From: a virus
IMG/VR virus record: IMGVR_UViG_3300047550_001870
Span: 1 to 43,521 of that record
Direction: 5' to 3' (one strand)
DNA length: 43,521 nt
In this document: positions 1 to 43,521 of the stretch, piece by piece
Layout of the letters: every line of letters starts with the position of its first letter
Position numbering within the stretch: the first letter of the stretch is position 1
Notes under the pieces: model-generated
Told to the model about the DNA's origin: nothing
Seen by the model: only the letters and a program-made list of their open reading frames with translations
Databases searched by the model: none
Made by a program: the position numbers and the translations under genes

Positions 1-1
1 G

Positions 2-652
2 CACTTATGTATAGACCCTAGTGGCCGAGGTTCTGATGAAACTGGAGTATGTATAGCCTCAGTTCTTAGTGGTACTACATTTATACATGAGTTACTAGGA
101 ATTCCTGGAGGCTATGATGACAATACTTTAAATAAGATTGTTAAGTTAATAAATGAATATGAAGTACCCTTAGTTCGTGTTGAGTCTAACTTTGGTGATG
201 GTCTATTTACTAAAGTTTTGACAGCACACCTAATAAAGAACTGTCCTAGACAGGTTGGGATAGAGGAATATAAAGTTAAAGGACAAAAAGAACTAAGAAT
301 TATTGAAACTTTAGAACCAGTAATGGCTATGCATAGATTAGTTATATCTAGAAAAGCAATTAAAGATCAAACTAATCAAATACAACTTAGCAGATTACAC
401 CGAGGACGGGGAGCCTTAAAGCACGACGATAGGGTGGATGTGCTTGCAGCAGCCGTAGAGTTTTATAAGTCCCATATGTCTACCGATACTGAAAAAGCAA
501 CGGAAGACTATAAACGTAAAGAATGGGAAAAACGAATTAAAGACTGGGCTAATAACTTTAGAGCCAGTGACTATGCCCCAACCAGTGGTGCTACACGGGT
601 TGTTGCAACTAATCAAAAACCTAAATCTAAGAAAAACCAGTGGGGCTGGTAG
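2..652 (+). CDS. terL: Terminase large subunit, C-terminal (nuclease) part, 5' truncated
   Basis: The reading frame is open from the first bases of the window to a TAG at 650-652, so the gene starts upstream. The visible part begins LCIDPSGRGSDETG and continues with RVESNFGDG and later KHDDRVDVLAAAV. These are the spaced acidic residues of the RNase H-like nuclease domain that cuts concatemeric DNA during packaging (T7 gp19 type). The ATPase domain is missing only because of the window edge. The C-terminal tail is basic (PKSKKNQWGW). Ejection protein genes follow closely, the usual late-operon order in podoviruses. Confidence 0.88.
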   Translation, partial: HLCIDPSGRGSDETGVCIASVLSGTTFIHELLGIPGGYDDNTLNKIVKLINEYEVPLVRVESNFGDGLFTKVLTAHLIKNCPRQVGIEEYKVKGQKELRIIETLEPVMAMHRLVISRKAIKDQTNQIQLSRLHRGRGALKHDDRVDVLAAAVEFYKSHMSTDTEKATEDYKRKEWEKRIKDWANNFRASDYAPTSGATRVVATNQKPKSKKNQWGW

Positions 653-662
653 GAGATAAACT

Positions 663-1397
663 ATGGACCCTATGACAATGATGGCAATTGGATCTGCAGT
701 TGCTGGAGGTCTTCAATCTATTTTTGGTGGACAAGCACAAAGTGCTGCCATTCAAAGACAAAATGAACAAGCATATAGAAACTGGATTCAATCTAATACA
801 CAAAAAACATTTAACAATTCTAGAGAACAATTTCAAGCTGCATACCAAACCTTACAACAGTTAAGAAGAAATAATGCTATTGCTAAAGCAGCTTGGGAAA
901 CAGACTATGATGCTAAACAAGCTGCTACTTTTAGAGCAGGATATCAACAAAAACAACTAGCTAATCAGTTACAAACACAAAAATCATCTTTATTAAATGC
1001 TATGATTACTAAAGGTATTTCATCTTCCAGTGGAATGTATGCATCTATGGCTACAGCACAGGCTTTAGATGCTATTCAAAATGCATCATTAATTAAATAT
1101 AATTCAGATATGGAAAAAAGAAATATTGATCAACAAACTAAAGGAATGCTTAGTCAACAAACACAAAATATCTTTATGCCAAATATTGAACTTTATGATC
1201 AAGCACCTATATTTGGAGATTCTTCTGGTGCTGCTACTGGTGGTTTTTTATCTGGTTTAGTCCAAATTGGTGGAGCACTTGGTGCTGTAGCACTTGAAAC
1301 ACCTAAAACACCTAAAAATAGTAATACTAATAGTTTTAACCCAAGAAACAATGCTTATACTAACCGAACATCTGGTGGTTCTGTTGGAGGAAGATAA
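663..1397 (+). CDS. Internal virion protein, T7 gp14-like
   Basis: This 244-residue protein starts 10 bp after terL, with AGGAG at 651-655 as ribosome site. Residues about 6-23 form a Gly/Ala-rich hydrophobic stretch (AIGSAVAGGLQSIFGG). It is followed by a long Gln-rich helical region and a second Gly-rich hydrophobic stretch near residue 195. Size, composition and position before larger ejection proteins match gp14-like proteins, which build the channel that carries DNA across the envelope. The assignment rests on architecture and gene order, not on a catalytic motif. Confidence 0.6.
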   Translation: MDPMTMMAIGSAVAGGLQSIFGGQAQSAAIQRQNEQAYRNWIQSNTQKTFNNSREQFQAAYQTLQQLRRNNAIAKAAWETDYDAKQAATFRAGYQQKQLANQLQTQKSSLLNAMITKGISSSSGMYASMATAQALDAIQNASLIKYNSDMEKRNIDQQTKGMLSQQTQNIFMPNIELYDQAPIFGDSSGAATGGFLSGLVQIGGALGAVALETPKTPKNSNTNSFNPRNNAYTNRTSGGSVGGR

Positions 1398-1400
1398 CAT

Positions 1401-4400
1401 ATGTCTAGAGTAAATACAGAATCTTTATTAAAAGTTCAACCTATTCAACCAAATGTTGCTCCTATTCAAATTCAACCTGAGTATCAAAGTAGTCAGTATA
1501 CTGGAGGACAAATTAGAGTTGGCCAAGCCCAACAACAAATAGGACCTACTGGAGATGAAGCTTTATTCCAAGCTTTAGCAGAAATGGCTGGAGGAGTTCA
1601 AACAGGAATTAATTCATTTTCTAATATTTCTTCAGGAATTGAAAAAGATAGAATTAAAAAAGCTCAAATAACTTTTAATGAGTTAAATACAAAAAAAGAA
1701 CTTACACCAGACCAAAAACAAGAAGAATTTGATAAACTAACTAGAGATATTTGGACTCCAGTATTGGGAGATGATTGGCGTAGGGAAATGGCTGTAGAGG
1801 TAGATAGAAATTGGACATCTAAAGAAGCTAGGGATAAATACGAAGAAGATAGATATAAAAGAGATTACCTAGAATGGAAAACTTCTAATAAAAATATAGA
1901 TAGACCAGAAACAAACGAACTTTATCAAGAATTTAATTCACTGTATGAATCAAAATACCCATCTGCAGAATTTAATCATTGGTTTATGGCTAGACGTTCA
2001 GCTGTGGATTCAGCAATTATTGATGAACAAAATAAACAAGCAGTAATTGATTTTAATGCTAGTATAGGTGTAAAATTAACATTTCCATCTAAGGAAGCAT
2101 TAGACTATTATAATCAAACAATTAATCCAACAGAACAAGGTCAATTTAAAACCGATTACCCAGCTTATTTTGAATTACAAGATAAAATAAAAGGACAACC
2201 AAGAGCAGTTGCAGTAGAAACTGTTCAAAAATATATATTAGATTCTTTTGGACAAGATCTTAATAAACTTACTCCAGAAGCTCAAAGAGCAGTTAAATAC
2301 GGACTTGATCAAATTGCACAACAAAAAGGAAAAGAATTATTTGAGTTAGTATTAAGTAGCAATATACACGATCTTCAAGTTCAATCTATATCTAATATGG
2401 CAACAGCTACTTATAATCTAGGAATAGATAAAAATATTCCTTCATATTTAAGTTCTATTGTACAAAATATTGGAAATATAAGCGATCCTGCAAAACGATT
2501 TGAAGCCTTTAGTAATATTATTCCATCAATATGGCAATCATTCTACCAAGATGCAACTAGTGCTGGAGAAGAATTTAGAAAAAAAGATATAAATGAACAA
2601 ATTAAAATAATTACTGATTCAGTTTCTTCTTGGTATCAGAGTAATAAAGAATTATGGAAAACATTAACGGGACAAGATGAGAACAGTTTTAATTTGTATT
2701 TCCTTAATGGAGGAAGACAAAGTATTATCAATAGTGAAAATGGTGGTCAACGTATTGTAACCACTACTTTAAAAAACTTAAAAGAATCAGCAACACAAAC
2801 TAAAAATATATTTCCTTTACAAAATCAAAGCCAAATTCAAAAGTCTATAGAAAACTTTAGAATCAATGGAGCTAATAGTCTAGGGATTAGTATAGATTCA
2901 ATTCAAAAGTTAGCTTATACTGGTGTAGGAACACCAACACCACAGTTTTCAGCATCTATTACATTAGAAGATTGGTATAAATCTTTATCGTCTGAAGATA
3001 AAGAAACTTTAAATAAAAACGGATATACTTTAAATAACTTTTCCAAACTAGAAGAATTTAGAACAGCTTATATTGATTTAGAAACTAGTGCAAGAGAAAC
3101 CCTTGCAAAAAATATAGCTAGTAATAATACAACAAGTACAACTAGTGCAAAAACTAATGAAGAAATAACCCAAGCATTTTTTACAGATCCTAAAATAAGA
3201 GCAGCTGGATTTACAGTATCAAATTCACCAATTAATCCAGATCAACCACTAGATGCAGAAACAGCTAGAACAGCTATATTATGGCAAGATTTAAATCAAC
3301 AATTTGGAGCATTTCTAACTGAAAGAAGAACATCAAACCCAGAAATAGGATCTTTTAATTTGTTTACTGATGAAAAAGGAAACTTAATTTCAGATCCATT
3401 TGATCCAGAAAGTTTTGCAAAAAAACTAACACTAGATACAACAGGTTCTTTAACAGATGAAGGAAAAAGAAACTATCTTAGATTACAATTTTCTTCTTTT
3501 AAATTAGCAAGTAGCTTACCAAAAGGACCCGAAAAAGATGCTTTTATAAGTAGAACTAAAGATTTGTTAACTAATGTAAGTCGTGCTGGGTTTAATGATG
3601 CATTAAGAAATAATCCACAACAACTATACGCTACTTCAGCATTACTACAAGGTCTATATAATGGAGATCCTTCTTTATTTAGTTCTTCTTCTTTTGTTGG
3701 ACAAGATTCAGAAATAACAAAAGCTATGGGTGCTATATTACTTACTATGTCAGAAAGTAGTTCAAAAATTATTGACTTTACACCTAAAGATCAACAAGGT
3801 CCAAATACTGAAGAACTAACACCAGACAGTCCTCAAATGAAAGTACTTAATAGTTTTAGACTAGCTATAGATTTATTTTCTCCAAGCATTTCATCAAAAG
3901 GATCTATAAAAGTAGCTCCTCTTGTAGATAGAGGTGAAGGACGTAATCCACCTACTGAAGTAGGCGATGTAATATCAGAAATATTAACTATGGTTAGTAC
4001 TAATGGTACAACTAACGATAGAGAAACAAGTATAACAGCATTTGCAAATAGATTTAAGTTTGGGGGTATAAATGCGTTTGGAGAAGCTTTAGAAAGTTTA
4101 TTAGGTTCTAATGTTCCTAAATTTACAGATAGTACTTCAAGTTATATGGTAAATTTAAAGAGTGATGATCCAAATGGAATTAATAAAAGATGGAAAGATC
4201 TTAAACCTTGGGAAAGAATTCAATACTATTTAGATACTCTATATCAAACAGATCCTACAAATACTAGAGTATTTTTACAAAGTTGGTTTGGAATTCAAAA
4301 TATGGATAATCTACAGGATATTAATACACCTTTGATGTTCTCACAAACAGGAAGTTATATTTATAGAGATGTATTAAGACCAGGAACTACAGAACAAACT

Positions 4401-5708
4401 ACGCAATATCGTAATAGAACTTTTACTAGAAAAGATACACCAACTGGAGATCCTGTTTTAAGATTTGATTTAGTTCGTGATGGAAAACTTATATCAAGAC
4501 AAGCATTATTTGAACAGGCTAGTAGAATGGCGTATAATGATGTAATGATTGGTACACAACGACAAACAAATAACTGGGTTTCTAATGGAGAATCTAAACC
4601 TATTACTATTACTCTAAATGATGGAACTACTAAAACTGGTACAAGTATTCAAGGACAAGTACATTCAGAAGATGAGTTTGTAGTAACGCAGCACTTAGCT
4701 AATCCACTACGACCAACCAATTTAGATTATGAATATTATAAATGGTGGGCTGAAACACTAAGAAAAACCCCAGTAACTAAACAAGAATTCTATAACGCAA
4801 TTCAAAAACTTACACCAAATAATACTAGATATGTTCTTACAGGTCTAATGACAAAAAGACCTGAATCTACTATACCTGGTACTACTCAAACTTTTGGTTT
4901 AGGTGTTCCTTTATTTGATATAATTTCTTCATTACATCAAGAAGATTTAACTGAACCTAATGTTGGCATATTTGTAGAATCGGATGGTACTATGTCCTTT
5001 GATATTGGAGATAATCGATATAGATTTGCAAAAGCACCTCCATATGAATCAAAAACACAATGGTCAAATACTGAAGATTTAAATAATTTTAGAAATGAAC
5101 AACAGTTTCATGTTAATCGTTTAGAACAACAAAGAGCAAAAAAAAGAATGATTGATAAACTAAGACTAGATGCTAATAGGATTTATACACCAATTTCTCC
5201 TTCAAGTTTATCTACTATTAGTAATGATACAGTACAAACAAAGATGGATGTAGCTCAACAGAAATACTGGATGGAAGCATCAAAAGCTAAAGATTTTTAT
5301 CAATGGTTTACAGACAATCCATTTGATTTATGGTGGAAAAAACAATATCAAGAACAGTATGAAAAAGACCATCCAAATTTTGTACAAATTGATAACGCGG
5401 TAAGTGGAATTTCTAATTTTATTCAAAATGAAGTTATTCCATTTATAAGAAATGGTTTTAGAGTTCCTAAGCAAGAAACTTGGGAGGATATTTATTGGAA
5501 TATGTATGCTGAAGCAATGCATCCTGTTTGGCAAGAAGAAAGAAAACAAAGATTTGCAGAAAAAGAAGCAAAACGTTTAAGGAAAGAAGAAATAGATGCA
5601 GCATTTAAAAAAAGTTTTTATGATTTTTTCTTAGCCTCTCCAGCAGAACGAGAACAACAAAGGAAACAAAAAGAATCAAATGAAACTAAAGGAACGGGTT
5701 CTCAATGA
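1401..5708 (+). CDS. Large internal virion (ejection) protein, gp15-like position
   Basis: This 1435-residue protein begins 3 bp after the previous gene (GGAGGAAGATAACAT precedes the ATG) and overlaps the next gene by ATGA. The N-terminus is Gln/Pro-rich and disordered-looking. The bulk is mixed-charge, helix-prone sequence, and the last 80 residues are highly charged (EERKQRFAEKEAKRLRKEE). I see no signal peptide, obvious enzyme motif or fibre-type repeat. Between a gp14-like protein and a giant protein, the position corresponds to T7 gp15, but it is about twice as long. A structural or ejection role is inferred. Confidence 0.55.
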   Translation: MSRVNTESLLKVQPIQPNVAPIQIQPEYQSSQYTGGQIRVGQAQQQIGPTGDEALFQALAEMAGGVQTGINSFSNISSGIEKDRIKKAQITFNELNTKKELTPDQKQEEFDKLTRDIWTPVLGDDWRREMAVEVDRNWTSKEARDKYEEDRYKRDYLEWKTSNKNIDRPETNELYQEFNSLYESKYPSAEFNHWFMARRSAVDSAIIDEQNKQAVIDFNASIGVKLTFPSKEALDYYNQTINPTEQGQFKTDYPAYFELQDKIKGQPRAVAVETVQKYILDSFGQDLNKLTPEAQRAVKYGLDQIAQQKGKELFELVLSSNIHDLQVQSISNMATATYNLGIDKNIPSYLSSIVQNIGNISDPAKRFEAFSNIIPSIWQSFYQDATSAGEEFRKKDINEQIKIITDSVSSWYQSNKELWKTLTGQDENSFNLYFLNGGRQSIINSENGGQRIVTTTLKNLKESATQTKNIFPLQNQSQIQKSIENFRINGANSLGISIDSIQKLAYTGVGTPTPQFSASITLEDWYKSLSSEDKETLNKNGYTLNNFSKLEEFRTAYIDLETSARETLAKNIASNNTTSTTSAKTNEEITQAFFTDPKIRAAGFTVSNSPINPDQPLDAETARTAILWQDLNQQFGAFLTERRTSNPEIGSFNLFTDEKGNLISDPFDPESFAKKLTLDTTGSLTDEGKRNYLRLQFSSFKLASSLPKGPEKDAFISRTKDLLTNVSRAGFNDALRNNPQQLYATSALLQGLYNGDPSLFSSSSFVGQDSEITKAMGAILLTMSESSSKIIDFTPKDQQGPNTEELTPDSPQMKVLNSFRLAIDLFSPSISSKGSIKVAPLVDRGEGRNPPTEVGDVISEILTMVSTNGTTNDRETSITAFANRFKFGGINAFGEALESLLGSNVPKFTDSTSSYMVNLKSDDPNGINKRWKDLKPWERIQYYLDTLYQTDPTNTRVFLQSWFGIQNMDNLQDINTPLMFSQTGSYIYRDVLRPGTTEQTTQYRNRTFTRKDTPTGDPVLRFDLVRDGKLISRQALFEQASRMAYNDVMIGTQRQTNNWVSNGESKPITITLNDGTTKTGTSIQGQVHSEDEFVVTQHLANPLRPTNLDYEYYKWWAETLRKTPVTKQEFYNAIQKLTPNNTRYVLTGLMTKRPESTIPGTTQTFGLGVPLFDIISSLHQEDLTEPNVGIFVESDGTMSFDIGDNRYRFAKAPPYESKTQWSNTEDLNNFRNEQQFHVNRLEQQRAKKRMIDKLRLDANRIYTPISPSSLSTISNDTVQTKMDVAQQKYWMEASKAKDFYQWFTDNPFDLWWKKQYQEQYEKDHPNFVQIDNAVSGISNFIQNEVIPFIRNGFRVPKQETWEDIYWNMYAEAMHPVWQEERKQRFAEKEAKRLRKEEIDAAFKKSFYDFFLASPAEREQQRKQKESNETKGTGSQ

Positions 5709-8700
5709 CACAAGTTCAATTAAGTAGTATTCCATTTCCAGAAAAAACAAAAGACGTAACTAAAGGTGATTTAGCATCTTCTCAATTACTAGATTATACT
5801 AAACAAAGAGAAGAAGATTTTAAAAACTTTAGTACTTTACTAGGACGTAGTTTACAAAACTCACTTAAATTTAATTATGAACAAGAACAAAGCCTAGCTT
5901 TATTACAACAACAAGATAAAGCAAAAACCTTTATAGATAAATTTATTCCAGAAACTTTTGATGAAGAAATGGATTTCTATGCTAAGAAAGCTGGATTTGA
6001 TTCCCGTGGTAAAATTTATTTTGGAAAAGATGACCAAATTCACACTGGATTTATGGGACATTCCGCTGCTTCAGATGCTGGTAATATGTTTAACGGTAAT
6101 TTTGAATTAATCTCTTCAAATCAAGCTTCTATAAGAAATAAAACACAAATGATGGGATCTAATGCTTTACTATCCAAATCAAAAGCATGGCCAAGTATTC
6201 AAAAAAGATTTGAATTAATGGGTTCAGATAAAGAAGATTATTTACAACAATTACAAACAGATACTAACTGGAGTAGACTAACTAATATAAATTCTTTTGA
6301 AAGTTTAGCTAGAGCTGTTCCTATAATCGATCCTTTATTTACTATGATTTCTGGAACAACGCCCGAAGAACAGTACCTTACTAGAAAAGATCCTAGTTTT
6401 GATGGTAATGCAATTGTTGATGATATAATTAAAAACGATCCTGAGTTTACTGCGTTTTTAACCTCACAAGGAGTTAATTTAAATGACTTAAGGCAATCAG
6501 AAAATCCTTTTCATTTTAGGTGGATTTTAAATTCTACAGTCCAAGCTAATGCAATGAGTCGATCTTTACAATCAGCTGAACTATATCATTCAGCTCCTGT
6601 AAATTGGGCATTATTTGGTTATGATCAATTATATGGTTCATTAACTTCTGGAGACTTTGTAGGACAAATAGGAATAACAGTAGCTACTGCGGGTTTGGGT
6701 GCAGTTGCATCAGGTATAGCTACTACAGTAAACGGTTTAACTGCAAGTAGTCGTGTAGCGGGAGCTATAAAAGCTTCTGAAACTGCTGTTAATATGGCTA
6801 GAGCTGGTCAACTAGTAAAAGGAATTCAAAATTGGATTCCAGCTAATATACCACAAACCTTAATACATACTTTTGCTCATGATGGAATAAAAATGGGAAC
6901 ATCAAAAGGTGGTAAAGTATTGAGTTGGATAGCAGGACAATCTATTGAAGGTTTTGTTGAAGAAGGTATTACTGATATTGCAAATCAGATTTACGAAAAA
7001 GAAAAAGTAGGAAGTAGACTTTCCTATGATTATGGACAAATGTGGCAAGCAGCATGGATGGGTGCAGCTATGGAACCAATCCTAGGTGGAGCAATTACTG
7101 GTATTAGTATTCCTGTAAATATTACTGCTTCATTTGCTGGTAAATTTGGTTCGCAAATTGGCGAAAATCTGTTTACTGGCATATTTAATGTTGATTCGGC
7201 TCGGGTAGGTGAATTTAAACTATATTTAGATGAATTCTTAGGTAAGTTTGATCATCTTTCACCTGAAGAACAACAAGTTAGAATTGGAATAATTACTTCT
7301 GCTTTAGCTACAGAAGCAGCTTTAAATGAAGTTACTAATGGAAAATTTGGTAAAGTCGAAGAAAAACATAATCAAGAATTAATTGCAAAATTAATGTCTA
7401 TTCTTGGAGAAGATCATAGATTAGCTAAAAATGATGAAGGTCGATTATTACTTAGTGAAATTGCTTTAAAGTTAGCTAAAATTAAAGAAGATTTAACTGG
7501 ACCTAGTGGAAAAGGTACAGTACGAATTGAAACAATTCAAGAAGGTTTAACTACTGATGAAGTTGGTAGAGGTCATATTGGATTTAAAGAACAACCTTCT
7601 CAAAAATTTTTAGTATTTCAATCAGGTCCTGATTTACGAAATGTAACTAAAATTCCGTATACAGAAGCTATGTCAAAAATATTTTCAGTTGAAGATGGTA
7701 ATCTATCTTTTACAAGAGAAGGTACTGAACTAATGATGATTGCTCTAATTGTAGATAATCAATCATCTTCGGAAACAATTGGAGACAATGTTACTGAAAT
7801 GATATTATTCTTAGCTAGACAAAAACTTAGTGATAAAATTAAAAAAGATAATCCTAAGTTTCAAAAGAAAGAATTATCTGAAGAAGAACAAGAAGAATTA
7901 GAAGACAAAATAACCAAGGTAATAGCAGAAGAAGGGGAAGATTTTACAAACATAGTAGATCAAATTAATAGTATGTTTGAGGTTATTAAACAACTAGATT
8001 TAAATCCTAAAGATGATGTAGAATCAACTGTTGATATTAAAATTGATCCTGAGATTGCCAAAAAGTTAGCAAGATCTAGACAAGAAACAAGAAATAGATT
8101 TAATAAACAAGAAGAAGCAGCAACTGGAATGCCACCATTATTAAGTAGACCAACAGAAGAAGAAATGGCTCCATCTAAACCTTGGTCTATGATGGATGAA
8201 GTTACACCAGTAGAAACAACTACTGCAGTTTCTGAAGTTGCTGCTACAACTCCTGAGATTGCTCCTGAGGTTGCTAAAACTCCTGAGGTTGCTCCTGAAA
8301 CTCCTGAGGTTGATACGACTATTAAAGAACTTGCAAATATTATTCCAAAAGAATTTACATTACCAGCTGGGTATAAAGCAGAATCAAATGGATTACAAGA
8401 TGATGGATCAATTTTTTATAATATTATAAATACAGAAAATAATCTATCTGAAGGTCAGATTTATTTTGTTTGGGATTCAAAAAATAAATTATTAAGACCA
8501 ACACCCCCAACAGGTGTTAACCTATATCCACAAGCACAAAAAAAAGGATTATATGCTGCTTGGTTAACAGAAATAAATAAATATGTTGATTTAGCTTCTT
8601 CTGGTATAGATAGAGAAAGTGGAACAATGCCAGATGCAGTTAAAGTTTGGATAAAGTTAGGTGCTAAAATAGAAAGTACAGAAGAAGTTGAAGCTATAAG

Positions 8701-8896
8701 TGGTAATCAAGCTTATGTTTTAAGAAAAACTGTTACTACAACTTCTGAGACTGCTAAAGCTCCTGAGGTTGTTTCTAAAACTACTGCAACTCCTGAGACT
8801 ACTAAAGTTACTATTGAGGCTAGAACTGGCGAATTAAAAAATAAACTGTCACCCGAAATGCTACATTTTGTAAAGAATTTAACAAAGTGCTCATAA
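5705..8896 (+). CDS. Internal virion protein with hydrophobic segments, P/T/E-rich linkers and a possible GNAT-like domain
   Basis: This 1063-residue protein is translationally coupled to the upstream gene (ATGA overlap). Residues about 320-345 (GQIGITVATAGLGAVASGIA) and 450-485 (AWMGAAMEPILGGAITGISI) are hydrophobic and could insert in membranes. Two Pro/Thr/Glu-rich repeat linkers (near 8200-8330 and 8740-8820) flank a compact region. That region contains LYAAWLTEINKYV and, about 15 residues later, a VWIKLGAKI pattern, resembling the acetyl-CoA site and C-terminal strand of GNAT acetyltransferases in phage polyvalent proteins. The domain call is tentative. Probably packaged and ejected with the DNA. 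Confidence 0.5.
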   Translation: MTQVQLSSIPFPEKTKDVTKGDLASSQLLDYTKQREEDFKNFSTLLGRSLQNSLKFNYEQEQSLALLQQQDKAKTFIDKFIPETFDEEMDFYAKKAGFDSRGKIYFGKDDQIHTGFMGHSAASDAGNMFNGNFELISSNQASIRNKTQMMGSNALLSKSKAWPSIQKRFELMGSDKEDYLQQLQTDTNWSRLTNINSFESLARAVPIIDPLFTMISGTTPEEQYLTRKDPSFDGNAIVDDIIKNDPEFTAFLTSQGVNLNDLRQSENPFHFRWILNSTVQANAMSRSLQSAELYHSAPVNWALFGYDQLYGSLTSGDFVGQIGITVATAGLGAVASGIATTVNGLTASSRVAGAIKASETAVNMARAGQLVKGIQNWIPANIPQTLIHTFAHDGIKMGTSKGGKVLSWIAGQSIEGFVEEGITDIANQIYEKEKVGSRLSYDYGQMWQAAWMGAAMEPILGGAITGISIPVNITASFAGKFGSQIGENLFTGIFNVDSARVGEFKLYLDEFLGKFDHLSPEEQQVRIGIITSALATEAALNEVTNGKFGKVEEKHNQELIAKLMSILGEDHRLAKNDEGRLLLSEIALKLAKIKEDLTGPSGKGTVRIETIQEGLTTDEVGRGHIGFKEQPSQKFLVFQSGPDLRNVTKIPYTEAMSKIFSVEDGNLSFTREGTELMMIALIVDNQSSSETIGDNVTEMILFLARQKLSDKIKKDNPKFQKKELSEEEQEELEDKITKVIAEEGEDFTNIVDQINSMFEVIKQLDLNPKDDVESTVDIKIDPEIAKKLARSRQETRNRFNKQEEAATGMPPLLSRPTEEEMAPSKPWSMMDEVTPVETTTAVSEVAATTPEIAPEVAKTPEVAPETPEVDTTIKELANIIPKEFTLPAGYKAESNGLQDDGSIFYNIINTENNLSEGQIYFVWDSKNKLLRPTPPTGVNLYPQAQKKGLYAAWLTEINKYVDLASSGIDRESGTMPDAVKVWIKLGAKIESTEEVEAISGNQAYVLRKTVTTTSETAKAPEVVSKTTATPETTKVTIEARTGELKNKLSPEMLHFVKNLTKCS

Positions 8897-8909
8897 TTAG
8901 GAGAAACTA

Positions 8910-11900
8910 ATGTCTTGTGATATCAATACAATTAATAATATAAGAGAATCATTACTTGCTCAAGGTTATCCTTTAGAGGAAGTTGAAGCAGCAATTGAGT
9001 TAATTAAACTTAGGAATTCAGAAAATAGTTCAATTGTTGATTCTATGTTAGAAAGCGAAACTAAAACAAGACCAATCCTAAGTAATACTGAACGTAAAGA
9101 ACTACGAGGAATCTTTACAACCTTAACAGATAGAATTGATAAAGTTTATGGTGGCATTGAAAACTTTACAGAATCTTTTGATAAAGCCATTGAGAGTTTA
9201 CTACCTATTGAAGATAAAACTAAATTATATGACTATCTTAAAAGATTAAAACTTGGTAGAGGAGATTTAACTCCTGCAGGAACTGATTATATCTCAGCTA
9301 TTGAAAGTGAAATAAAAATTCAAGAAGCTATAGGTAATCAAGCTTTTGCTAATGAATTAAAACAAGATTTAATTAAAGAAAAAGAACGTATTAAAAAGTA
9401 TACTGATGCCAATAAAAAAATTCAAACCGCTAGAGATAAATTATTAACTAAAATCCAAAACTTACGCAAAATGGCTCAATTAGCTTCTGCATTAGCAGAA
9501 GGATCACTTAGTGATATTGAAACTGAAATAGCAAATAAAATTTCAGATGGAAGAAGAAAAGTTCAAGAAAAGAATATGGAACTTTCTTCTTTAGAAGTAC
9601 GATTAGATAGTCTAAAACAAGAATTAAAAAAATATCCAAAGACTGGTACTCTATCTAAATATGTTAAAGAAAAAAGAACTGACATTACTAAGAGAATTAC
9701 AGAAACAAAAGAAAGTATCAAAAAAGCTAAAGAAGGAATTAAAGAAGCACAAAGTAATTTAGATGCAATTATTCAGGAATATGTTCAAAAAGATGTAATT
9801 ACTAAAGATGGAAAACTAAAAGATATAAGTCCAACTCTTAAAAAATTTTTAACTAAATTACAAAAAGAAGAAAAATCAACACAAGAAAAATTAAATAAAC
9901 TTGGATATAAAGAATTTATTGGTGCTACTCGTAAAGTCCAACAAGGTTTAAAACAAAAACTAGCAAAGGAAAGCAAAGCTTTACGAGAAATTAGAACAGG
10001 TTATAAACAAAGACTTGGATTCTTAGAAACTTATATTACTGAAAAGAAAAAATCACTTCCTGATGGTGTAGATATTGCACCGCTAATTGATATAAACTTT
10101 ATGGTTATGATGGTTGGACCTAGTGCAGTACAGTATTATCTACATAATATTAGACCAAAATTAGATAAACCAGGTGTAGATGGTTCAGATATAGATATGT
10201 CTCCTTTAAAACCAGGAGAAGCTATAAAGATTCTTAAAACATGGCGTGGAAGAATGACCAATAGTATTAATAATGGATTCTATTCTTCTGATTTATCTGT
10301 TCTTAATGATGAAAATCTTACTTATCTTCAAGCTATTGCGAATAATACAACTATTATTGATCTAAGTAATCCTAATTTATTTGATATGGTTATTGCTCCA
10401 GATATGTTACCAGAACAAGCATTAAGTCTTCAAACATTAGGAACTATACCTACTGAAAATAGAGCTCAAACAGCTGCTCAATTAGCTGGATGGATTGAAT
10501 CTACAAGAAATACTTTATTAAGTTTAAAAACAGCTGAAGGTTTTACAGGAACTATTCCAGAATCCTTATTAAGAATGGCTTTACATCAAAAACTATATGA
10601 TATTGCCTCAACCGCTTTTACTACAGCACTAAGACAAAAAGCAAAAAGACGAAATATTCAATCAGGTAATTTTGATGAATTAATTGGTATTAAAGGTTTA
10701 TTAGAAACTGTTGGAATTTCTAATGTAAATAGCCTACCAGAATTTAAAGATCCTAATTGGAATAATAATTTTGAACAATTAGTAGGTTTTGATATCGAAA
10801 CAGATGATACAACAGTTAATGAAATTCGATCAATTCAATTAGAAGTATATGAAAATGGTAAAAGAGTTAAATATGTTTATGTTAACTCAAATGATTCTGG
10901 AGAAGAAACATTAATAAATAGTATCAATACTCCAACTAGAAATAGAATTCCTTTGAATAAAAATCAAATAGAAACAATTCTTACGCAACTAGAGGATTTA
11001 CAAAACAAAGGATTTAAAGTAATTACTTTTAATGGAAATTCATTTGATTTCTTTAATTTACATAACTTTATTGATGATAAAAACTTATTAATGAGAGTAT
11101 CTTTGCGAAGTATTGACCTATTGAGAAATTTAGGATTTGATAATAGAACAGATACTGGAGAATATAGTAGAATTGCTCCAGGTGGAGCAAAACTTAAAGA
11201 CTTAGCTCAAAAAAATTTACCAGATGCAATGGTTTCTGCTTATGGTGGAAAAGTTAGATTTAGAAATGGAGTAGTACAATATATTTCTAAACCAGCCTAT
11301 ACCGATGAATTTGGAGTTGAACATCCAGATACCATAGAAGAATTAAAAGGTGGAAGTGATATTAAACAGTATTGGAAAGATGGTTTAGATACTGGAGATT
11401 GGACTAAATTTGATGCTTATGCTCAAAACGATTCAATGTTAACTATAGATCTAGCAAGACTATTTGGAACACAAGATTCAACAAATGTTTCTCTTGAATA
11501 TAAACCTAAAGAAAAAGGAATATTAGCTTATTCAATTACCACTTTTAAACCAAGAAGTAATCTATTCTTATCTTCTTCTCCAAATTCTGATGGTCAAGTT
11601 ACATTCTCTCATATTGTTGATAAATTAGTAAGCAATAATCCTGAATTAGAAGAAAAAGCTATTTTACTTAACTTTACTTATGAATTAGAATACGATTTAA
11701 ATAAAGTTTTAGATATCTTAGATGATTGGTTAATTAAAGCATGGGCTTTAGATCCAAGTAATAAACCAAAACTTAATTTACTTTTAGATGGATTACAAAA
11801 AGAAAAACTAAATTCTAATTTAACAAACGATTTAGTAATTAAGATTGCTAAAGAAAATAGAGCAGTATTAAAAGCATTACTTAAGAAAAAGTTTGCAGAT

Positions 11901-14900
11901 CATGGATCTAAGTATATAGATAGTTTTAATGGAGCAAATGGACAACTAGATTCTGAAGTCTTTACTATTAATCACGAAAAAAATACTGCAACTTTAAATA
12001 AAGACGCACTCTTTAGATATGTTGAATCTGAAGTAGAATATGAAGATGCAGTTTATGATTACTTTGAAGAATTTGTAAAAAATAATGAATCATTTAATCA
12101 GAAAGCTTTTAGTACTAGATTAATAAATAGATTTAAAGTCCGAGAAATACTTCCAAACGAATCTTTGTCTCAATACTATAGAAATATAATTCCAGAAATC
12201 TTAAAAAAGTACTTACCAGAGTTTTCAAGAATATCTGATTTTGGTAATGGAAATCTAGACTGGAAATCAGCATATGATATGGGTATTGGTCTTGCTCAGA
12301 TGTTAATGGATCAAAAACCTGGATTAATCCAGATTGATAATATTTTAATTTCTGGAGACAATGTTGTAAGTACATTACTATTAAATGGAACATCTTCTGT
12401 TTACCAGGGACGAGCTAAGAATTTTATTATTCCAGATGTAAGTAGAGTACACTTTGCTTCTCCATTTGGTGTTGTAAATGAAGAAATGGCTTATGATAAC
12501 TGGAGATTATTAAATAGAGTTAAATTTATTTTGTCTAATGAAATCTCAGATGAAGAGTTTGATAATTTTACTAAATTCCATGATCCCGATGCTACAAAAG
12601 ATACTAGTATTCCAATTTCATATTTTGTAAATGCTCAAATTAATACTGTATTTCCAGACTTCCGAGATAGATCACCATACTCAAGTTTAATGACCCTTGA
12701 TGAACGTAAAATTACAGCAATGGAGTTTATGTATCAAGTTCCAAGATTATTATCTTGCTTTAACCATGATTGTGCATACTGGGGATTAAATGCTGGAGGA
12801 CGTTTCTTAAGCGATAAATTACCAACATATTATAAAGAAGATTTCTTAAGTGCAGGAGCTCCTACTGCTGCTGCTGTACTAGCAGGAGCAATTGATCAAG
12901 TAGCGTGGATGTCTGTATTTGATTTTGGAGATGAAAATGGTGAAGAACTATTAATTAATTCAATTAAAAGAGCAATTGAATTATCAAGATCAGTTAAACC
13001 AGAAGAGTTAATGAATCAAACCAATAAGTCAGACTATAGATATTCAGGTTTACATATTACTCTTGCAGCATTCCATTTCTATGCTGATGGTTCGTTTGAA
13101 AAAATGAATACTTTATTTAAAGCACTAAATTTAGGTAATCTTGAAGATGGTGTAGTTCCTGCTTCTGGATTAAAAGATCCACGATATGCAGCTATTGATG
13201 CTATGGATCAAGAATTAACTTTATTAAAAAGAGATAGAAATGCTTATAAAACTAAGTATAGACTTTCAGATTCTGAATTAATTAGTTTAGAAAATGTTGT
13301 TAAACAATTAAAAAGTAATAGAGAAAATGCTAAGGAATTTTTAAAGGGTGCTATAACTCCTAGATTTTATTCTGCTGGTTTCAAAGGAATCTTTGATGGT
13401 TTAGTAGCAAAAAATGCAGATAAAGAATTAGGTTTTTCAGTCTCTGAAATTAGAGTAGTAACAAAAGTATTACTAAGACAATTAATGCATAGTCATTTAG
13501 CTTTAATTGATAATTGTTTAGGTTTAAATCAAGATGATATTTCTGCAGTTAGAAAAATATTCTTTGAAAACTTTAAACCAGTTATAACTAAAAATAGTAT
13601 GGCAAATACTTTTAAAGAGAATTTCTTTGGAGAATTAAGTTATAAAGATCGAAGAGATCAAATGGTAGATTATTTCACTAATTATACCAATCTATTAGCT
13701 GAACAACTTGTGCCTAAACGAACAAAAGATAGAGAAAAAAAACTAGAAGAAGTAAAAGCTAAATTTTTAAAAGCTTATAAAGATAAATTAGATATTGCTG
13801 CATCACTCTTTAATAAAAAAGATATTAGTACCTTATCACAAGATGAATTACTTGATCTTCAAAATAATGTAAATCAAATTCTATCTGGTTCTCTAACATT
13901 AAAAACAAAAGAAGATGGTACTTTTGATTTAGTAAAAGGAAATAGCAATGGTTATAATCAACATTTAATTCTATGGGCATTAAATAGAAGAGCTGGTGTT
14001 CAATATAAACTATTAGATGATAATCTAGAGTTACAAAGATTAGTAACAGGAGTACATATTGATCCAAAAGATTATGAACATTATCTTGGTAGAGCAATAT
14101 TCCATACTTATGGATTAGAAATTGCATCTGGGCGTAATCATATGTTTGGTAATTGGGGTAATGGACCAGAAAGTTCTAAACTTGCCCAAGTAAGAGTAGA
14201 ACAAGGTAAGGAAGCAAATCCATTAGGAATTTGGGATGTTAGAGACATGGATGTTACTCCTGACTACTGGCATAAAGCCTTTAAACAACAAGTTTTAATA
14301 GACTTAGCTCCATACTATTTACCTCCTACTTATAATAAAGAAACAGAAAGTAGAGAAACCTACTGGAAAGAAAATGAAGCAAGATCTATTAAAGAACTAG
14401 AAGCCCAAGCCTTTGCTAATTATGTAATGGTAGTTGCTGCTAGAAATCCGAATCAAAAAATTGGAGATTTTACTGCAGCAGACCTTAAAAAGAAAATTGA
14501 AAAATACGCTGGAACTCCATCTCAAAGAATTCGTCTAAGAACATTAGTTTCATCTTTAGGCGATAAAAATAATCTAATGTCAGCAGATGCTTCTGTAGAA
14601 GGTCTTGCCAGTTATCGTCCAGCAATGGCAGACATTGATTTTTCTCAAAGAAGTACATTTGCTTTAATGGAAATGCAGCACGTTATTAGAGCTGAAGATT
14701 TAAGGGAATCACAGTTAATTAAAAAAATTGAAGAAATTAAAGAACAAGAACCTAAAGATCATAATGAAATTATCCCTATAGAACATCGTGGGCATGTTTC
14801 TATCTTTAAAAAGGAAAATCTTCCATTTATTCCACAACAAACTTCAGATACACTGAGTTCTTTAATTACTGGTCCAATAGATCCTGCTGCTCAACGAGCC

Positions 14901-17900
14901 ATTAGAATTAAAAATCAAGTAACTGGATTTGCTAAGGTATTTGGATGGGATCAATTACTTGATTCTAAAGACTGGACAAGACTATACTTATTAAATCAAC
15001 TAAGATCAAGAGCATTAATTCCTGCTTTACGAATATTCCAAGAAGGAAGTCCAAATAGTTTTGATTTAGCTATTAAGGCTAAAGCAGAGTTTTTTGATGG
15101 ATTTTTTCAAACACTGGGAACACGAACTAAAATATTCTTAAAGAATAAAAACTATAGTACTATTGACTTAATGACTAATCCAGAAGATATAGGAATTTCT
15201 TCAAGAGATATAATTGCTATGAGACTTAAATACGGAGAAGGACTTAGTTGGTTTAATGTTCTTCGTTATTTAGGTAAACGAATTGATCGTTTAGCTCCAA
15301 TTACCTTTGGTTTAGTTATGGACCCAGGAATTATTGTAAGAGGTAAAGAAGGATTAATTCAAAATCCAACAAGATCACAACCAATTAATATCTTTGGTTT
15401 AGAAGTACGACAAATATATAAATGGATTTTAGCTTCTGAAGTATTTAAAAGAACCGCAACTGAATATATATTTGATAATCATCCTAAATTATTTGATGAA
15501 TTAAAATCAAAAGGTATGGTAGATACTGCTGGATTTGTTATGTTAGAGGGTATTCCTTTAGATGAAAAAATGCAAACTGAAATTGCACAACTTGCTTTTA
15601 GAAAGACAAGAGAATTAGCTATTGAATTAAATTCTAAATTTTCTTTTGTTTTAACAAATCAACAATTGCACATGTTACATGATAAAACAAAGTCAGCATT
15701 ACGAGAAACACCAACACCACTAACAGGACCAATCGCCACTCAAGCAATAGGAGATGGATTTACAATTACTCATACTTCTGTTAATAATCCTAATACTCTT
15801 TGGGCTTTTACTGAAGACATGGTTGTTCAAATGCTTAATTCTTTAGCTAATGAATCTTTATTTAAAAATGTTGAATTAGCTTATCAAACAGGAAAAGATA
15901 TTGGAACTGTAGAAACTGATTTAGATAAATTAGTTAAAGAAGAAGAAAGACAGTTATTTGAAAGAATGTCTGCATTAGAAGAAGAAACATTTGATGCTTT
16001 AACTCTATTACATAAACTTGAATCAGATAAAGATTCTGGTAGAACTTTATTAACTGAAGATTATAGAAACTCGCAAGATGGTAAACCAAAACTAACAGTC
16101 GATATTCCATCTTATTTTACTTCTCCAATTAAACTTATTATTAATAATCAATTAGTTTATACTACTTTAGAAGAATCTGTCTTTATTACAGATATTCTTC
16201 AAGTAGCAAAAATTGCTGATAATCTAGGTATGGAAACTGAAGCTAAAGAAATTAAGAGTTTATTACTAAGAGAATTAATATCTTCTCAACAGGATATTGA
16301 ATTAGATGAAAATTCTCCATATACAATGACTTCACAAACTTTAATAAGATTAACAACAATGCTATTAAAAGCTGAAGCATCAATAGAGTCTTTAAATGGA
16401 AACAAAAGAGAAATGTTGGTTGATTTTGTTCAACCTGGATTAACTCAAGATAGTAAAAGAAAGTTATTAGAAAAAGCTACAACTTTTGTTCGATTACTAC
16501 AAAGAGTAACTAATACAAATTTAGGTGAAAATAATCAATATTACTATATGGCTTCAGCTCAGTTTGATAGAGCAGATACTATAGCTCCAAGTATTGAAAG
16601 TGATAAGAAATTTCAAGATAGTTTAATTATTAGACTTAATCGAGATATAAATAATCCCGATGAAAGACAAAAAGTAATTAAAGGAATTAAAAAAGCATAT
16701 TCAGATTTTACTACTTTACCACAAAGAATAGATATAAGTATTCCAGATGTAAACTTTAAAAAAGATATTACTCAATTTGCTGATAAAGATAAGTTTATTT
16801 TAGCTTTTGGAAATACAGGAGAGAACATTGTAAATTACTTACAGGGTTTAGTCACTCAAGGTTTAATTTCACAAAGAATCATGGATATGAAATTAATTAT
16901 GATTGGTTCTCTTGCTATGCATAATAGAGGAATTCTTGAGGATTTAAACTTTGAATCTAGAGAAGATTTAGGTCCTTCTCAATTTGCAGAAGCAGCTAAA
17001 AAGAATAATAAGTATTCAATTGGTCTAAATATACACGCAATGAAAGTAACTCCTGAAAATGAGATTTTACTAAAATTTGCAGAAGAATTAGTTCACATTG
17101 CTCGTATTAAATACATGGATGTTAACAATGCTGATTATAGATTGTTAATGGGTGCCTTTAATACTAAACGATCTGAACCAATGATTAGAGAAATGTTAAT
17201 GGCTATGAATTTAAATAAGCCATATGATCTTCTTGAACAAGATATTAAATACGCAACTAAAAATGTAGAAGAATTCTTGTCTCACTATGGAGCAATGATC
17301 CTATTGCAAGAAACTATCTATAGAAAAGATGTACTTTCTCATCTAGAAGCAAAATACGAAGATGTTAATAAGTTAAGACTATGGTGGAATAGAGCATTCT
17401 ACAATATTAAATATATTGCTAAACGAGCTCATATTAAGTTTACCCAGTTACAGAATGATCCATACTACGGTGAAGTTTACAATACAGCATATTCTGTAAT
17501 TCAAAATCTATTGTTTAATGGAACAGGTACTGGAGTAGATGTAGGAAATCCTAATATGTCATTTAATGCATTTTCTTCATTTACAACATCACAACAAACG
17601 CTTACTCCAGAACAAAAAGAAAATGTTAGACTCTTATCCGAACAATTAATAGAAATAGATAGAAAATTGGAATCAGGTAAACTTGATTCAACTACAGAAA
17701 CAACTTTAAAGTTAGAAAAAGAAGAAATTAATACAAGATTACAACAACCAACTATAAACCCAGTATCTGAACTTGGTTTAACTGAAGGTGAAATTCAAAC
17801 TGAACTGAAAAAAGTAAAAAGAGTTGATGGAAGAATTATTCAAAGATCACGACCAGACTTAACAACAAGAGCTTTATTTGCTGAAGGTTTAAATAACTGG

Positions 17901-20900
17901 AATATGGCAAGGGGTCGTCGTGTTGATAATTCTGATACTTTAGCAGGTATGCTAAGAATTATTCCAGATGAAAGTGATAAATTAACTAGATTATTACAAA
18001 ATTATTTCTTCCAAGGATATAATCAAACAAACCTTACTTACAATAGTCCTATGGCTTTAGTTGTAATGTTATCAGATTTAATTGATAACTGGACTGTAAC
18101 AACTCAAAGCACCTATTTACCATCTTCCACAAGTGGTGGATTCATGGCTAATAAACTTGCTTTAGATGGTTATATGGGTAATTTAAGACATCATACAAGT
18201 ATTGTAGGAAGAACGTTTACAAACTTAGATGTCCGAGAAAGAATTAATCTTAATGTAATTCGTAGATTAAATGGTCAACCTATAACTGTTTCTGATCCAA
18301 TTGAAATAGCCGCAGTTGATAATATTACTAAAGCATACCAACTATGGCATACTAGATTAACAGAAGAAATGGTTAACTCTAGAATTAAAAAACCAGGATC
18401 TATTCAATATTTAGATAAGATTGGACTAAAACTAAAAGATTCTAGATTACTAAGTAAAGAAGAAAGAGCTAATGGATTTAATGCGATTAGAAATCTTATT
18501 AGAAATAAAGCTTTAAAAAGATTAGATGAACATACAAGAAATGCAGTATTTAGTCCATATGTTGCTTTCTTAGGTGGATTAATGATGGACCCAAATGTTT
18601 CATTTGTAGAACAACCAGATTTCCAAGTAACATTTGAAAAATTCCTTATTATGGCAGATGGCAAACCAGCTCAAGCTATAAATGGAAAAGAAGTAATAAT
18701 GAAACAAATTGTTGAGGAAGCTATTGAAAAATATGCCATTGCAAATAGTATTTCTATAAGTGCAGCAAGATCACAATTACAAAATGCTAATCCAGCATTT
18801 CAAGATATTGTTAAAGATACACTAGTAAGTTTTATTTATAAAACAAGAGAACATCAAGAAATCTTTTCTGAGTTATTTACTAAAGTATCAAATGATGAAT
18901 TAGACTTATTATTAAAAGATTATAGATCTATATTAGCAAACAATGCTGCCAGTGAATTAACTGGACAAAGATTCAAAGCATTATTAAATTCTGATTTTGG
19001 TTTTTATATGGGAGAAACCCAATACTCAGCAGATTATAAACCACAAAATACTCCACTAGATGCTCTTGTTTATGAATTCCTTGGTAAACTTGGAGCAACA
19101 GCTTATATATTTGATACTAGAAGTCCAATGTTAACAAGTGAAGATATTTTCTTAGAAAATGATCCAAAAGTTAAAGATGACTTAGATGTTGCTAGAGCAA
19201 TGTTTGATGGAGATATTGACAGTATTGGATTAAGTTTACTAAGAGGTGTTGGATATGATACTGTTCAAAGATTAATAGCTGAACAAGTATTTGGAATTCA
19301 AGGATTTAATTTTACTTTTCAACAAATCATTAGTATGCTTAGAGGGGTAATCCAAAATGTAGATCCTTCTAACAAAATCTGGAAAACAGCAAACCTTGAT
19401 GGTAGAGTTAAAACTGAAGATATTCAGTCTATGTTACTTGCTAGTTTAGATAGACTTGAGACTGCTAATAAAGATGCTAGAGGTACACTTGGAAATAGAA
19501 GTTCTTATAATCCAGTTATGGATACTTTATTACGAGGTGGTAGAGCTATAACACAATTAACCTTTGGACCTAATATTCCACTTGCAACTTGGGCGGTAGA
19601 AGGAACAATGGGAGCTATAGGTGGTGCTCTTAGAGGTAATAATCCACTAACATTCTTAGTAGATGCAATTGATCAAAATGTAGGATCATTTGTTATAAAC
19701 AATGTAGGTGATCTTGTTAGAGTACGAAATGGAAAAGTAGGTATGTTTAATGTTGATCCACCAGTACTAAGAAATATTGCTCAAAATTGTTTATGGTTAT
19801 TTGAAGAAATGTACAGTCCTATGTTACCAGGAAAACTAACTGCAGATGGATTTAGTTCTGAAATGATCGATAGAATGAGTGGTTGGGAAAGATTCCTTGC
19901 ATTCAGCAATAGATCTAACTCAGCATCCATGAAAGCAATTAGAGTTGCTTCTGAGAATCAAGCCAATAGAAGAATTGCTAAAGATATTCAAAATAGAAAT
20001 TTATATAGATTACGAGATTCAGTTAATAAAATTCTAAGAAATAATCCTAATCCTAGTAATAAAGTATTACGAGAAGTTATTAAAGATTCAGGAGTTAGTT
20101 ACAATATTGAGGTTCTACTTGCTTTTGTTAGAGCTGGTTTATTTGAAACAATTGAAACTAAACTTCCAGGTGGAAAATCCATATCAAGTGGTGTATTAGA
20201 AACAATTGAATATTTAATGTCAAAGAATAAACTAGATAGAGGGACAATTCCTATGTTGGCTTTCTTTGATTTAGAATATGATTTAAAGACTGCTAGAAGT
20301 GATACATTTGGAACTACTATAATTACTTCTGGTTCTGTACAAGCAGCTAGAACAGCAATGATGAAAGCAATGAAATCATATGCAAATATGGCAATGGTTG
20401 TAAATCATCCTTTAGATGGAACTGCAAGTGCAACTGCTCACCATGCTGTCTTAAACTTCTATAAATCCTATCCTGGATTGTATACAGCCCAATTCCTAAT
20501 GCGAAGAGGATCTGTAACCCCAGCAATGCAATTTGCATTTGAACTTGTACTCTACAGTCTTGCTGATATGTCATATAATATTCTACTATCTCTAGCAAGT
20601 GGATACTATAACTACGAGAAATTAAAGAAAGCTTTACAACAAAGAGATTTTAATTATAGAGAATTTGTACGATTAATTATGAAATATCCTCTCTTTAGTA
20701 ATAATCTATTTGGCTTTGGTTCACAAGCTATTGCTCAAGTCCTAACTACAGGTAAAGGAGAACAATTAGTATCTTCTGTAGCTGAAAGTGCAATTGGATA
20801 TGATATTAGAAATATTGTTAAAGCAATACAAGGATTTGCTGCTTGGTCTATGGGAGATGTTCCAAGACAAAGTCCACTGATTAATACATATAATGTATTT

Positions 20901-21341
20901 GGTCGAGTAATTCCAGTATTAAGTAGTACTTTAGTAAAAATGTTATTAATGCAATCATTTGGAGATCTTAACTATAGTGGTAGAAGACCAGGTAAACGAA
21001 CCAAGAGTAGTTATGTACTAGATAAAGTACATGCAGTATCTGATGATTTTATCAGAGAAAAATCTATTCGTAATCTATTTAATAATAATAATTATAATCC
21101 AGGCGATAAACGAGATATTATTAATGGTGGATATCTAAAAAAACCTGAATTACAACCTTGGTTACAAGATGCTGTAAATAGTGCTCAACAAAGATTTAAA
21201 GAAAAGAAACAACAGCAACAAACACAAACACAGCCTCAAGTACAACAACCACAGCAACCACCTGAACCACAGTCACCACCTAAGGTAAGTTTACAAACTA
21301 TTGGAACAACTCCAATACAACCTCCAAGTGGTATACTGTAA
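8910..21341 (+). CDS. Giant (4143-residue) virion protein with a DEDDy exonuclease-like domain
   Basis: The start has an AGGAG ribosome site 7 bp upstream. Residues about 130-370 are a charged coiled coil. Residues 620-850 carry the three exonuclease motifs: FDIETD (D628, E630), NGNSFDFF (D713) and YAQND (Y837, D841). This is the DEDDy arrangement of 3'-5' exonucleases and polymerase proofreading domains. Near residue 2725, LLKFAEELVHIARIK resembles a zinc-peptidase helix whose first His is Glu. The last 1000 residues contain hydrophobic segments, and the final 60 are Gln/Pro-rich. Position and bulk match gp16-like ejection proteins, but it is about three times T7 gp16 length. I found no single-subunit RNA polymerase motifs of the N4 virion polymerase type. 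Confidence 0.6.
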   Translation: MSCDINTINNIRESLLAQGYPLEEVEAAIELIKLRNSENSSIVDSMLESETKTRPILSNTERKELRGIFTTLTDRIDKVYGGIENFTESFDKAIESLLPIEDKTKLYDYLKRLKLGRGDLTPAGTDYISAIESEIKIQEAIGNQAFANELKQDLIKEKERIKKYTDANKKIQTARDKLLTKIQNLRKMAQLASALAEGSLSDIETEIANKISDGRRKVQEKNMELSSLEVRLDSLKQELKKYPKTGTLSKYVKEKRTDITKRITETKESIKKAKEGIKEAQSNLDAIIQEYVQKDVITKDGKLKDISPTLKKFLTKLQKEEKSTQEKLNKLGYKEFIGATRKVQQGLKQKLAKESKALREIRTGYKQRLGFLETYITEKKKSLPDGVDIAPLIDINFMVMMVGPSAVQYYLHNIRPKLDKPGVDGSDIDMSPLKPGEAIKILKTWRGRMTNSINNGFYSSDLSVLNDENLTYLQAIANNTTIIDLSNPNLFDMVIAPDMLPEQALSLQTLGTIPTENRAQTAAQLAGWIESTRNTLLSLKTAEGFTGTIPESLLRMALHQKLYDIASTAFTTALRQKAKRRNIQSGNFDELIGIKGLLETVGISNVNSLPEFKDPNWNNNFEQLVGFDIETDDTTVNEIRSIQLEVYENGKRVKYVYVNSNDSGEETLINSINTPTRNRIPLNKNQIETILTQLEDLQNKGFKVITFNGNSFDFFNLHNFIDDKNLLMRVSLRSIDLLRNLGFDNRTDTGEYSRIAPGGAKLKDLAQKNLPDAMVSAYGGKVRFRNGVVQYISKPAYTDEFGVEHPDTIEELKGGSDIKQYWKDGLDTGDWTKFDAYAQNDSMLTIDLARLFGTQDSTNVSLEYKPKEKGILAYSITTFKPRSNLFLSSSPNSDGQVTFSHIVDKLVSNNPELEEKAILLNFTYELEYDLNKVLDILDDWLIKAWALDPSNKPKLNLLLDGLQKEKLNSNLTNDLVIKIAKENRAVLKALLKKKFADHGSKYIDSFNGANGQLDSEVFTINHEKNTATLNKDALFRYVESEVEYEDAVYDYFEEFVKNNESFNQKAFSTRLINRFKVREILPNESLSQYYRNIIPEILKKYLPEFSRISDFGNGNLDWKSAYDMGIGLAQMLMDQKPGLIQIDNILISGDNVVSTLLLNGTSSVYQGRAKNFIIPDVSRVHFASPFGVVNEEMAYDNWRLLNRVKFILSNEISDEEFDNFTKFHDPDATKDTSIPISYFVNAQINTVFPDFRDRSPYSSLMTLDERKITAMEFMYQVPRLLSCFNHDCAYWGLNAGGRFLSDKLPTYYKEDFLSAGAPTAAAVLAGAIDQVAWMSVFDFGDENGEELLINSIKRAIELSRSVKPEELMNQTNKSDYRYSGLHITLAAFHFYADGSFEKMNTLFKALNLGNLEDGVVPASGLKDPRYAAIDAMDQELTLLKRDRNAYKTKYRLSDSELISLENVVKQLKSNRENAKEFLKGAITPRFYSAGFKGIFDGLVAKNADKELGFSVSEIRVVTKVLLRQLMHSHLALIDNCLGLNQDDISAVRKIFFENFKPVITKNSMANTFKENFFGELSYKDRRDQMVDYFTNYTNLLAEQLVPKRTKDREKKLEEVKAKFLKAYKDKLDIAASLFNKKDISTLSQDELLDLQNNVNQILSGSLTLKTKEDGTFDLVKGNSNGYNQHLILWALNRRAGVQYKLLDDNLELQRLVTGVHIDPKDYEHYLGRAIFHTYGLEIASGRNHMFGNWGNGPESSKLAQVRVEQGKEANPLGIWDVRDMDVTPDYWHKAFKQQVLIDLAPYYLPPTYNKETESRETYWKENEARSIKELEAQAFANYVMVVAARNPNQKIGDFTAADLKKKIEKYAGTPSQRIRLRTLVSSLGDKNNLMSADASVEGLASYRPAMADIDFSQRSTFALMEMQHVIRAEDLRESQLIKKIEEIKEQEPKDHNEIIPIEHRGHVSIFKKENLPFIPQQTSDTLSSLITGPIDPAAQRAIRIKNQVTGFAKVFGWDQLLDSKDWTRLYLLNQLRSRALIPALRIFQEGSPNSFDLAIKAKAEFFDGFFQTLGTRTKIFLKNKNYSTIDLMTNPEDIGISSRDIIAMRLKYGEGLSWFNVLRYLGKRIDRLAPITFGLVMDPGIIVRGKEGLIQNPTRSQPINIFGLEVRQIYKWILASEVFKRTATEYIFDNHPKLFDELKSKGMVDTAGFVMLEGIPLDEKMQTEIAQLAFRKTRELAIELNSKFSFVLTNQQLHMLHDKTKSALRETPTPLTGPIATQAIGDGFTITHTSVNNPNTLWAFTEDMVVQMLNSLANESLFKNVELAYQTGKDIGTVETDLDKLVKEEERQLFERMSALEEETFDALTLLHKLESDKDSGRTLLTEDYRNSQDGKPKLTVDIPSYFTSPIKLIINNQLVYTTLEESVFITDILQVAKIADNLGMETEAKEIKSLLLRELISSQQDIELDENSPYTMTSQTLIRLTTMLLKAEASIESLNGNKREMLVDFVQPGLTQDSKRKLLEKATTFVRLLQRVTNTNLGENNQYYYMASAQFDRADTIAPSIESDKKFQDSLIIRLNRDINNPDERQKVIKGIKKAYSDFTTLPQRIDISIPDVNFKKDITQFADKDKFILAFGNTGENIVNYLQGLVTQGLISQRIMDMKLIMIGSLAMHNRGILEDLNFESREDLGPSQFAEAAKKNNKYSIGLNIHAMKVTPENEILLKFAEELVHIARIKYMDVNNADYRLLMGAFNTKRSEPMIREMLMAMNLNKPYDLLEQDIKYATKNVEEFLSHYGAMILLQETIYRKDVLSHLEAKYEDVNKLRLWWNRAFYNIKYIAKRAHIKFTQLQNDPYYGEVYNTAYSVIQNLLFNGTGTGVDVGNPNMSFNAFSSFTTSQQTLTPEQKENVRLLSEQLIEIDRKLESGKLDSTTETTLKLEKEEINTRLQQPTINPVSELGLTEGEIQTELKKVKRVDGRIIQRSRPDLTTRALFAEGLNNWNMARGRRVDNSDTLAGMLRIIPDESDKLTRLLQNYFFQGYNQTNLTYNSPMALVVMLSDLIDNWTVTTQSTYLPSSTSGGFMANKLALDGYMGNLRHHTSIVGRTFTNLDVRERINLNVIRRLNGQPITVSDPIEIAAVDNITKAYQLWHTRLTEEMVNSRIKKPGSIQYLDKIGLKLKDSRLLSKEERANGFNAIRNLIRNKALKRLDEHTRNAVFSPYVAFLGGLMMDPNVSFVEQPDFQVTFEKFLIMADGKPAQAINGKEVIMKQIVEEAIEKYAIANSISISAARSQLQNANPAFQDIVKDTLVSFIYKTREHQEIFSELFTKVSNDELDLLLKDYRSILANNAASELTGQRFKALLNSDFGFYMGETQYSADYKPQNTPLDALVYEFLGKLGATAYIFDTRSPMLTSEDIFLENDPKVKDDLDVARAMFDGDIDSIGLSLLRGVGYDTVQRLIAEQVFGIQGFNFTFQQIISMLRGVIQNVDPSNKIWKTANLDGRVKTEDIQSMLLASLDRLETANKDARGTLGNRSSYNPVMDTLLRGGRAITQLTFGPNIPLATWAVEGTMGAIGGALRGNNPLTFLVDAIDQNVGSFVINNVGDLVRVRNGKVGMFNVDPPVLRNIAQNCLWLFEEMYSPMLPGKLTADGFSSEMIDRMSGWERFLAFSNRSNSASMKAIRVASENQANRRIAKDIQNRNLYRLRDSVNKILRNNPNPSNKVLREVIKDSGVSYNIEVLLAFVRAGLFETIETKLPGGKSISSGVLETIEYLMSKNKLDRGTIPMLAFFDLEYDLKTARSDTFGTTIITSGSVQAARTAMMKAMKSYANMAMVVNHPLDGTASATAHHAVLNFYKSYPGLYTAQFLMRRGSVTPAMQFAFELVLYSLADMSYNILLSLASGYYNYEKLKKALQQRDFNYREFVRLIMKYPLFSNNLFGFGSQAIAQVLTTGKGEQLVSSVAESAIGYDIRNIVKAIQGFAAWSMGDVPRQSPLINTYNVFGRVIPVLSSTLVKMLLMQSFGDLNYSGRRPGKRTKSSYVLDKVHAVSDDFIREKSIRNLFNNNNYNPGDKRDIINGGYLKKPELQPWLQDAVNSAQQRFKEKKQQQQTQTQPQVQQPQQPPEPQSPPKVSLQTIGTTPIQPPSGIL

Positions 21342-21427
21342 TCGACTTAGGGGTCAGAAATTTTTGAGGGGCCTAAAGTGGTTTATCGGGTGGTCTATCC
21401 CCCCTTACCCCACTCAACCAATCGACA

Positions 21428-21449
21428 GCTACATGCGTAGCGGATTAGG
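21428..21449 (+). repeat. 22-bp hairpin repeat, copy 1
   Basis: GCTAC-ATGC-GTAGC is a perfect 5-bp hairpin followed by GGATTAGG. The same element recurs at 25930-25951 with only the two bases TG in the loop changed to GC (20 of 22 identical). This copy lies 86 bp after the giant gene, in a gap that also holds other GC-rich hairpins, and 40 bp before the first cassette gene. Confidence 0.75.
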
Positions 21450-21489
21450 TTAAAACCCATTGCCACTAAGTGGCACAGGATTGTCAGTC

Positions 21490-21825
21490 ATGGAAGCCAT
21501 GCTCTTCGTCATCGTCATCTTCGTCAGCATCTTCCTCGCGGTGTTCATGGTCATTATCGGCACCACCATCCGCAAGCTCAAGGAGGAGGTGCAGGACCTG
21601 AAGGAGAAGAACCACAAGTTGCGGTGCTCGGAGCACTCGCTCCTCTGGCAGAGGAGGAATCTCAGGAATGAGATCAAGAACTTGGTGTTGGAAAGTAATT
21701 ACTGGTGCACCCTGAAGGACTGGATGCACAACGAAGTCATGGAAGATATTCGATCTAAGAAGTACAAGAACATGACGGTCGAGCGTCTGTATCAGAAGGC
21801 TTTCAGCAAGCACTACAAGTGGTAA
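21490..21825 (+). CDS. Small membrane-anchored coiled-coil protein
   Basis: The ATG at 21490 is preferred because AGGA lies 9 bp upstream. An in-frame TTG at 21460 sits inside a hairpin (TGCCAC-TAA-GTGGCA). The 111-residue product starts with one long membrane segment (MLFVIVIFVSIFLAVFMVII). A heptad-like coiled coil follows (IRKLKEEVQDLKEKNHKL), then a basic C-terminal part. The layout resembles inner-membrane spanin subunits, but there is no partner lipoprotein gene and no other lysis gene nearby, so the role is open. Base composition is clearly GC-richer than the upstream late genes. Confidence 0.65.
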   Translation: MEAMLFVIVIFVSIFLAVFMVIIGTTIRKLKEEVQDLKEKNHKLRCSEHSLLWQRRNLRNEIKNLVLESNYWCTLKDWMHNEVMEDIRSKKYKNMTVERLYQKAFSKHYKW

Positions 21826-21841
21826 TCTGAGTACTACTGTC

Positions 21842-21870
21842 GCCCCCTAGGAACAATCCTAGGGGGCTTT
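21842..21870 (+). terminator. Terminator-like hairpin
   Basis: An 11-bp perfect stem, GCCCCCTAGGA / TCCTAGGGGGC with loop ACAA, lies 16 bp after the preceding stop codon. Only TTT follows, so termination strength is uncertain and it may serve as an mRNA end stabiliser. Confidence 0.6.
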
Positions 21871-21901
21871 CAGCTGCACTCAGCAGCAGAAAGGAAGAGT
21901 C

Positions 21902-22018
21902 ATGTCTGACTTCTTCATCTGTGTGGGATTTGCCATCGGATTCGGTATCCTGTTGGCGTGTGTGAACACCGCATCCAAGTGGGCTGACGAGGCCCGAAAG
22001 GACGGAGCAATCAAGTGA
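21902..22018 (+). CDS. 38-residue small membrane protein
   Basis: This short frame starts at ATG 21902 with a good ribosome site (AAGGAAGAG). It encodes one hydrophobic segment (FFICVGFAIGFGILLACV) and a charged tail ending KDGAIK. Its stop overlaps the GTG start of the next gene (GTGA), which indicates translational coupling and supports that it is real. No family is recognised. A small holin-like or regulatory membrane peptide is possible but unsupported. Confidence 0.6.
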   Translation: MSDFFICVGFAIGFGILLACVNTASKWADEARKDGAIK

Positions 22019-22239
22019 AAAAAGGATGCATCCTTATTCTAAAAGATTCAGTTAAGGTTACAGTAAACTGCACTGTAACAGGAGAGGTATACATCCTCAT
22101 CCTTCCATTGGAAGGGTGGAAAAAGTGGAAAGATGGGGAAAATATTCAGGTAGTGTTTCCACTTCTTTCTCCAAATGAGAGGGAAATGTTAATTTCTGGC
22201 ATCACTCCTGCGGAGTGGAACCAGAAGTATCCGTCGTAA
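22015..22239 (+). CDS. Conserved small phage protein, unknown function
   Basis: A GTG start overlaps the previous stop codon. The 74-residue protein has the ending FPLLSPNEREMLISGITPAEW. From general knowledge this is like the 'LS..ERE.LISG..P..W' tail of many small phage proteins that are annotated only as hypothetical. There is no signal peptide or cysteine cluster. A strong GAAA-capped hairpin begins 10 bp after the stop. Confidence 0.7.
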   Translation: MKKGCILILKDSVKVTVNCTVTGEVYILILPLEGWKKWKDGENIQVVFPLLSPNEREMLISGITPAEWNQKYPS

Positions 22240-22248
22240 TTACCATCG

Positions 22249-22276
22249 CTCCCCTAGGAAACTAGGGGAGCCTTTG
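22249..22276 (+). terminator. Terminator-like hairpin with GAAA loop
   Basis: A 10-bp perfect stem, GCTCCCCTAG / CTAGGGGAGC, is closed by a GAAA tetraloop and followed by CTTT. The CCCCTAG core is shared with the hairpin at 21842. The U-tract is weak, so it may protect mRNA ends rather than terminate. Confidence 0.55.
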
Positions 22277-22504
22277 GCTGTTCCGACACAGCAACCACCT
22301 TACTCTCTGGTGGTAGGAGTTAATAAGAGAGAACCCAATCTGCCGCAAGGCAAGGATAAAAGATTGGGAATGGATAAACGATTTATCCATACTGCACGAT
22401 GCGTCCCAAGCTGCAATGAGGCGAGCTTCACGGCCAACCCGTTGGTGAAGGATATCGTTATGCAGTTGTACTTGGCCTATCCCCATCCTCGTTGGATGGT
22501 TTTT
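22277..22504 (+). promoter_or_regulatory. Structured leader ending in an attenuator-like terminator
   Basis: The leader of the following 70-residue gene holds consecutive stems. They include CCACC/GGTGG, and CCCAATC (22334) pairing with GATTGGG (22362) around TGCC-GCAA-GGCA. A perfect 8-bp hairpin TGGATAAA-CGA-TTTATCCA spans 22371-22389. The last is CCATCC-TCGTT-GGATGG-TTTTT (22483-22504), a textbook intrinsic terminator, which ends just before the AAAGGAG ribosome site. This is the arrangement of transcription attenuators and some riboswitches. No known class is recognised, and no leader peptide is evident. Confidence 0.5.
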
Positions 22505-22518
22505 CAAAGGAGTCAGTT

Positions 22519-22731
22519 ATGCGTTACAATGTGATTCGGTCTGAGAAGATCACCATCCGCGCCGCCTCGCAGGAGACTGGCAACGGCCAGTCCCTGCACC
22601 GCATCATCACGGCGGTCAGCCACCGCCGTTCGGAGGAGATCGTTGAGTTCAAGGACAGCAAGCCGCTGTCCAAGAAGGACATTCGGGATCTTAAGAGCGA
22701 AATGGTCGCTCTATGCGCTGACATGATGTGA
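22519..22731 (+). CDS. Small basic protein, unknown function
   Basis: The ATG at 22519 follows AAAGGAG by 6 bp; an in-frame ATG at 22492 lies inside the terminator stem and is rejected. The 70-residue product (MRYNVIRSEKITIRAAS, then HRRSEEIVEFKDSKPLSKKD) is charged and has no recognised domain. The stop codon lies inside a 9-bp hairpin, ACATGATGT-GATT-ACATCATGT (22721-22742), which could affect mRNA 3' stability. Codons are C/G-ending, as in the neighbouring polymerase gene. Confidence 0.65.
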   Translation: MRYNVIRSEKITIRAASQETGNGQSLHRIITAVSHRRSEEIVEFKDSKPLSKKDIRDLKSEMVALCADMM

Positions 22732-22749
22732 TTACATCATGTGATCTAC

Positions 22750-22839
22750 GCTTGGGCTGGCTTAACGGCCAGTCCAAGCATTCGCCAATGACTGCGGCTT
22801 TGTAGCAGTCAACCCTAAGTGATCTGGGGTTCAGATCAC
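22750..22839 (+). promoter_or_regulatory. Three successive hairpins upstream of the compact RNA polymerase gene
   Basis: GCTTGG-G-CTGGC (22750-22761) pairs fully with GCCAG-T-CCAAGC, with one G-U pair. GACTGC (22790) pairs with GCAGTC (22805). GTGATCTG (22819) pairs with CAGATCAC (22832) around GGGTT. None has a U-tract, so they look like mRNA structure or processing signals rather than terminators. No sigma70 or T7-type promoter is recognisable here. Confidence 0.5.
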
Positions 22840-22882
22840 ACCGTCAGGTAGGGGCATAGTCCCCAGATTGGACAGGTTCCAC

Positions 22883-24640
22883 ATGAACCTCTCTCCGCTT
22901 TCGTCGTTCGTCAACCCGATTCTCAACCGCATCCAGAACTCGATCCGCATCCACATGGCGATCAACATCGCCACACGGATTGCGGACAACCCCACCCACG
23001 GTAAGGAAATTGTCCAGTACCTCATCGATGAAGGCGCGTTGGAGGTCCGCAAGATCCACGACGAGTCTACGGGAGAAGATATCGTCTTCGTCGGCAAGCC
23101 CAAGTCGGAGTACCACATCCTCCGCGAAGTGCCAAGGTGGCAGCCTGATGCAATGCTGACCGAGAACCAGTGCAAGGTTCTCAACTACCTTCAGGATGCT
23201 ACCTTCAGCATCAACATGAAGGTCTACGAATTTGTCCAGAAGCACCGCGATCACTGGCAGTGGAAGATGGGCGACCGTACCATGGATAAGATTGCCTCTA
23301 CCATGAAGGCAATTCAGGAGTATCTTGTCAAGTATCCTGATGGCATCTTCAAGCAGAAGTATGCCACGCCAGATGGACGGCGTTACTATGCTCTGATGAA
23401 TCCTCTGACCCATCAAGGTGGGGATGTGCCTCGTGGTTTGACCCAGTGGGGAAAGAAGTACAAAGTCAAGTCCCGTGCTGCAATTCACAAGATTGCGGAA
23501 ATCCTGAAAGATGAATACGGGGTTGGGATTGACAACTACAAGTTTGTGGTTGCCAATCCCGAACTGGCCTTTGGGACTGAGTATGGCTTGAAGGGCAAGA
23601 AGCCAGCGTGTACATACGCTGCTGCATTGTGCATTGCCGAACTCATGGAGACTGGGGAATCGGCATTTATTGTCCAACAGGATCAGACTTGTTCTGGCTT
23701 CCAACATTGGGGTATGGAACTTGGTTGTCACAACCTTTCCCTGTTGACCAATCTTATTGGCGGTGCCAAGAAAGATCTCTACACCACAGCAGCTGAGATG
23801 GCTCAGTTGTTTGTCTCTGGGGACTATGCCTACTTCTTTGATAGAAAGTCTGGCAAGTTCTTTGTCATGAGAATTGGGTATGGTGCAGCTGCGGCATCCC
23901 TTGCCCGTGGCTTGATCCTGGATAAGCCTCAGGATGATGAGTACAAGTATCTCAATGAGGATGGGGTCTACATCCCCAACTCACTTGAGAGTCTGGCTAA
24001 GAACCGCTTTAATGAGGACAACTATGATTACTTTGTCAAGTGTGGTTGGCCTGAGGCGGTAAATCAGAGTCAGGTCATCTCCAAGGCTTATTACAACGGT
24101 CTGATGAAACTGTCGCCTATGCTTCAATCTGCCCTGCGGATGTGCAAGGAAGCTAACCGTGCTGCTTTGGCTAAGGGTGAATTCATGTATTGGGTCCTGC
24201 CCAATGGGGATGTCAAGAAGAATGTGGCTTGGAAGCCTAACCCTGAGGCTAAGCGAGTTCGTATTTCCATGCGTGACCAGAAGGATGTAAAGTTTCAGTT
24301 CTCCTTCATGCCCATGGAGCGCATGGCTAATGACTCTGCCGTGGCTCCTATCTTTATCCACGGTGCAGACGGCGTGACAATGGGACAGATTGTCATTGAC
24401 TCGCATGAGAACTTCTTTGAACCTATTGCTCCAATCCATGACTCTACGGGTACTACCGTGTCTCACTTTGATGAGATTGGTCCTATGTGGATTGATATCT
24501 GCACCAAGTTCTGGCTGAATCGGGAAGAGTCTATGTTCTTTGAAACCATGCGTAGGTATGGAATTGTCATTCCCAAGAAGGTCTGGCCTAAGGGCTGGAT
24601 TCCCATCGACATTTCTAAAGCCCAGTACCATCTGGGTTAA
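22883..24640 (+). CDS. Compact single-subunit (T7-family) DNA-dependent RNA polymerase
   Basis: The ATG at 22883 gives 585 residues; a TTG 15 bp upstream is the alternative. All core motifs are present. DGRRY (164-168) corresponds to the T7 DxRGR loop. QQDQTCSGFQHWG is motif A with D267. K325 to Y333 (GKFFVMRIGYG) is motif B with Lys and Tyr conserved. PIHDSTGT is motif C with D520. Length and spacing correspond to the polymerase domain alone, so the roughly 300-residue N-terminal promoter-binding domain of T7 RNAP is missing. The A-to-B interval is short (58 residues against about 94 in T7). It ends AQYHLG instead of the T7-like FAFA foot. A second, full-length polymerase is encoded at 31291. 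Confidence 0.85.
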   Translation: MNLSPLSSFVNPILNRIQNSIRIHMAINIATRIADNPTHGKEIVQYLIDEGALEVRKIHDESTGEDIVFVGKPKSEYHILREVPRWQPDAMLTENQCKVLNYLQDATFSINMKVYEFVQKHRDHWQWKMGDRTMDKIASTMKAIQEYLVKYPDGIFKQKYATPDGRRYYALMNPLTHQGGDVPRGLTQWGKKYKVKSRAAIHKIAEILKDEYGVGIDNYKFVVANPELAFGTEYGLKGKKPACTYAAALCIAELMETGESAFIVQQDQTCSGFQHWGMELGCHNLSLLTNLIGGAKKDLYTTAAEMAQLFVSGDYAYFFDRKSGKFFVMRIGYGAAAASLARGLILDKPQDDEYKYLNEDGVYIPNSLESLAKNRFNEDNYDYFVKCGWPEAVNQSQVISKAYYNGLMKLSPMLQSALRMCKEANRAALAKGEFMYWVLPNGDVKKNVAWKPNPEAKRVRISMRDQKDVKFQFSFMPMERMANDSAVAPIFIHGADGVTMGQIVIDSHENFFEPIAPIHDSTGTTVSHFDEIGPMWIDICTKFWLNREESMFFETMRRYGIVIPKKVWPKGWIPIDISKAQYHLG

Positions 24641-24668
24641 ACCCCTGATCCATAAGGAGGATCATCCA

Positions 24669-25133
24669 ATGTTTCTTATCCGCATTGTCAGCAAGTCGAA
24701 CGCTCGTCGCAAGTACACTCTGGTTGCCCGCCACATGGCGGGAGCGGCCACTGGCTCTGTCCAGTTGGTAAAGCAGTTCAGCACCGAGGTGATGTTGGAC
24801 TTTCCCAACACACAGGATCTAAACAAGTTCCTAAAAGGAGGAAACGATCAATGGTCCATTGAGGCCATTGACCGTCCCAAAACCTATTTCACCCAAGGGG
24901 TGATTCAGGTCTGGGATGGAAATCAGTTCTTCTGTCAGGCCACCATCTGGCCTGAAGGGGACGAAACTTCAAAGACCACCATCGTGGGTCCCAAGAAGGA
25001 CTCTGCCGAGGACGCTAGGAAGGCGTTCTGGTTCTTCTGGAATCACGGAAACCACAAACATAAGACGGAGGAGGGCAATTCTGCCCGCCTCATTAGGTAC
25101 AAGACTGGCTATCAGGAGGTGATTGTCTCATAA
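24669..25133 (+). CDS. Hypothetical protein next to the compact RNA polymerase
   Basis: The ATG at 24669 follows a near-perfect ribosome site (AAGGAGGATCATCC), 28 bp after the polymerase stop. The 154-residue product is soluble-looking, rich in Trp/Phe (QATIWPEG, KAFWFFWNHGNHKHK) and basic near the middle. I recognise no family. Tight spacing and shared GC-rich codon use suggest co-expression with the polymerase, so a transcription-linked role is possible but unproven. Confidence 0.75.
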   Translation: MFLIRIVSKSNARRKYTLVARHMAGAATGSVQLVKQFSTEVMLDFPNTQDLNKFLKGGNDQWSIEAIDRPKTYFTQGVIQVWDGNQFFCQATIWPEGDETSKTTIVGPKKDSAEDARKAFWFFWNHGNHKHKTEEGNSARLIRYKTGYQEVIVS

Positions 25134-25282
25134 AAGGGTATATAGAAAACATCTACCCCTTAGGTAAACCCTCAGGTTCGCCCTACGCTTCGCGTGGCCA
25201 TTCCCCTTGGGGACTCCTAGTTGCCCCATTCTGGGGTTGTACAGTGGCCCCTTGCGGGGTGGATGATTTACTATCATCAGTG

Positions 25283-25374
25283 GAATCGTCCCTGAGGGCC
25301 CTAGAATCGTCCCTAAGGCATTCTTTACCCCTAGGGGTACCCAGATACCCTTAGGATTGGAACGTCCCTAATGG
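25283..25374 (+). repeat. Iteron-like GAATCGTCCCT repeats
   Basis: GAATCGTCCCTGAGG (25283-25297) and GAATCGTCCCTAAGG (25304-25318) differ at one base and are 21 bp apart, two helical turns. A diverged third copy, GAACGTCCCTAATGG, is at 25360-25374. The spacing suits side-by-side protein binding (operator, promoter or replication iteron). Confidence 0.6.
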
Positions 25375-25400
25375 GTTTATACGCCGTTTTACGAAAAAAA

Positions 25401-25430
25401 TGCAATACCCGTTGGGTACCCTGCTTTTTT
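25401..25430 (+). terminator. Intrinsic terminator
   Basis: TGC and TACCC pair with GGGTA and GCA across a GTT loop, with a small internal loop (A opposite CCC). The stem is followed by TTTTTT. An A7 tract (25394-25400) precedes it, so it may work in both directions. It would end transcription of the compact polymerase operon. Confidence 0.65.
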
Positions 25431-25607
25431 CCCTTAGGAACCATACCCCGCGAGTACCACGCCAAGCGAAGCCCCGTGCAGACTCGCTAACTCGCTGCAC
25501 TACGCGGAAGATCGTGTGTTGATCACACATGGTCAATCCTGACATCAATTGTGATGTTGATTTGGCCGCGTGTGCCACAATCACCAGCACATTACATGGA
25601 GGATACC

Positions 25608-25811
25608 ATGAACGGTATCACTGTTGAGGAGGGCGTGAATGCCCTGCATCTGATGGGAATCAAGATCAATGTCCGTACTGGTCTTGCTCCCAGGTCGGAA
25701 GCTGTCCTGAAGGGGATCATCATGAACCCTTCGTGCAAGCCCCACACCCGCGAGCAGGCTTTGCTTGAGCTCCAGCAGCTCAAGAACCCGCCCGTTGAGC
25801 AGACGGCCTAA
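25608..25811 (+). CDS. Small hypothetical protein
   Basis: The ATG at 25608 has a TGGAGGAT ribosome site 5 bp upstream. The 67-residue product (MNGITVEEGVNALHLMGIKI, then HTREQALLELQQLKNPP) is predicted helical, with no cysteine cluster or membrane segment. It stands alone between two structured non-coding stretches. Function not recognised. Confidence 0.65.
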   Translation: MNGITVEEGVNALHLMGIKINVRTGLAPRSEAVLKGIIMNPSCKPHTREQALLELQQLKNPPVEQTA

Positions 25812-26714
25812 CTAATTCCGCCAGCCCCGAGAGGCGGTTAATAAATATCTCTTGGCAAGACTCGACTATGCGAGTATAAATAGAAGTTAAGCATAGTGCG
25901 TCCCCGTAGCAATACGGGGGGTCCCGATTGCTACAGCCGTAGCGGATTAGGAAATGAAACACCCTAATCTTGTCTAGTTTCAACGGTCAAGGGCTAACTC
26001 GTATGGAATACCTAAACCCACATTCCATACCTGGCAGGGTAAATAGGGTTACATGGGACCTATTGGTAGAAATACCATTAGGTCTTTTCCAAAGGGTTTC
26101 CCTGATCAGGAAACTCTGGGTGGCGGAATAACGGTTTAATCTAGCCGTAACGCATACCAATGCAAACCAATGGCCAAATGGTTGAGGAATGCAAAGGTAG
26201 TACAAAGTAGGCTATCCACCTTGATAGATTGCTGAAACGTTGGAGGTATCAAGTAATCCTCCCCCCACAATACAAACCTCGCCTAACGGGGGCGTGTAAT
26301 AAATACCCCAGCCCTTAGGGGCATCGCGGCATCTACGGTAGAAATACCGTGGAAGCCTTTCACCGCAAGCAACCTAGCCTGTAGGCGGTATATAAATAGC
26401 AGGACACACTTTATGTGTAGACCTGAGCAAGTCTCAAAAAGGCTCATAGACTTCCCGCACCCATCCTCCCGATCTGGAGGAAGTTAGGGGTGTATCGGAC
26501 TCTGCTAACGCTTAGTTAGTAGATACGCCGTTGATCACGGTTCACCTAGGTTCTGCACCTAGGGGTGCTATTTCCCCGAGTGCAGCGGGGCCTCAATGGA
26601 TTGCTGGGCGTCCATTGTTGCTTAAATGCCCACCGTGTTACTCCGAGCGGGCAATTCGGAGTTCCTTATAAGATATGTTCTCTCGTTGAGAACCTATCTT
26701 TACAGGAGATTACT
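25812..26714 (+). ncRNA. Candidate large structured RNA (about 0.9 kb of consecutive stem-loops)
   Basis: No supported ORF spans this stretch, yet it reads almost entirely as local inverted repeats on the + strand. Clear stems: CCGCC/GGCGG (25818), ACTCG/CGAGT (25860), a 12-bp stem around GGGT (25906-25934), GTATGGAAT/ATTCCATAC (26001-26030), a GAAA-capped helix (26057-26084), CTTGATA/TATCAAG (26220-26253), CTACGGTA-GAAA-TACCGTGG (26333-26352), ACACA/TGTGT (26404), CCTCC/GGAGG (26465), CCCCG/CGGGG (26574), AATGGA/TCCATT (26595), CTCCGA/TCGGAG (26641) and GTTCTC/GAGAAC (26677). Size and phage/tRNA context recall ornate RNAs such as GOLLD and ROOL. I cannot match it to either, and a very long structured leader is the alternative. 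Confidence 0.45.
25930..25951 (+). repeat. 22-bp hairpin repeat, copy 2
   Basis: GCTAC-AGCC-GTAGC followed by GGATTAGG matches the copy at 21428 at 20 of 22 positions. Here GCTAC (25930) can pair instead with GTAGC at 25906 in a 12-bp hairpin. GATTAGG can pair with CCTAATC just downstream. The element therefore sits in mutually exclusive folds. Confidence 0.75.
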
Positions 26715-26837
26715 ATGGATGAGTGCATTTGTGCACATTGTTCAAAGGTATATTACAATACACCTTTGAATTATTCCTGGTATTTATGTCCAACTTGTAT
26801 GGACATATGGTTTTTGTTTGGTTGTCCAGTGGAATAA
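26715..26837 (+). CDS. 40-residue zinc-ribbon-like protein
   Basis: The ATG at 26715 follows CAGGAG by 6 bp. The product has CICAHC near the N-terminus and CPTC about 20 residues later, i.e. two CxxC knuckles typical of a minimal zinc ribbon. Aromatic residues lie between and after them (NYSWYL, IWFLFGC). It is the first gene after the structured region and opens a run of tightly packed small genes. Such mini-ribbons often bind nucleic acid or protein partners; the target is unknown. Confidence 0.65.
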   Translation: MDECICAHCSKVYYNTPLNYSWYLCPTCMDIWFLFGCPVE

Positions 26838-26848
26838 AAGGAGATATA

Positions 26849-26992
26849 ATGTCTAAGCCGCGTCAGGTCAAGAAGCGTAAGCGTAAGACTGGATACATCA
26901 ATCTGGTCAAGCCTTCTCCGTTCCGTCACACTTTCTTTTCGTTTAGTGATTTCAACAATTGGCTGAATAGCCCAGCCTCAACTGAGTGGTGA
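26849..26992 (+). CDS. Small basic protein
   Basis: A strong ribosome site (AAGGAGATAT) precedes the ATG at 26849, 11 bp after the upstream stop. The 47-residue product starts with a highly basic stretch (KPRQVKKRKRKTG) and ends in an aromatic region (RHTFFSFSDFNNWL). This suits nucleic-acid binding. No family recognised. Confidence 0.6.
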   Translation: MSKPRQVKKRKRKTGYINLVKPSPFRHTFFSFSDFNNWLNSPASTEW

Positions 26993-26997
26993 TTACA

Positions 26998-27228
26998 ATG
27001 AGTACTGAAAACGGTATTAGGATTGCATTGTGGGAAGTCAACTCTGACAACCCCAACAGCCCCAAGTTCAATGGTATTGTTACCATTAATGGAACCGAGC
27101 ACAAGGTTTCCCTATGGGACAATAGCGCAGCTACCCACCCCAAGGCTCCCCGCCTCAAGGGTAAGACGAGCCGCCCTTCCCCTAAGGAAGATGTCTCAAA
27201 GAACAGTGAACTTGTGATTCCTTTCTAA
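26998..27228 (+). CDS. DUF736-like small protein with an SSB-like tail
   Basis: The 76-residue product (ALWEVNSDNPNSPKFNGIV, then EHKVSLWDN) follows a pattern common in small phage and plasmid proteins. In these a short beta-rich domain contains 'LW' and 'VSLW.N' motifs. It ends in VIPF, reminiscent of the DIPF tips of single-stranded DNA-binding proteins. The domain assignment is by eye. The ATG at 26998 lies 5 bp after the preceding TGA. Confidence 0.6.
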   Translation: MSTENGIRIALWEVNSDNPNSPKFNGIVTINGTEHKVSLWDNSAATHPKAPRLKGKTSRPSPKEDVSKNSELVIPF

Positions 27229-27238
27229 ATACCCAATA

Positions 27239-27299
27239 CCCTAGTATATAGCTAGGGCTCAAACCTAAGGTATTAATAATATATAGTATTATTATACCT
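27239..27299 (+). promoter_or_regulatory. Paired hairpins ahead of the small-gene cluster
   Basis: CCCTAG-7-CTAGGG (27239-27257) is followed by a long AT-rich stem. In it AGGTA and AATAATA pair with TATTATT and TACCT around TATAG (27268-27299). CCTAAG occurs three times nearby. Composition becomes AT-richer from here on. Could be an mRNA boundary or a regulatory site. Confidence 0.4.
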
Positions 27300-27317
27300 A
27301 AGTATTAAACCTAAGTT

Positions 27318-27536
27318 ATGAAACTAATTAATAATAAAAACTATGGTAAAACTCTATGGTCTATTGATTCTGAGTATTACATTTGCTCTACTTCCTTAGA
27401 CAATTCTGAGGTAATGGTGTTTCAATCAGATTCTAATGGAAATATTGTAGATTATACAGACTTGTATGTTTCATACACACAGGTTGATAACCATGCTTAC
27501 CACATGGAACAATTTAGGAGTCAACGTGGGTCTTGA
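27318..27536 (+). CDS. Hypothetical protein
   Basis: The 72-residue product (MKLINNKNYGKTLWSIDSEY) starts at the ATG after the hairpin pair. It looks like a small beta-rich soluble protein. Its last codons overlap the next gene, whose ribosome site lies inside this frame. Function unknown. Confidence 0.65.
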   Translation: MKLINNKNYGKTLWSIDSEYYICSTSLDNSEVMVFQSDSNGNIVDYTDLYVSYTQVDNHAYHMEQFRSQRGS

Positions 27537-27912
27537 TAATTATGCTGTATATGGAAAGTCTCATCCCAAGTATGATCATACTGAGGGAGCTACTAACGAC
27601 ATTCCAAATAAGTTTTTCCCAAAGAATAATCTTTGTGGTGGTATGTTCTCTGGAGGAGGTAATTCCTTTAGGGGCAAGGTTTACAATGATCTTGTAGAGT
27701 TCTTTGCCAACAAATCTCTTTACGAGGATATCCTTGAACCTGATGATGTACTAGAGATTGCTACTGTCCTTTCTCAAATTACCGAAGAAAGGTTTAACAA
27801 GGAATTTGCCCCGCACAATAGCTGGGAAATTACTTATGAAGAAGTCAAGCAACTTGCGGAATGGTTCCGTATTGTTGCTGATGAAGATGGTTCAGTTATT
27901 GCTTGGTACTAA
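27526..27912 (+). CDS. Hypothetical protein with MGLDNYA-type start
   Basis: I choose GTG 27526 because AGGAG ends 5 bp upstream and the product then starts (M)GLDNYAVYGKS. This is a recurrent N-terminus of phage and bacterial proteins of this type. Upstream in-frame ATGs would add residues that look out-of-frame. The 128-residue product contains a Gly-rich turn (CGGMFSGGGNSFRGK) and an acidic C-terminal half. It overlaps the upstream gene by 11 bp. Function unknown. Confidence 0.7.
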   Translation: MGLDNYAVYGKSHPKYDHTEGATNDIPNKFFPKNNLCGGMFSGGGNSFRGKVYNDLVEFFANKSLYEDILEPDDVLEIATVLSQITEERFNKEFAPHNSWEITYEEVKQLAEWFRIVADEDGSVIAWY

Positions 27913-27913
27913 A

Positions 27914-28282
27914 ATGAATATTAATATTGATAAGATTAATCAGAATCGTAAGAATCGTATTAACAAGATTGAAACCTATGCATTGGCAAACAAGGTTCCA
28001 AATTTCGTAGCGGCTATGTATATTGATGAACATAGTCAGCTTACTACAAACAAGAAGATGCTTAACTCAGTTGATTATGTAGTTGATACAGTTACTGTTG
28101 ATAACTATAGGGATGTTATTTCTGCTCTGGCTCAGATTGGTGTGGTTGTTATGCACTCGGAGTCAGAGTCGGATTCCTATATCGCTAATGTTCTCAATAA
28201 GATAATTAATGAAGAGATTCCTGAGTGTTGGGGTGGTCCTGACATGCAGGAATACGTTGATATTACCCCGTCACAGGTTTGA
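27914..28282 (+). CDS. Hypothetical protein
   Basis: The ATG at 27914 is 1 bp after the previous stop codon. The 122-residue product begins with an Asn/Lys-rich helix (NINIDKINQNRKNRINKIE). It then has alternating hydrophobic and acidic stretches and ends MQEYVDITPSQV. No motif recognised. Tight packing suggests translational coupling with both neighbours. Confidence 0.65.
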   Translation: MNINIDKINQNRKNRINKIETYALANKVPNFVAAMYIDEHSQLTTNKKMLNSVDYVVDTVTVDNYRDVISALAQIGVVVMHSESESDSYIANVLNKIINEEIPECWGGPDMQEYVDITPSQV

Positions 28283-28295
28283 AGGTACACAAAGT

Positions 28296-28508
28296 ATGTT
28301 GACTTATAATCTTCCTAACAATACCGTGTTTGTTGTTGGAGTTATTGCTAAGGCTTATGGAGATTTTACTCCCATTGCTGTCTTTGAAAATATCCAAGAT
28401 GCCGCATGGTATGCGGAAAAGACTGGTGTTGCTTTCAGGATTGAACCACATAACAAGGATTCGGTTCTAATCAGGGATGTTAAGATCAATACTTGCAACT
28501 GGAACTAA
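28296..28508 (+). CDS. Hypothetical protein
   Basis: The 70-residue product (MLTYNLPNNTVFVVGVIAKAY) has a compact alpha/beta look, with FENIQDAAWYAEKTG in the middle. A weak ribosome site (GAAGG) lies 12 bp upstream. Function unknown. Confidence 0.6.
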   Translation: MLTYNLPNNTVFVVGVIAKAYGDFTPIAVFENIQDAAWYAEKTGVAFRIEPHNKDSVLIRDVKINTCNWN

Positions 28509-28509
28509 C

Positions 28510-28761
28510 ATGACTACTAATACCTATGCTGGATATACTGCTGTAATTAATGATAAGATTCAGATCTCTTATCATAGTTCTTACAAGTCAGATACTAAGA
28601 ACAACTATGATCCAAGCTTTATTATTAAGATTGGAGATGTTGAAACTTATGTTAATCTAGACGATATGCATAATATTTGTTCTGTAATTGACAACATGCT
28701 TACTTTGAATAAGTATATTCCTAACAAGGATAATGCACTTGATTACCATGCCTTCCGATGA
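28510..28761 (+). CDS. Hypothetical protein
   Basis: The ATG at 28510 lies 1 bp after the previous stop codon. The 83-residue product is Tyr/Asn-rich (YHSSYKSDTKNNYDPSFIIK) and ends DNALDYHAFR. The next small gene starts inside its 3' end. Function unknown. Confidence 0.6.
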   Translation: MTTNTYAGYTAVINDKIQISYHSSYKSDTKNNYDPSFIIKIGDVETYVNLDDMHNICSVIDNMLTLNKYIPNKDNALDYHAFR

Positions 28762-28903
28762 CGAGTGGAACTGGTTGTTTCACCATATTGTAGATAATAA
28801 TGGTAATATCATTCATGAGGATGATGAAGATGCATATGGAAATGAACCCAGTGAAATCGAAACTGATTCGCAATACGGATCACTCGACCGCTTCGGTTAT
28901 TAA
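28748..28903 (+). CDS. 51-residue acidic protein
   Basis: This short frame starts at ATG 28748, within the end of the preceding gene, and runs to TAA 28901-28903. It encodes MPSDDEWNWLFHHIVDNNG followed by a strongly acidic stretch (HEDDEDAYGNEPSEIETD). It overlaps the following frame as well, so both flanks look coupled. Small acidic phage proteins often inhibit host DNA-binding factors, but nothing specific supports that here. Confidence 0.5.
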   Translation: MPSDDEWNWLFHHIVDNNGNIIHEDDEDAYGNEPSEIETDSQYGSLDRFGY

Positions 28904-29024
28904 TGATTTGTTTGATCGGGGAATCATTTCTGATTTCTCCGAAGATGGATGGGTACTATACAAAAAGGAATGGTATCCACTGATTACCTTCCTAGAAAGG
29001 ATTAAGATTGTCGAGCGTATTTAA
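28842..29024 (+). CDS. Small hypothetical protein, start uncertain
   Basis: The C-terminal half (NDLFDRGIISDFSEDGWVLY and the following 23 residues) looks like real protein and fills the gap up to the DUF932-like gene. The ATG at 28842 gives 60 residues beginning MNPVKSKLIRNT. Several earlier in-frame ATGs exist from 28815 but overlap the acidic gene further. Function unknown. Confidence 0.5.
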   Translation: MNPVKSKLIRNTDHSTASVINDLFDRGIISDFSEDGWVLYKKEWYPLITFLERIKIVERI

Positions 29025-29967
29025 TTTTGTCGGTGCTACCGTAGAAGGTATGTCACTTGAGGAAGCAACTACCCTTGCTGGAATGAATTGGACTGTTAGC
29101 AAGCGTCCTATCTATGTCATGAATACTCCTTCTGACACGGATGAGGAGCTTTATACAACCAATAAGTTCTTTGCTACCACCCGTGACGATACCAATACTA
29201 TTCTTGGTGTTGTTGGTCCTGATTATCAGGTTGTGCAGAACCATGAACTTGCATATCTTTGCGAGCGTCTGCAAGGATCTGATGTAAAGATTGAGACTGC
29301 TGGTATCTTGGATAATGGCCGTCGTGTCTTTGTTCAGATGCTTGGCAATCCATTTGATGTTGGACCATACAAGGACACCAATATTCCCATGACTTTGTTT
29401 ACCAATGGTCATGATGGTCAATGGCCCTTGTCTTCGTTGCCTACATCTATCCGTGTTGTTTGTCAGAACACACTGAATATGGCACTCAATCAGGGCAAGC
29501 GTAATAATATGATCATTAGCCTCAAGCATACTGGTAATATCCAGGATCGTCTTGAGTCTATGATTCAAGCTATTGAGAATTGGAAGGATCGTACTATTGA
29601 TTTCCAGAATAAGGCTGAAATCCTTGCTCGTAAGGAAGTCAATACTCAGTTTGTTCAAGACTTCTGGATTCAGATCTATTCTGATATGTTCGGAGAGATC
29701 CATGAGAATCCCATGAATGATGAACAGAATGAGGATAACAAGGTTGCTAGGTCTACACTTACTAAGTGGGCTAATACCTTTGATTCCGAGGTCAAGCTGA
29801 GTGGTGCCAATCTGTGGACTGCTATGAATGCAGTTACCTATTGGCTTGATCACCAGCAGATCTATCGTGGTGAGAAGAAGAATGAGAATCGCTTCAATGA
29901 CACTCTCTTTGGCAATGGTGCCAAGGAAAAGGTTAATGTCATGAACGCAACTCTTGCATATGTCTAA
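29008..29967 (+). CDS. DUF932-family phage/plasmid-like protein
   Basis: The TTG at 29008 is chosen because AAGGA lies 6 bp upstream and the product then starts MSSVFNFVGATVEGMSLEEA; the next ATG is 29050. The 319 residues show hallmarks of the DUF932 (TIGR03299-type) family. These are NKFFATTRDDTNTILGVVG, YQVVQNHELAYL, the central VCQNTLNMAL and a C-terminal DFWIQIY/AVTYWLDH region. Members are common on phages and plasmids; the biochemical role is not established. An intrinsic terminator follows immediately. Confidence 0.8.
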   Translation: MSSVFNFVGATVEGMSLEEATTLAGMNWTVSKRPIYVMNTPSDTDEELYTTNKFFATTRDDTNTILGVVGPDYQVVQNHELAYLCERLQGSDVKIETAGILDNGRRVFVQMLGNPFDVGPYKDTNIPMTLFTNGHDGQWPLSSLPTSIRVVCQNTLNMALNQGKRNNMIISLKHTGNIQDRLESMIQAIENWKDRTIDFQNKAEILARKEVNTQFVQDFWIQIYSDMFGEIHENPMNDEQNEDNKVARSTLTKWANTFDSEVKLSGANLWTAMNAVTYWLDHQQIYRGEKKNENRFNDTLFGNGAKEKVNVMNATLAYV

Positions 29968-29974
29968 TTATAAA

Positions 29975-30011
29975 GGGCAACCTAGGATTATTTCCTAGGT
30001 TGCCCTTTTTT
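29975..30011 (+). terminator. Strong intrinsic terminator
   Basis: GGGCAACCTAGGA pairs perfectly with TCCTAGGTTGCCC around TTATT, followed by TTTTTTATTT. It lies 8 bp after the DUF932-like gene and separates the small-gene block from the nucleotide/replication block. Confidence 0.9.
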
Positions 30012-30019
30012 ATTTATAT

Positions 30020-30217
30020 ATGCCAAAAGTACTAGACGTAACGGTGCGTATGATTGAATATACCAAAGACGGTAATGTAGTTTTACCATATGTGGAGTAC
30101 CATACCCATGAAATTATACCTGAGAGTTTACACGTTGGACAGGATGGTATCTCCTTATGTAGACATGTTGCAGAGAACTGTTTGCAAATGGAATCATTGT
30201 TCAATCCGTGTAGATAA
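30020..30217 (+). CDS. Possible small protein overlapping the next gene
   Basis: The 65-residue frame (MPKVLDVTVRMIEYTKDGNV, then HVGQDGISLCRHVAENCLQ) starts directly after the terminator T-tract. It has no clear ribosome site and shares 110 bp with the following frame. The amino-acid composition is plausible for a protein. Either both are genes, or this is a chance frame. Confidence 0.4.
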   Translation: MPKVLDVTVRMIEYTKDGNVVLPYVEYHTHEIIPESLHVGQDGISLCRHVAENCLQMESLFNPCR

Positions 30218-30566
30218 TATTATTATTCATTTCTTTGATGATTACATTGTACCAAGATGGATTACTCCAGCTGTAGATAATAAAATGTTTCCTGGTGGTA
30301 TTGAATTCTTTGTTGATGATGTAGATAACTTACCAGCCATAAGAGATTTTACAAATTCTTTACCAAAATGTTCTTCTTTTGATAAAGCATCAAGGATTAT
30401 ATGGTATCATACCATAGGGTTATGGCCTAAAAGAAATGATTGCGTTGATAAGTGCAGTGCTACACTGACTTATTTGTTTAATATACCAAGGTGTAATACA
30501 ACACCTGATAAACTAGTAGAGTTAGTAAATGAATATAGGAAACAAAGGATTTGTAGAGATCATTGA
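30108..30566 (+). CDS. Hypothetical protein with an NDC...TPDKL pattern
   Basis: The ATG at 30108 has GGAG 10 bp upstream; an earlier ATG at 30090 is possible. The 152-residue product contains FDDYIVPRW, then IGLWPKRNDCVDKCSATLTY and TTPDKLVELVNEYRK. A cysteine ahead of a helix, then 'TPD.L', is a layout seen in phage proteins of the papain/NlpC-like kind, but I cannot assign an enzyme. Its 3' end overlaps thyX by 38 bp. Confidence 0.6.
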   Translation: MKLYLRVYTLDRMVSPYVDMLQRTVCKWNHCSIRVDNIIIHFFDDYIVPRWITPAVDNKMFPGGIEFFVDDVDNLPAIRDFTNSLPKCSSFDKASRIIWYHTIGLWPKRNDCVDKCSATLTYLFNIPRCNTTPDKLVELVNEYRKQRICRDH

Positions 30567-31245
30567 TCACATGGGTAGTGATTTAACAGTTGTTAATGCA
30601 GCCCGTGTATCATTCAATAAGATGAGTAAATGGGAAGAAGAAATCACTGCTGATAAAGATGGAATGATTGATGTATCTTATTCTTTAAATGAAAAAGATA
30701 AGAAACTTATTAATTATCTTGCAAAGCATGAACACTGGACTCCATTTGCTCATTGCTATGTTACACTGCATATCAAAGCACCTATTCCAATTCGTACTCA
30801 GTTCTTCAAACATAAAGTTGGTTTTGTAGAAAATGAAATCTCTCGTCGTTATGTTGATGAACCACCTGAGTTCTTTATCCCCAGGTTCTCTGCTCGTCCA
30901 AGCAACATGAAACAAGGTGCTGGAGAAGAACTGGATGCTGATACTCAAAGTCGTGCACATATCATGTATACTCTTCATCTTGAGTATGCAAAGGGTGTGT
31001 ATGATGATCTCATTAGGTTAGGTGTTGCACCTGAACAGGCAAGGTTTATCTTGCCTCAGGCAACCTATACCGAATGGTATTGGACTGGTAGTCTAGCCGC
31101 CTATGCACGGTTCTACCAGCAACGCTCGTCACCTCATGCTCAAGCTGAGATCCGAGAATATGCAAATGCAATTGGTGAAATCCTGTCTATGTATTTCCCT
31201 GTATCATGGCAAGCTTTAACCAACAATCAATCTATACCTGAGTGA
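30529..31245 (+). CDS. thyX: Flavin-dependent thymidylate synthase
   Basis: The 238-residue product matches ThyX, which makes dTMP from dUMP using FAD, NADPH and methylene-tetrahydrofolate. The signature region is FFKHKVGFVENEISRRY (from about residue 92), followed by YTEWYWTGSLAAYARFYQQR near the C-terminus. The ATG at 30529 overlaps the previous gene. The catalytic signature reads K94-H95-K96 with eight residues before Ser, against RHR-x7-S in the classic form. Together with the deaminase at 35972 it suggests a phage-supplied thymidine nucleotide route. Confidence 0.9.
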   Translation: MNIGNKGFVEIIDHMGSDLTVVNAARVSFNKMSKWEEEITADKDGMIDVSYSLNEKDKKLINYLAKHEHWTPFAHCYVTLHIKAPIPIRTQFFKHKVGFVENEISRRYVDEPPEFFIPRFSARPSNMKQGAGEELDADTQSRAHIMYTLHLEYAKGVYDDLIRLGVAPEQARFILPQATYTEWYWTGSLAAYARFYQQRSSPHAQAEIREYANAIGEILSMYFPVSWQALTNNQSIPE

Positions 31246-31290
31246 CCATGTTTGTAGCTATGCTACATCCACATCAACTAAAGGAGATAT

Positions 31291-33726
31291 ATGCTAGAAA
31301 CATGGCGTAAACTAAGTAAAGAAGAACAAACTCGTCGTACCAATATGCAAAAGGTTTACGAAGAAGAGTTGTTAGAGAATGGTGTAGAAAAGTATTGGCG
31401 TGAGTATGGTCGTGCTCCAGATGAAGGTAAGCCAGAACAGTTGCTACTTGAGTCTGCTGTAATCCATCTTACTCCATATTATCAGAAATGGATTGATGAG
31501 TGCTGTAATAATCGTAAGTCACCTGATTGGTTGGCACCTCTACTTAGTATTGGTGCAGCTAAGATGGCGGACATTACACTTAGGTCTATGATGAGGTTGT
31601 TCCTAACTAGGAATACAATCCAAAACTTTGATGAGACTATAGGCATTCCTGCTAATGCTCCTGTTGCTCAGCAAGTAGCCAAGCTTATTGCAGATGATGT
31701 TGTTGCTATTGTTGCATATCAACAAGCAAAGAAACGATTCTCAGAAGATTGGCGTAAACAATCAAAGTTTATTAAGAACTGGACTGTTAAAAGATGCAAA
31801 GCATTTACCACTAAGGTATCCCAAATTCCAAAGCTAAAGTCTAAGGAAAAGGAAGATCTAGGCCATAACATGCTACGCATTGCTTTGCTATCTGATATTC
31901 TAGTTAGCAGAGTACATTGGAATGGTAAGAACAAAAAGTCATTGCTGGTTTCATTCTCTCCTTGGATTCTTTCAGAAATTCAAAAGAGACATGAACTTCT
32001 TGAGACTGCTTGTCTTGTCTATCGTCCTATGATCTGTCCACCTATTCCCCATACAACTGCAGAAGATGGTGGATTCCTAAGTCCTTGGGTTCGCAAGAAG
32101 ATGATCAAAAGATATCATCCTGTTGGTGCTAATCCAAAGGATTGGGATTCTCGTCCATCTGAAATGGTTCTCAAAGGACTCAATGCTTTGATGAATACTG
32201 AGTGGTCTATTAACACTCAAGTATATCAAGTAATGAAGACCATGTTTGAGAACGATTATCGTACTGCTAATCTTCCAGCATATACCTTTAGGGATTTTGC
32301 ATTTAGTCGTCCCTATCCAGAAGATGGAACTAAGGAACAACAAGCCAAATGGATGCAAGAATCTAATGAAGCTTGGGGTGAGTGGTATAAGGAAGAACAA
32401 GCACGGTCAAGGATGATTGTCCGACTTGAACTTGCCAAGAAGATGAACCAATGGGGATTCTTCTACATGCCATACACTCTTGACTTCAGGGGTCGTGCAT
32501 ATTCAGTTTGTGAGTTGTTATCGCCTCAAGGTATTGACTTTGATCGTGGTCTTGTACAGTTTGCCATGCCACGCAAGCAAACCAAGGAAGGTTTGTACTG
32601 GTTGTATGTTCACCTTGCCAATCTATTTGATCAAGATAAGAAACCCTTTGATGATCGGGTACGATGGGTCAAGGAAAACATGCCAATGCTGCAAAGAATT
32701 GCCGAAGATCCATATGTAAACAAGGAATGGATTGATCCAAATAAAAAGAAGAACAAGTCTTTCCAACGACTGGCTGCTATCTTTGAAGTATGCAGAACAG
32801 ATGGAATGACTCAGCTTCCTGTTCAAATGGATGGTGCAAATAATGGTGGCCAACACTGGGCTGCTATTATGCGTAACCATAAGCTTGCTGTATTGACTAA
32901 TCTAATCAAGACAGATAAGCCACAAGATCTATATCAACATGTTGCGGATGCTGCTACTGAATTTATGCTACAGCATTCAGAAAACAAATGGTATCCTGCT
33001 TTCCTAGAATATTGGGAAGGTAAGCTTCCTCGTAGTGTTACTAAACGATCAACAATGTGCGATGCATACGGTCTTACCTTCTATGGTATGCAAAAGTATG
33101 TAAAGCAGGAAGGACATGTAGACTGGGTTAGTAAGGAACAAAGAGGTGGAGCCGTAGTTGAACTAGCACGGGCTGTACAAGCTGGTCTAGGAGAAACTAT
33201 GGAATCACCTAATCGTGGTAAGGAATGGTTGCGTGAGGTAGCTGATATCCTTAATGCTATGAACAAACCTTTTGTTTGGACTACACCTAGTGGTTTTGAA
33301 GTACATCATGTATATAATCAAGTACTTGAAAGAGTTAGTTATGCTGAGCTATTTAATCGCCAGCAACTTGTGTTCTCTACTGTTACAGAAGATCTTGATG
33401 GTAAAGCACAGTATCTTGCGATTTCTCCAAACTACATCCATTCACTAGATGCAGCACATATGTTTATGTCCATCAGTGAAATGCTGGATGAAGGTATGAC
33501 TGCATATTCATTTGTGCATGATTCATATGGTACTTATGCACCTGATGTTCCAAAGATGCATAAGATATTGCGAGAAGAATTTATTAAAATCCATCAGGAG
33601 AATCAACTTGAAAAACTCAAGAAAGAAATCGAAGAACGATATGGAATCTATCTCCCCGAAGTACCCAAAAGGGAAGACGGTTTCCAAATCGAAGAAGTCA
33701 TTGAATCAGAATACTTCTTCGCTTAA
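31291..33726 (+). CDS. Full-length T7-family single-subunit RNA polymerase
   Basis: A strong ribosome site (AAGGAGATAT) precedes the ATG. The 811 residues include DFRGRAYSV (D398), motif A QMDGANNGGQHW (D514), motif B KRSTMCDAYG (K585, Y593) and motif C VHDSYGT (D744). It ends in YFFA, like the T7 FAFA foot. The first 390 residues correspond to the N-terminal domain that binds promoters in T7. A hairpin TGTAGC-TAT-GCTACA lies in the leader (about 31251-31265). It probably transcribes the phage's own middle/late genes. It is clearly distinct from the 585-residue polymerase at 22883. Confidence 0.95.
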   Translation: MLETWRKLSKEEQTRRTNMQKVYEEELLENGVEKYWREYGRAPDEGKPEQLLLESAVIHLTPYYQKWIDECCNNRKSPDWLAPLLSIGAAKMADITLRSMMRLFLTRNTIQNFDETIGIPANAPVAQQVAKLIADDVVAIVAYQQAKKRFSEDWRKQSKFIKNWTVKRCKAFTTKVSQIPKLKSKEKEDLGHNMLRIALLSDILVSRVHWNGKNKKSLLVSFSPWILSEIQKRHELLETACLVYRPMICPPIPHTTAEDGGFLSPWVRKKMIKRYHPVGANPKDWDSRPSEMVLKGLNALMNTEWSINTQVYQVMKTMFENDYRTANLPAYTFRDFAFSRPYPEDGTKEQQAKWMQESNEAWGEWYKEEQARSRMIVRLELAKKMNQWGFFYMPYTLDFRGRAYSVCELLSPQGIDFDRGLVQFAMPRKQTKEGLYWLYVHLANLFDQDKKPFDDRVRWVKENMPMLQRIAEDPYVNKEWIDPNKKKNKSFQRLAAIFEVCRTDGMTQLPVQMDGANNGGQHWAAIMRNHKLAVLTNLIKTDKPQDLYQHVADAATEFMLQHSENKWYPAFLEYWEGKLPRSVTKRSTMCDAYGLTFYGMQKYVKQEGHVDWVSKEQRGGAVVELARAVQAGLGETMESPNRGKEWLREVADILNAMNKPFVWTTPSGFEVHHVYNQVLERVSYAELFNRQQLVFSTVTEDLDGKAQYLAISPNYIHSLDAAHMFMSISEMLDEGMTAYSFVHDSYGTYAPDVPKMHKILREEFIKIHQENQLEKLKKEIEERYGIYLPEVPKREDGFQIEEVIESEYFFA

Positions 33727-33988
33727 GAATGTATCGTATCCCGATAAAATTCCACGTCTAGTCAAGGTAACTTGGGTAGATGCAATGACTATTGGTGGGT
33801 CAGAATGGTTAGGTAAAGAAGAAGCCAAGTCCTCGGCTAAAGAACCATTACCAATGATGTTAACGGTAGGCTTTGTTCTACATAATGACGATGAACAAAT
33901 CTCATTAACTTCAACAATCGGCCCAGGTGAGACTGCTCAGGTAAATAAAATACCTAAGCGAATGATTATAAAGATTGAGGAAGTATGA
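33641..33988 (+). CDS. Small conserved phage protein, start uncertain
   Basis: The C-terminal 80 residues look well ordered (RLVKVTWVDAMTIGGSEWLG, later DEQISLTSTIGPGE). They resemble small proteins found beside the RNA polymerase in T7-like phages. ATG 33641 would overlap the polymerase gene by 86 bp and adds a Lys/Ser-rich N-terminus. A later non-ATG start near 33720 is possible. The stop overlaps the next start (ATGA). Function unknown. Confidence 0.6.
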   Translation: MESISPKYPKGKTVSKSKKSLNQNTSSLKNVSYPDKIPRLVKVTWVDAMTIGGSEWLGKEEAKSSAKEPLPMMLTVGFVLHNDDEQISLTSTIGPGETAQVNKIPKRMIIKIEEV

Positions 33989-34125
33989 TGGCAGAACAAA
34001 AGAACATTCGTAAAAAAGATATTCGTGAATTTAATTACGAAAAATATAAAAGAGAACAAGATAAAAAACGTAGACAACAGCAACGCCGAGAGGCAAGGAA
34101 TAAACGTAATGAACCAAACATATGA
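33985..34125 (+). CDS. 46-residue highly basic protein
   Basis: The ATG at 33985 overlaps the previous stop codon. The product is almost entirely charged and helical (MMAEQKNIRKKDIREFNYEK, then QDKKRRQQQRREARNKRNEP), so RNA or DNA binding is likely. It overlaps the next gene by 17 bp. No family recognised. Confidence 0.55.
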   Translation: MMAEQKNIRKKDIREFNYEKYKREQDKKRRQQQRREARNKRNEPNI

Positions 34126-34321
34126 TCACCTAAACAAGTGGCAAAAACTACATCTTGAAGGTAAGTTTAATGTATATGAGCCAATCCCTCAGGATAATGG
34201 TGAACCTCTACCTCCACTTGCTGTACAATGGAAAGAAGATGCAAAACGTAGATTCAGTGCAGACTCACCTAAGTTCGCTGCACTAGAAAGAGGAAAAAAT
34301 GAGAACACTGGTAATCGGTGA
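34109..34321 (+). CDS. Small hypothetical protein
   Basis: The ATG at 34109 has AAGGA about 10 bp upstream and gives 70 residues (MNQTYDHLNKWQKLHLEGKF, then PPLAVQWKEDAKRRF). Earlier in-frame ATGs lie inside the basic gene and add unlikely sequence. It overlaps the metallophosphatase start by 23 bp. Function unknown. Confidence 0.6.
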   Translation: MNQTYDHLNKWQKLHLEGKFNVYEPIPQDNGEPLPPLAVQWKEDAKRRFSADSPKFAALERGKNENTGNR

Positions 34322-34952
34322 TTTACATTGTCCTGCAGATCATTCAGAATATCTAGAGTTCTGTAAGGATATGAAAAAGAAATATAAAACAAATAACACC
34401 GTATTTATTGGTGACATTATAGATCATGAAGCAATCTCATCACATGATAAAAATCCCAGTTTACCTGGACCTGTAGATGAACTTGCACAAGCAAGGGAAT
34501 CTATTGTAAAATGGTATTCTACTTTTAAAAATGCTTCGGTTTGTATTGGAAACCATGATGCTAGAGTACACAAGAAAGCAGTAAAAAATGGCATTCCTGA
34601 GATTTATATTCGCTCTTATCGTGATGTGTATTGTACTCCCACTTGGAATTGGGATTATAGTTTTGAGTTTAACGGTGTTTATTATGTTCATGGCGATGGT
34701 TGGGGTGGCCAGTATCCTGCATTCAATGCTGCCAAAGCAAGACTACAATCAGTAGTATGTGGACACCATCACAGCCTTGCTGCTATTAATTGGATTAAAG
34801 GCCCGACAACCATGTATTTTGGTATGAATGTTGGTTGCGGTGTTGATCAATCACACACTGCTCTAGCATATTCCAAACCACACCTAAAGAAAGCCATCCT
34901 TAGTTGTGGAATAGTAATTGATGGCGATCAACCATACTTGGAGATTATGTAA
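34299..34952 (+). CDS. Calcineurin-like metallophosphoesterase
   Basis: The 217-residue protein has the metal-binding motifs in order: GDLHCP (D8, H10), GDIIDHE (D39, H43), GNHD (N85, H86), then HGDGWGG and GHHH. This is the binuclear metal centre of calcineurin-type phosphoesterases. These hydrolyse phosphomono- or diesters, or cyclic nucleotides and nucleic-acid ends, depending on the member. The substrate cannot be told from sequence. Position between the RNA polymerase and SSB/RusA suggests a nucleic-acid role. The stop overlaps the next start (TAATG). Confidence 0.85.
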   Translation: MRTLVIGDLHCPADHSEYLEFCKDMKKKYKTNNTVFIGDIIDHEAISSHDKNPSLPGPVDELAQARESIVKWYSTFKNASVCIGNHDARVHKKAVKNGIPEIYIRSYRDVYCTPTWNWDYSFEFNGVYYVHGDGWGGQYPAFNAAKARLQSVVCGHHHSLAAINWIKGPTTMYFGMNVGCGVDQSHTALAYSKPHLKKAILSCGIVIDGDQPYLEIM

Positions 34953-35137
34953 TGAGTGAGAATGAAGAGAACAAACAGGTATCAGCAGTGCCAACGGATG
35001 CTGTTGTTGCCTATCTATCTGATCTATATCGTCAGCTAGATTCAATTAGTTTTAATATCCGTACAAATATCACAAACATTCTACCTAAGGTAGAAGGAGA
35101 AGCAACAGATGTCAGCAACCAAGACGAAGTACGCTAA
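34952..35137 (+). CDS. Small acidic hypothetical protein
   Basis: The 61-residue product (MSENEENKQVSAVPTDAVVA) is acidic at both ends, with a helical centre (YLSDLYRQLDSISFNIRTNI). The start overlaps the metallophosphatase stop and the end overlaps the SSB gene by 29 bp. This suggests a co-translated partner, but no function is recognised. Confidence 0.6.
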   Translation: MSENEENKQVSAVPTDAVVAYLSDLYRQLDSISFNIRTNITNILPKVEGEATDVSNQDEVR

Positions 35138-35582
35138 GCCATTTGTAACAGGGGATGTTACAGTTAAATGGTCACACCTAATGACCCCAGATGATAAGTT
35201 CGGAAATCCAAATCATTCCGTAACTGTTGAGCTTACACCTGAGTTGCAAAAGCAACTACAGTCATCTGTAAAGGAACTTGGTGGTAAGAAGATCAATGGC
35301 CTCAAGGAAGCTGATGGCATCAAGACCATCAAGTTTAAGAATGTCCTCAAGGCCAAGGAAGGCATTAAGACTTTCCCAGTCATTGGTCCTGATACCAAGC
35401 CATCAGATACCATTCCATTTGGTTCTGATGTAGTCAGGGTCAAGGTAACGCCCGCGCTCATTAGTCGTGACAATTCGGTTTCATTCTACATGGAATCAAT
35501 TCAACTTATTGAGCGTAATTACCAAGGACAGAGTGCAGAGTTCAAGCCAGTTGATGGTATGGATTCTGACGTTCCGTTCTAA
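35109..35582 (+). CDS. Single-stranded DNA-binding protein, T7 gp2.5-like
   Basis: The 157-residue protein has the beta-rich layout of gp2.5-type OB-fold proteins (KPFVTGDVTVKWSHLMTPDD, later GSDVVRVKVTPALI and SVSFYMESIQLIE). It ends in an acidic tail with a terminal Phe (DGMDSDVPF), used in this family to contact polymerase and helicase. Genetic context supports this: RusA directly downstream, polymerase and primase-helicase in the same block. AGGAG lies 12 bp upstream of ATG 35109. Confidence 0.75.
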   Translation: MSATKTKYAKPFVTGDVTVKWSHLMTPDDKFGNPNHSVTVELTPELQKQLQSSVKELGGKKINGLKEADGIKTIKFKNVLKAKEGIKTFPVIGPDTKPSDTIPFGSDVVRVKVTPALISRDNSVSFYMESIQLIERNYQGQSAEFKPVDGMDSDVPF

Positions 35583-35592
35583 GAGGTGACGC

Positions 35593-35994
35593 ATGATGGA
35601 GTATAAGTTTCCAATAAATCCCGTAGCTGCTTCTCGCCCCCGTGTAAGCAGATTCGGTGCGTATTTTACTGGGCCTTATAAGAAGTTCCGTTCGGCAGCG
35701 GCTATGGTTATCAACCAAGTCCTCGGGCGGAACTTCACTCCATTGAGCGGCAAACTTGCAGTTGATATAAGATGCTATGTAACAAGACCCAAAACAACTA
35801 AACTAGAATATCCAAGAGCTGATGTAGATAACTACAGCAAGGCTATTCTAGACTCGTTGAATGGCAAGTTGTGGTTAGATGATTCACAAATCTGGGCTTT
35901 ATTCATTTCAAAAGAATGGGCAGATCCAGGTGAAGAAGGATACTTTGTGGTATCCTTAGAGGAAATTAAAGTTGGACATCACAAAGTATCGTGA
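35593..35994 (+). CDS. rusA: RusA-family Holliday junction resolvase
   Basis: The 133-residue product shows the RusA pattern. It has an N-terminal PINPVAASRPRVS strand, then the catalytic acidic residues in RADVDNYSKAILDSLNG (D77, D79) and WLDDSQI (D96, D97). RusA-type nucleases cut four-way junctions as symmetric dimers. In a T7-like phage it would resolve branched replication intermediates before packaging, the job done by endonuclease gp3 in T7. The start has GAGG 6 bp upstream. Confidence 0.9.
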   Translation: MMEYKFPINPVAASRPRVSRFGAYFTGPYKKFRSAAAMVINQVLGRNFTPLSGKLAVDIRCYVTRPKTTKLEYPRADVDNYSKAILDSLNGKLWLDDSQIWALFISKEWADPGEEGYFVVSLEEIKVGHHKVS

Positions 35995-36343
35995 AATCGC
36001 AAAAGAAGTTGTATTTAATACAGACAAATGGCGTAATCATAACCACGCATCAATCATTATTCGTAATGATCGTATCCTTGGTATTGGAACCAATAAGAGA
36101 AAGACCCATCCTTTAGCAATGAAGTACGGCTATCGGAGCTGCGAACTACACAGTGAACTCGATGCACTCTTAAAGGTTGCTAAAAATTGTCGTAAAGATA
36201 TGATTCTTCTCAATTTCAGGTTTGGTCCAAAGGGAGATATGAAGTTATCCAAACCATGTAAGCTGTGTCTACCGTGGTGTATTGACACATTCAAGGAAAT
36301 CTATTACTCAGTCCCCGATGGACTAGTTCAGTTGGATTATTAA
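35972..36343 (+). CDS. Cytidine/deoxycytidylate deaminase-like protein
   Basis: The TTG at 35972 is the likely start: AGAGGA ends 8 bp upstream and the frame lacks an ATG near the start. The 123-residue product has the zinc deaminase signature ELHSELDAL (H60, E62) and PCKLC (C96, C99). This is the catalytic centre of the CDA/dCMP deaminase fold. With ThyX it would supply dUMP for dTMP synthesis. The fold is shorter than most dCMP deaminases, so a nucleoside or modified-base substrate is also possible. It overlaps rusA by 23 bp. Confidence 0.75.
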   Translation: MDITKYREIAKEVVFNTDKWRNHNHASIIIRNDRILGIGTNKRKTHPLAMKYGYRSCELHSELDALLKVAKNCRKDMILLNFRFGPKGDMKLSKPCKLCLPWCIDTFKEIYYSVPDGLVQLDY

Positions 36344-36350
36344 GGTCAAA

Positions 36351-36440
36351 GCTATTGGCTGGTGTCAACTATGCCTAGCACATTCGCAGATGTGTTAATA
36401 AAATGGTGGCATGGTGGGGGTTCGATTCCCCCAGATAGCT
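36351..36440 (+). tRNA. tRNA-like element, atypical, anticodon undetermined
   Basis: The T arm is canonical (GGGGG-TTCGATT-CCCCC). GCTATTG at the 5' end pairs with AGATAGC at the 3' end, with one mismatch. The middle does not fold as a normal cloverleaf. GCACA/TGTGT encloses an 8-base loop TTCGCAGA, and ATG-GTGG-CAT could be a long variable arm. Alternatively ATGCC (36371) pairs with GGCAT (36408) and displaces it. It may be a decayed class II tRNA. Confidence 0.5.
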
Positions 36441-36444
36441 ACAT

Positions 36445-36521
36445 GGTAGGGTGCCTGATAGATTGGTAAAAGGTGGTGACTTATAATCGCCCTCATGTGG
36501 GTTCGACTCCCACCCCTACTA
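36445..36521 (+). tRNA. tRNA-Ile (anticodon TAT)
   Basis: The acceptor GGTAGGG pairs with CCCTACT (first pair G-U). The T arm is GTGGG-TTCGACT-CCCAC. The anticodon arm GGTGA-CTTATAA-TCGCC gives TAT at 36482-36484, reading ATA, a frequent codon in the AT-rich late genes. No CCA is encoded. Confidence 0.8.
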
Positions 36522-36571
36522 CTATATGTGGGCAGTGCGTTACTGCCCTGTTTTTATCGCAAAGGATAAAC

Positions 36572-36802
36572 ATGAAACGAATGTATGTAACAGTTGGCGT
36601 TGCAAAGTACGTTGTTGAAGAGTGGGCTATTAATATCAAGGATGAAGAAGATCCTAGAGATGTATTTGATTACATCAATAAGCATCCACAAAGTTTCTTC
36701 TGGGAGTATGATCCAACTCTAATGTATTCAGAAGACATGAGTGATGAAATCGAAGAAGTAATTGAATGGAGAACAGATAATGACAATTCTAATCCTAAGT
36801 GA
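36572..36802 (+). CDS. Small acidic hypothetical protein
   Basis: The ATG at 36572 follows AAAGGATAAAC; upstream in-frame codons belong to the tRNA. The 76-residue product (MKRMYVTVGVAKYVVEEWAI) is acidic, with DDNDNSN-type ending and FDYINKHPQSFFWEYD in the middle. It overlaps the next gene by 23 bp. Function unknown. Confidence 0.6.
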   Translation: MKRMYVTVGVAKYVVEEWAINIKDEEDPRDVFDYINKHPQSFFWEYDPTLMYSEDMSDEIEEVIEWRTDNDNSNPK

Positions 36803-36950
36803 CGGAGAAACTTGGTGTACTGTTGAAGGCTGCAGTATTTGTACAATTACAGAAGAAGAGTTTAAGAAACTTTGTAATGACGAGATTGATGCTGGTGATC
36901 TAAACCCAATCTCTGAAGTGGGACTAACTTATTATGGACCTAGAGGATGA
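36780..36950 (+). CDS. 56-residue hypothetical protein
   Basis: The ATG at 36780 has GGAG 8 bp upstream. The product (MTILILSDGETWCTVEGCSI) contains CTVEGCSIC and a later single Cys, and ends in LTYYGPRG. The pattern resembles small phage proteins of unknown role. The three Cys might bind metal, but a fourth ligand is not obvious. Confidence 0.55.
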   Translation: MTILILSDGETWCTVEGCSICTITEEEFKKLCNDEIDAGDLNPISEVGLTYYGPRG

Positions 36951-36957
36951 CACACAC

Positions 36958-37203
36958 ATGGAAACTACAGTAACTAACGATAACATTATTGTTGCAAAGA
37001 TTACACTTACCGACGAGGTAATTGATACAATCGTTAAGCGTGTAACTGATCGCATGGATATTCAACAAATGATTGATGATCAAATTGAATACTTTATGCA
37101 GAATTACTTTGACATCAACGATTATACTAACAACCTAGATACCTATGATATCAAGCGTGGTATTGTAGATGATGTAATTGAAACTATTAAGGAGCGACTG
37201 TAA
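36958..37203 (+). CDS. Small acidic helical protein
   Basis: The ATG at 36958 is preferred over 36934 because AGAGGA lies 10 bp upstream. The 81-residue product is acidic and helical (VIDTIVKRVTDRMDIQQMID, then IKRGIVDDVIETIKERL). The stop codon overlaps the start of the next gene (TAATG). No family recognised. Confidence 0.6.
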   Translation: METTVTNDNIIVAKITLTDEVIDTIVKRVTDRMDIQQMIDDQIEYFMQNYFDINDYTNNLDTYDIKRGIVDDVIETIKERL

Positions 37204-37658
37204 TGAAGAAGCGTGTACTAACTAAGTGGCTTAAGGCCCTCCGTTCTGGTAAGTATAAGCAGGGTCGTGGTGCCCTTTGTCAAATTAGTAAAAAGGGTAC
37301 AAAATCATTCTGCTGTCTTGGTGTTCTCTGTGATCTATATAACAAGGAACAAAAGCGTAATAAGAAGAAGACATTGACTGTACAAAAACTGACTAACAAT
37401 GATTGGATGGTTGGTAAACTCTCGTCTAATCCAGCTTTTGTTTGTTCATATAACGATTGTGATGGTACTCTTCCAAAGCAAGTAGTTAAGTGGGCTGGAT
37501 TCAGTAATGAAAATTATGATGGAGAATTTAATAGTCCTGAACTTCCTGAACTAATTACCCTTAACGATGGTTCAAGCGGAGATTGGGGCGACGGTACTAG
37601 AGCCCGTAGCTTCAAGCAAATTGCCGATATCGTTGAGAAGAATCACCATCTTCTGTAA
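37203..37658 (+). CDS. Conserved phage protein of the KWLKALRSGKY...CCLGVLCDL type
   Basis: The 151-residue product begins VLTKWLKALRSGKYKQGRGA and has a CCLGVLCDLY segment, then KQVVKWAGF and LITLNDGSS. This layout recurs in small proteins of many unrelated phages and is annotated there as hypothetical. Basic N-terminus, about six Cys in total. The function is not established. Confidence 0.75.
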   Translation: MKKRVLTKWLKALRSGKYKQGRGALCQISKKGTKSFCCLGVLCDLYNKEQKRNKKKTLTVQKLTNNDWMVGKLSSNPAFVCSYNDCDGTLPKQVVKWAGFSNENYDGEFNSPELPELITLNDGSSGDWGDGTRARSFKQIADIVEKNHHLL

Positions 37659-37670
37659 TTAATACAAAGA

Positions 37671-37757
37671 GCAGCCATGTAGGAAATGGCAGAGGTGACA
37701 AGCCTTGTCCTAGCATAGAAGCTAGACAACTCAGTGCAAATCTGAGCATCCCGCTTT
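37671..37757 (+). ncRNA. tRNA-like or four-hairpin RNA element
   Basis: Four hairpins follow each other. They are GCCAT-GTAGGAA-ATGGC, GACAAG-C-CTTGTC, CTAGC-ATAGAA-GCTAG and CTCAG-TGCAAAT-CTGAG, the last resembling a T arm with the second T changed. No 7-bp acceptor pairing was found, so it is either a decayed tRNA or a different small RNA. It abuts tRNA-Arg. Confidence 0.35.
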
Positions 37758-37831
37758 GTTTCCATAGCTCAACTGGATAGAGCAACAGCCTTCTAAGCTG
37801 TAGGTTGCTGGTTCGATTCCAGCTGGAAACG
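37758..37831 (+). tRNA. tRNA-Arg (anticodon TCT)
   Basis: The acceptor GTTTCCA pairs perfectly with TGGAAAC. The D arm (GCTC...GAGC), the anticodon arm ACAGC-CTTCTAA-GCTGT (TCT at 37792-37794) and the T arm CTGG(TTCGATT)CCAG are canonical. It reads AGA, the main Arg codon of the late genes. No CCA encoded. Confidence 0.93.
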
Positions 37832-37848
37832 TTAAAGGAGGATAACAA

Positions 37849-38112
37849 GTGAACAGAGAACGCTACATCGAACTTGACCGATCAGGAACAGGACTAACCA
37901 AGGAAGAGTGGGAGCAGGGTTGGCATTGGTGCAACGAATGGGATGGAATGCTTGTCGGTCCCAACATGGACGAAGCACTTGTCTGTTCTTGTAGCCATCC
38001 TGCCATCGAAGCATGGAAGGAATCGGAAGAGGGCAAGAAGATGCAGAAGGATCTTGACGAGCGATTTGAAAAACTCACCGAGAAAAACTTCTTGATGGAG
38101 GGCGGCAAGTGA
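37849..38112 (+). CDS. Hypothetical protein, Trp/Cys-rich N-terminal half
   Basis: A GTG start at 37849 follows AAAGGAGGATAAC. The 87-residue product (MNRERYIELDRSGTGLTKEE) has WHWCNEWDGMLVG and a VCSCSHP stretch, then a charged helix. The pattern resembles small phage proteins with a conserved WHxCxxWDG core, which are uncharacterised. It overlaps the next gene through GTGA and is locally GC-rich, like the next two genes. Confidence 0.65.
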   Translation: MNRERYIELDRSGTGLTKEEWEQGWHWCNEWDGMLVGPNMDEALVCSCSHPAIEAWKESEEGKKMQKDLDERFEKLTEKNFLMEGGK

Positions 38113-38360
38113 AAGACACAGACATCATTGCGGCGATTGCTCCTGACGCGGTATCGCTGATGGACAAGGCAATCGCAGAGATCAAGCGACTTCGGCAGGA
38201 GAACGCAACCCTCACCGCCGAGCGCGACGAGGCGCGGCGGGAAATCTGTATGAATGCAACAAAAGAACCTTACCGCCAGATGTGCGGAAGTGGCATACTT
38301 CTTCCCCAGGACGCGGCGCGAGAGCGCGGATGGGACTGTTACAAGGAGGACGGCAAGTGA
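38109..38360 (+). CDS. Small coiled-coil hypothetical protein
   Basis: A GTG start at 38109 overlaps the upstream stop. The 83-residue product has a helical coiled coil (DKAIAEIKRLRQENATLTAE). It ends in an AARERGWDCYKEDG motif seen in many short phage proteins of unknown role. Both ends overlap neighbours through GTGA, showing a coupled micro-operon. Confidence 0.65.
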   Translation: MKDTDIIAAIAPDAVSLMDKAIAEIKRLRQENATLTAERDEARREICMNATKEPYRQMCGSGILLPQDAARERGWDCYKEDGK

Positions 38361-38644
38361 ACGACGAAGAACGCGAATACCTGAACGAAATGATTCGGAG
38401 TCTCAACAATCAACTAATTGATGCGTTGCGTGAGCGCGACGAGGCAAACGCAAACGCAAAGCTCTACAGGGACGAGCGAGACGTTATGGAACAGAGTATC
38501 GGAAACGCATCAATGCTATTGGCTGATTGGGATGGTTATTATAATCCCCAAACTAAGCGGGGCAATGCAGAAGAACTGGCTAAACTAATTGAAGAAGCAT
38601 ACACAGTGCTTCAGGGTAGGAGTTGGCGTGATCAAGAAGATTAA
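38357..38644 (+). CDS. Small coiled-coil hypothetical protein
   Basis: The GTG at 38357 overlaps the preceding TGA, and the product then starts (M)NDEEREYLNEMIRSLNN. It is a 95-residue, strongly helical, charged protein (LRERDEANANAKLYRDERDV) with a C-terminal EELAKLIEEAYTVL. An ORF extension upstream is out of place inside the previous gene. Function unknown; it may pair with the similar upstream coiled coil. Confidence 0.65.
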   Translation: MNDEEREYLNEMIRSLNNQLIDALRERDEANANAKLYRDERDVMEQSIGNASMLLADWDGYYNPQTKRGNAEELAKLIEEAYTVLQGRSWRDQED

Positions 38645-38879
38645 CAGTCGTTATGGTGAACCAAGGTACATCACCGATCATGGTGGTGGTTGGTTTACAA
38701 TTGAAGGTAAATCAAGGTTCTATCGTGGTGGTGGACATCCAGATCTAGAGTATCTAGACTTTGAGGGTGGTCCATTTCTACAGGTAGATTCTGAATCTGA
38801 ATGGGGTATTATCCGTGAACTGATCTCGGAACCAGCAGAGTCAGGTTTTTTCAAAGTACGTTTTAGAACAGGAGATTAA
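38628..38879 (+). CDS. Small beta-rich hypothetical protein
   Basis: The GTG at 38628 has AGGAG 5 bp upstream. The 83-residue product (VIKKINSRYGEPRYITDHGG, then GWFTIEGKSRFYRGGG) is Gly/aromatic-rich and looks like a compact beta fold. It overlaps the previous gene by 17 bp. Function unknown. Confidence 0.65.
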   Translation: MIKKINSRYGEPRYITDHGGGWFTIEGKSRFYRGGGHPDLEYLDFEGGPFLQVDSESEWGIIRELISEPAESGFFKVRFRTGD

Positions 38880-38881
38880 GT

Positions 38882-39325
38882 ATGGAAGATTTCAATCTAA
38901 TCATTTCAGTTGCAAGTTTCTTAGGTGTTTGTGCATTCATTGCTATGGCTTGGAACCACAGTAAGTTAATTAAACAAATGCAGAATGACATCTTTAATAA
39001 CTATGATGCACTAGAGAAGCGGCTATACGATATTGATTACAAGTATAGTTCTCAAATTCGTGATGTACGAATTGGTTGTGATAATACAGCACAATGGCGT
39101 AATGAACTAATGAAGAAGAAGTACGACGATCTTTGTAATTCATATAGCAATCTAGACAATCGTGTATGCGATCTGACTAGCACTATGTGGAACATTGATG
39201 GTAAGATGCAAACCCTAGATCCATACATCAAGCGTATTCATCTTAAGCATCTAATTAAGACCAGCGGTTCAATCAATAAGGATGCTGTTAAGCAACTAAA
39301 GGAAATTGAGAATGAACTCAAATGA
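38882..39325 (+). CDS. Membrane-anchored coiled-coil protein
   Basis: The 147-residue product starts with one membrane segment (LIISVASFLGVCAFIAMAW). A long charged helical domain follows (MQNDIFNNYDALEKRLYDID onward) and ends in LKEIENELK. There is no lipobox or cleavage site, so it probably stays anchored, with the coiled coil on one face. The layout is shared with the protein at 21490. A spanin-like or envelope-sensing role cannot be settled from sequence. Confidence 0.65.
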   Translation: MEDFNLIISVASFLGVCAFIAMAWNHSKLIKQMQNDIFNNYDALEKRLYDIDYKYSSQIRDVRIGCDNTAQWRNELMKKKYDDLCNSYSNLDNRVCDLTSTMWNIDGKMQTLDPYIKRIHLKHLIKTSGSINKDAVKQLKEIENELK

Positions 39326-39530
39326 ACTCATTAGACTTTTGGAAAACGCGATTGACACTTCGTCCAGTAGTGAATACCACTCTGGGTTTACGGCCAAAGA
39401 ACTACACCGTAAGTGTCTCGTTTACATTCGACTACTGGATCAAGAGAATACCACGCTAAGGGAAATGCTTGAAAACTGCAAGGATACCAAGACATTCTAT
39501 CTTGGCTGGGGTAAGGGAAAGGACGAGTAA
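39312..39530 (+). CDS. Small hypothetical protein
   Basis: The ATG at 39312 overlaps the upstream gene by 14 bp. The 72-residue helical product (MNSNELIRLLENAIDTSSSS, then LLDQENTTLREMLENCKDTK) has a leucine-heptad feel and ends GWGKGKDE. Function unknown. Confidence 0.6.
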   Translation: MNSNELIRLLENAIDTSSSSEYHSGFTAKELHRKCLVYIRLLDQENTTLREMLENCKDTKTFYLGWGKGKDE

Positions 39531-39532
39531 GC

Positions 39533-39592
39533 ATGCATATGGCTGAAGAGGCAGATTACTGGAACAACTATTTCAAGACTCATTACAAGTGA
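39533..39592 (+). CDS. Possible 17-19 residue micropeptide
   Basis: ATG 39533 or 39539 opens a frame (MAEEADYWNNYFKTHYK) ending 7 bp before tRNA-Leu. It fills the only gap between the preceding gene and the tRNA cluster. The ribosome site is weak. It may equally be a chance frame. Confidence 0.25.
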   Translation: MHMAEEADYWNNYFKTHYK

Positions 39593-39599
39593 GTCTATT

Positions 39600-39681
39600 G
39601 GCTTCGTGGCGGAATCGGCATACGCAGCGGACTTAAAATCCGTAGCCGCAAGGCGTGGGGGTTCAAGTCCCCCCGAAGCTA
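39600..39681 (+). tRNA. tRNA-Leu (anticodon TAA)
   Basis: The acceptor GGCTTCG pairs with CGAAGCT. The D arm is Leu-type (GGCGGAATCGGCATACGC). GCGGA-CTTAAAA-TCCGT gives anticodon TAA (39634-39636), and a class II variable arm and a normal T arm follow. It reads TTA, the dominant Leu codon of the late genes. Confidence 0.93.
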
Positions 39682-39682
39682 T

Positions 39683-39735
39683 TCGGGAATGGTGTAATGG
39701 TCCTCTTTGTCTTGGTTCGAATCCAAGTTCCCGAG
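39683..39735 (+). ncRNA. 53-nt tRNA-like element lacking an anticodon arm
   Basis: TCGGGAA pairs perfectly over 7 bp with TTCCCGA, and CTTGG-TTCGAAT-CCAAG is a canonical T arm. Between them only 21 bases remain (TGGTGTAATGGTCC then TCTTTGT). These resemble a D arm; no anticodon stem exists. It sits between two intact tRNAs. Confidence 0.6.
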
Positions 39736-39738
39736 TAC

Positions 39739-39811
39739 GCCCTTATAGCTCAGCTGGTAGAGCAACCGACTTTTAATCGGTTGGTCGCAGGTTCGATCCC
39801 TGCTGGGGGCA
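39739..39811 (+). tRNA. tRNA-Lys (anticodon TTT)
   Basis: The acceptor GCCCTTA pairs with TGGGGGC with two G-U pairs. The D arm is GCTC...GAGC. ACCGA-CTTTTAA-TCGGT carries TTT at 39772-39774, and the T arm is GCAGG-TTCGATC-CCTGC. It reads AAA/AAG; AAA is very frequent in the late genes. Confidence 0.94.
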
Positions 39812-39851
39812 TTGTTTAAATCCTTCATTCAAGTTCTAGTATAGGAAGAAT

Positions 39852-41570
39852 ATGGAAACAGAATCTAAAGTAGTATCGCGTAAACGCTGCCCCAAGTGTG
39901 CAGCACAAGGTAACGACACATCAGGAAACAACCTAGCCGTCTACGATGACGGACATAGCTACTGCTATGCTTGTGAATTTTATGTAAGAGGTAACAAACC
40001 AATGGAAACAATCGTAGAGGAAACACCAGTATATGCCACAGAGAAGTTTCGTAGTGGTGAGATCCAGGCTCTACCACACCGACGAATTAACGAAAAGACT
40101 GCTAGACAGTATGGATACCAGACAACAACTACTGGAGCAGAGGTTGAGAATTTCTTCCGTTCGGATGGTACATTACAAGCTCAGCACATCCGGTATGATG
40201 GAAAGAAGTTCGCATGGATCGGAGACACATCGAACCTCCAGTTCTTTGGTCAATCGCTGTTTCCTAGTGGTGGCAAGAGGATTCTCATTACTGAGGGAGC
40301 CATTGATTGCCTTACAATGGCACAGCTCTTTGATAACAAGTATCCAGTTGTCTCCATTCCTAATGGAGTCAATTCAGCTGTAAAAGCTGTAAAGGAAAAC
40401 TATGATTATATTTCATCCTTTGAAACAATTGTAATTTGTTTTGATATGGATGATCCTGGTCAAAAGGCAGCTAGAGAAGTAGCTGAGATTCTTCCTCCTG
40501 GTAAGGTTAAGATTATGACCCTACCCCGAAAAGATCCAAATGAGATGTTGATTAATGCCGAATCAGCCCAACTACTACAAGCATATTGGAACTCTAAGAC
40601 ATTCAGTCCCGACTCTATCCTACATGTGTCTCAGGTTGTGTCTGATAATGAAAACTCAAGCGTACAGGTTTATGAATATCCGTGGGATTCACTAACAACT
40701 TTTATGATTGGTCAAGATTCTGGTCGTCTAAATCTATGGACATCAGCAACAGGTCATGGTAAATCAACAATTATCCGTGAACTAGTAGTAGATCATCTCA
40801 ATCATGGTCGTGCAGTTGGTGCTGTGTTTCTTGAAGAATCACCAGAACAGACTGTTGATGATCTTATTTCTCTTCGTATTGGCAAGCCAGTTCGGAAGAT
40901 TATGTCTCAACGACAACTTAATGAACTTCGTAAATCAAATAATAAATCTATTGTAGATATGGTAGAGGATAATCTAACTGATGAAGAATATTCAGAAGCT
41001 AAAGCGTATATTTCCAGCAAGCCTTTGTACCTTTATGACCACATTGGCAACGCTAACATTTCTAATATCATCAATCGTCTTGAGTATATGGCTGTTGGTC
41101 TTGATTGTAAAGTCATTTTCCTTGATCATATTACTCTGCTTGGTAATATGCTCCTATCTTCTGGTAGTGATTTTGGAAATGATGAACGGCTAGTTCTTGA
41201 TTCAGTAATGAAGAAGCTACGAGAACTTGTAGAAAGAACTAAAGTAACTTTGCATGTAATTGCTCACATCAAGAAGACAGATAAGAATGTTGATGAAGGT
41301 GATCGAATTAATCTTAATGATCTTCGTGGTTCAGGTTCACTTGCCCAGATTGCCGACAATGTATTTGCACTAGAGCGCAATGCTCAACACCCAGATCCAG
41401 CAACTTCTAATACTACCAATGTACGAGTCCTCAAGAATCGTAAGGGAGGTCGTAGAGGTATTGCTACTGCATTGTTCTACAACGATCAGACATCCAAGCT
41501 TATGGATGTACCGTTTGTAATTACCCCAGAAGGAGAGGTGCTTTATAGATACGATTCAATTAGCGTTTGA
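39852..41570 (+). CDS. Primase-helicase, T7 gp4-like
   Basis: The 572-residue bifunctional replication protein has an N-terminal zinc ribbon (C13, C16, C38, C41). A toprim primase core follows (ITEGAID with E148, then FDMDDPG with D198/D200, and KDPNEML). The C-terminal hexameric helicase has Walker A GHGKST (301-306) and Walker B FLDH (D425). T7 gp4A is 566 residues, so it is full length. It unwinds DNA 5'-3' and primes the lagging strand for the polymerase encoded next. AGGAAG precedes ATG 39852. Its last codons overlap the polymerase start region. Confidence 0.95.
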   Translation: METESKVVSRKRCPKCAAQGNDTSGNNLAVYDDGHSYCYACEFYVRGNKPMETIVEETPVYATEKFRSGEIQALPHRRINEKTARQYGYQTTTTGAEVENFFRSDGTLQAQHIRYDGKKFAWIGDTSNLQFFGQSLFPSGGKRILITEGAIDCLTMAQLFDNKYPVVSIPNGVNSAVKAVKENYDYISSFETIVICFDMDDPGQKAAREVAEILPPGKVKIMTLPRKDPNEMLINAESAQLLQAYWNSKTFSPDSILHVSQVVSDNENSSVQVYEYPWDSLTTFMIGQDSGRLNLWTSATGHGKSTIIRELVVDHLNHGRAVGAVFLEESPEQTVDDLISLRIGKPVRKIMSQRQLNELRKSNNKSIVDMVEDNLTDEEYSEAKAYISSKPLYLYDHIGNANISNIINRLEYMAVGLDCKVIFLDHITLLGNMLLSSGSDFGNDERLVLDSVMKKLRELVERTKVTLHVIAHIKKTDKNVDEGDRINLNDLRGSGSLAQIADNVFALERNAQHPDPATSNTTNVRVLKNRKGGRRGIATALFYNDQTSKLMDVPFVITPEGEVLYRYDSISV

Positions 41571-43272
41571 TATTGAGGCTAATGGCCTTAATGAAGTTGT
41601 TGCTGGTAAGAAGGATACCTATCTTACCGAAGCAACTAAAATCTGGTGTATGTCTGTTGTTAATATTAACACCAAAGAAAAGTTCCTCTTTGAACAAGAC
41701 AACATGAAAGAAGGTATTCAAATGTTAAGAGATGCTGACCTAATCATAGGTCACAATATCTATTCATTTGATATTCCTCTTATTGAACGATTATACGGAT
41801 CTCTTGATAAGAAACCATGGGATCAAGTAATTGATACACTAATTCTTTCCAGACTAATGTATGGAGATAATCCACCAACTAGGGATCAATCCCATTCTCT
41901 AATGGCATGGGGTGAACATCTTGGTGAATCAAAGATTGATTATCAAGGTGGTTGGGATAACTATACAGATGAAATGGGTAAGTACTGTATTCAAGATTCT
42001 GTAGTAACTGCTAAGATATGGGATCACTTTAGTCAACAAAACTACCTTGTAATGTACAATCGTGCTGCAAGGATGGAACACGTTGTTGCTGATATGATCA
42101 AGCGTCAAGTTGAGGCTGGTTTTGGTTTTGATCTAGATAAGGCGGAACGCCTAGAAATGGAATTACTAATTGAGAAATCCCAAATCGAAGATGAGATGCG
42201 AAGAATCTTTCCAGACAAAATCATTGTTAGACATTCTGAGAAAACAGGAAAGAGACTCAAGGATAAAGTCGAAGTATTCAATCCAGGTTCTCGACAGCAA
42301 ATTGCCGAAAGACTACAGGAAAAGTATGGATGGGAGTTCCCAACCACTGATAAGGGAAATCCCAAAGTGGACCATGAAGTTTTATCTAAGCTAGATTATC
42401 CAGAATCCAAGACACTATGTCGTTACTTTGATCTTATTAAACTAATGAGTCAAGTATCTGATTGGGTTAGTCGTGCTCGCAAGAGTAGGGATGGGCGTAT
42501 ACACGCCTATATCAATACTCTTGGTGCTGTAACTGGTCGTATGTCTAGTAAAGAACCAAACATTCAACAAGTCCATTCTGATTCTAGAGCACGGGCCTTG
42601 TTCATTCCTCAGGATGGATGGACATTGGTTGGCTCTGATCTCAAAGGTCTAGAGTTAAGAATGCTTGCTCATTATCTCTATCCACATGACGGAGGCGCAT
42701 ATGCCAAGGAAGTATGTGAAGGAGATATCCATACCCACAATCAAAAGGCTATGGAACTAGATTCAAGAAACACCGCTAAGACTGCAATCTATTGCTTCCT
42801 CTATGGCGGTGGTGATGAAAAGTTCAGTAAGACTATTGGTTGTTCTGTCTACAAGGCTAAGCAAACAAAGAACAAACTGCTCAGTAATATTCCTGGACTT
42901 AAGAAGTTGATTGAGAACTGTAGATTCGATACACTAGATAAGGGTTATGTCAAGCCATTCAATTGGCGACCTGTCTATGTTCGTAAAGAACACGCAGCAC
43001 TCAATACCTTGCTTCAATCCTCTGGTGCTCATATTGCTAAGGCTTGGGCTTGTGTAGCAGATCAACGCTTACGCTTAGAGATTGGTCAAGAAAGGTTTAA
43101 CTGGGTTGCATCTGTACATGACGAATTACAAATCGAATGTCATCCAGATGTAGCACATAAAGTTGGTAATATCCTCTGCGAATCTGCAACAACAGCTGGT
43201 GATTTATTGCGTTGTAATTGTAAGATTGAAGCAGAATACAAAGTAGGTTCTAACTGGTCGGAGACACACTAA
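41545..43272 (+). CDS. Family A DNA polymerase with 3'-5' exonuclease, apparently non-AUG start
   Basis: The frame is open from 41521 and has no ATG, GTG or TTG before the first exonuclease motif FDIEANG. An AGGAG (41531) points to ATA 41545, giving 575 residues; ATT 41554 is the alternative. The next ATG (41650) would delete exo motif I. Exo motifs: D9/E11, D76 (NIYSFDIP) and D151 (YCIQDS). Polymerase motifs: A D365 (SDLKGLELR), B R408-K412-Y416 (RNTAKTAIY) and C H525-D526 (VHDELQ). It is shorter than T7 gp5 (704). It replicates the phage genome together with the upstream primase-helicase. Confidence 0.92.
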   Translation: MDTIQLAFDIEANGLNEVVAGKKDTYLTEATKIWCMSVVNINTKEKFLFEQDNMKEGIQMLRDADLIIGHNIYSFDIPLIERLYGSLDKKPWDQVIDTLILSRLMYGDNPPTRDQSHSLMAWGEHLGESKIDYQGGWDNYTDEMGKYCIQDSVVTAKIWDHFSQQNYLVMYNRAARMEHVVADMIKRQVEAGFGFDLDKAERLEMELLIEKSQIEDEMRRIFPDKIIVRHSEKTGKRLKDKVEVFNPGSRQQIAERLQEKYGWEFPTTDKGNPKVDHEVLSKLDYPESKTLCRYFDLIKLMSQVSDWVSRARKSRDGRIHAYINTLGAVTGRMSSKEPNIQQVHSDSRARALFIPQDGWTLVGSDLKGLELRMLAHYLYPHDGGAYAKEVCEGDIHTHNQKAMELDSRNTAKTAIYCFLYGGGDEKFSKTIGCSVYKAKQTKNKLLSNIPGLKKLIENCRFDTLDKGYVKPFNWRPVYVRKEHAALNTLLQSSGAHIAKAWACVADQRLRLEIGQERFNWVASVHDELQIECHPDVAHKVGNILCESATTAGDLLRCNCKIEAEYKVGSNWSETH

Positions 43273-43493
43273 TGCCTAGAGATTATAAAGACGAATATAA
43301 AAAGTTTCAATCATCAACCAAATCAAAGAAAGACCGAGCCCATCGAAATAAAGTACGTCGAAAAGCTACTAGAGATGGCCGAGTAAAGAAGGGAGATGGT
43401 AAAGATATTGATCATAAGGATGGTAATCCTAGAAACAATTCTTCAAAGAATCTTCGTGTAATTTCCAAGTCTACTAATAGAGGTAAGCATTGA
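43272..43493 (+). CDS. HNH endonuclease-like small protein
   Basis: The ATG at 43272 overlaps the polymerase stop (TAATG). The 73-residue, very basic product ends with the HNH core DIDHKDGNPRNNSSKNLRVI followed by SKSTNRGKH: the DH pair, the central Asn and the C-terminal N-R-G-K. It is a minimal HNH with no separate DNA-binding domain. It may be a phage nicking/processing nuclease or a small homing-type enzyme. No intron is visible next to it. Confidence 0.8.
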   Translation: MPRDYKDEYKKFQSSTKSKKDRAHRNKVRRKATRDGRVKKGDGKDIDHKDGNPRNNSSKNLRVISKSTNRGKH

Positions 43494-43518
43494 CAATTTT
43501 TATTTTTATCAGTACAAT
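43490..43518 (+). promoter_or_regulatory. Sigma70-type promoter
   Basis: TTGACA (43490-43495) and TACAAT (43513-43518) are separated by exactly 17 bp of AT-rich spacer. The match is consensus at -35 and one base off at -10. It points out of the window to the next genes and overlaps the HNH stop codon. Confidence 0.65.
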
Positions 43519-43521
43519 GTT

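Follow-up and report, generated by a model that had tools for sequence, protein, structure and literature searches.

What does a phage hold in almost a kilobase of sequence in which no gene can be recognised? The question is raised by positions 25812-26714 of a virus record of 43,521 nucleotides (IMG/VR IMGVR_UViG_3300047550_001870), the whole of which is here called the window. This 43.5-kb record codes for a T7/N4-type RNA polymerase (31291-33726), thymidylate synthase, primase/helicase and DNA polymerase; it also has a second polymerase-like ORF (22868-24640) and, at 36-40 kb, four tRNAs. Among viral contigs the RNA polymerase has 28 relatives that are close (74-91% identity) and more distant ones reaching down to 47% identity, and no relative above 60% identity was found among phage isolates. 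A single ORF of 4143 aa occupies 8910-21341 of the fragment, and a tRNA-looking element (36353-36441; acceptor AGCTATT/AGATAGCT, T-arm GGGGGTTCGATTCCCCC) with odd D and anticodon arms, for which ARAGORN made no call, lies directly 5' of tRNA-Ile. When the intergenic regions of the window were searched for a repeated promoter of the phage RNA polymerase, none was clear; a 14-nt exact repeat, CGTAGCGGATTAGG, occurs in two of them (21436-21449 and 25938-25951), and its second copy overlaps the 5' strand of a hairpin of module A, described below.

A structured non-coding interval

The interval 25812-26714 is a real structured non-coding RNA, on the plus strand. Each plus-strand frame contains 14-22 stop codons, with a longest open run of 56-67 codons, and perfect stems (loop 3-12) of 5, 6 and 7 bp number 21, 11 and 6, far above the 6.8, 1.9 and 0.5 of 300 first-order Markov shuffles, which bears out an earlier note that had read dense stems and no supported ORF from the letters of the plus strand. 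The minimum free energy was computed as -328.4 kcal/mol (z = -5.6; none of 20 shuffles as low). Since the minus strand folds nearly as well (z = -5.5), folding alone does not give the strand, and the plus strand was assigned because it carries the Pistol and manA matches as well as the covariation. Alignments of the interval with relatives contain indels of 1, 2, 4 and 5 nt, sizes that one expects of an RNA but not of a coding region, and compensatory changes, which the earlier note had named beforehand as the check to be made on homologues, are abundant. The two GAAA tetraloops that it had pointed out are both present (26069-26072 and 26341-26344), each capping a hairpin with a short run of U behind it. 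Intrinsic termination was considered for these hairpins and rejected, as a terminator scan flagged neither and the U tails are too short for confidence. Two known RNA classes had been overlooked in that reading, a Pistol self-cleaving ribozyme and a manA-like RNA (Table 1).

Table 1. Features in and around the structured interval (window coordinates)
Feature	Position	Strand	Details
Small upstream CDS, 67 aa from ATG	25608..25811	+	ORF 25551-25811
Module B, copy 1	25818..25851	+	Direct-repeat family D2, motif list; pseudoknot CCGCC (25818-22) with GGCGG (25833-37); stem GAGA/UCUC around GGCGG-UUAAUAAAUA
Pistol self-cleaving ribozyme	25860..25926	+	Rfam RF02679, 58.6 bits vs gathering 34.5
Module A core, outer stem	25937-40/25983-86	+	Core spans 25937..26050
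Module A hairpins	25945-51/25963-69 and 26001-09/26022-30	+	
Module A PK1	25955-60/25977-82	+	
Module A PK2	26015-19/26046-50	+	
GAAA-capped hairpin with UUUU tail, closing module A	26057..26088	+	Inverted repeat I6
Diverged manA RNA (RF01745)	26096..26272	+	38.8 bits, E 6.3e-8
Module B, copy 2, diverged	26280..26309	+	Repeat family D2; stem GGGG/CCCC around GCGUGUAAUAAAUA
Second GAAA-capped hairpin, short U tail	26328..26360	+	Inverted repeat I5, 13-bp arms
Module B, copy 3	26362..26403	+	Pseudoknot 26362-66/26385-89; stem 26378-82/26399-403; loop AUAUAAAUA
Module C, H-type pseudoknot	26420..26446	+	S1 GAC/GUC 26420-22/26431-33; S2 UGAGC/GCUCA 26424-28/26442-46; 19 lineage copies covary
Module D, two hairpins	26543..26590	+	26543-50/26558-67 and 26574-78/26586-90
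Hairpin CUCCGA/UCGGAG	26641..26661	+	GACCGA/UCGGUC in L050 and L059
Module E, hairpin with 20-nt arms	26663..26707	+	Inverted repeat I1
First downstream ORF, 40 aa, two CxxC motifs	26715..26837	+	

Pistol, module A and a manA-like RNA

The Pistol ribozyme starts 48 nt downstream of the stop codon of the small upstream gene, which has a related gene at the same place in L111. It passes the gathering score of its family with a full-length model match and retains P1, the pseudoknot sequence and most of the conserved nucleotides; we take the cut to fall between G25921 and U25922, from the cleavage site known for Pistol. The P2 stem next to the cut site has one of its four model pairs in the window, the other three being non-standard, and is nearly absent in the closest relatives as well, with pairing varying up to four out of four (L055, by eye). 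With P2 nearly absent, cutting could be slow, regulated or lost, and judged from the sequence this lost pairing is the main doubt about the activity of the window Pistol. Pistol was found in 13 of the 18 related records and thus in all 13 relatives whose contigs cover the place, the remaining five going without because their contigs, as inferred from the position of the polymerase gene, stop short of it. It is also present in L104, L111 and the distant relatives L108 and L109 (~50% polymerase identity), in the latter two at a few kb 5' of the gene for the polymerase. Right after these two Pistols there is a putative tRNA-like element (approximately 781-900 of L108 and 190-315 of L109, reverse strand) with a permuted order, the T-arm preceding the D-arm, a closed acceptor stem, and compensatory changes between the two in the T-stem. 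In other phages Pistol often stands directly after a stop codon. The record L045 has four Pistols within about 1.5 kb (520-2051, minus strand), and a stop codon immediately precedes the one that was read out. What comes after the Pistol of L046 looks like a compact, structured RNA with a terminator-like end, and in the cultivated Cellulosimicrobium phage DS1 (MW590223) the match starts at the end of a gene, with module C contained in the gap of ~550 nt to the next annotated gene. When phage isolates were searched by BLAST with the region or with manA, the sole match, if any, was the Pistol of DS1.

Behind Pistol lies module A (25937-26088, plus strand), a domain with two pseudoknots which was found 3' of Pistol in 12 sequences (11 aligned ones and L111). 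Seven diverged sequences keep the order of its elements, i.e. two hairpins, two loop-to-tail pseudoknots and a final hairpin, with the stems largely rewritten: PK2 is AACCC/GGGUU in the window vs AGGUC/GACCU in L065, and the closing GAAA hairpin has six distinct strand pairs among seven relatives. The elements were read off by eye, so that paired percentages in this module hold by construction, and the evidence for it is that the order recurs and that the stems have been rewritten. What lies 3' of Pistol in the L053-L055 group could not be matched to module A.

The manA-like RNA aligns non-truncated to the full model (1-192) and shares the core GTAGTACAAAGTAGG...GAAACGTTGGAGGTATNNAGTAATCC with the clear manA RNAs of L017, L024 and L038, its score being below the gathering value of RF01745 (38.8 vs 55.2 bits). 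At the limit of the search, manA was detected in the window only and in none of the 18 related records; L079/L110 have a weak counterpart, which lies in an intergenic region of L079. The manA RNAs of L017 and L024 are located between promoter- and terminator-like sequences (by eye), and in cyanophage S-CREM1 (L297, OP535465) wcaG, manA and abiF RNAs are interleaved with tRNAs at 446-1344, with manA placed directly between tRNA-Leu and tRNA-Asn, beside the wcaG and abiF RNAs. As tRNA genes abut the S-CREM1 manA on both sides, this argues for a free-standing RNA and suggests that manA, which has been listed among the candidate cis-regulatory RNAs (Weinberg et al. 2010, PMC2864571), may be such an RNA rather than a riboswitch.

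Further modules and the distribution of module C

Downstream of module A the interval consists of short hairpins and pseudoknots. The third copy of module B was found in nine sequences with its stem 100% paired and three pairs changed on both sides, and stem covariation was 0.344 vs 0.150 after shuffling (0 of 500 shuffles as high). A pattern search for module B recovered 11 contigs, namely nine relatives that were already known, L099 and L104, and gave no match in bacterial genomes. The two loops of module D can pair with each other (CUGCA 26553-57 with UGCAG 26581-85), and L051 and L074/L077 have the same loops on different stems. In the hairpin at 26641-26661 the compensatory change is directly visible in the sequences, and module E, whose hairpin pairs the Shine-Dalgarno sequence (AGGAG, 26704-08) of the ORF behind it, is conserved in L050, L051, L059 and L074, where its stems have changed. 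The ORFs that follow module E differ among L050, L051, L059 and L074/L077, and are not the same gene as the first downstream ORF of the window. The small genes after the island span 26715-27228, and 3' of them is a palindromic AT-rich element (TACCCTAGTATATAGCTAGGG..., 27229-27317) that is conserved in many relatives. Judging from the alignments, compensatory changes support modules A-E, joined by shuffle tests for B and C. None of these modules matched a family in Rfam 15 at E <= 5, a search with limited sensitivity for short pseudoknots as Rfam models encode no pseudoknots.

A comparison of the relatives shows blocks that are shared, missing or moved. Through the gain and loss of modules, the distance from Pistol to the next conserved CDS ranges between about 480 and about 1800 nt; module B directly follows module A in L050/L059, and L067 has modules B and C 5' of its Pistol. 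By these comparisons only Pistol, and nearly always module A, is constant between relatives, and the interval is a mosaic of separable modules rather than one monolithic RNA of the GOLLD/ROOL type.

Module C is present in one to five copies per locus in many relatives of the window. Among 19 lineage copies there were 28 doubly changed cells vs 8.8 after shuffling (0 of 500 as high), and partners slid out of register gave nothing comparable; the copies were picked by the conserved core letters (CUGRGCA/AAACUGCYCA), which take in stem-2 positions, and the pairs of stem 1 (S1) are therefore the truly free ones. The pattern CCTGRGCANGTNN{1,7}AAACTGCYCA was found in at least 120 viral contigs and in 55 bacterial or archaeal genome contigs, and in no viral contig once its 3' part had been scrambled. 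For the 119 viral matches listed, the outer S1 pair is complementary in all (GC 65, CG 38, AT 12, TA 3, GU-type 1), as is the middle S1 pair, and the R-Y pair is so in 118. Both S1 positions pair in 47 of the 61 genome matches, and those without both pairs are probably due to chance. Of the viral matches listed, 112/119 lie outside ORFs of more than 100 aa, and 101/119 have the end of an ORF within 80 nt upstream, most often at 6-7 nt (median stop distance 19 nt), with the next start commonly 19-35 nt beyond the module. The proteins encoded upstream (viral and genome matches listed, pooled) number 143 in 84 families, the largest of which is Hsp20-like by reading of the sequence. Read-through of the stop codon via module C was also considered, and rejected as open extensions past the stop are mostly short.

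A sequence search with module C gave 208 phage isolate records, at a permissive E-value and with chance matches included, and in the isolates inspected the module lies between genes. It is located between the head morphogenesis and scaffold genes of Staphylococcus phage 80, downstream of the ribonucleotide reductase gene in both Roseophage SIO1 and Celeribacter phage P12053L, before the scaffold gene of Lactobacillus phage phiEF-1.1, and in an intergenic region of the crAss-like cr7_1. Erwinia phage Berlingot (L294) has 1.5 kb without annotated genes (909-2429), which holds a module C. In the Ignavibacteria genome CP054675.1 (L278, L287; CRISPR arrays of 98 and 41 repeats) four CRISPR spacers are module C pseudoknots in one orientation, as expected if the phages of this organism carry the module. 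In the tested loci, no Rfam family matched at module C. The abiF RNA (RF03085) was rejected as its identity, since neither the window nor DS1 matches it at E <= 10; a search of 16 records with RF03085 gave two matches, both below the cut-off. We found no described phage pseudoknot like module C in the open-access literature, an absence that is provisional. The pseudoknot in the mRNA of phage T4 gene 32 is also of the H-type with a short loop 1, the same shape as module C. Such H-type pseudoknots are known from phage mRNAs, that of T4 gene 32 being the leader element of one gene (PMC3014915), whereas module C recurs between unrelated genes. We lean, at somewhat better than even odds, towards module C being an undescribed, widespread class of intercistronic pseudoknots of tailed phages with many hosts, which would shape polycistronic mRNA through decay, processing or translation at gene borders, and towards the island being a lineage-specific assembly of module C and other new pseudoknots behind Pistol.

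Possible roles of the island and comparison with known systems

The reading that we favour, with a probability of roughly 0.6, is that of a ribozyme-headed island of separable non-coding RNA modules in a polycistronic phage transcript. The island would be co-transcribed with the small upstream gene, and most likely, as far as can be judged from its sequence, Pistol cuts this transcript and frees stable RNA modules. The cut, predicted from the Rfam-level match at about G25921/U25922, would part the upstream mRNA from the downstream RNA and give the latter a defined 5'-OH end. The freed RNA would fold into compact pseudoknotted units (A, the manA-like RNA, B, C and D), structures based on covariation, for which we infer a resistance to decay, and the GAAA hairpins with their U tails may end or bound single units. 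These units could act as RNAs in their own right, possibly in trans, and as processing or insulating elements, and may be exchanged as cassettes between phages, with module E hiding the ribosome-binding site of whichever small gene follows. Module C would be a general-purpose element, which other phages employ by itself in the gaps between genes, mostly at a distance of a few to tens of nt from the preceding stop codon. The Pistols of L045, L046 and DS1 and the S-CREM1 array together suggest phage RNA arrays with ribozymes or tRNAs as cut points.

Exchange of cassettes would also fit an arms race, in which the modules serve as decoys or antitoxin mimics occupying host RNA-targeting toxins, nucleases or CRISPR effectors, and Pistol only releases them. 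H-type pseudoknots serve as antitoxins in type III toxin-antitoxin systems (PMC8860590, PMC5772629), the S-CREM1 array that contains manA also has abiF RNA, the antitoxin RNA of AbiF (PMC12373285), and module C is present in the four Ignavibacteria spacers. However, module C matches neither abiF nor any Rfam family and, in many phages, occurs as a single copy between genes for structural and metabolic proteins, thus looking like an mRNA element and not like a decoy, and we consider an anti-defence array rather unlikely.

The very long leader put forward in the earlier note is possible at the 3' end only, where module E, conserved with changed stems, masks the Shine-Dalgarno sequence. A cis-acting RNA that senses a signal and controls translation of the 26715-27228 genes via this hairpin would agree with the classification of manA as a cis-regulatory candidate (PMC2864571), but the gene 3' of module E differs between relatives, modules A and manA end about 440-630 nt 5' of the downstream gene, Pistol would remove the 5' end, and the tRNA-flanked manA of S-CREM1 is no leader. 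Given that relatives gain, lose and rearrange modules and do not conserve the downstream gene, a leader dedicated to one gene is unlikely.

A new RNA class had been considered as well, which stands as far as a structured non-coding RNA is concerned, the single large ornate RNA having given way to a mosaic of modules. Size class, pseudoknots, the pairable loops of module D and phage origin could all point to one GOLLD/ROOL analogue of a new class, assembled into a particle by loop-loop contacts. Nevertheless, close relatives, which share constantly only Pistol and nearly always module A, differ several-fold in length and module order, and the Rfam search of 25000-27400 gave no GOLLD or ROOL match at E <= 5, making a monolithic RNA very improbable. 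The remark on nearby tRNA genes holds only loosely, the four tRNAs being 10-14 kb from the interval. Chance inverted repeats or decayed genes, with which the equally good folding of the minus strand would agree, are already refuted by covariation; a stem density far above shuffles, the Rfam matches and conservation in 13 relatives also speak against them.

Read as a ribozyme-headed island, this one phage locus brings together a ribozyme, an RNA of the orphan manA family and a minimum of three unlisted pseudoknots, of which module C is common to phages of Staphylococcus, Lactobacillus, Roseobacter and Rhizobium and to the crAss-like group. Its Pistol agrees with the class, for which a phage context has been described, in that context and in the full-length match above gathering, but heads a conserved non-coding RNA island instead of standing alone, and has almost lost P2 (Harris et al. 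2015, PMC4604425). The manA-like RNA has the core sequence, the terminal hairpin and a significant E-value in common with manA, and differs from it by a score below gathering, a shortened middle, and a position framed by other RNA modules and adjoining no coding gene (PMC2864571). Like GOLLD and ROOL the island is large, pseudoknot-rich, of similar size and from a phage; unlike these it is modular and of unstable length, without a model match, and its tRNA genes are 10 kb off (PMC12286853). The theta (HDV-like) ribozymes of gut phages are likewise small phage ribozymes processing structured RNA, although they are a different ribozyme and cut at the 3' ends of tRNAs, whereas that of the window is at the head of a non-coding RNA island (PMC10879173). 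Finally, the cyanophage array of S-CREM1 also has manA beside other structured RNAs, but interleaves them with tRNAs and includes wcaG and abiF, where the window has Pistol and new pseudoknots (PMC9964418).
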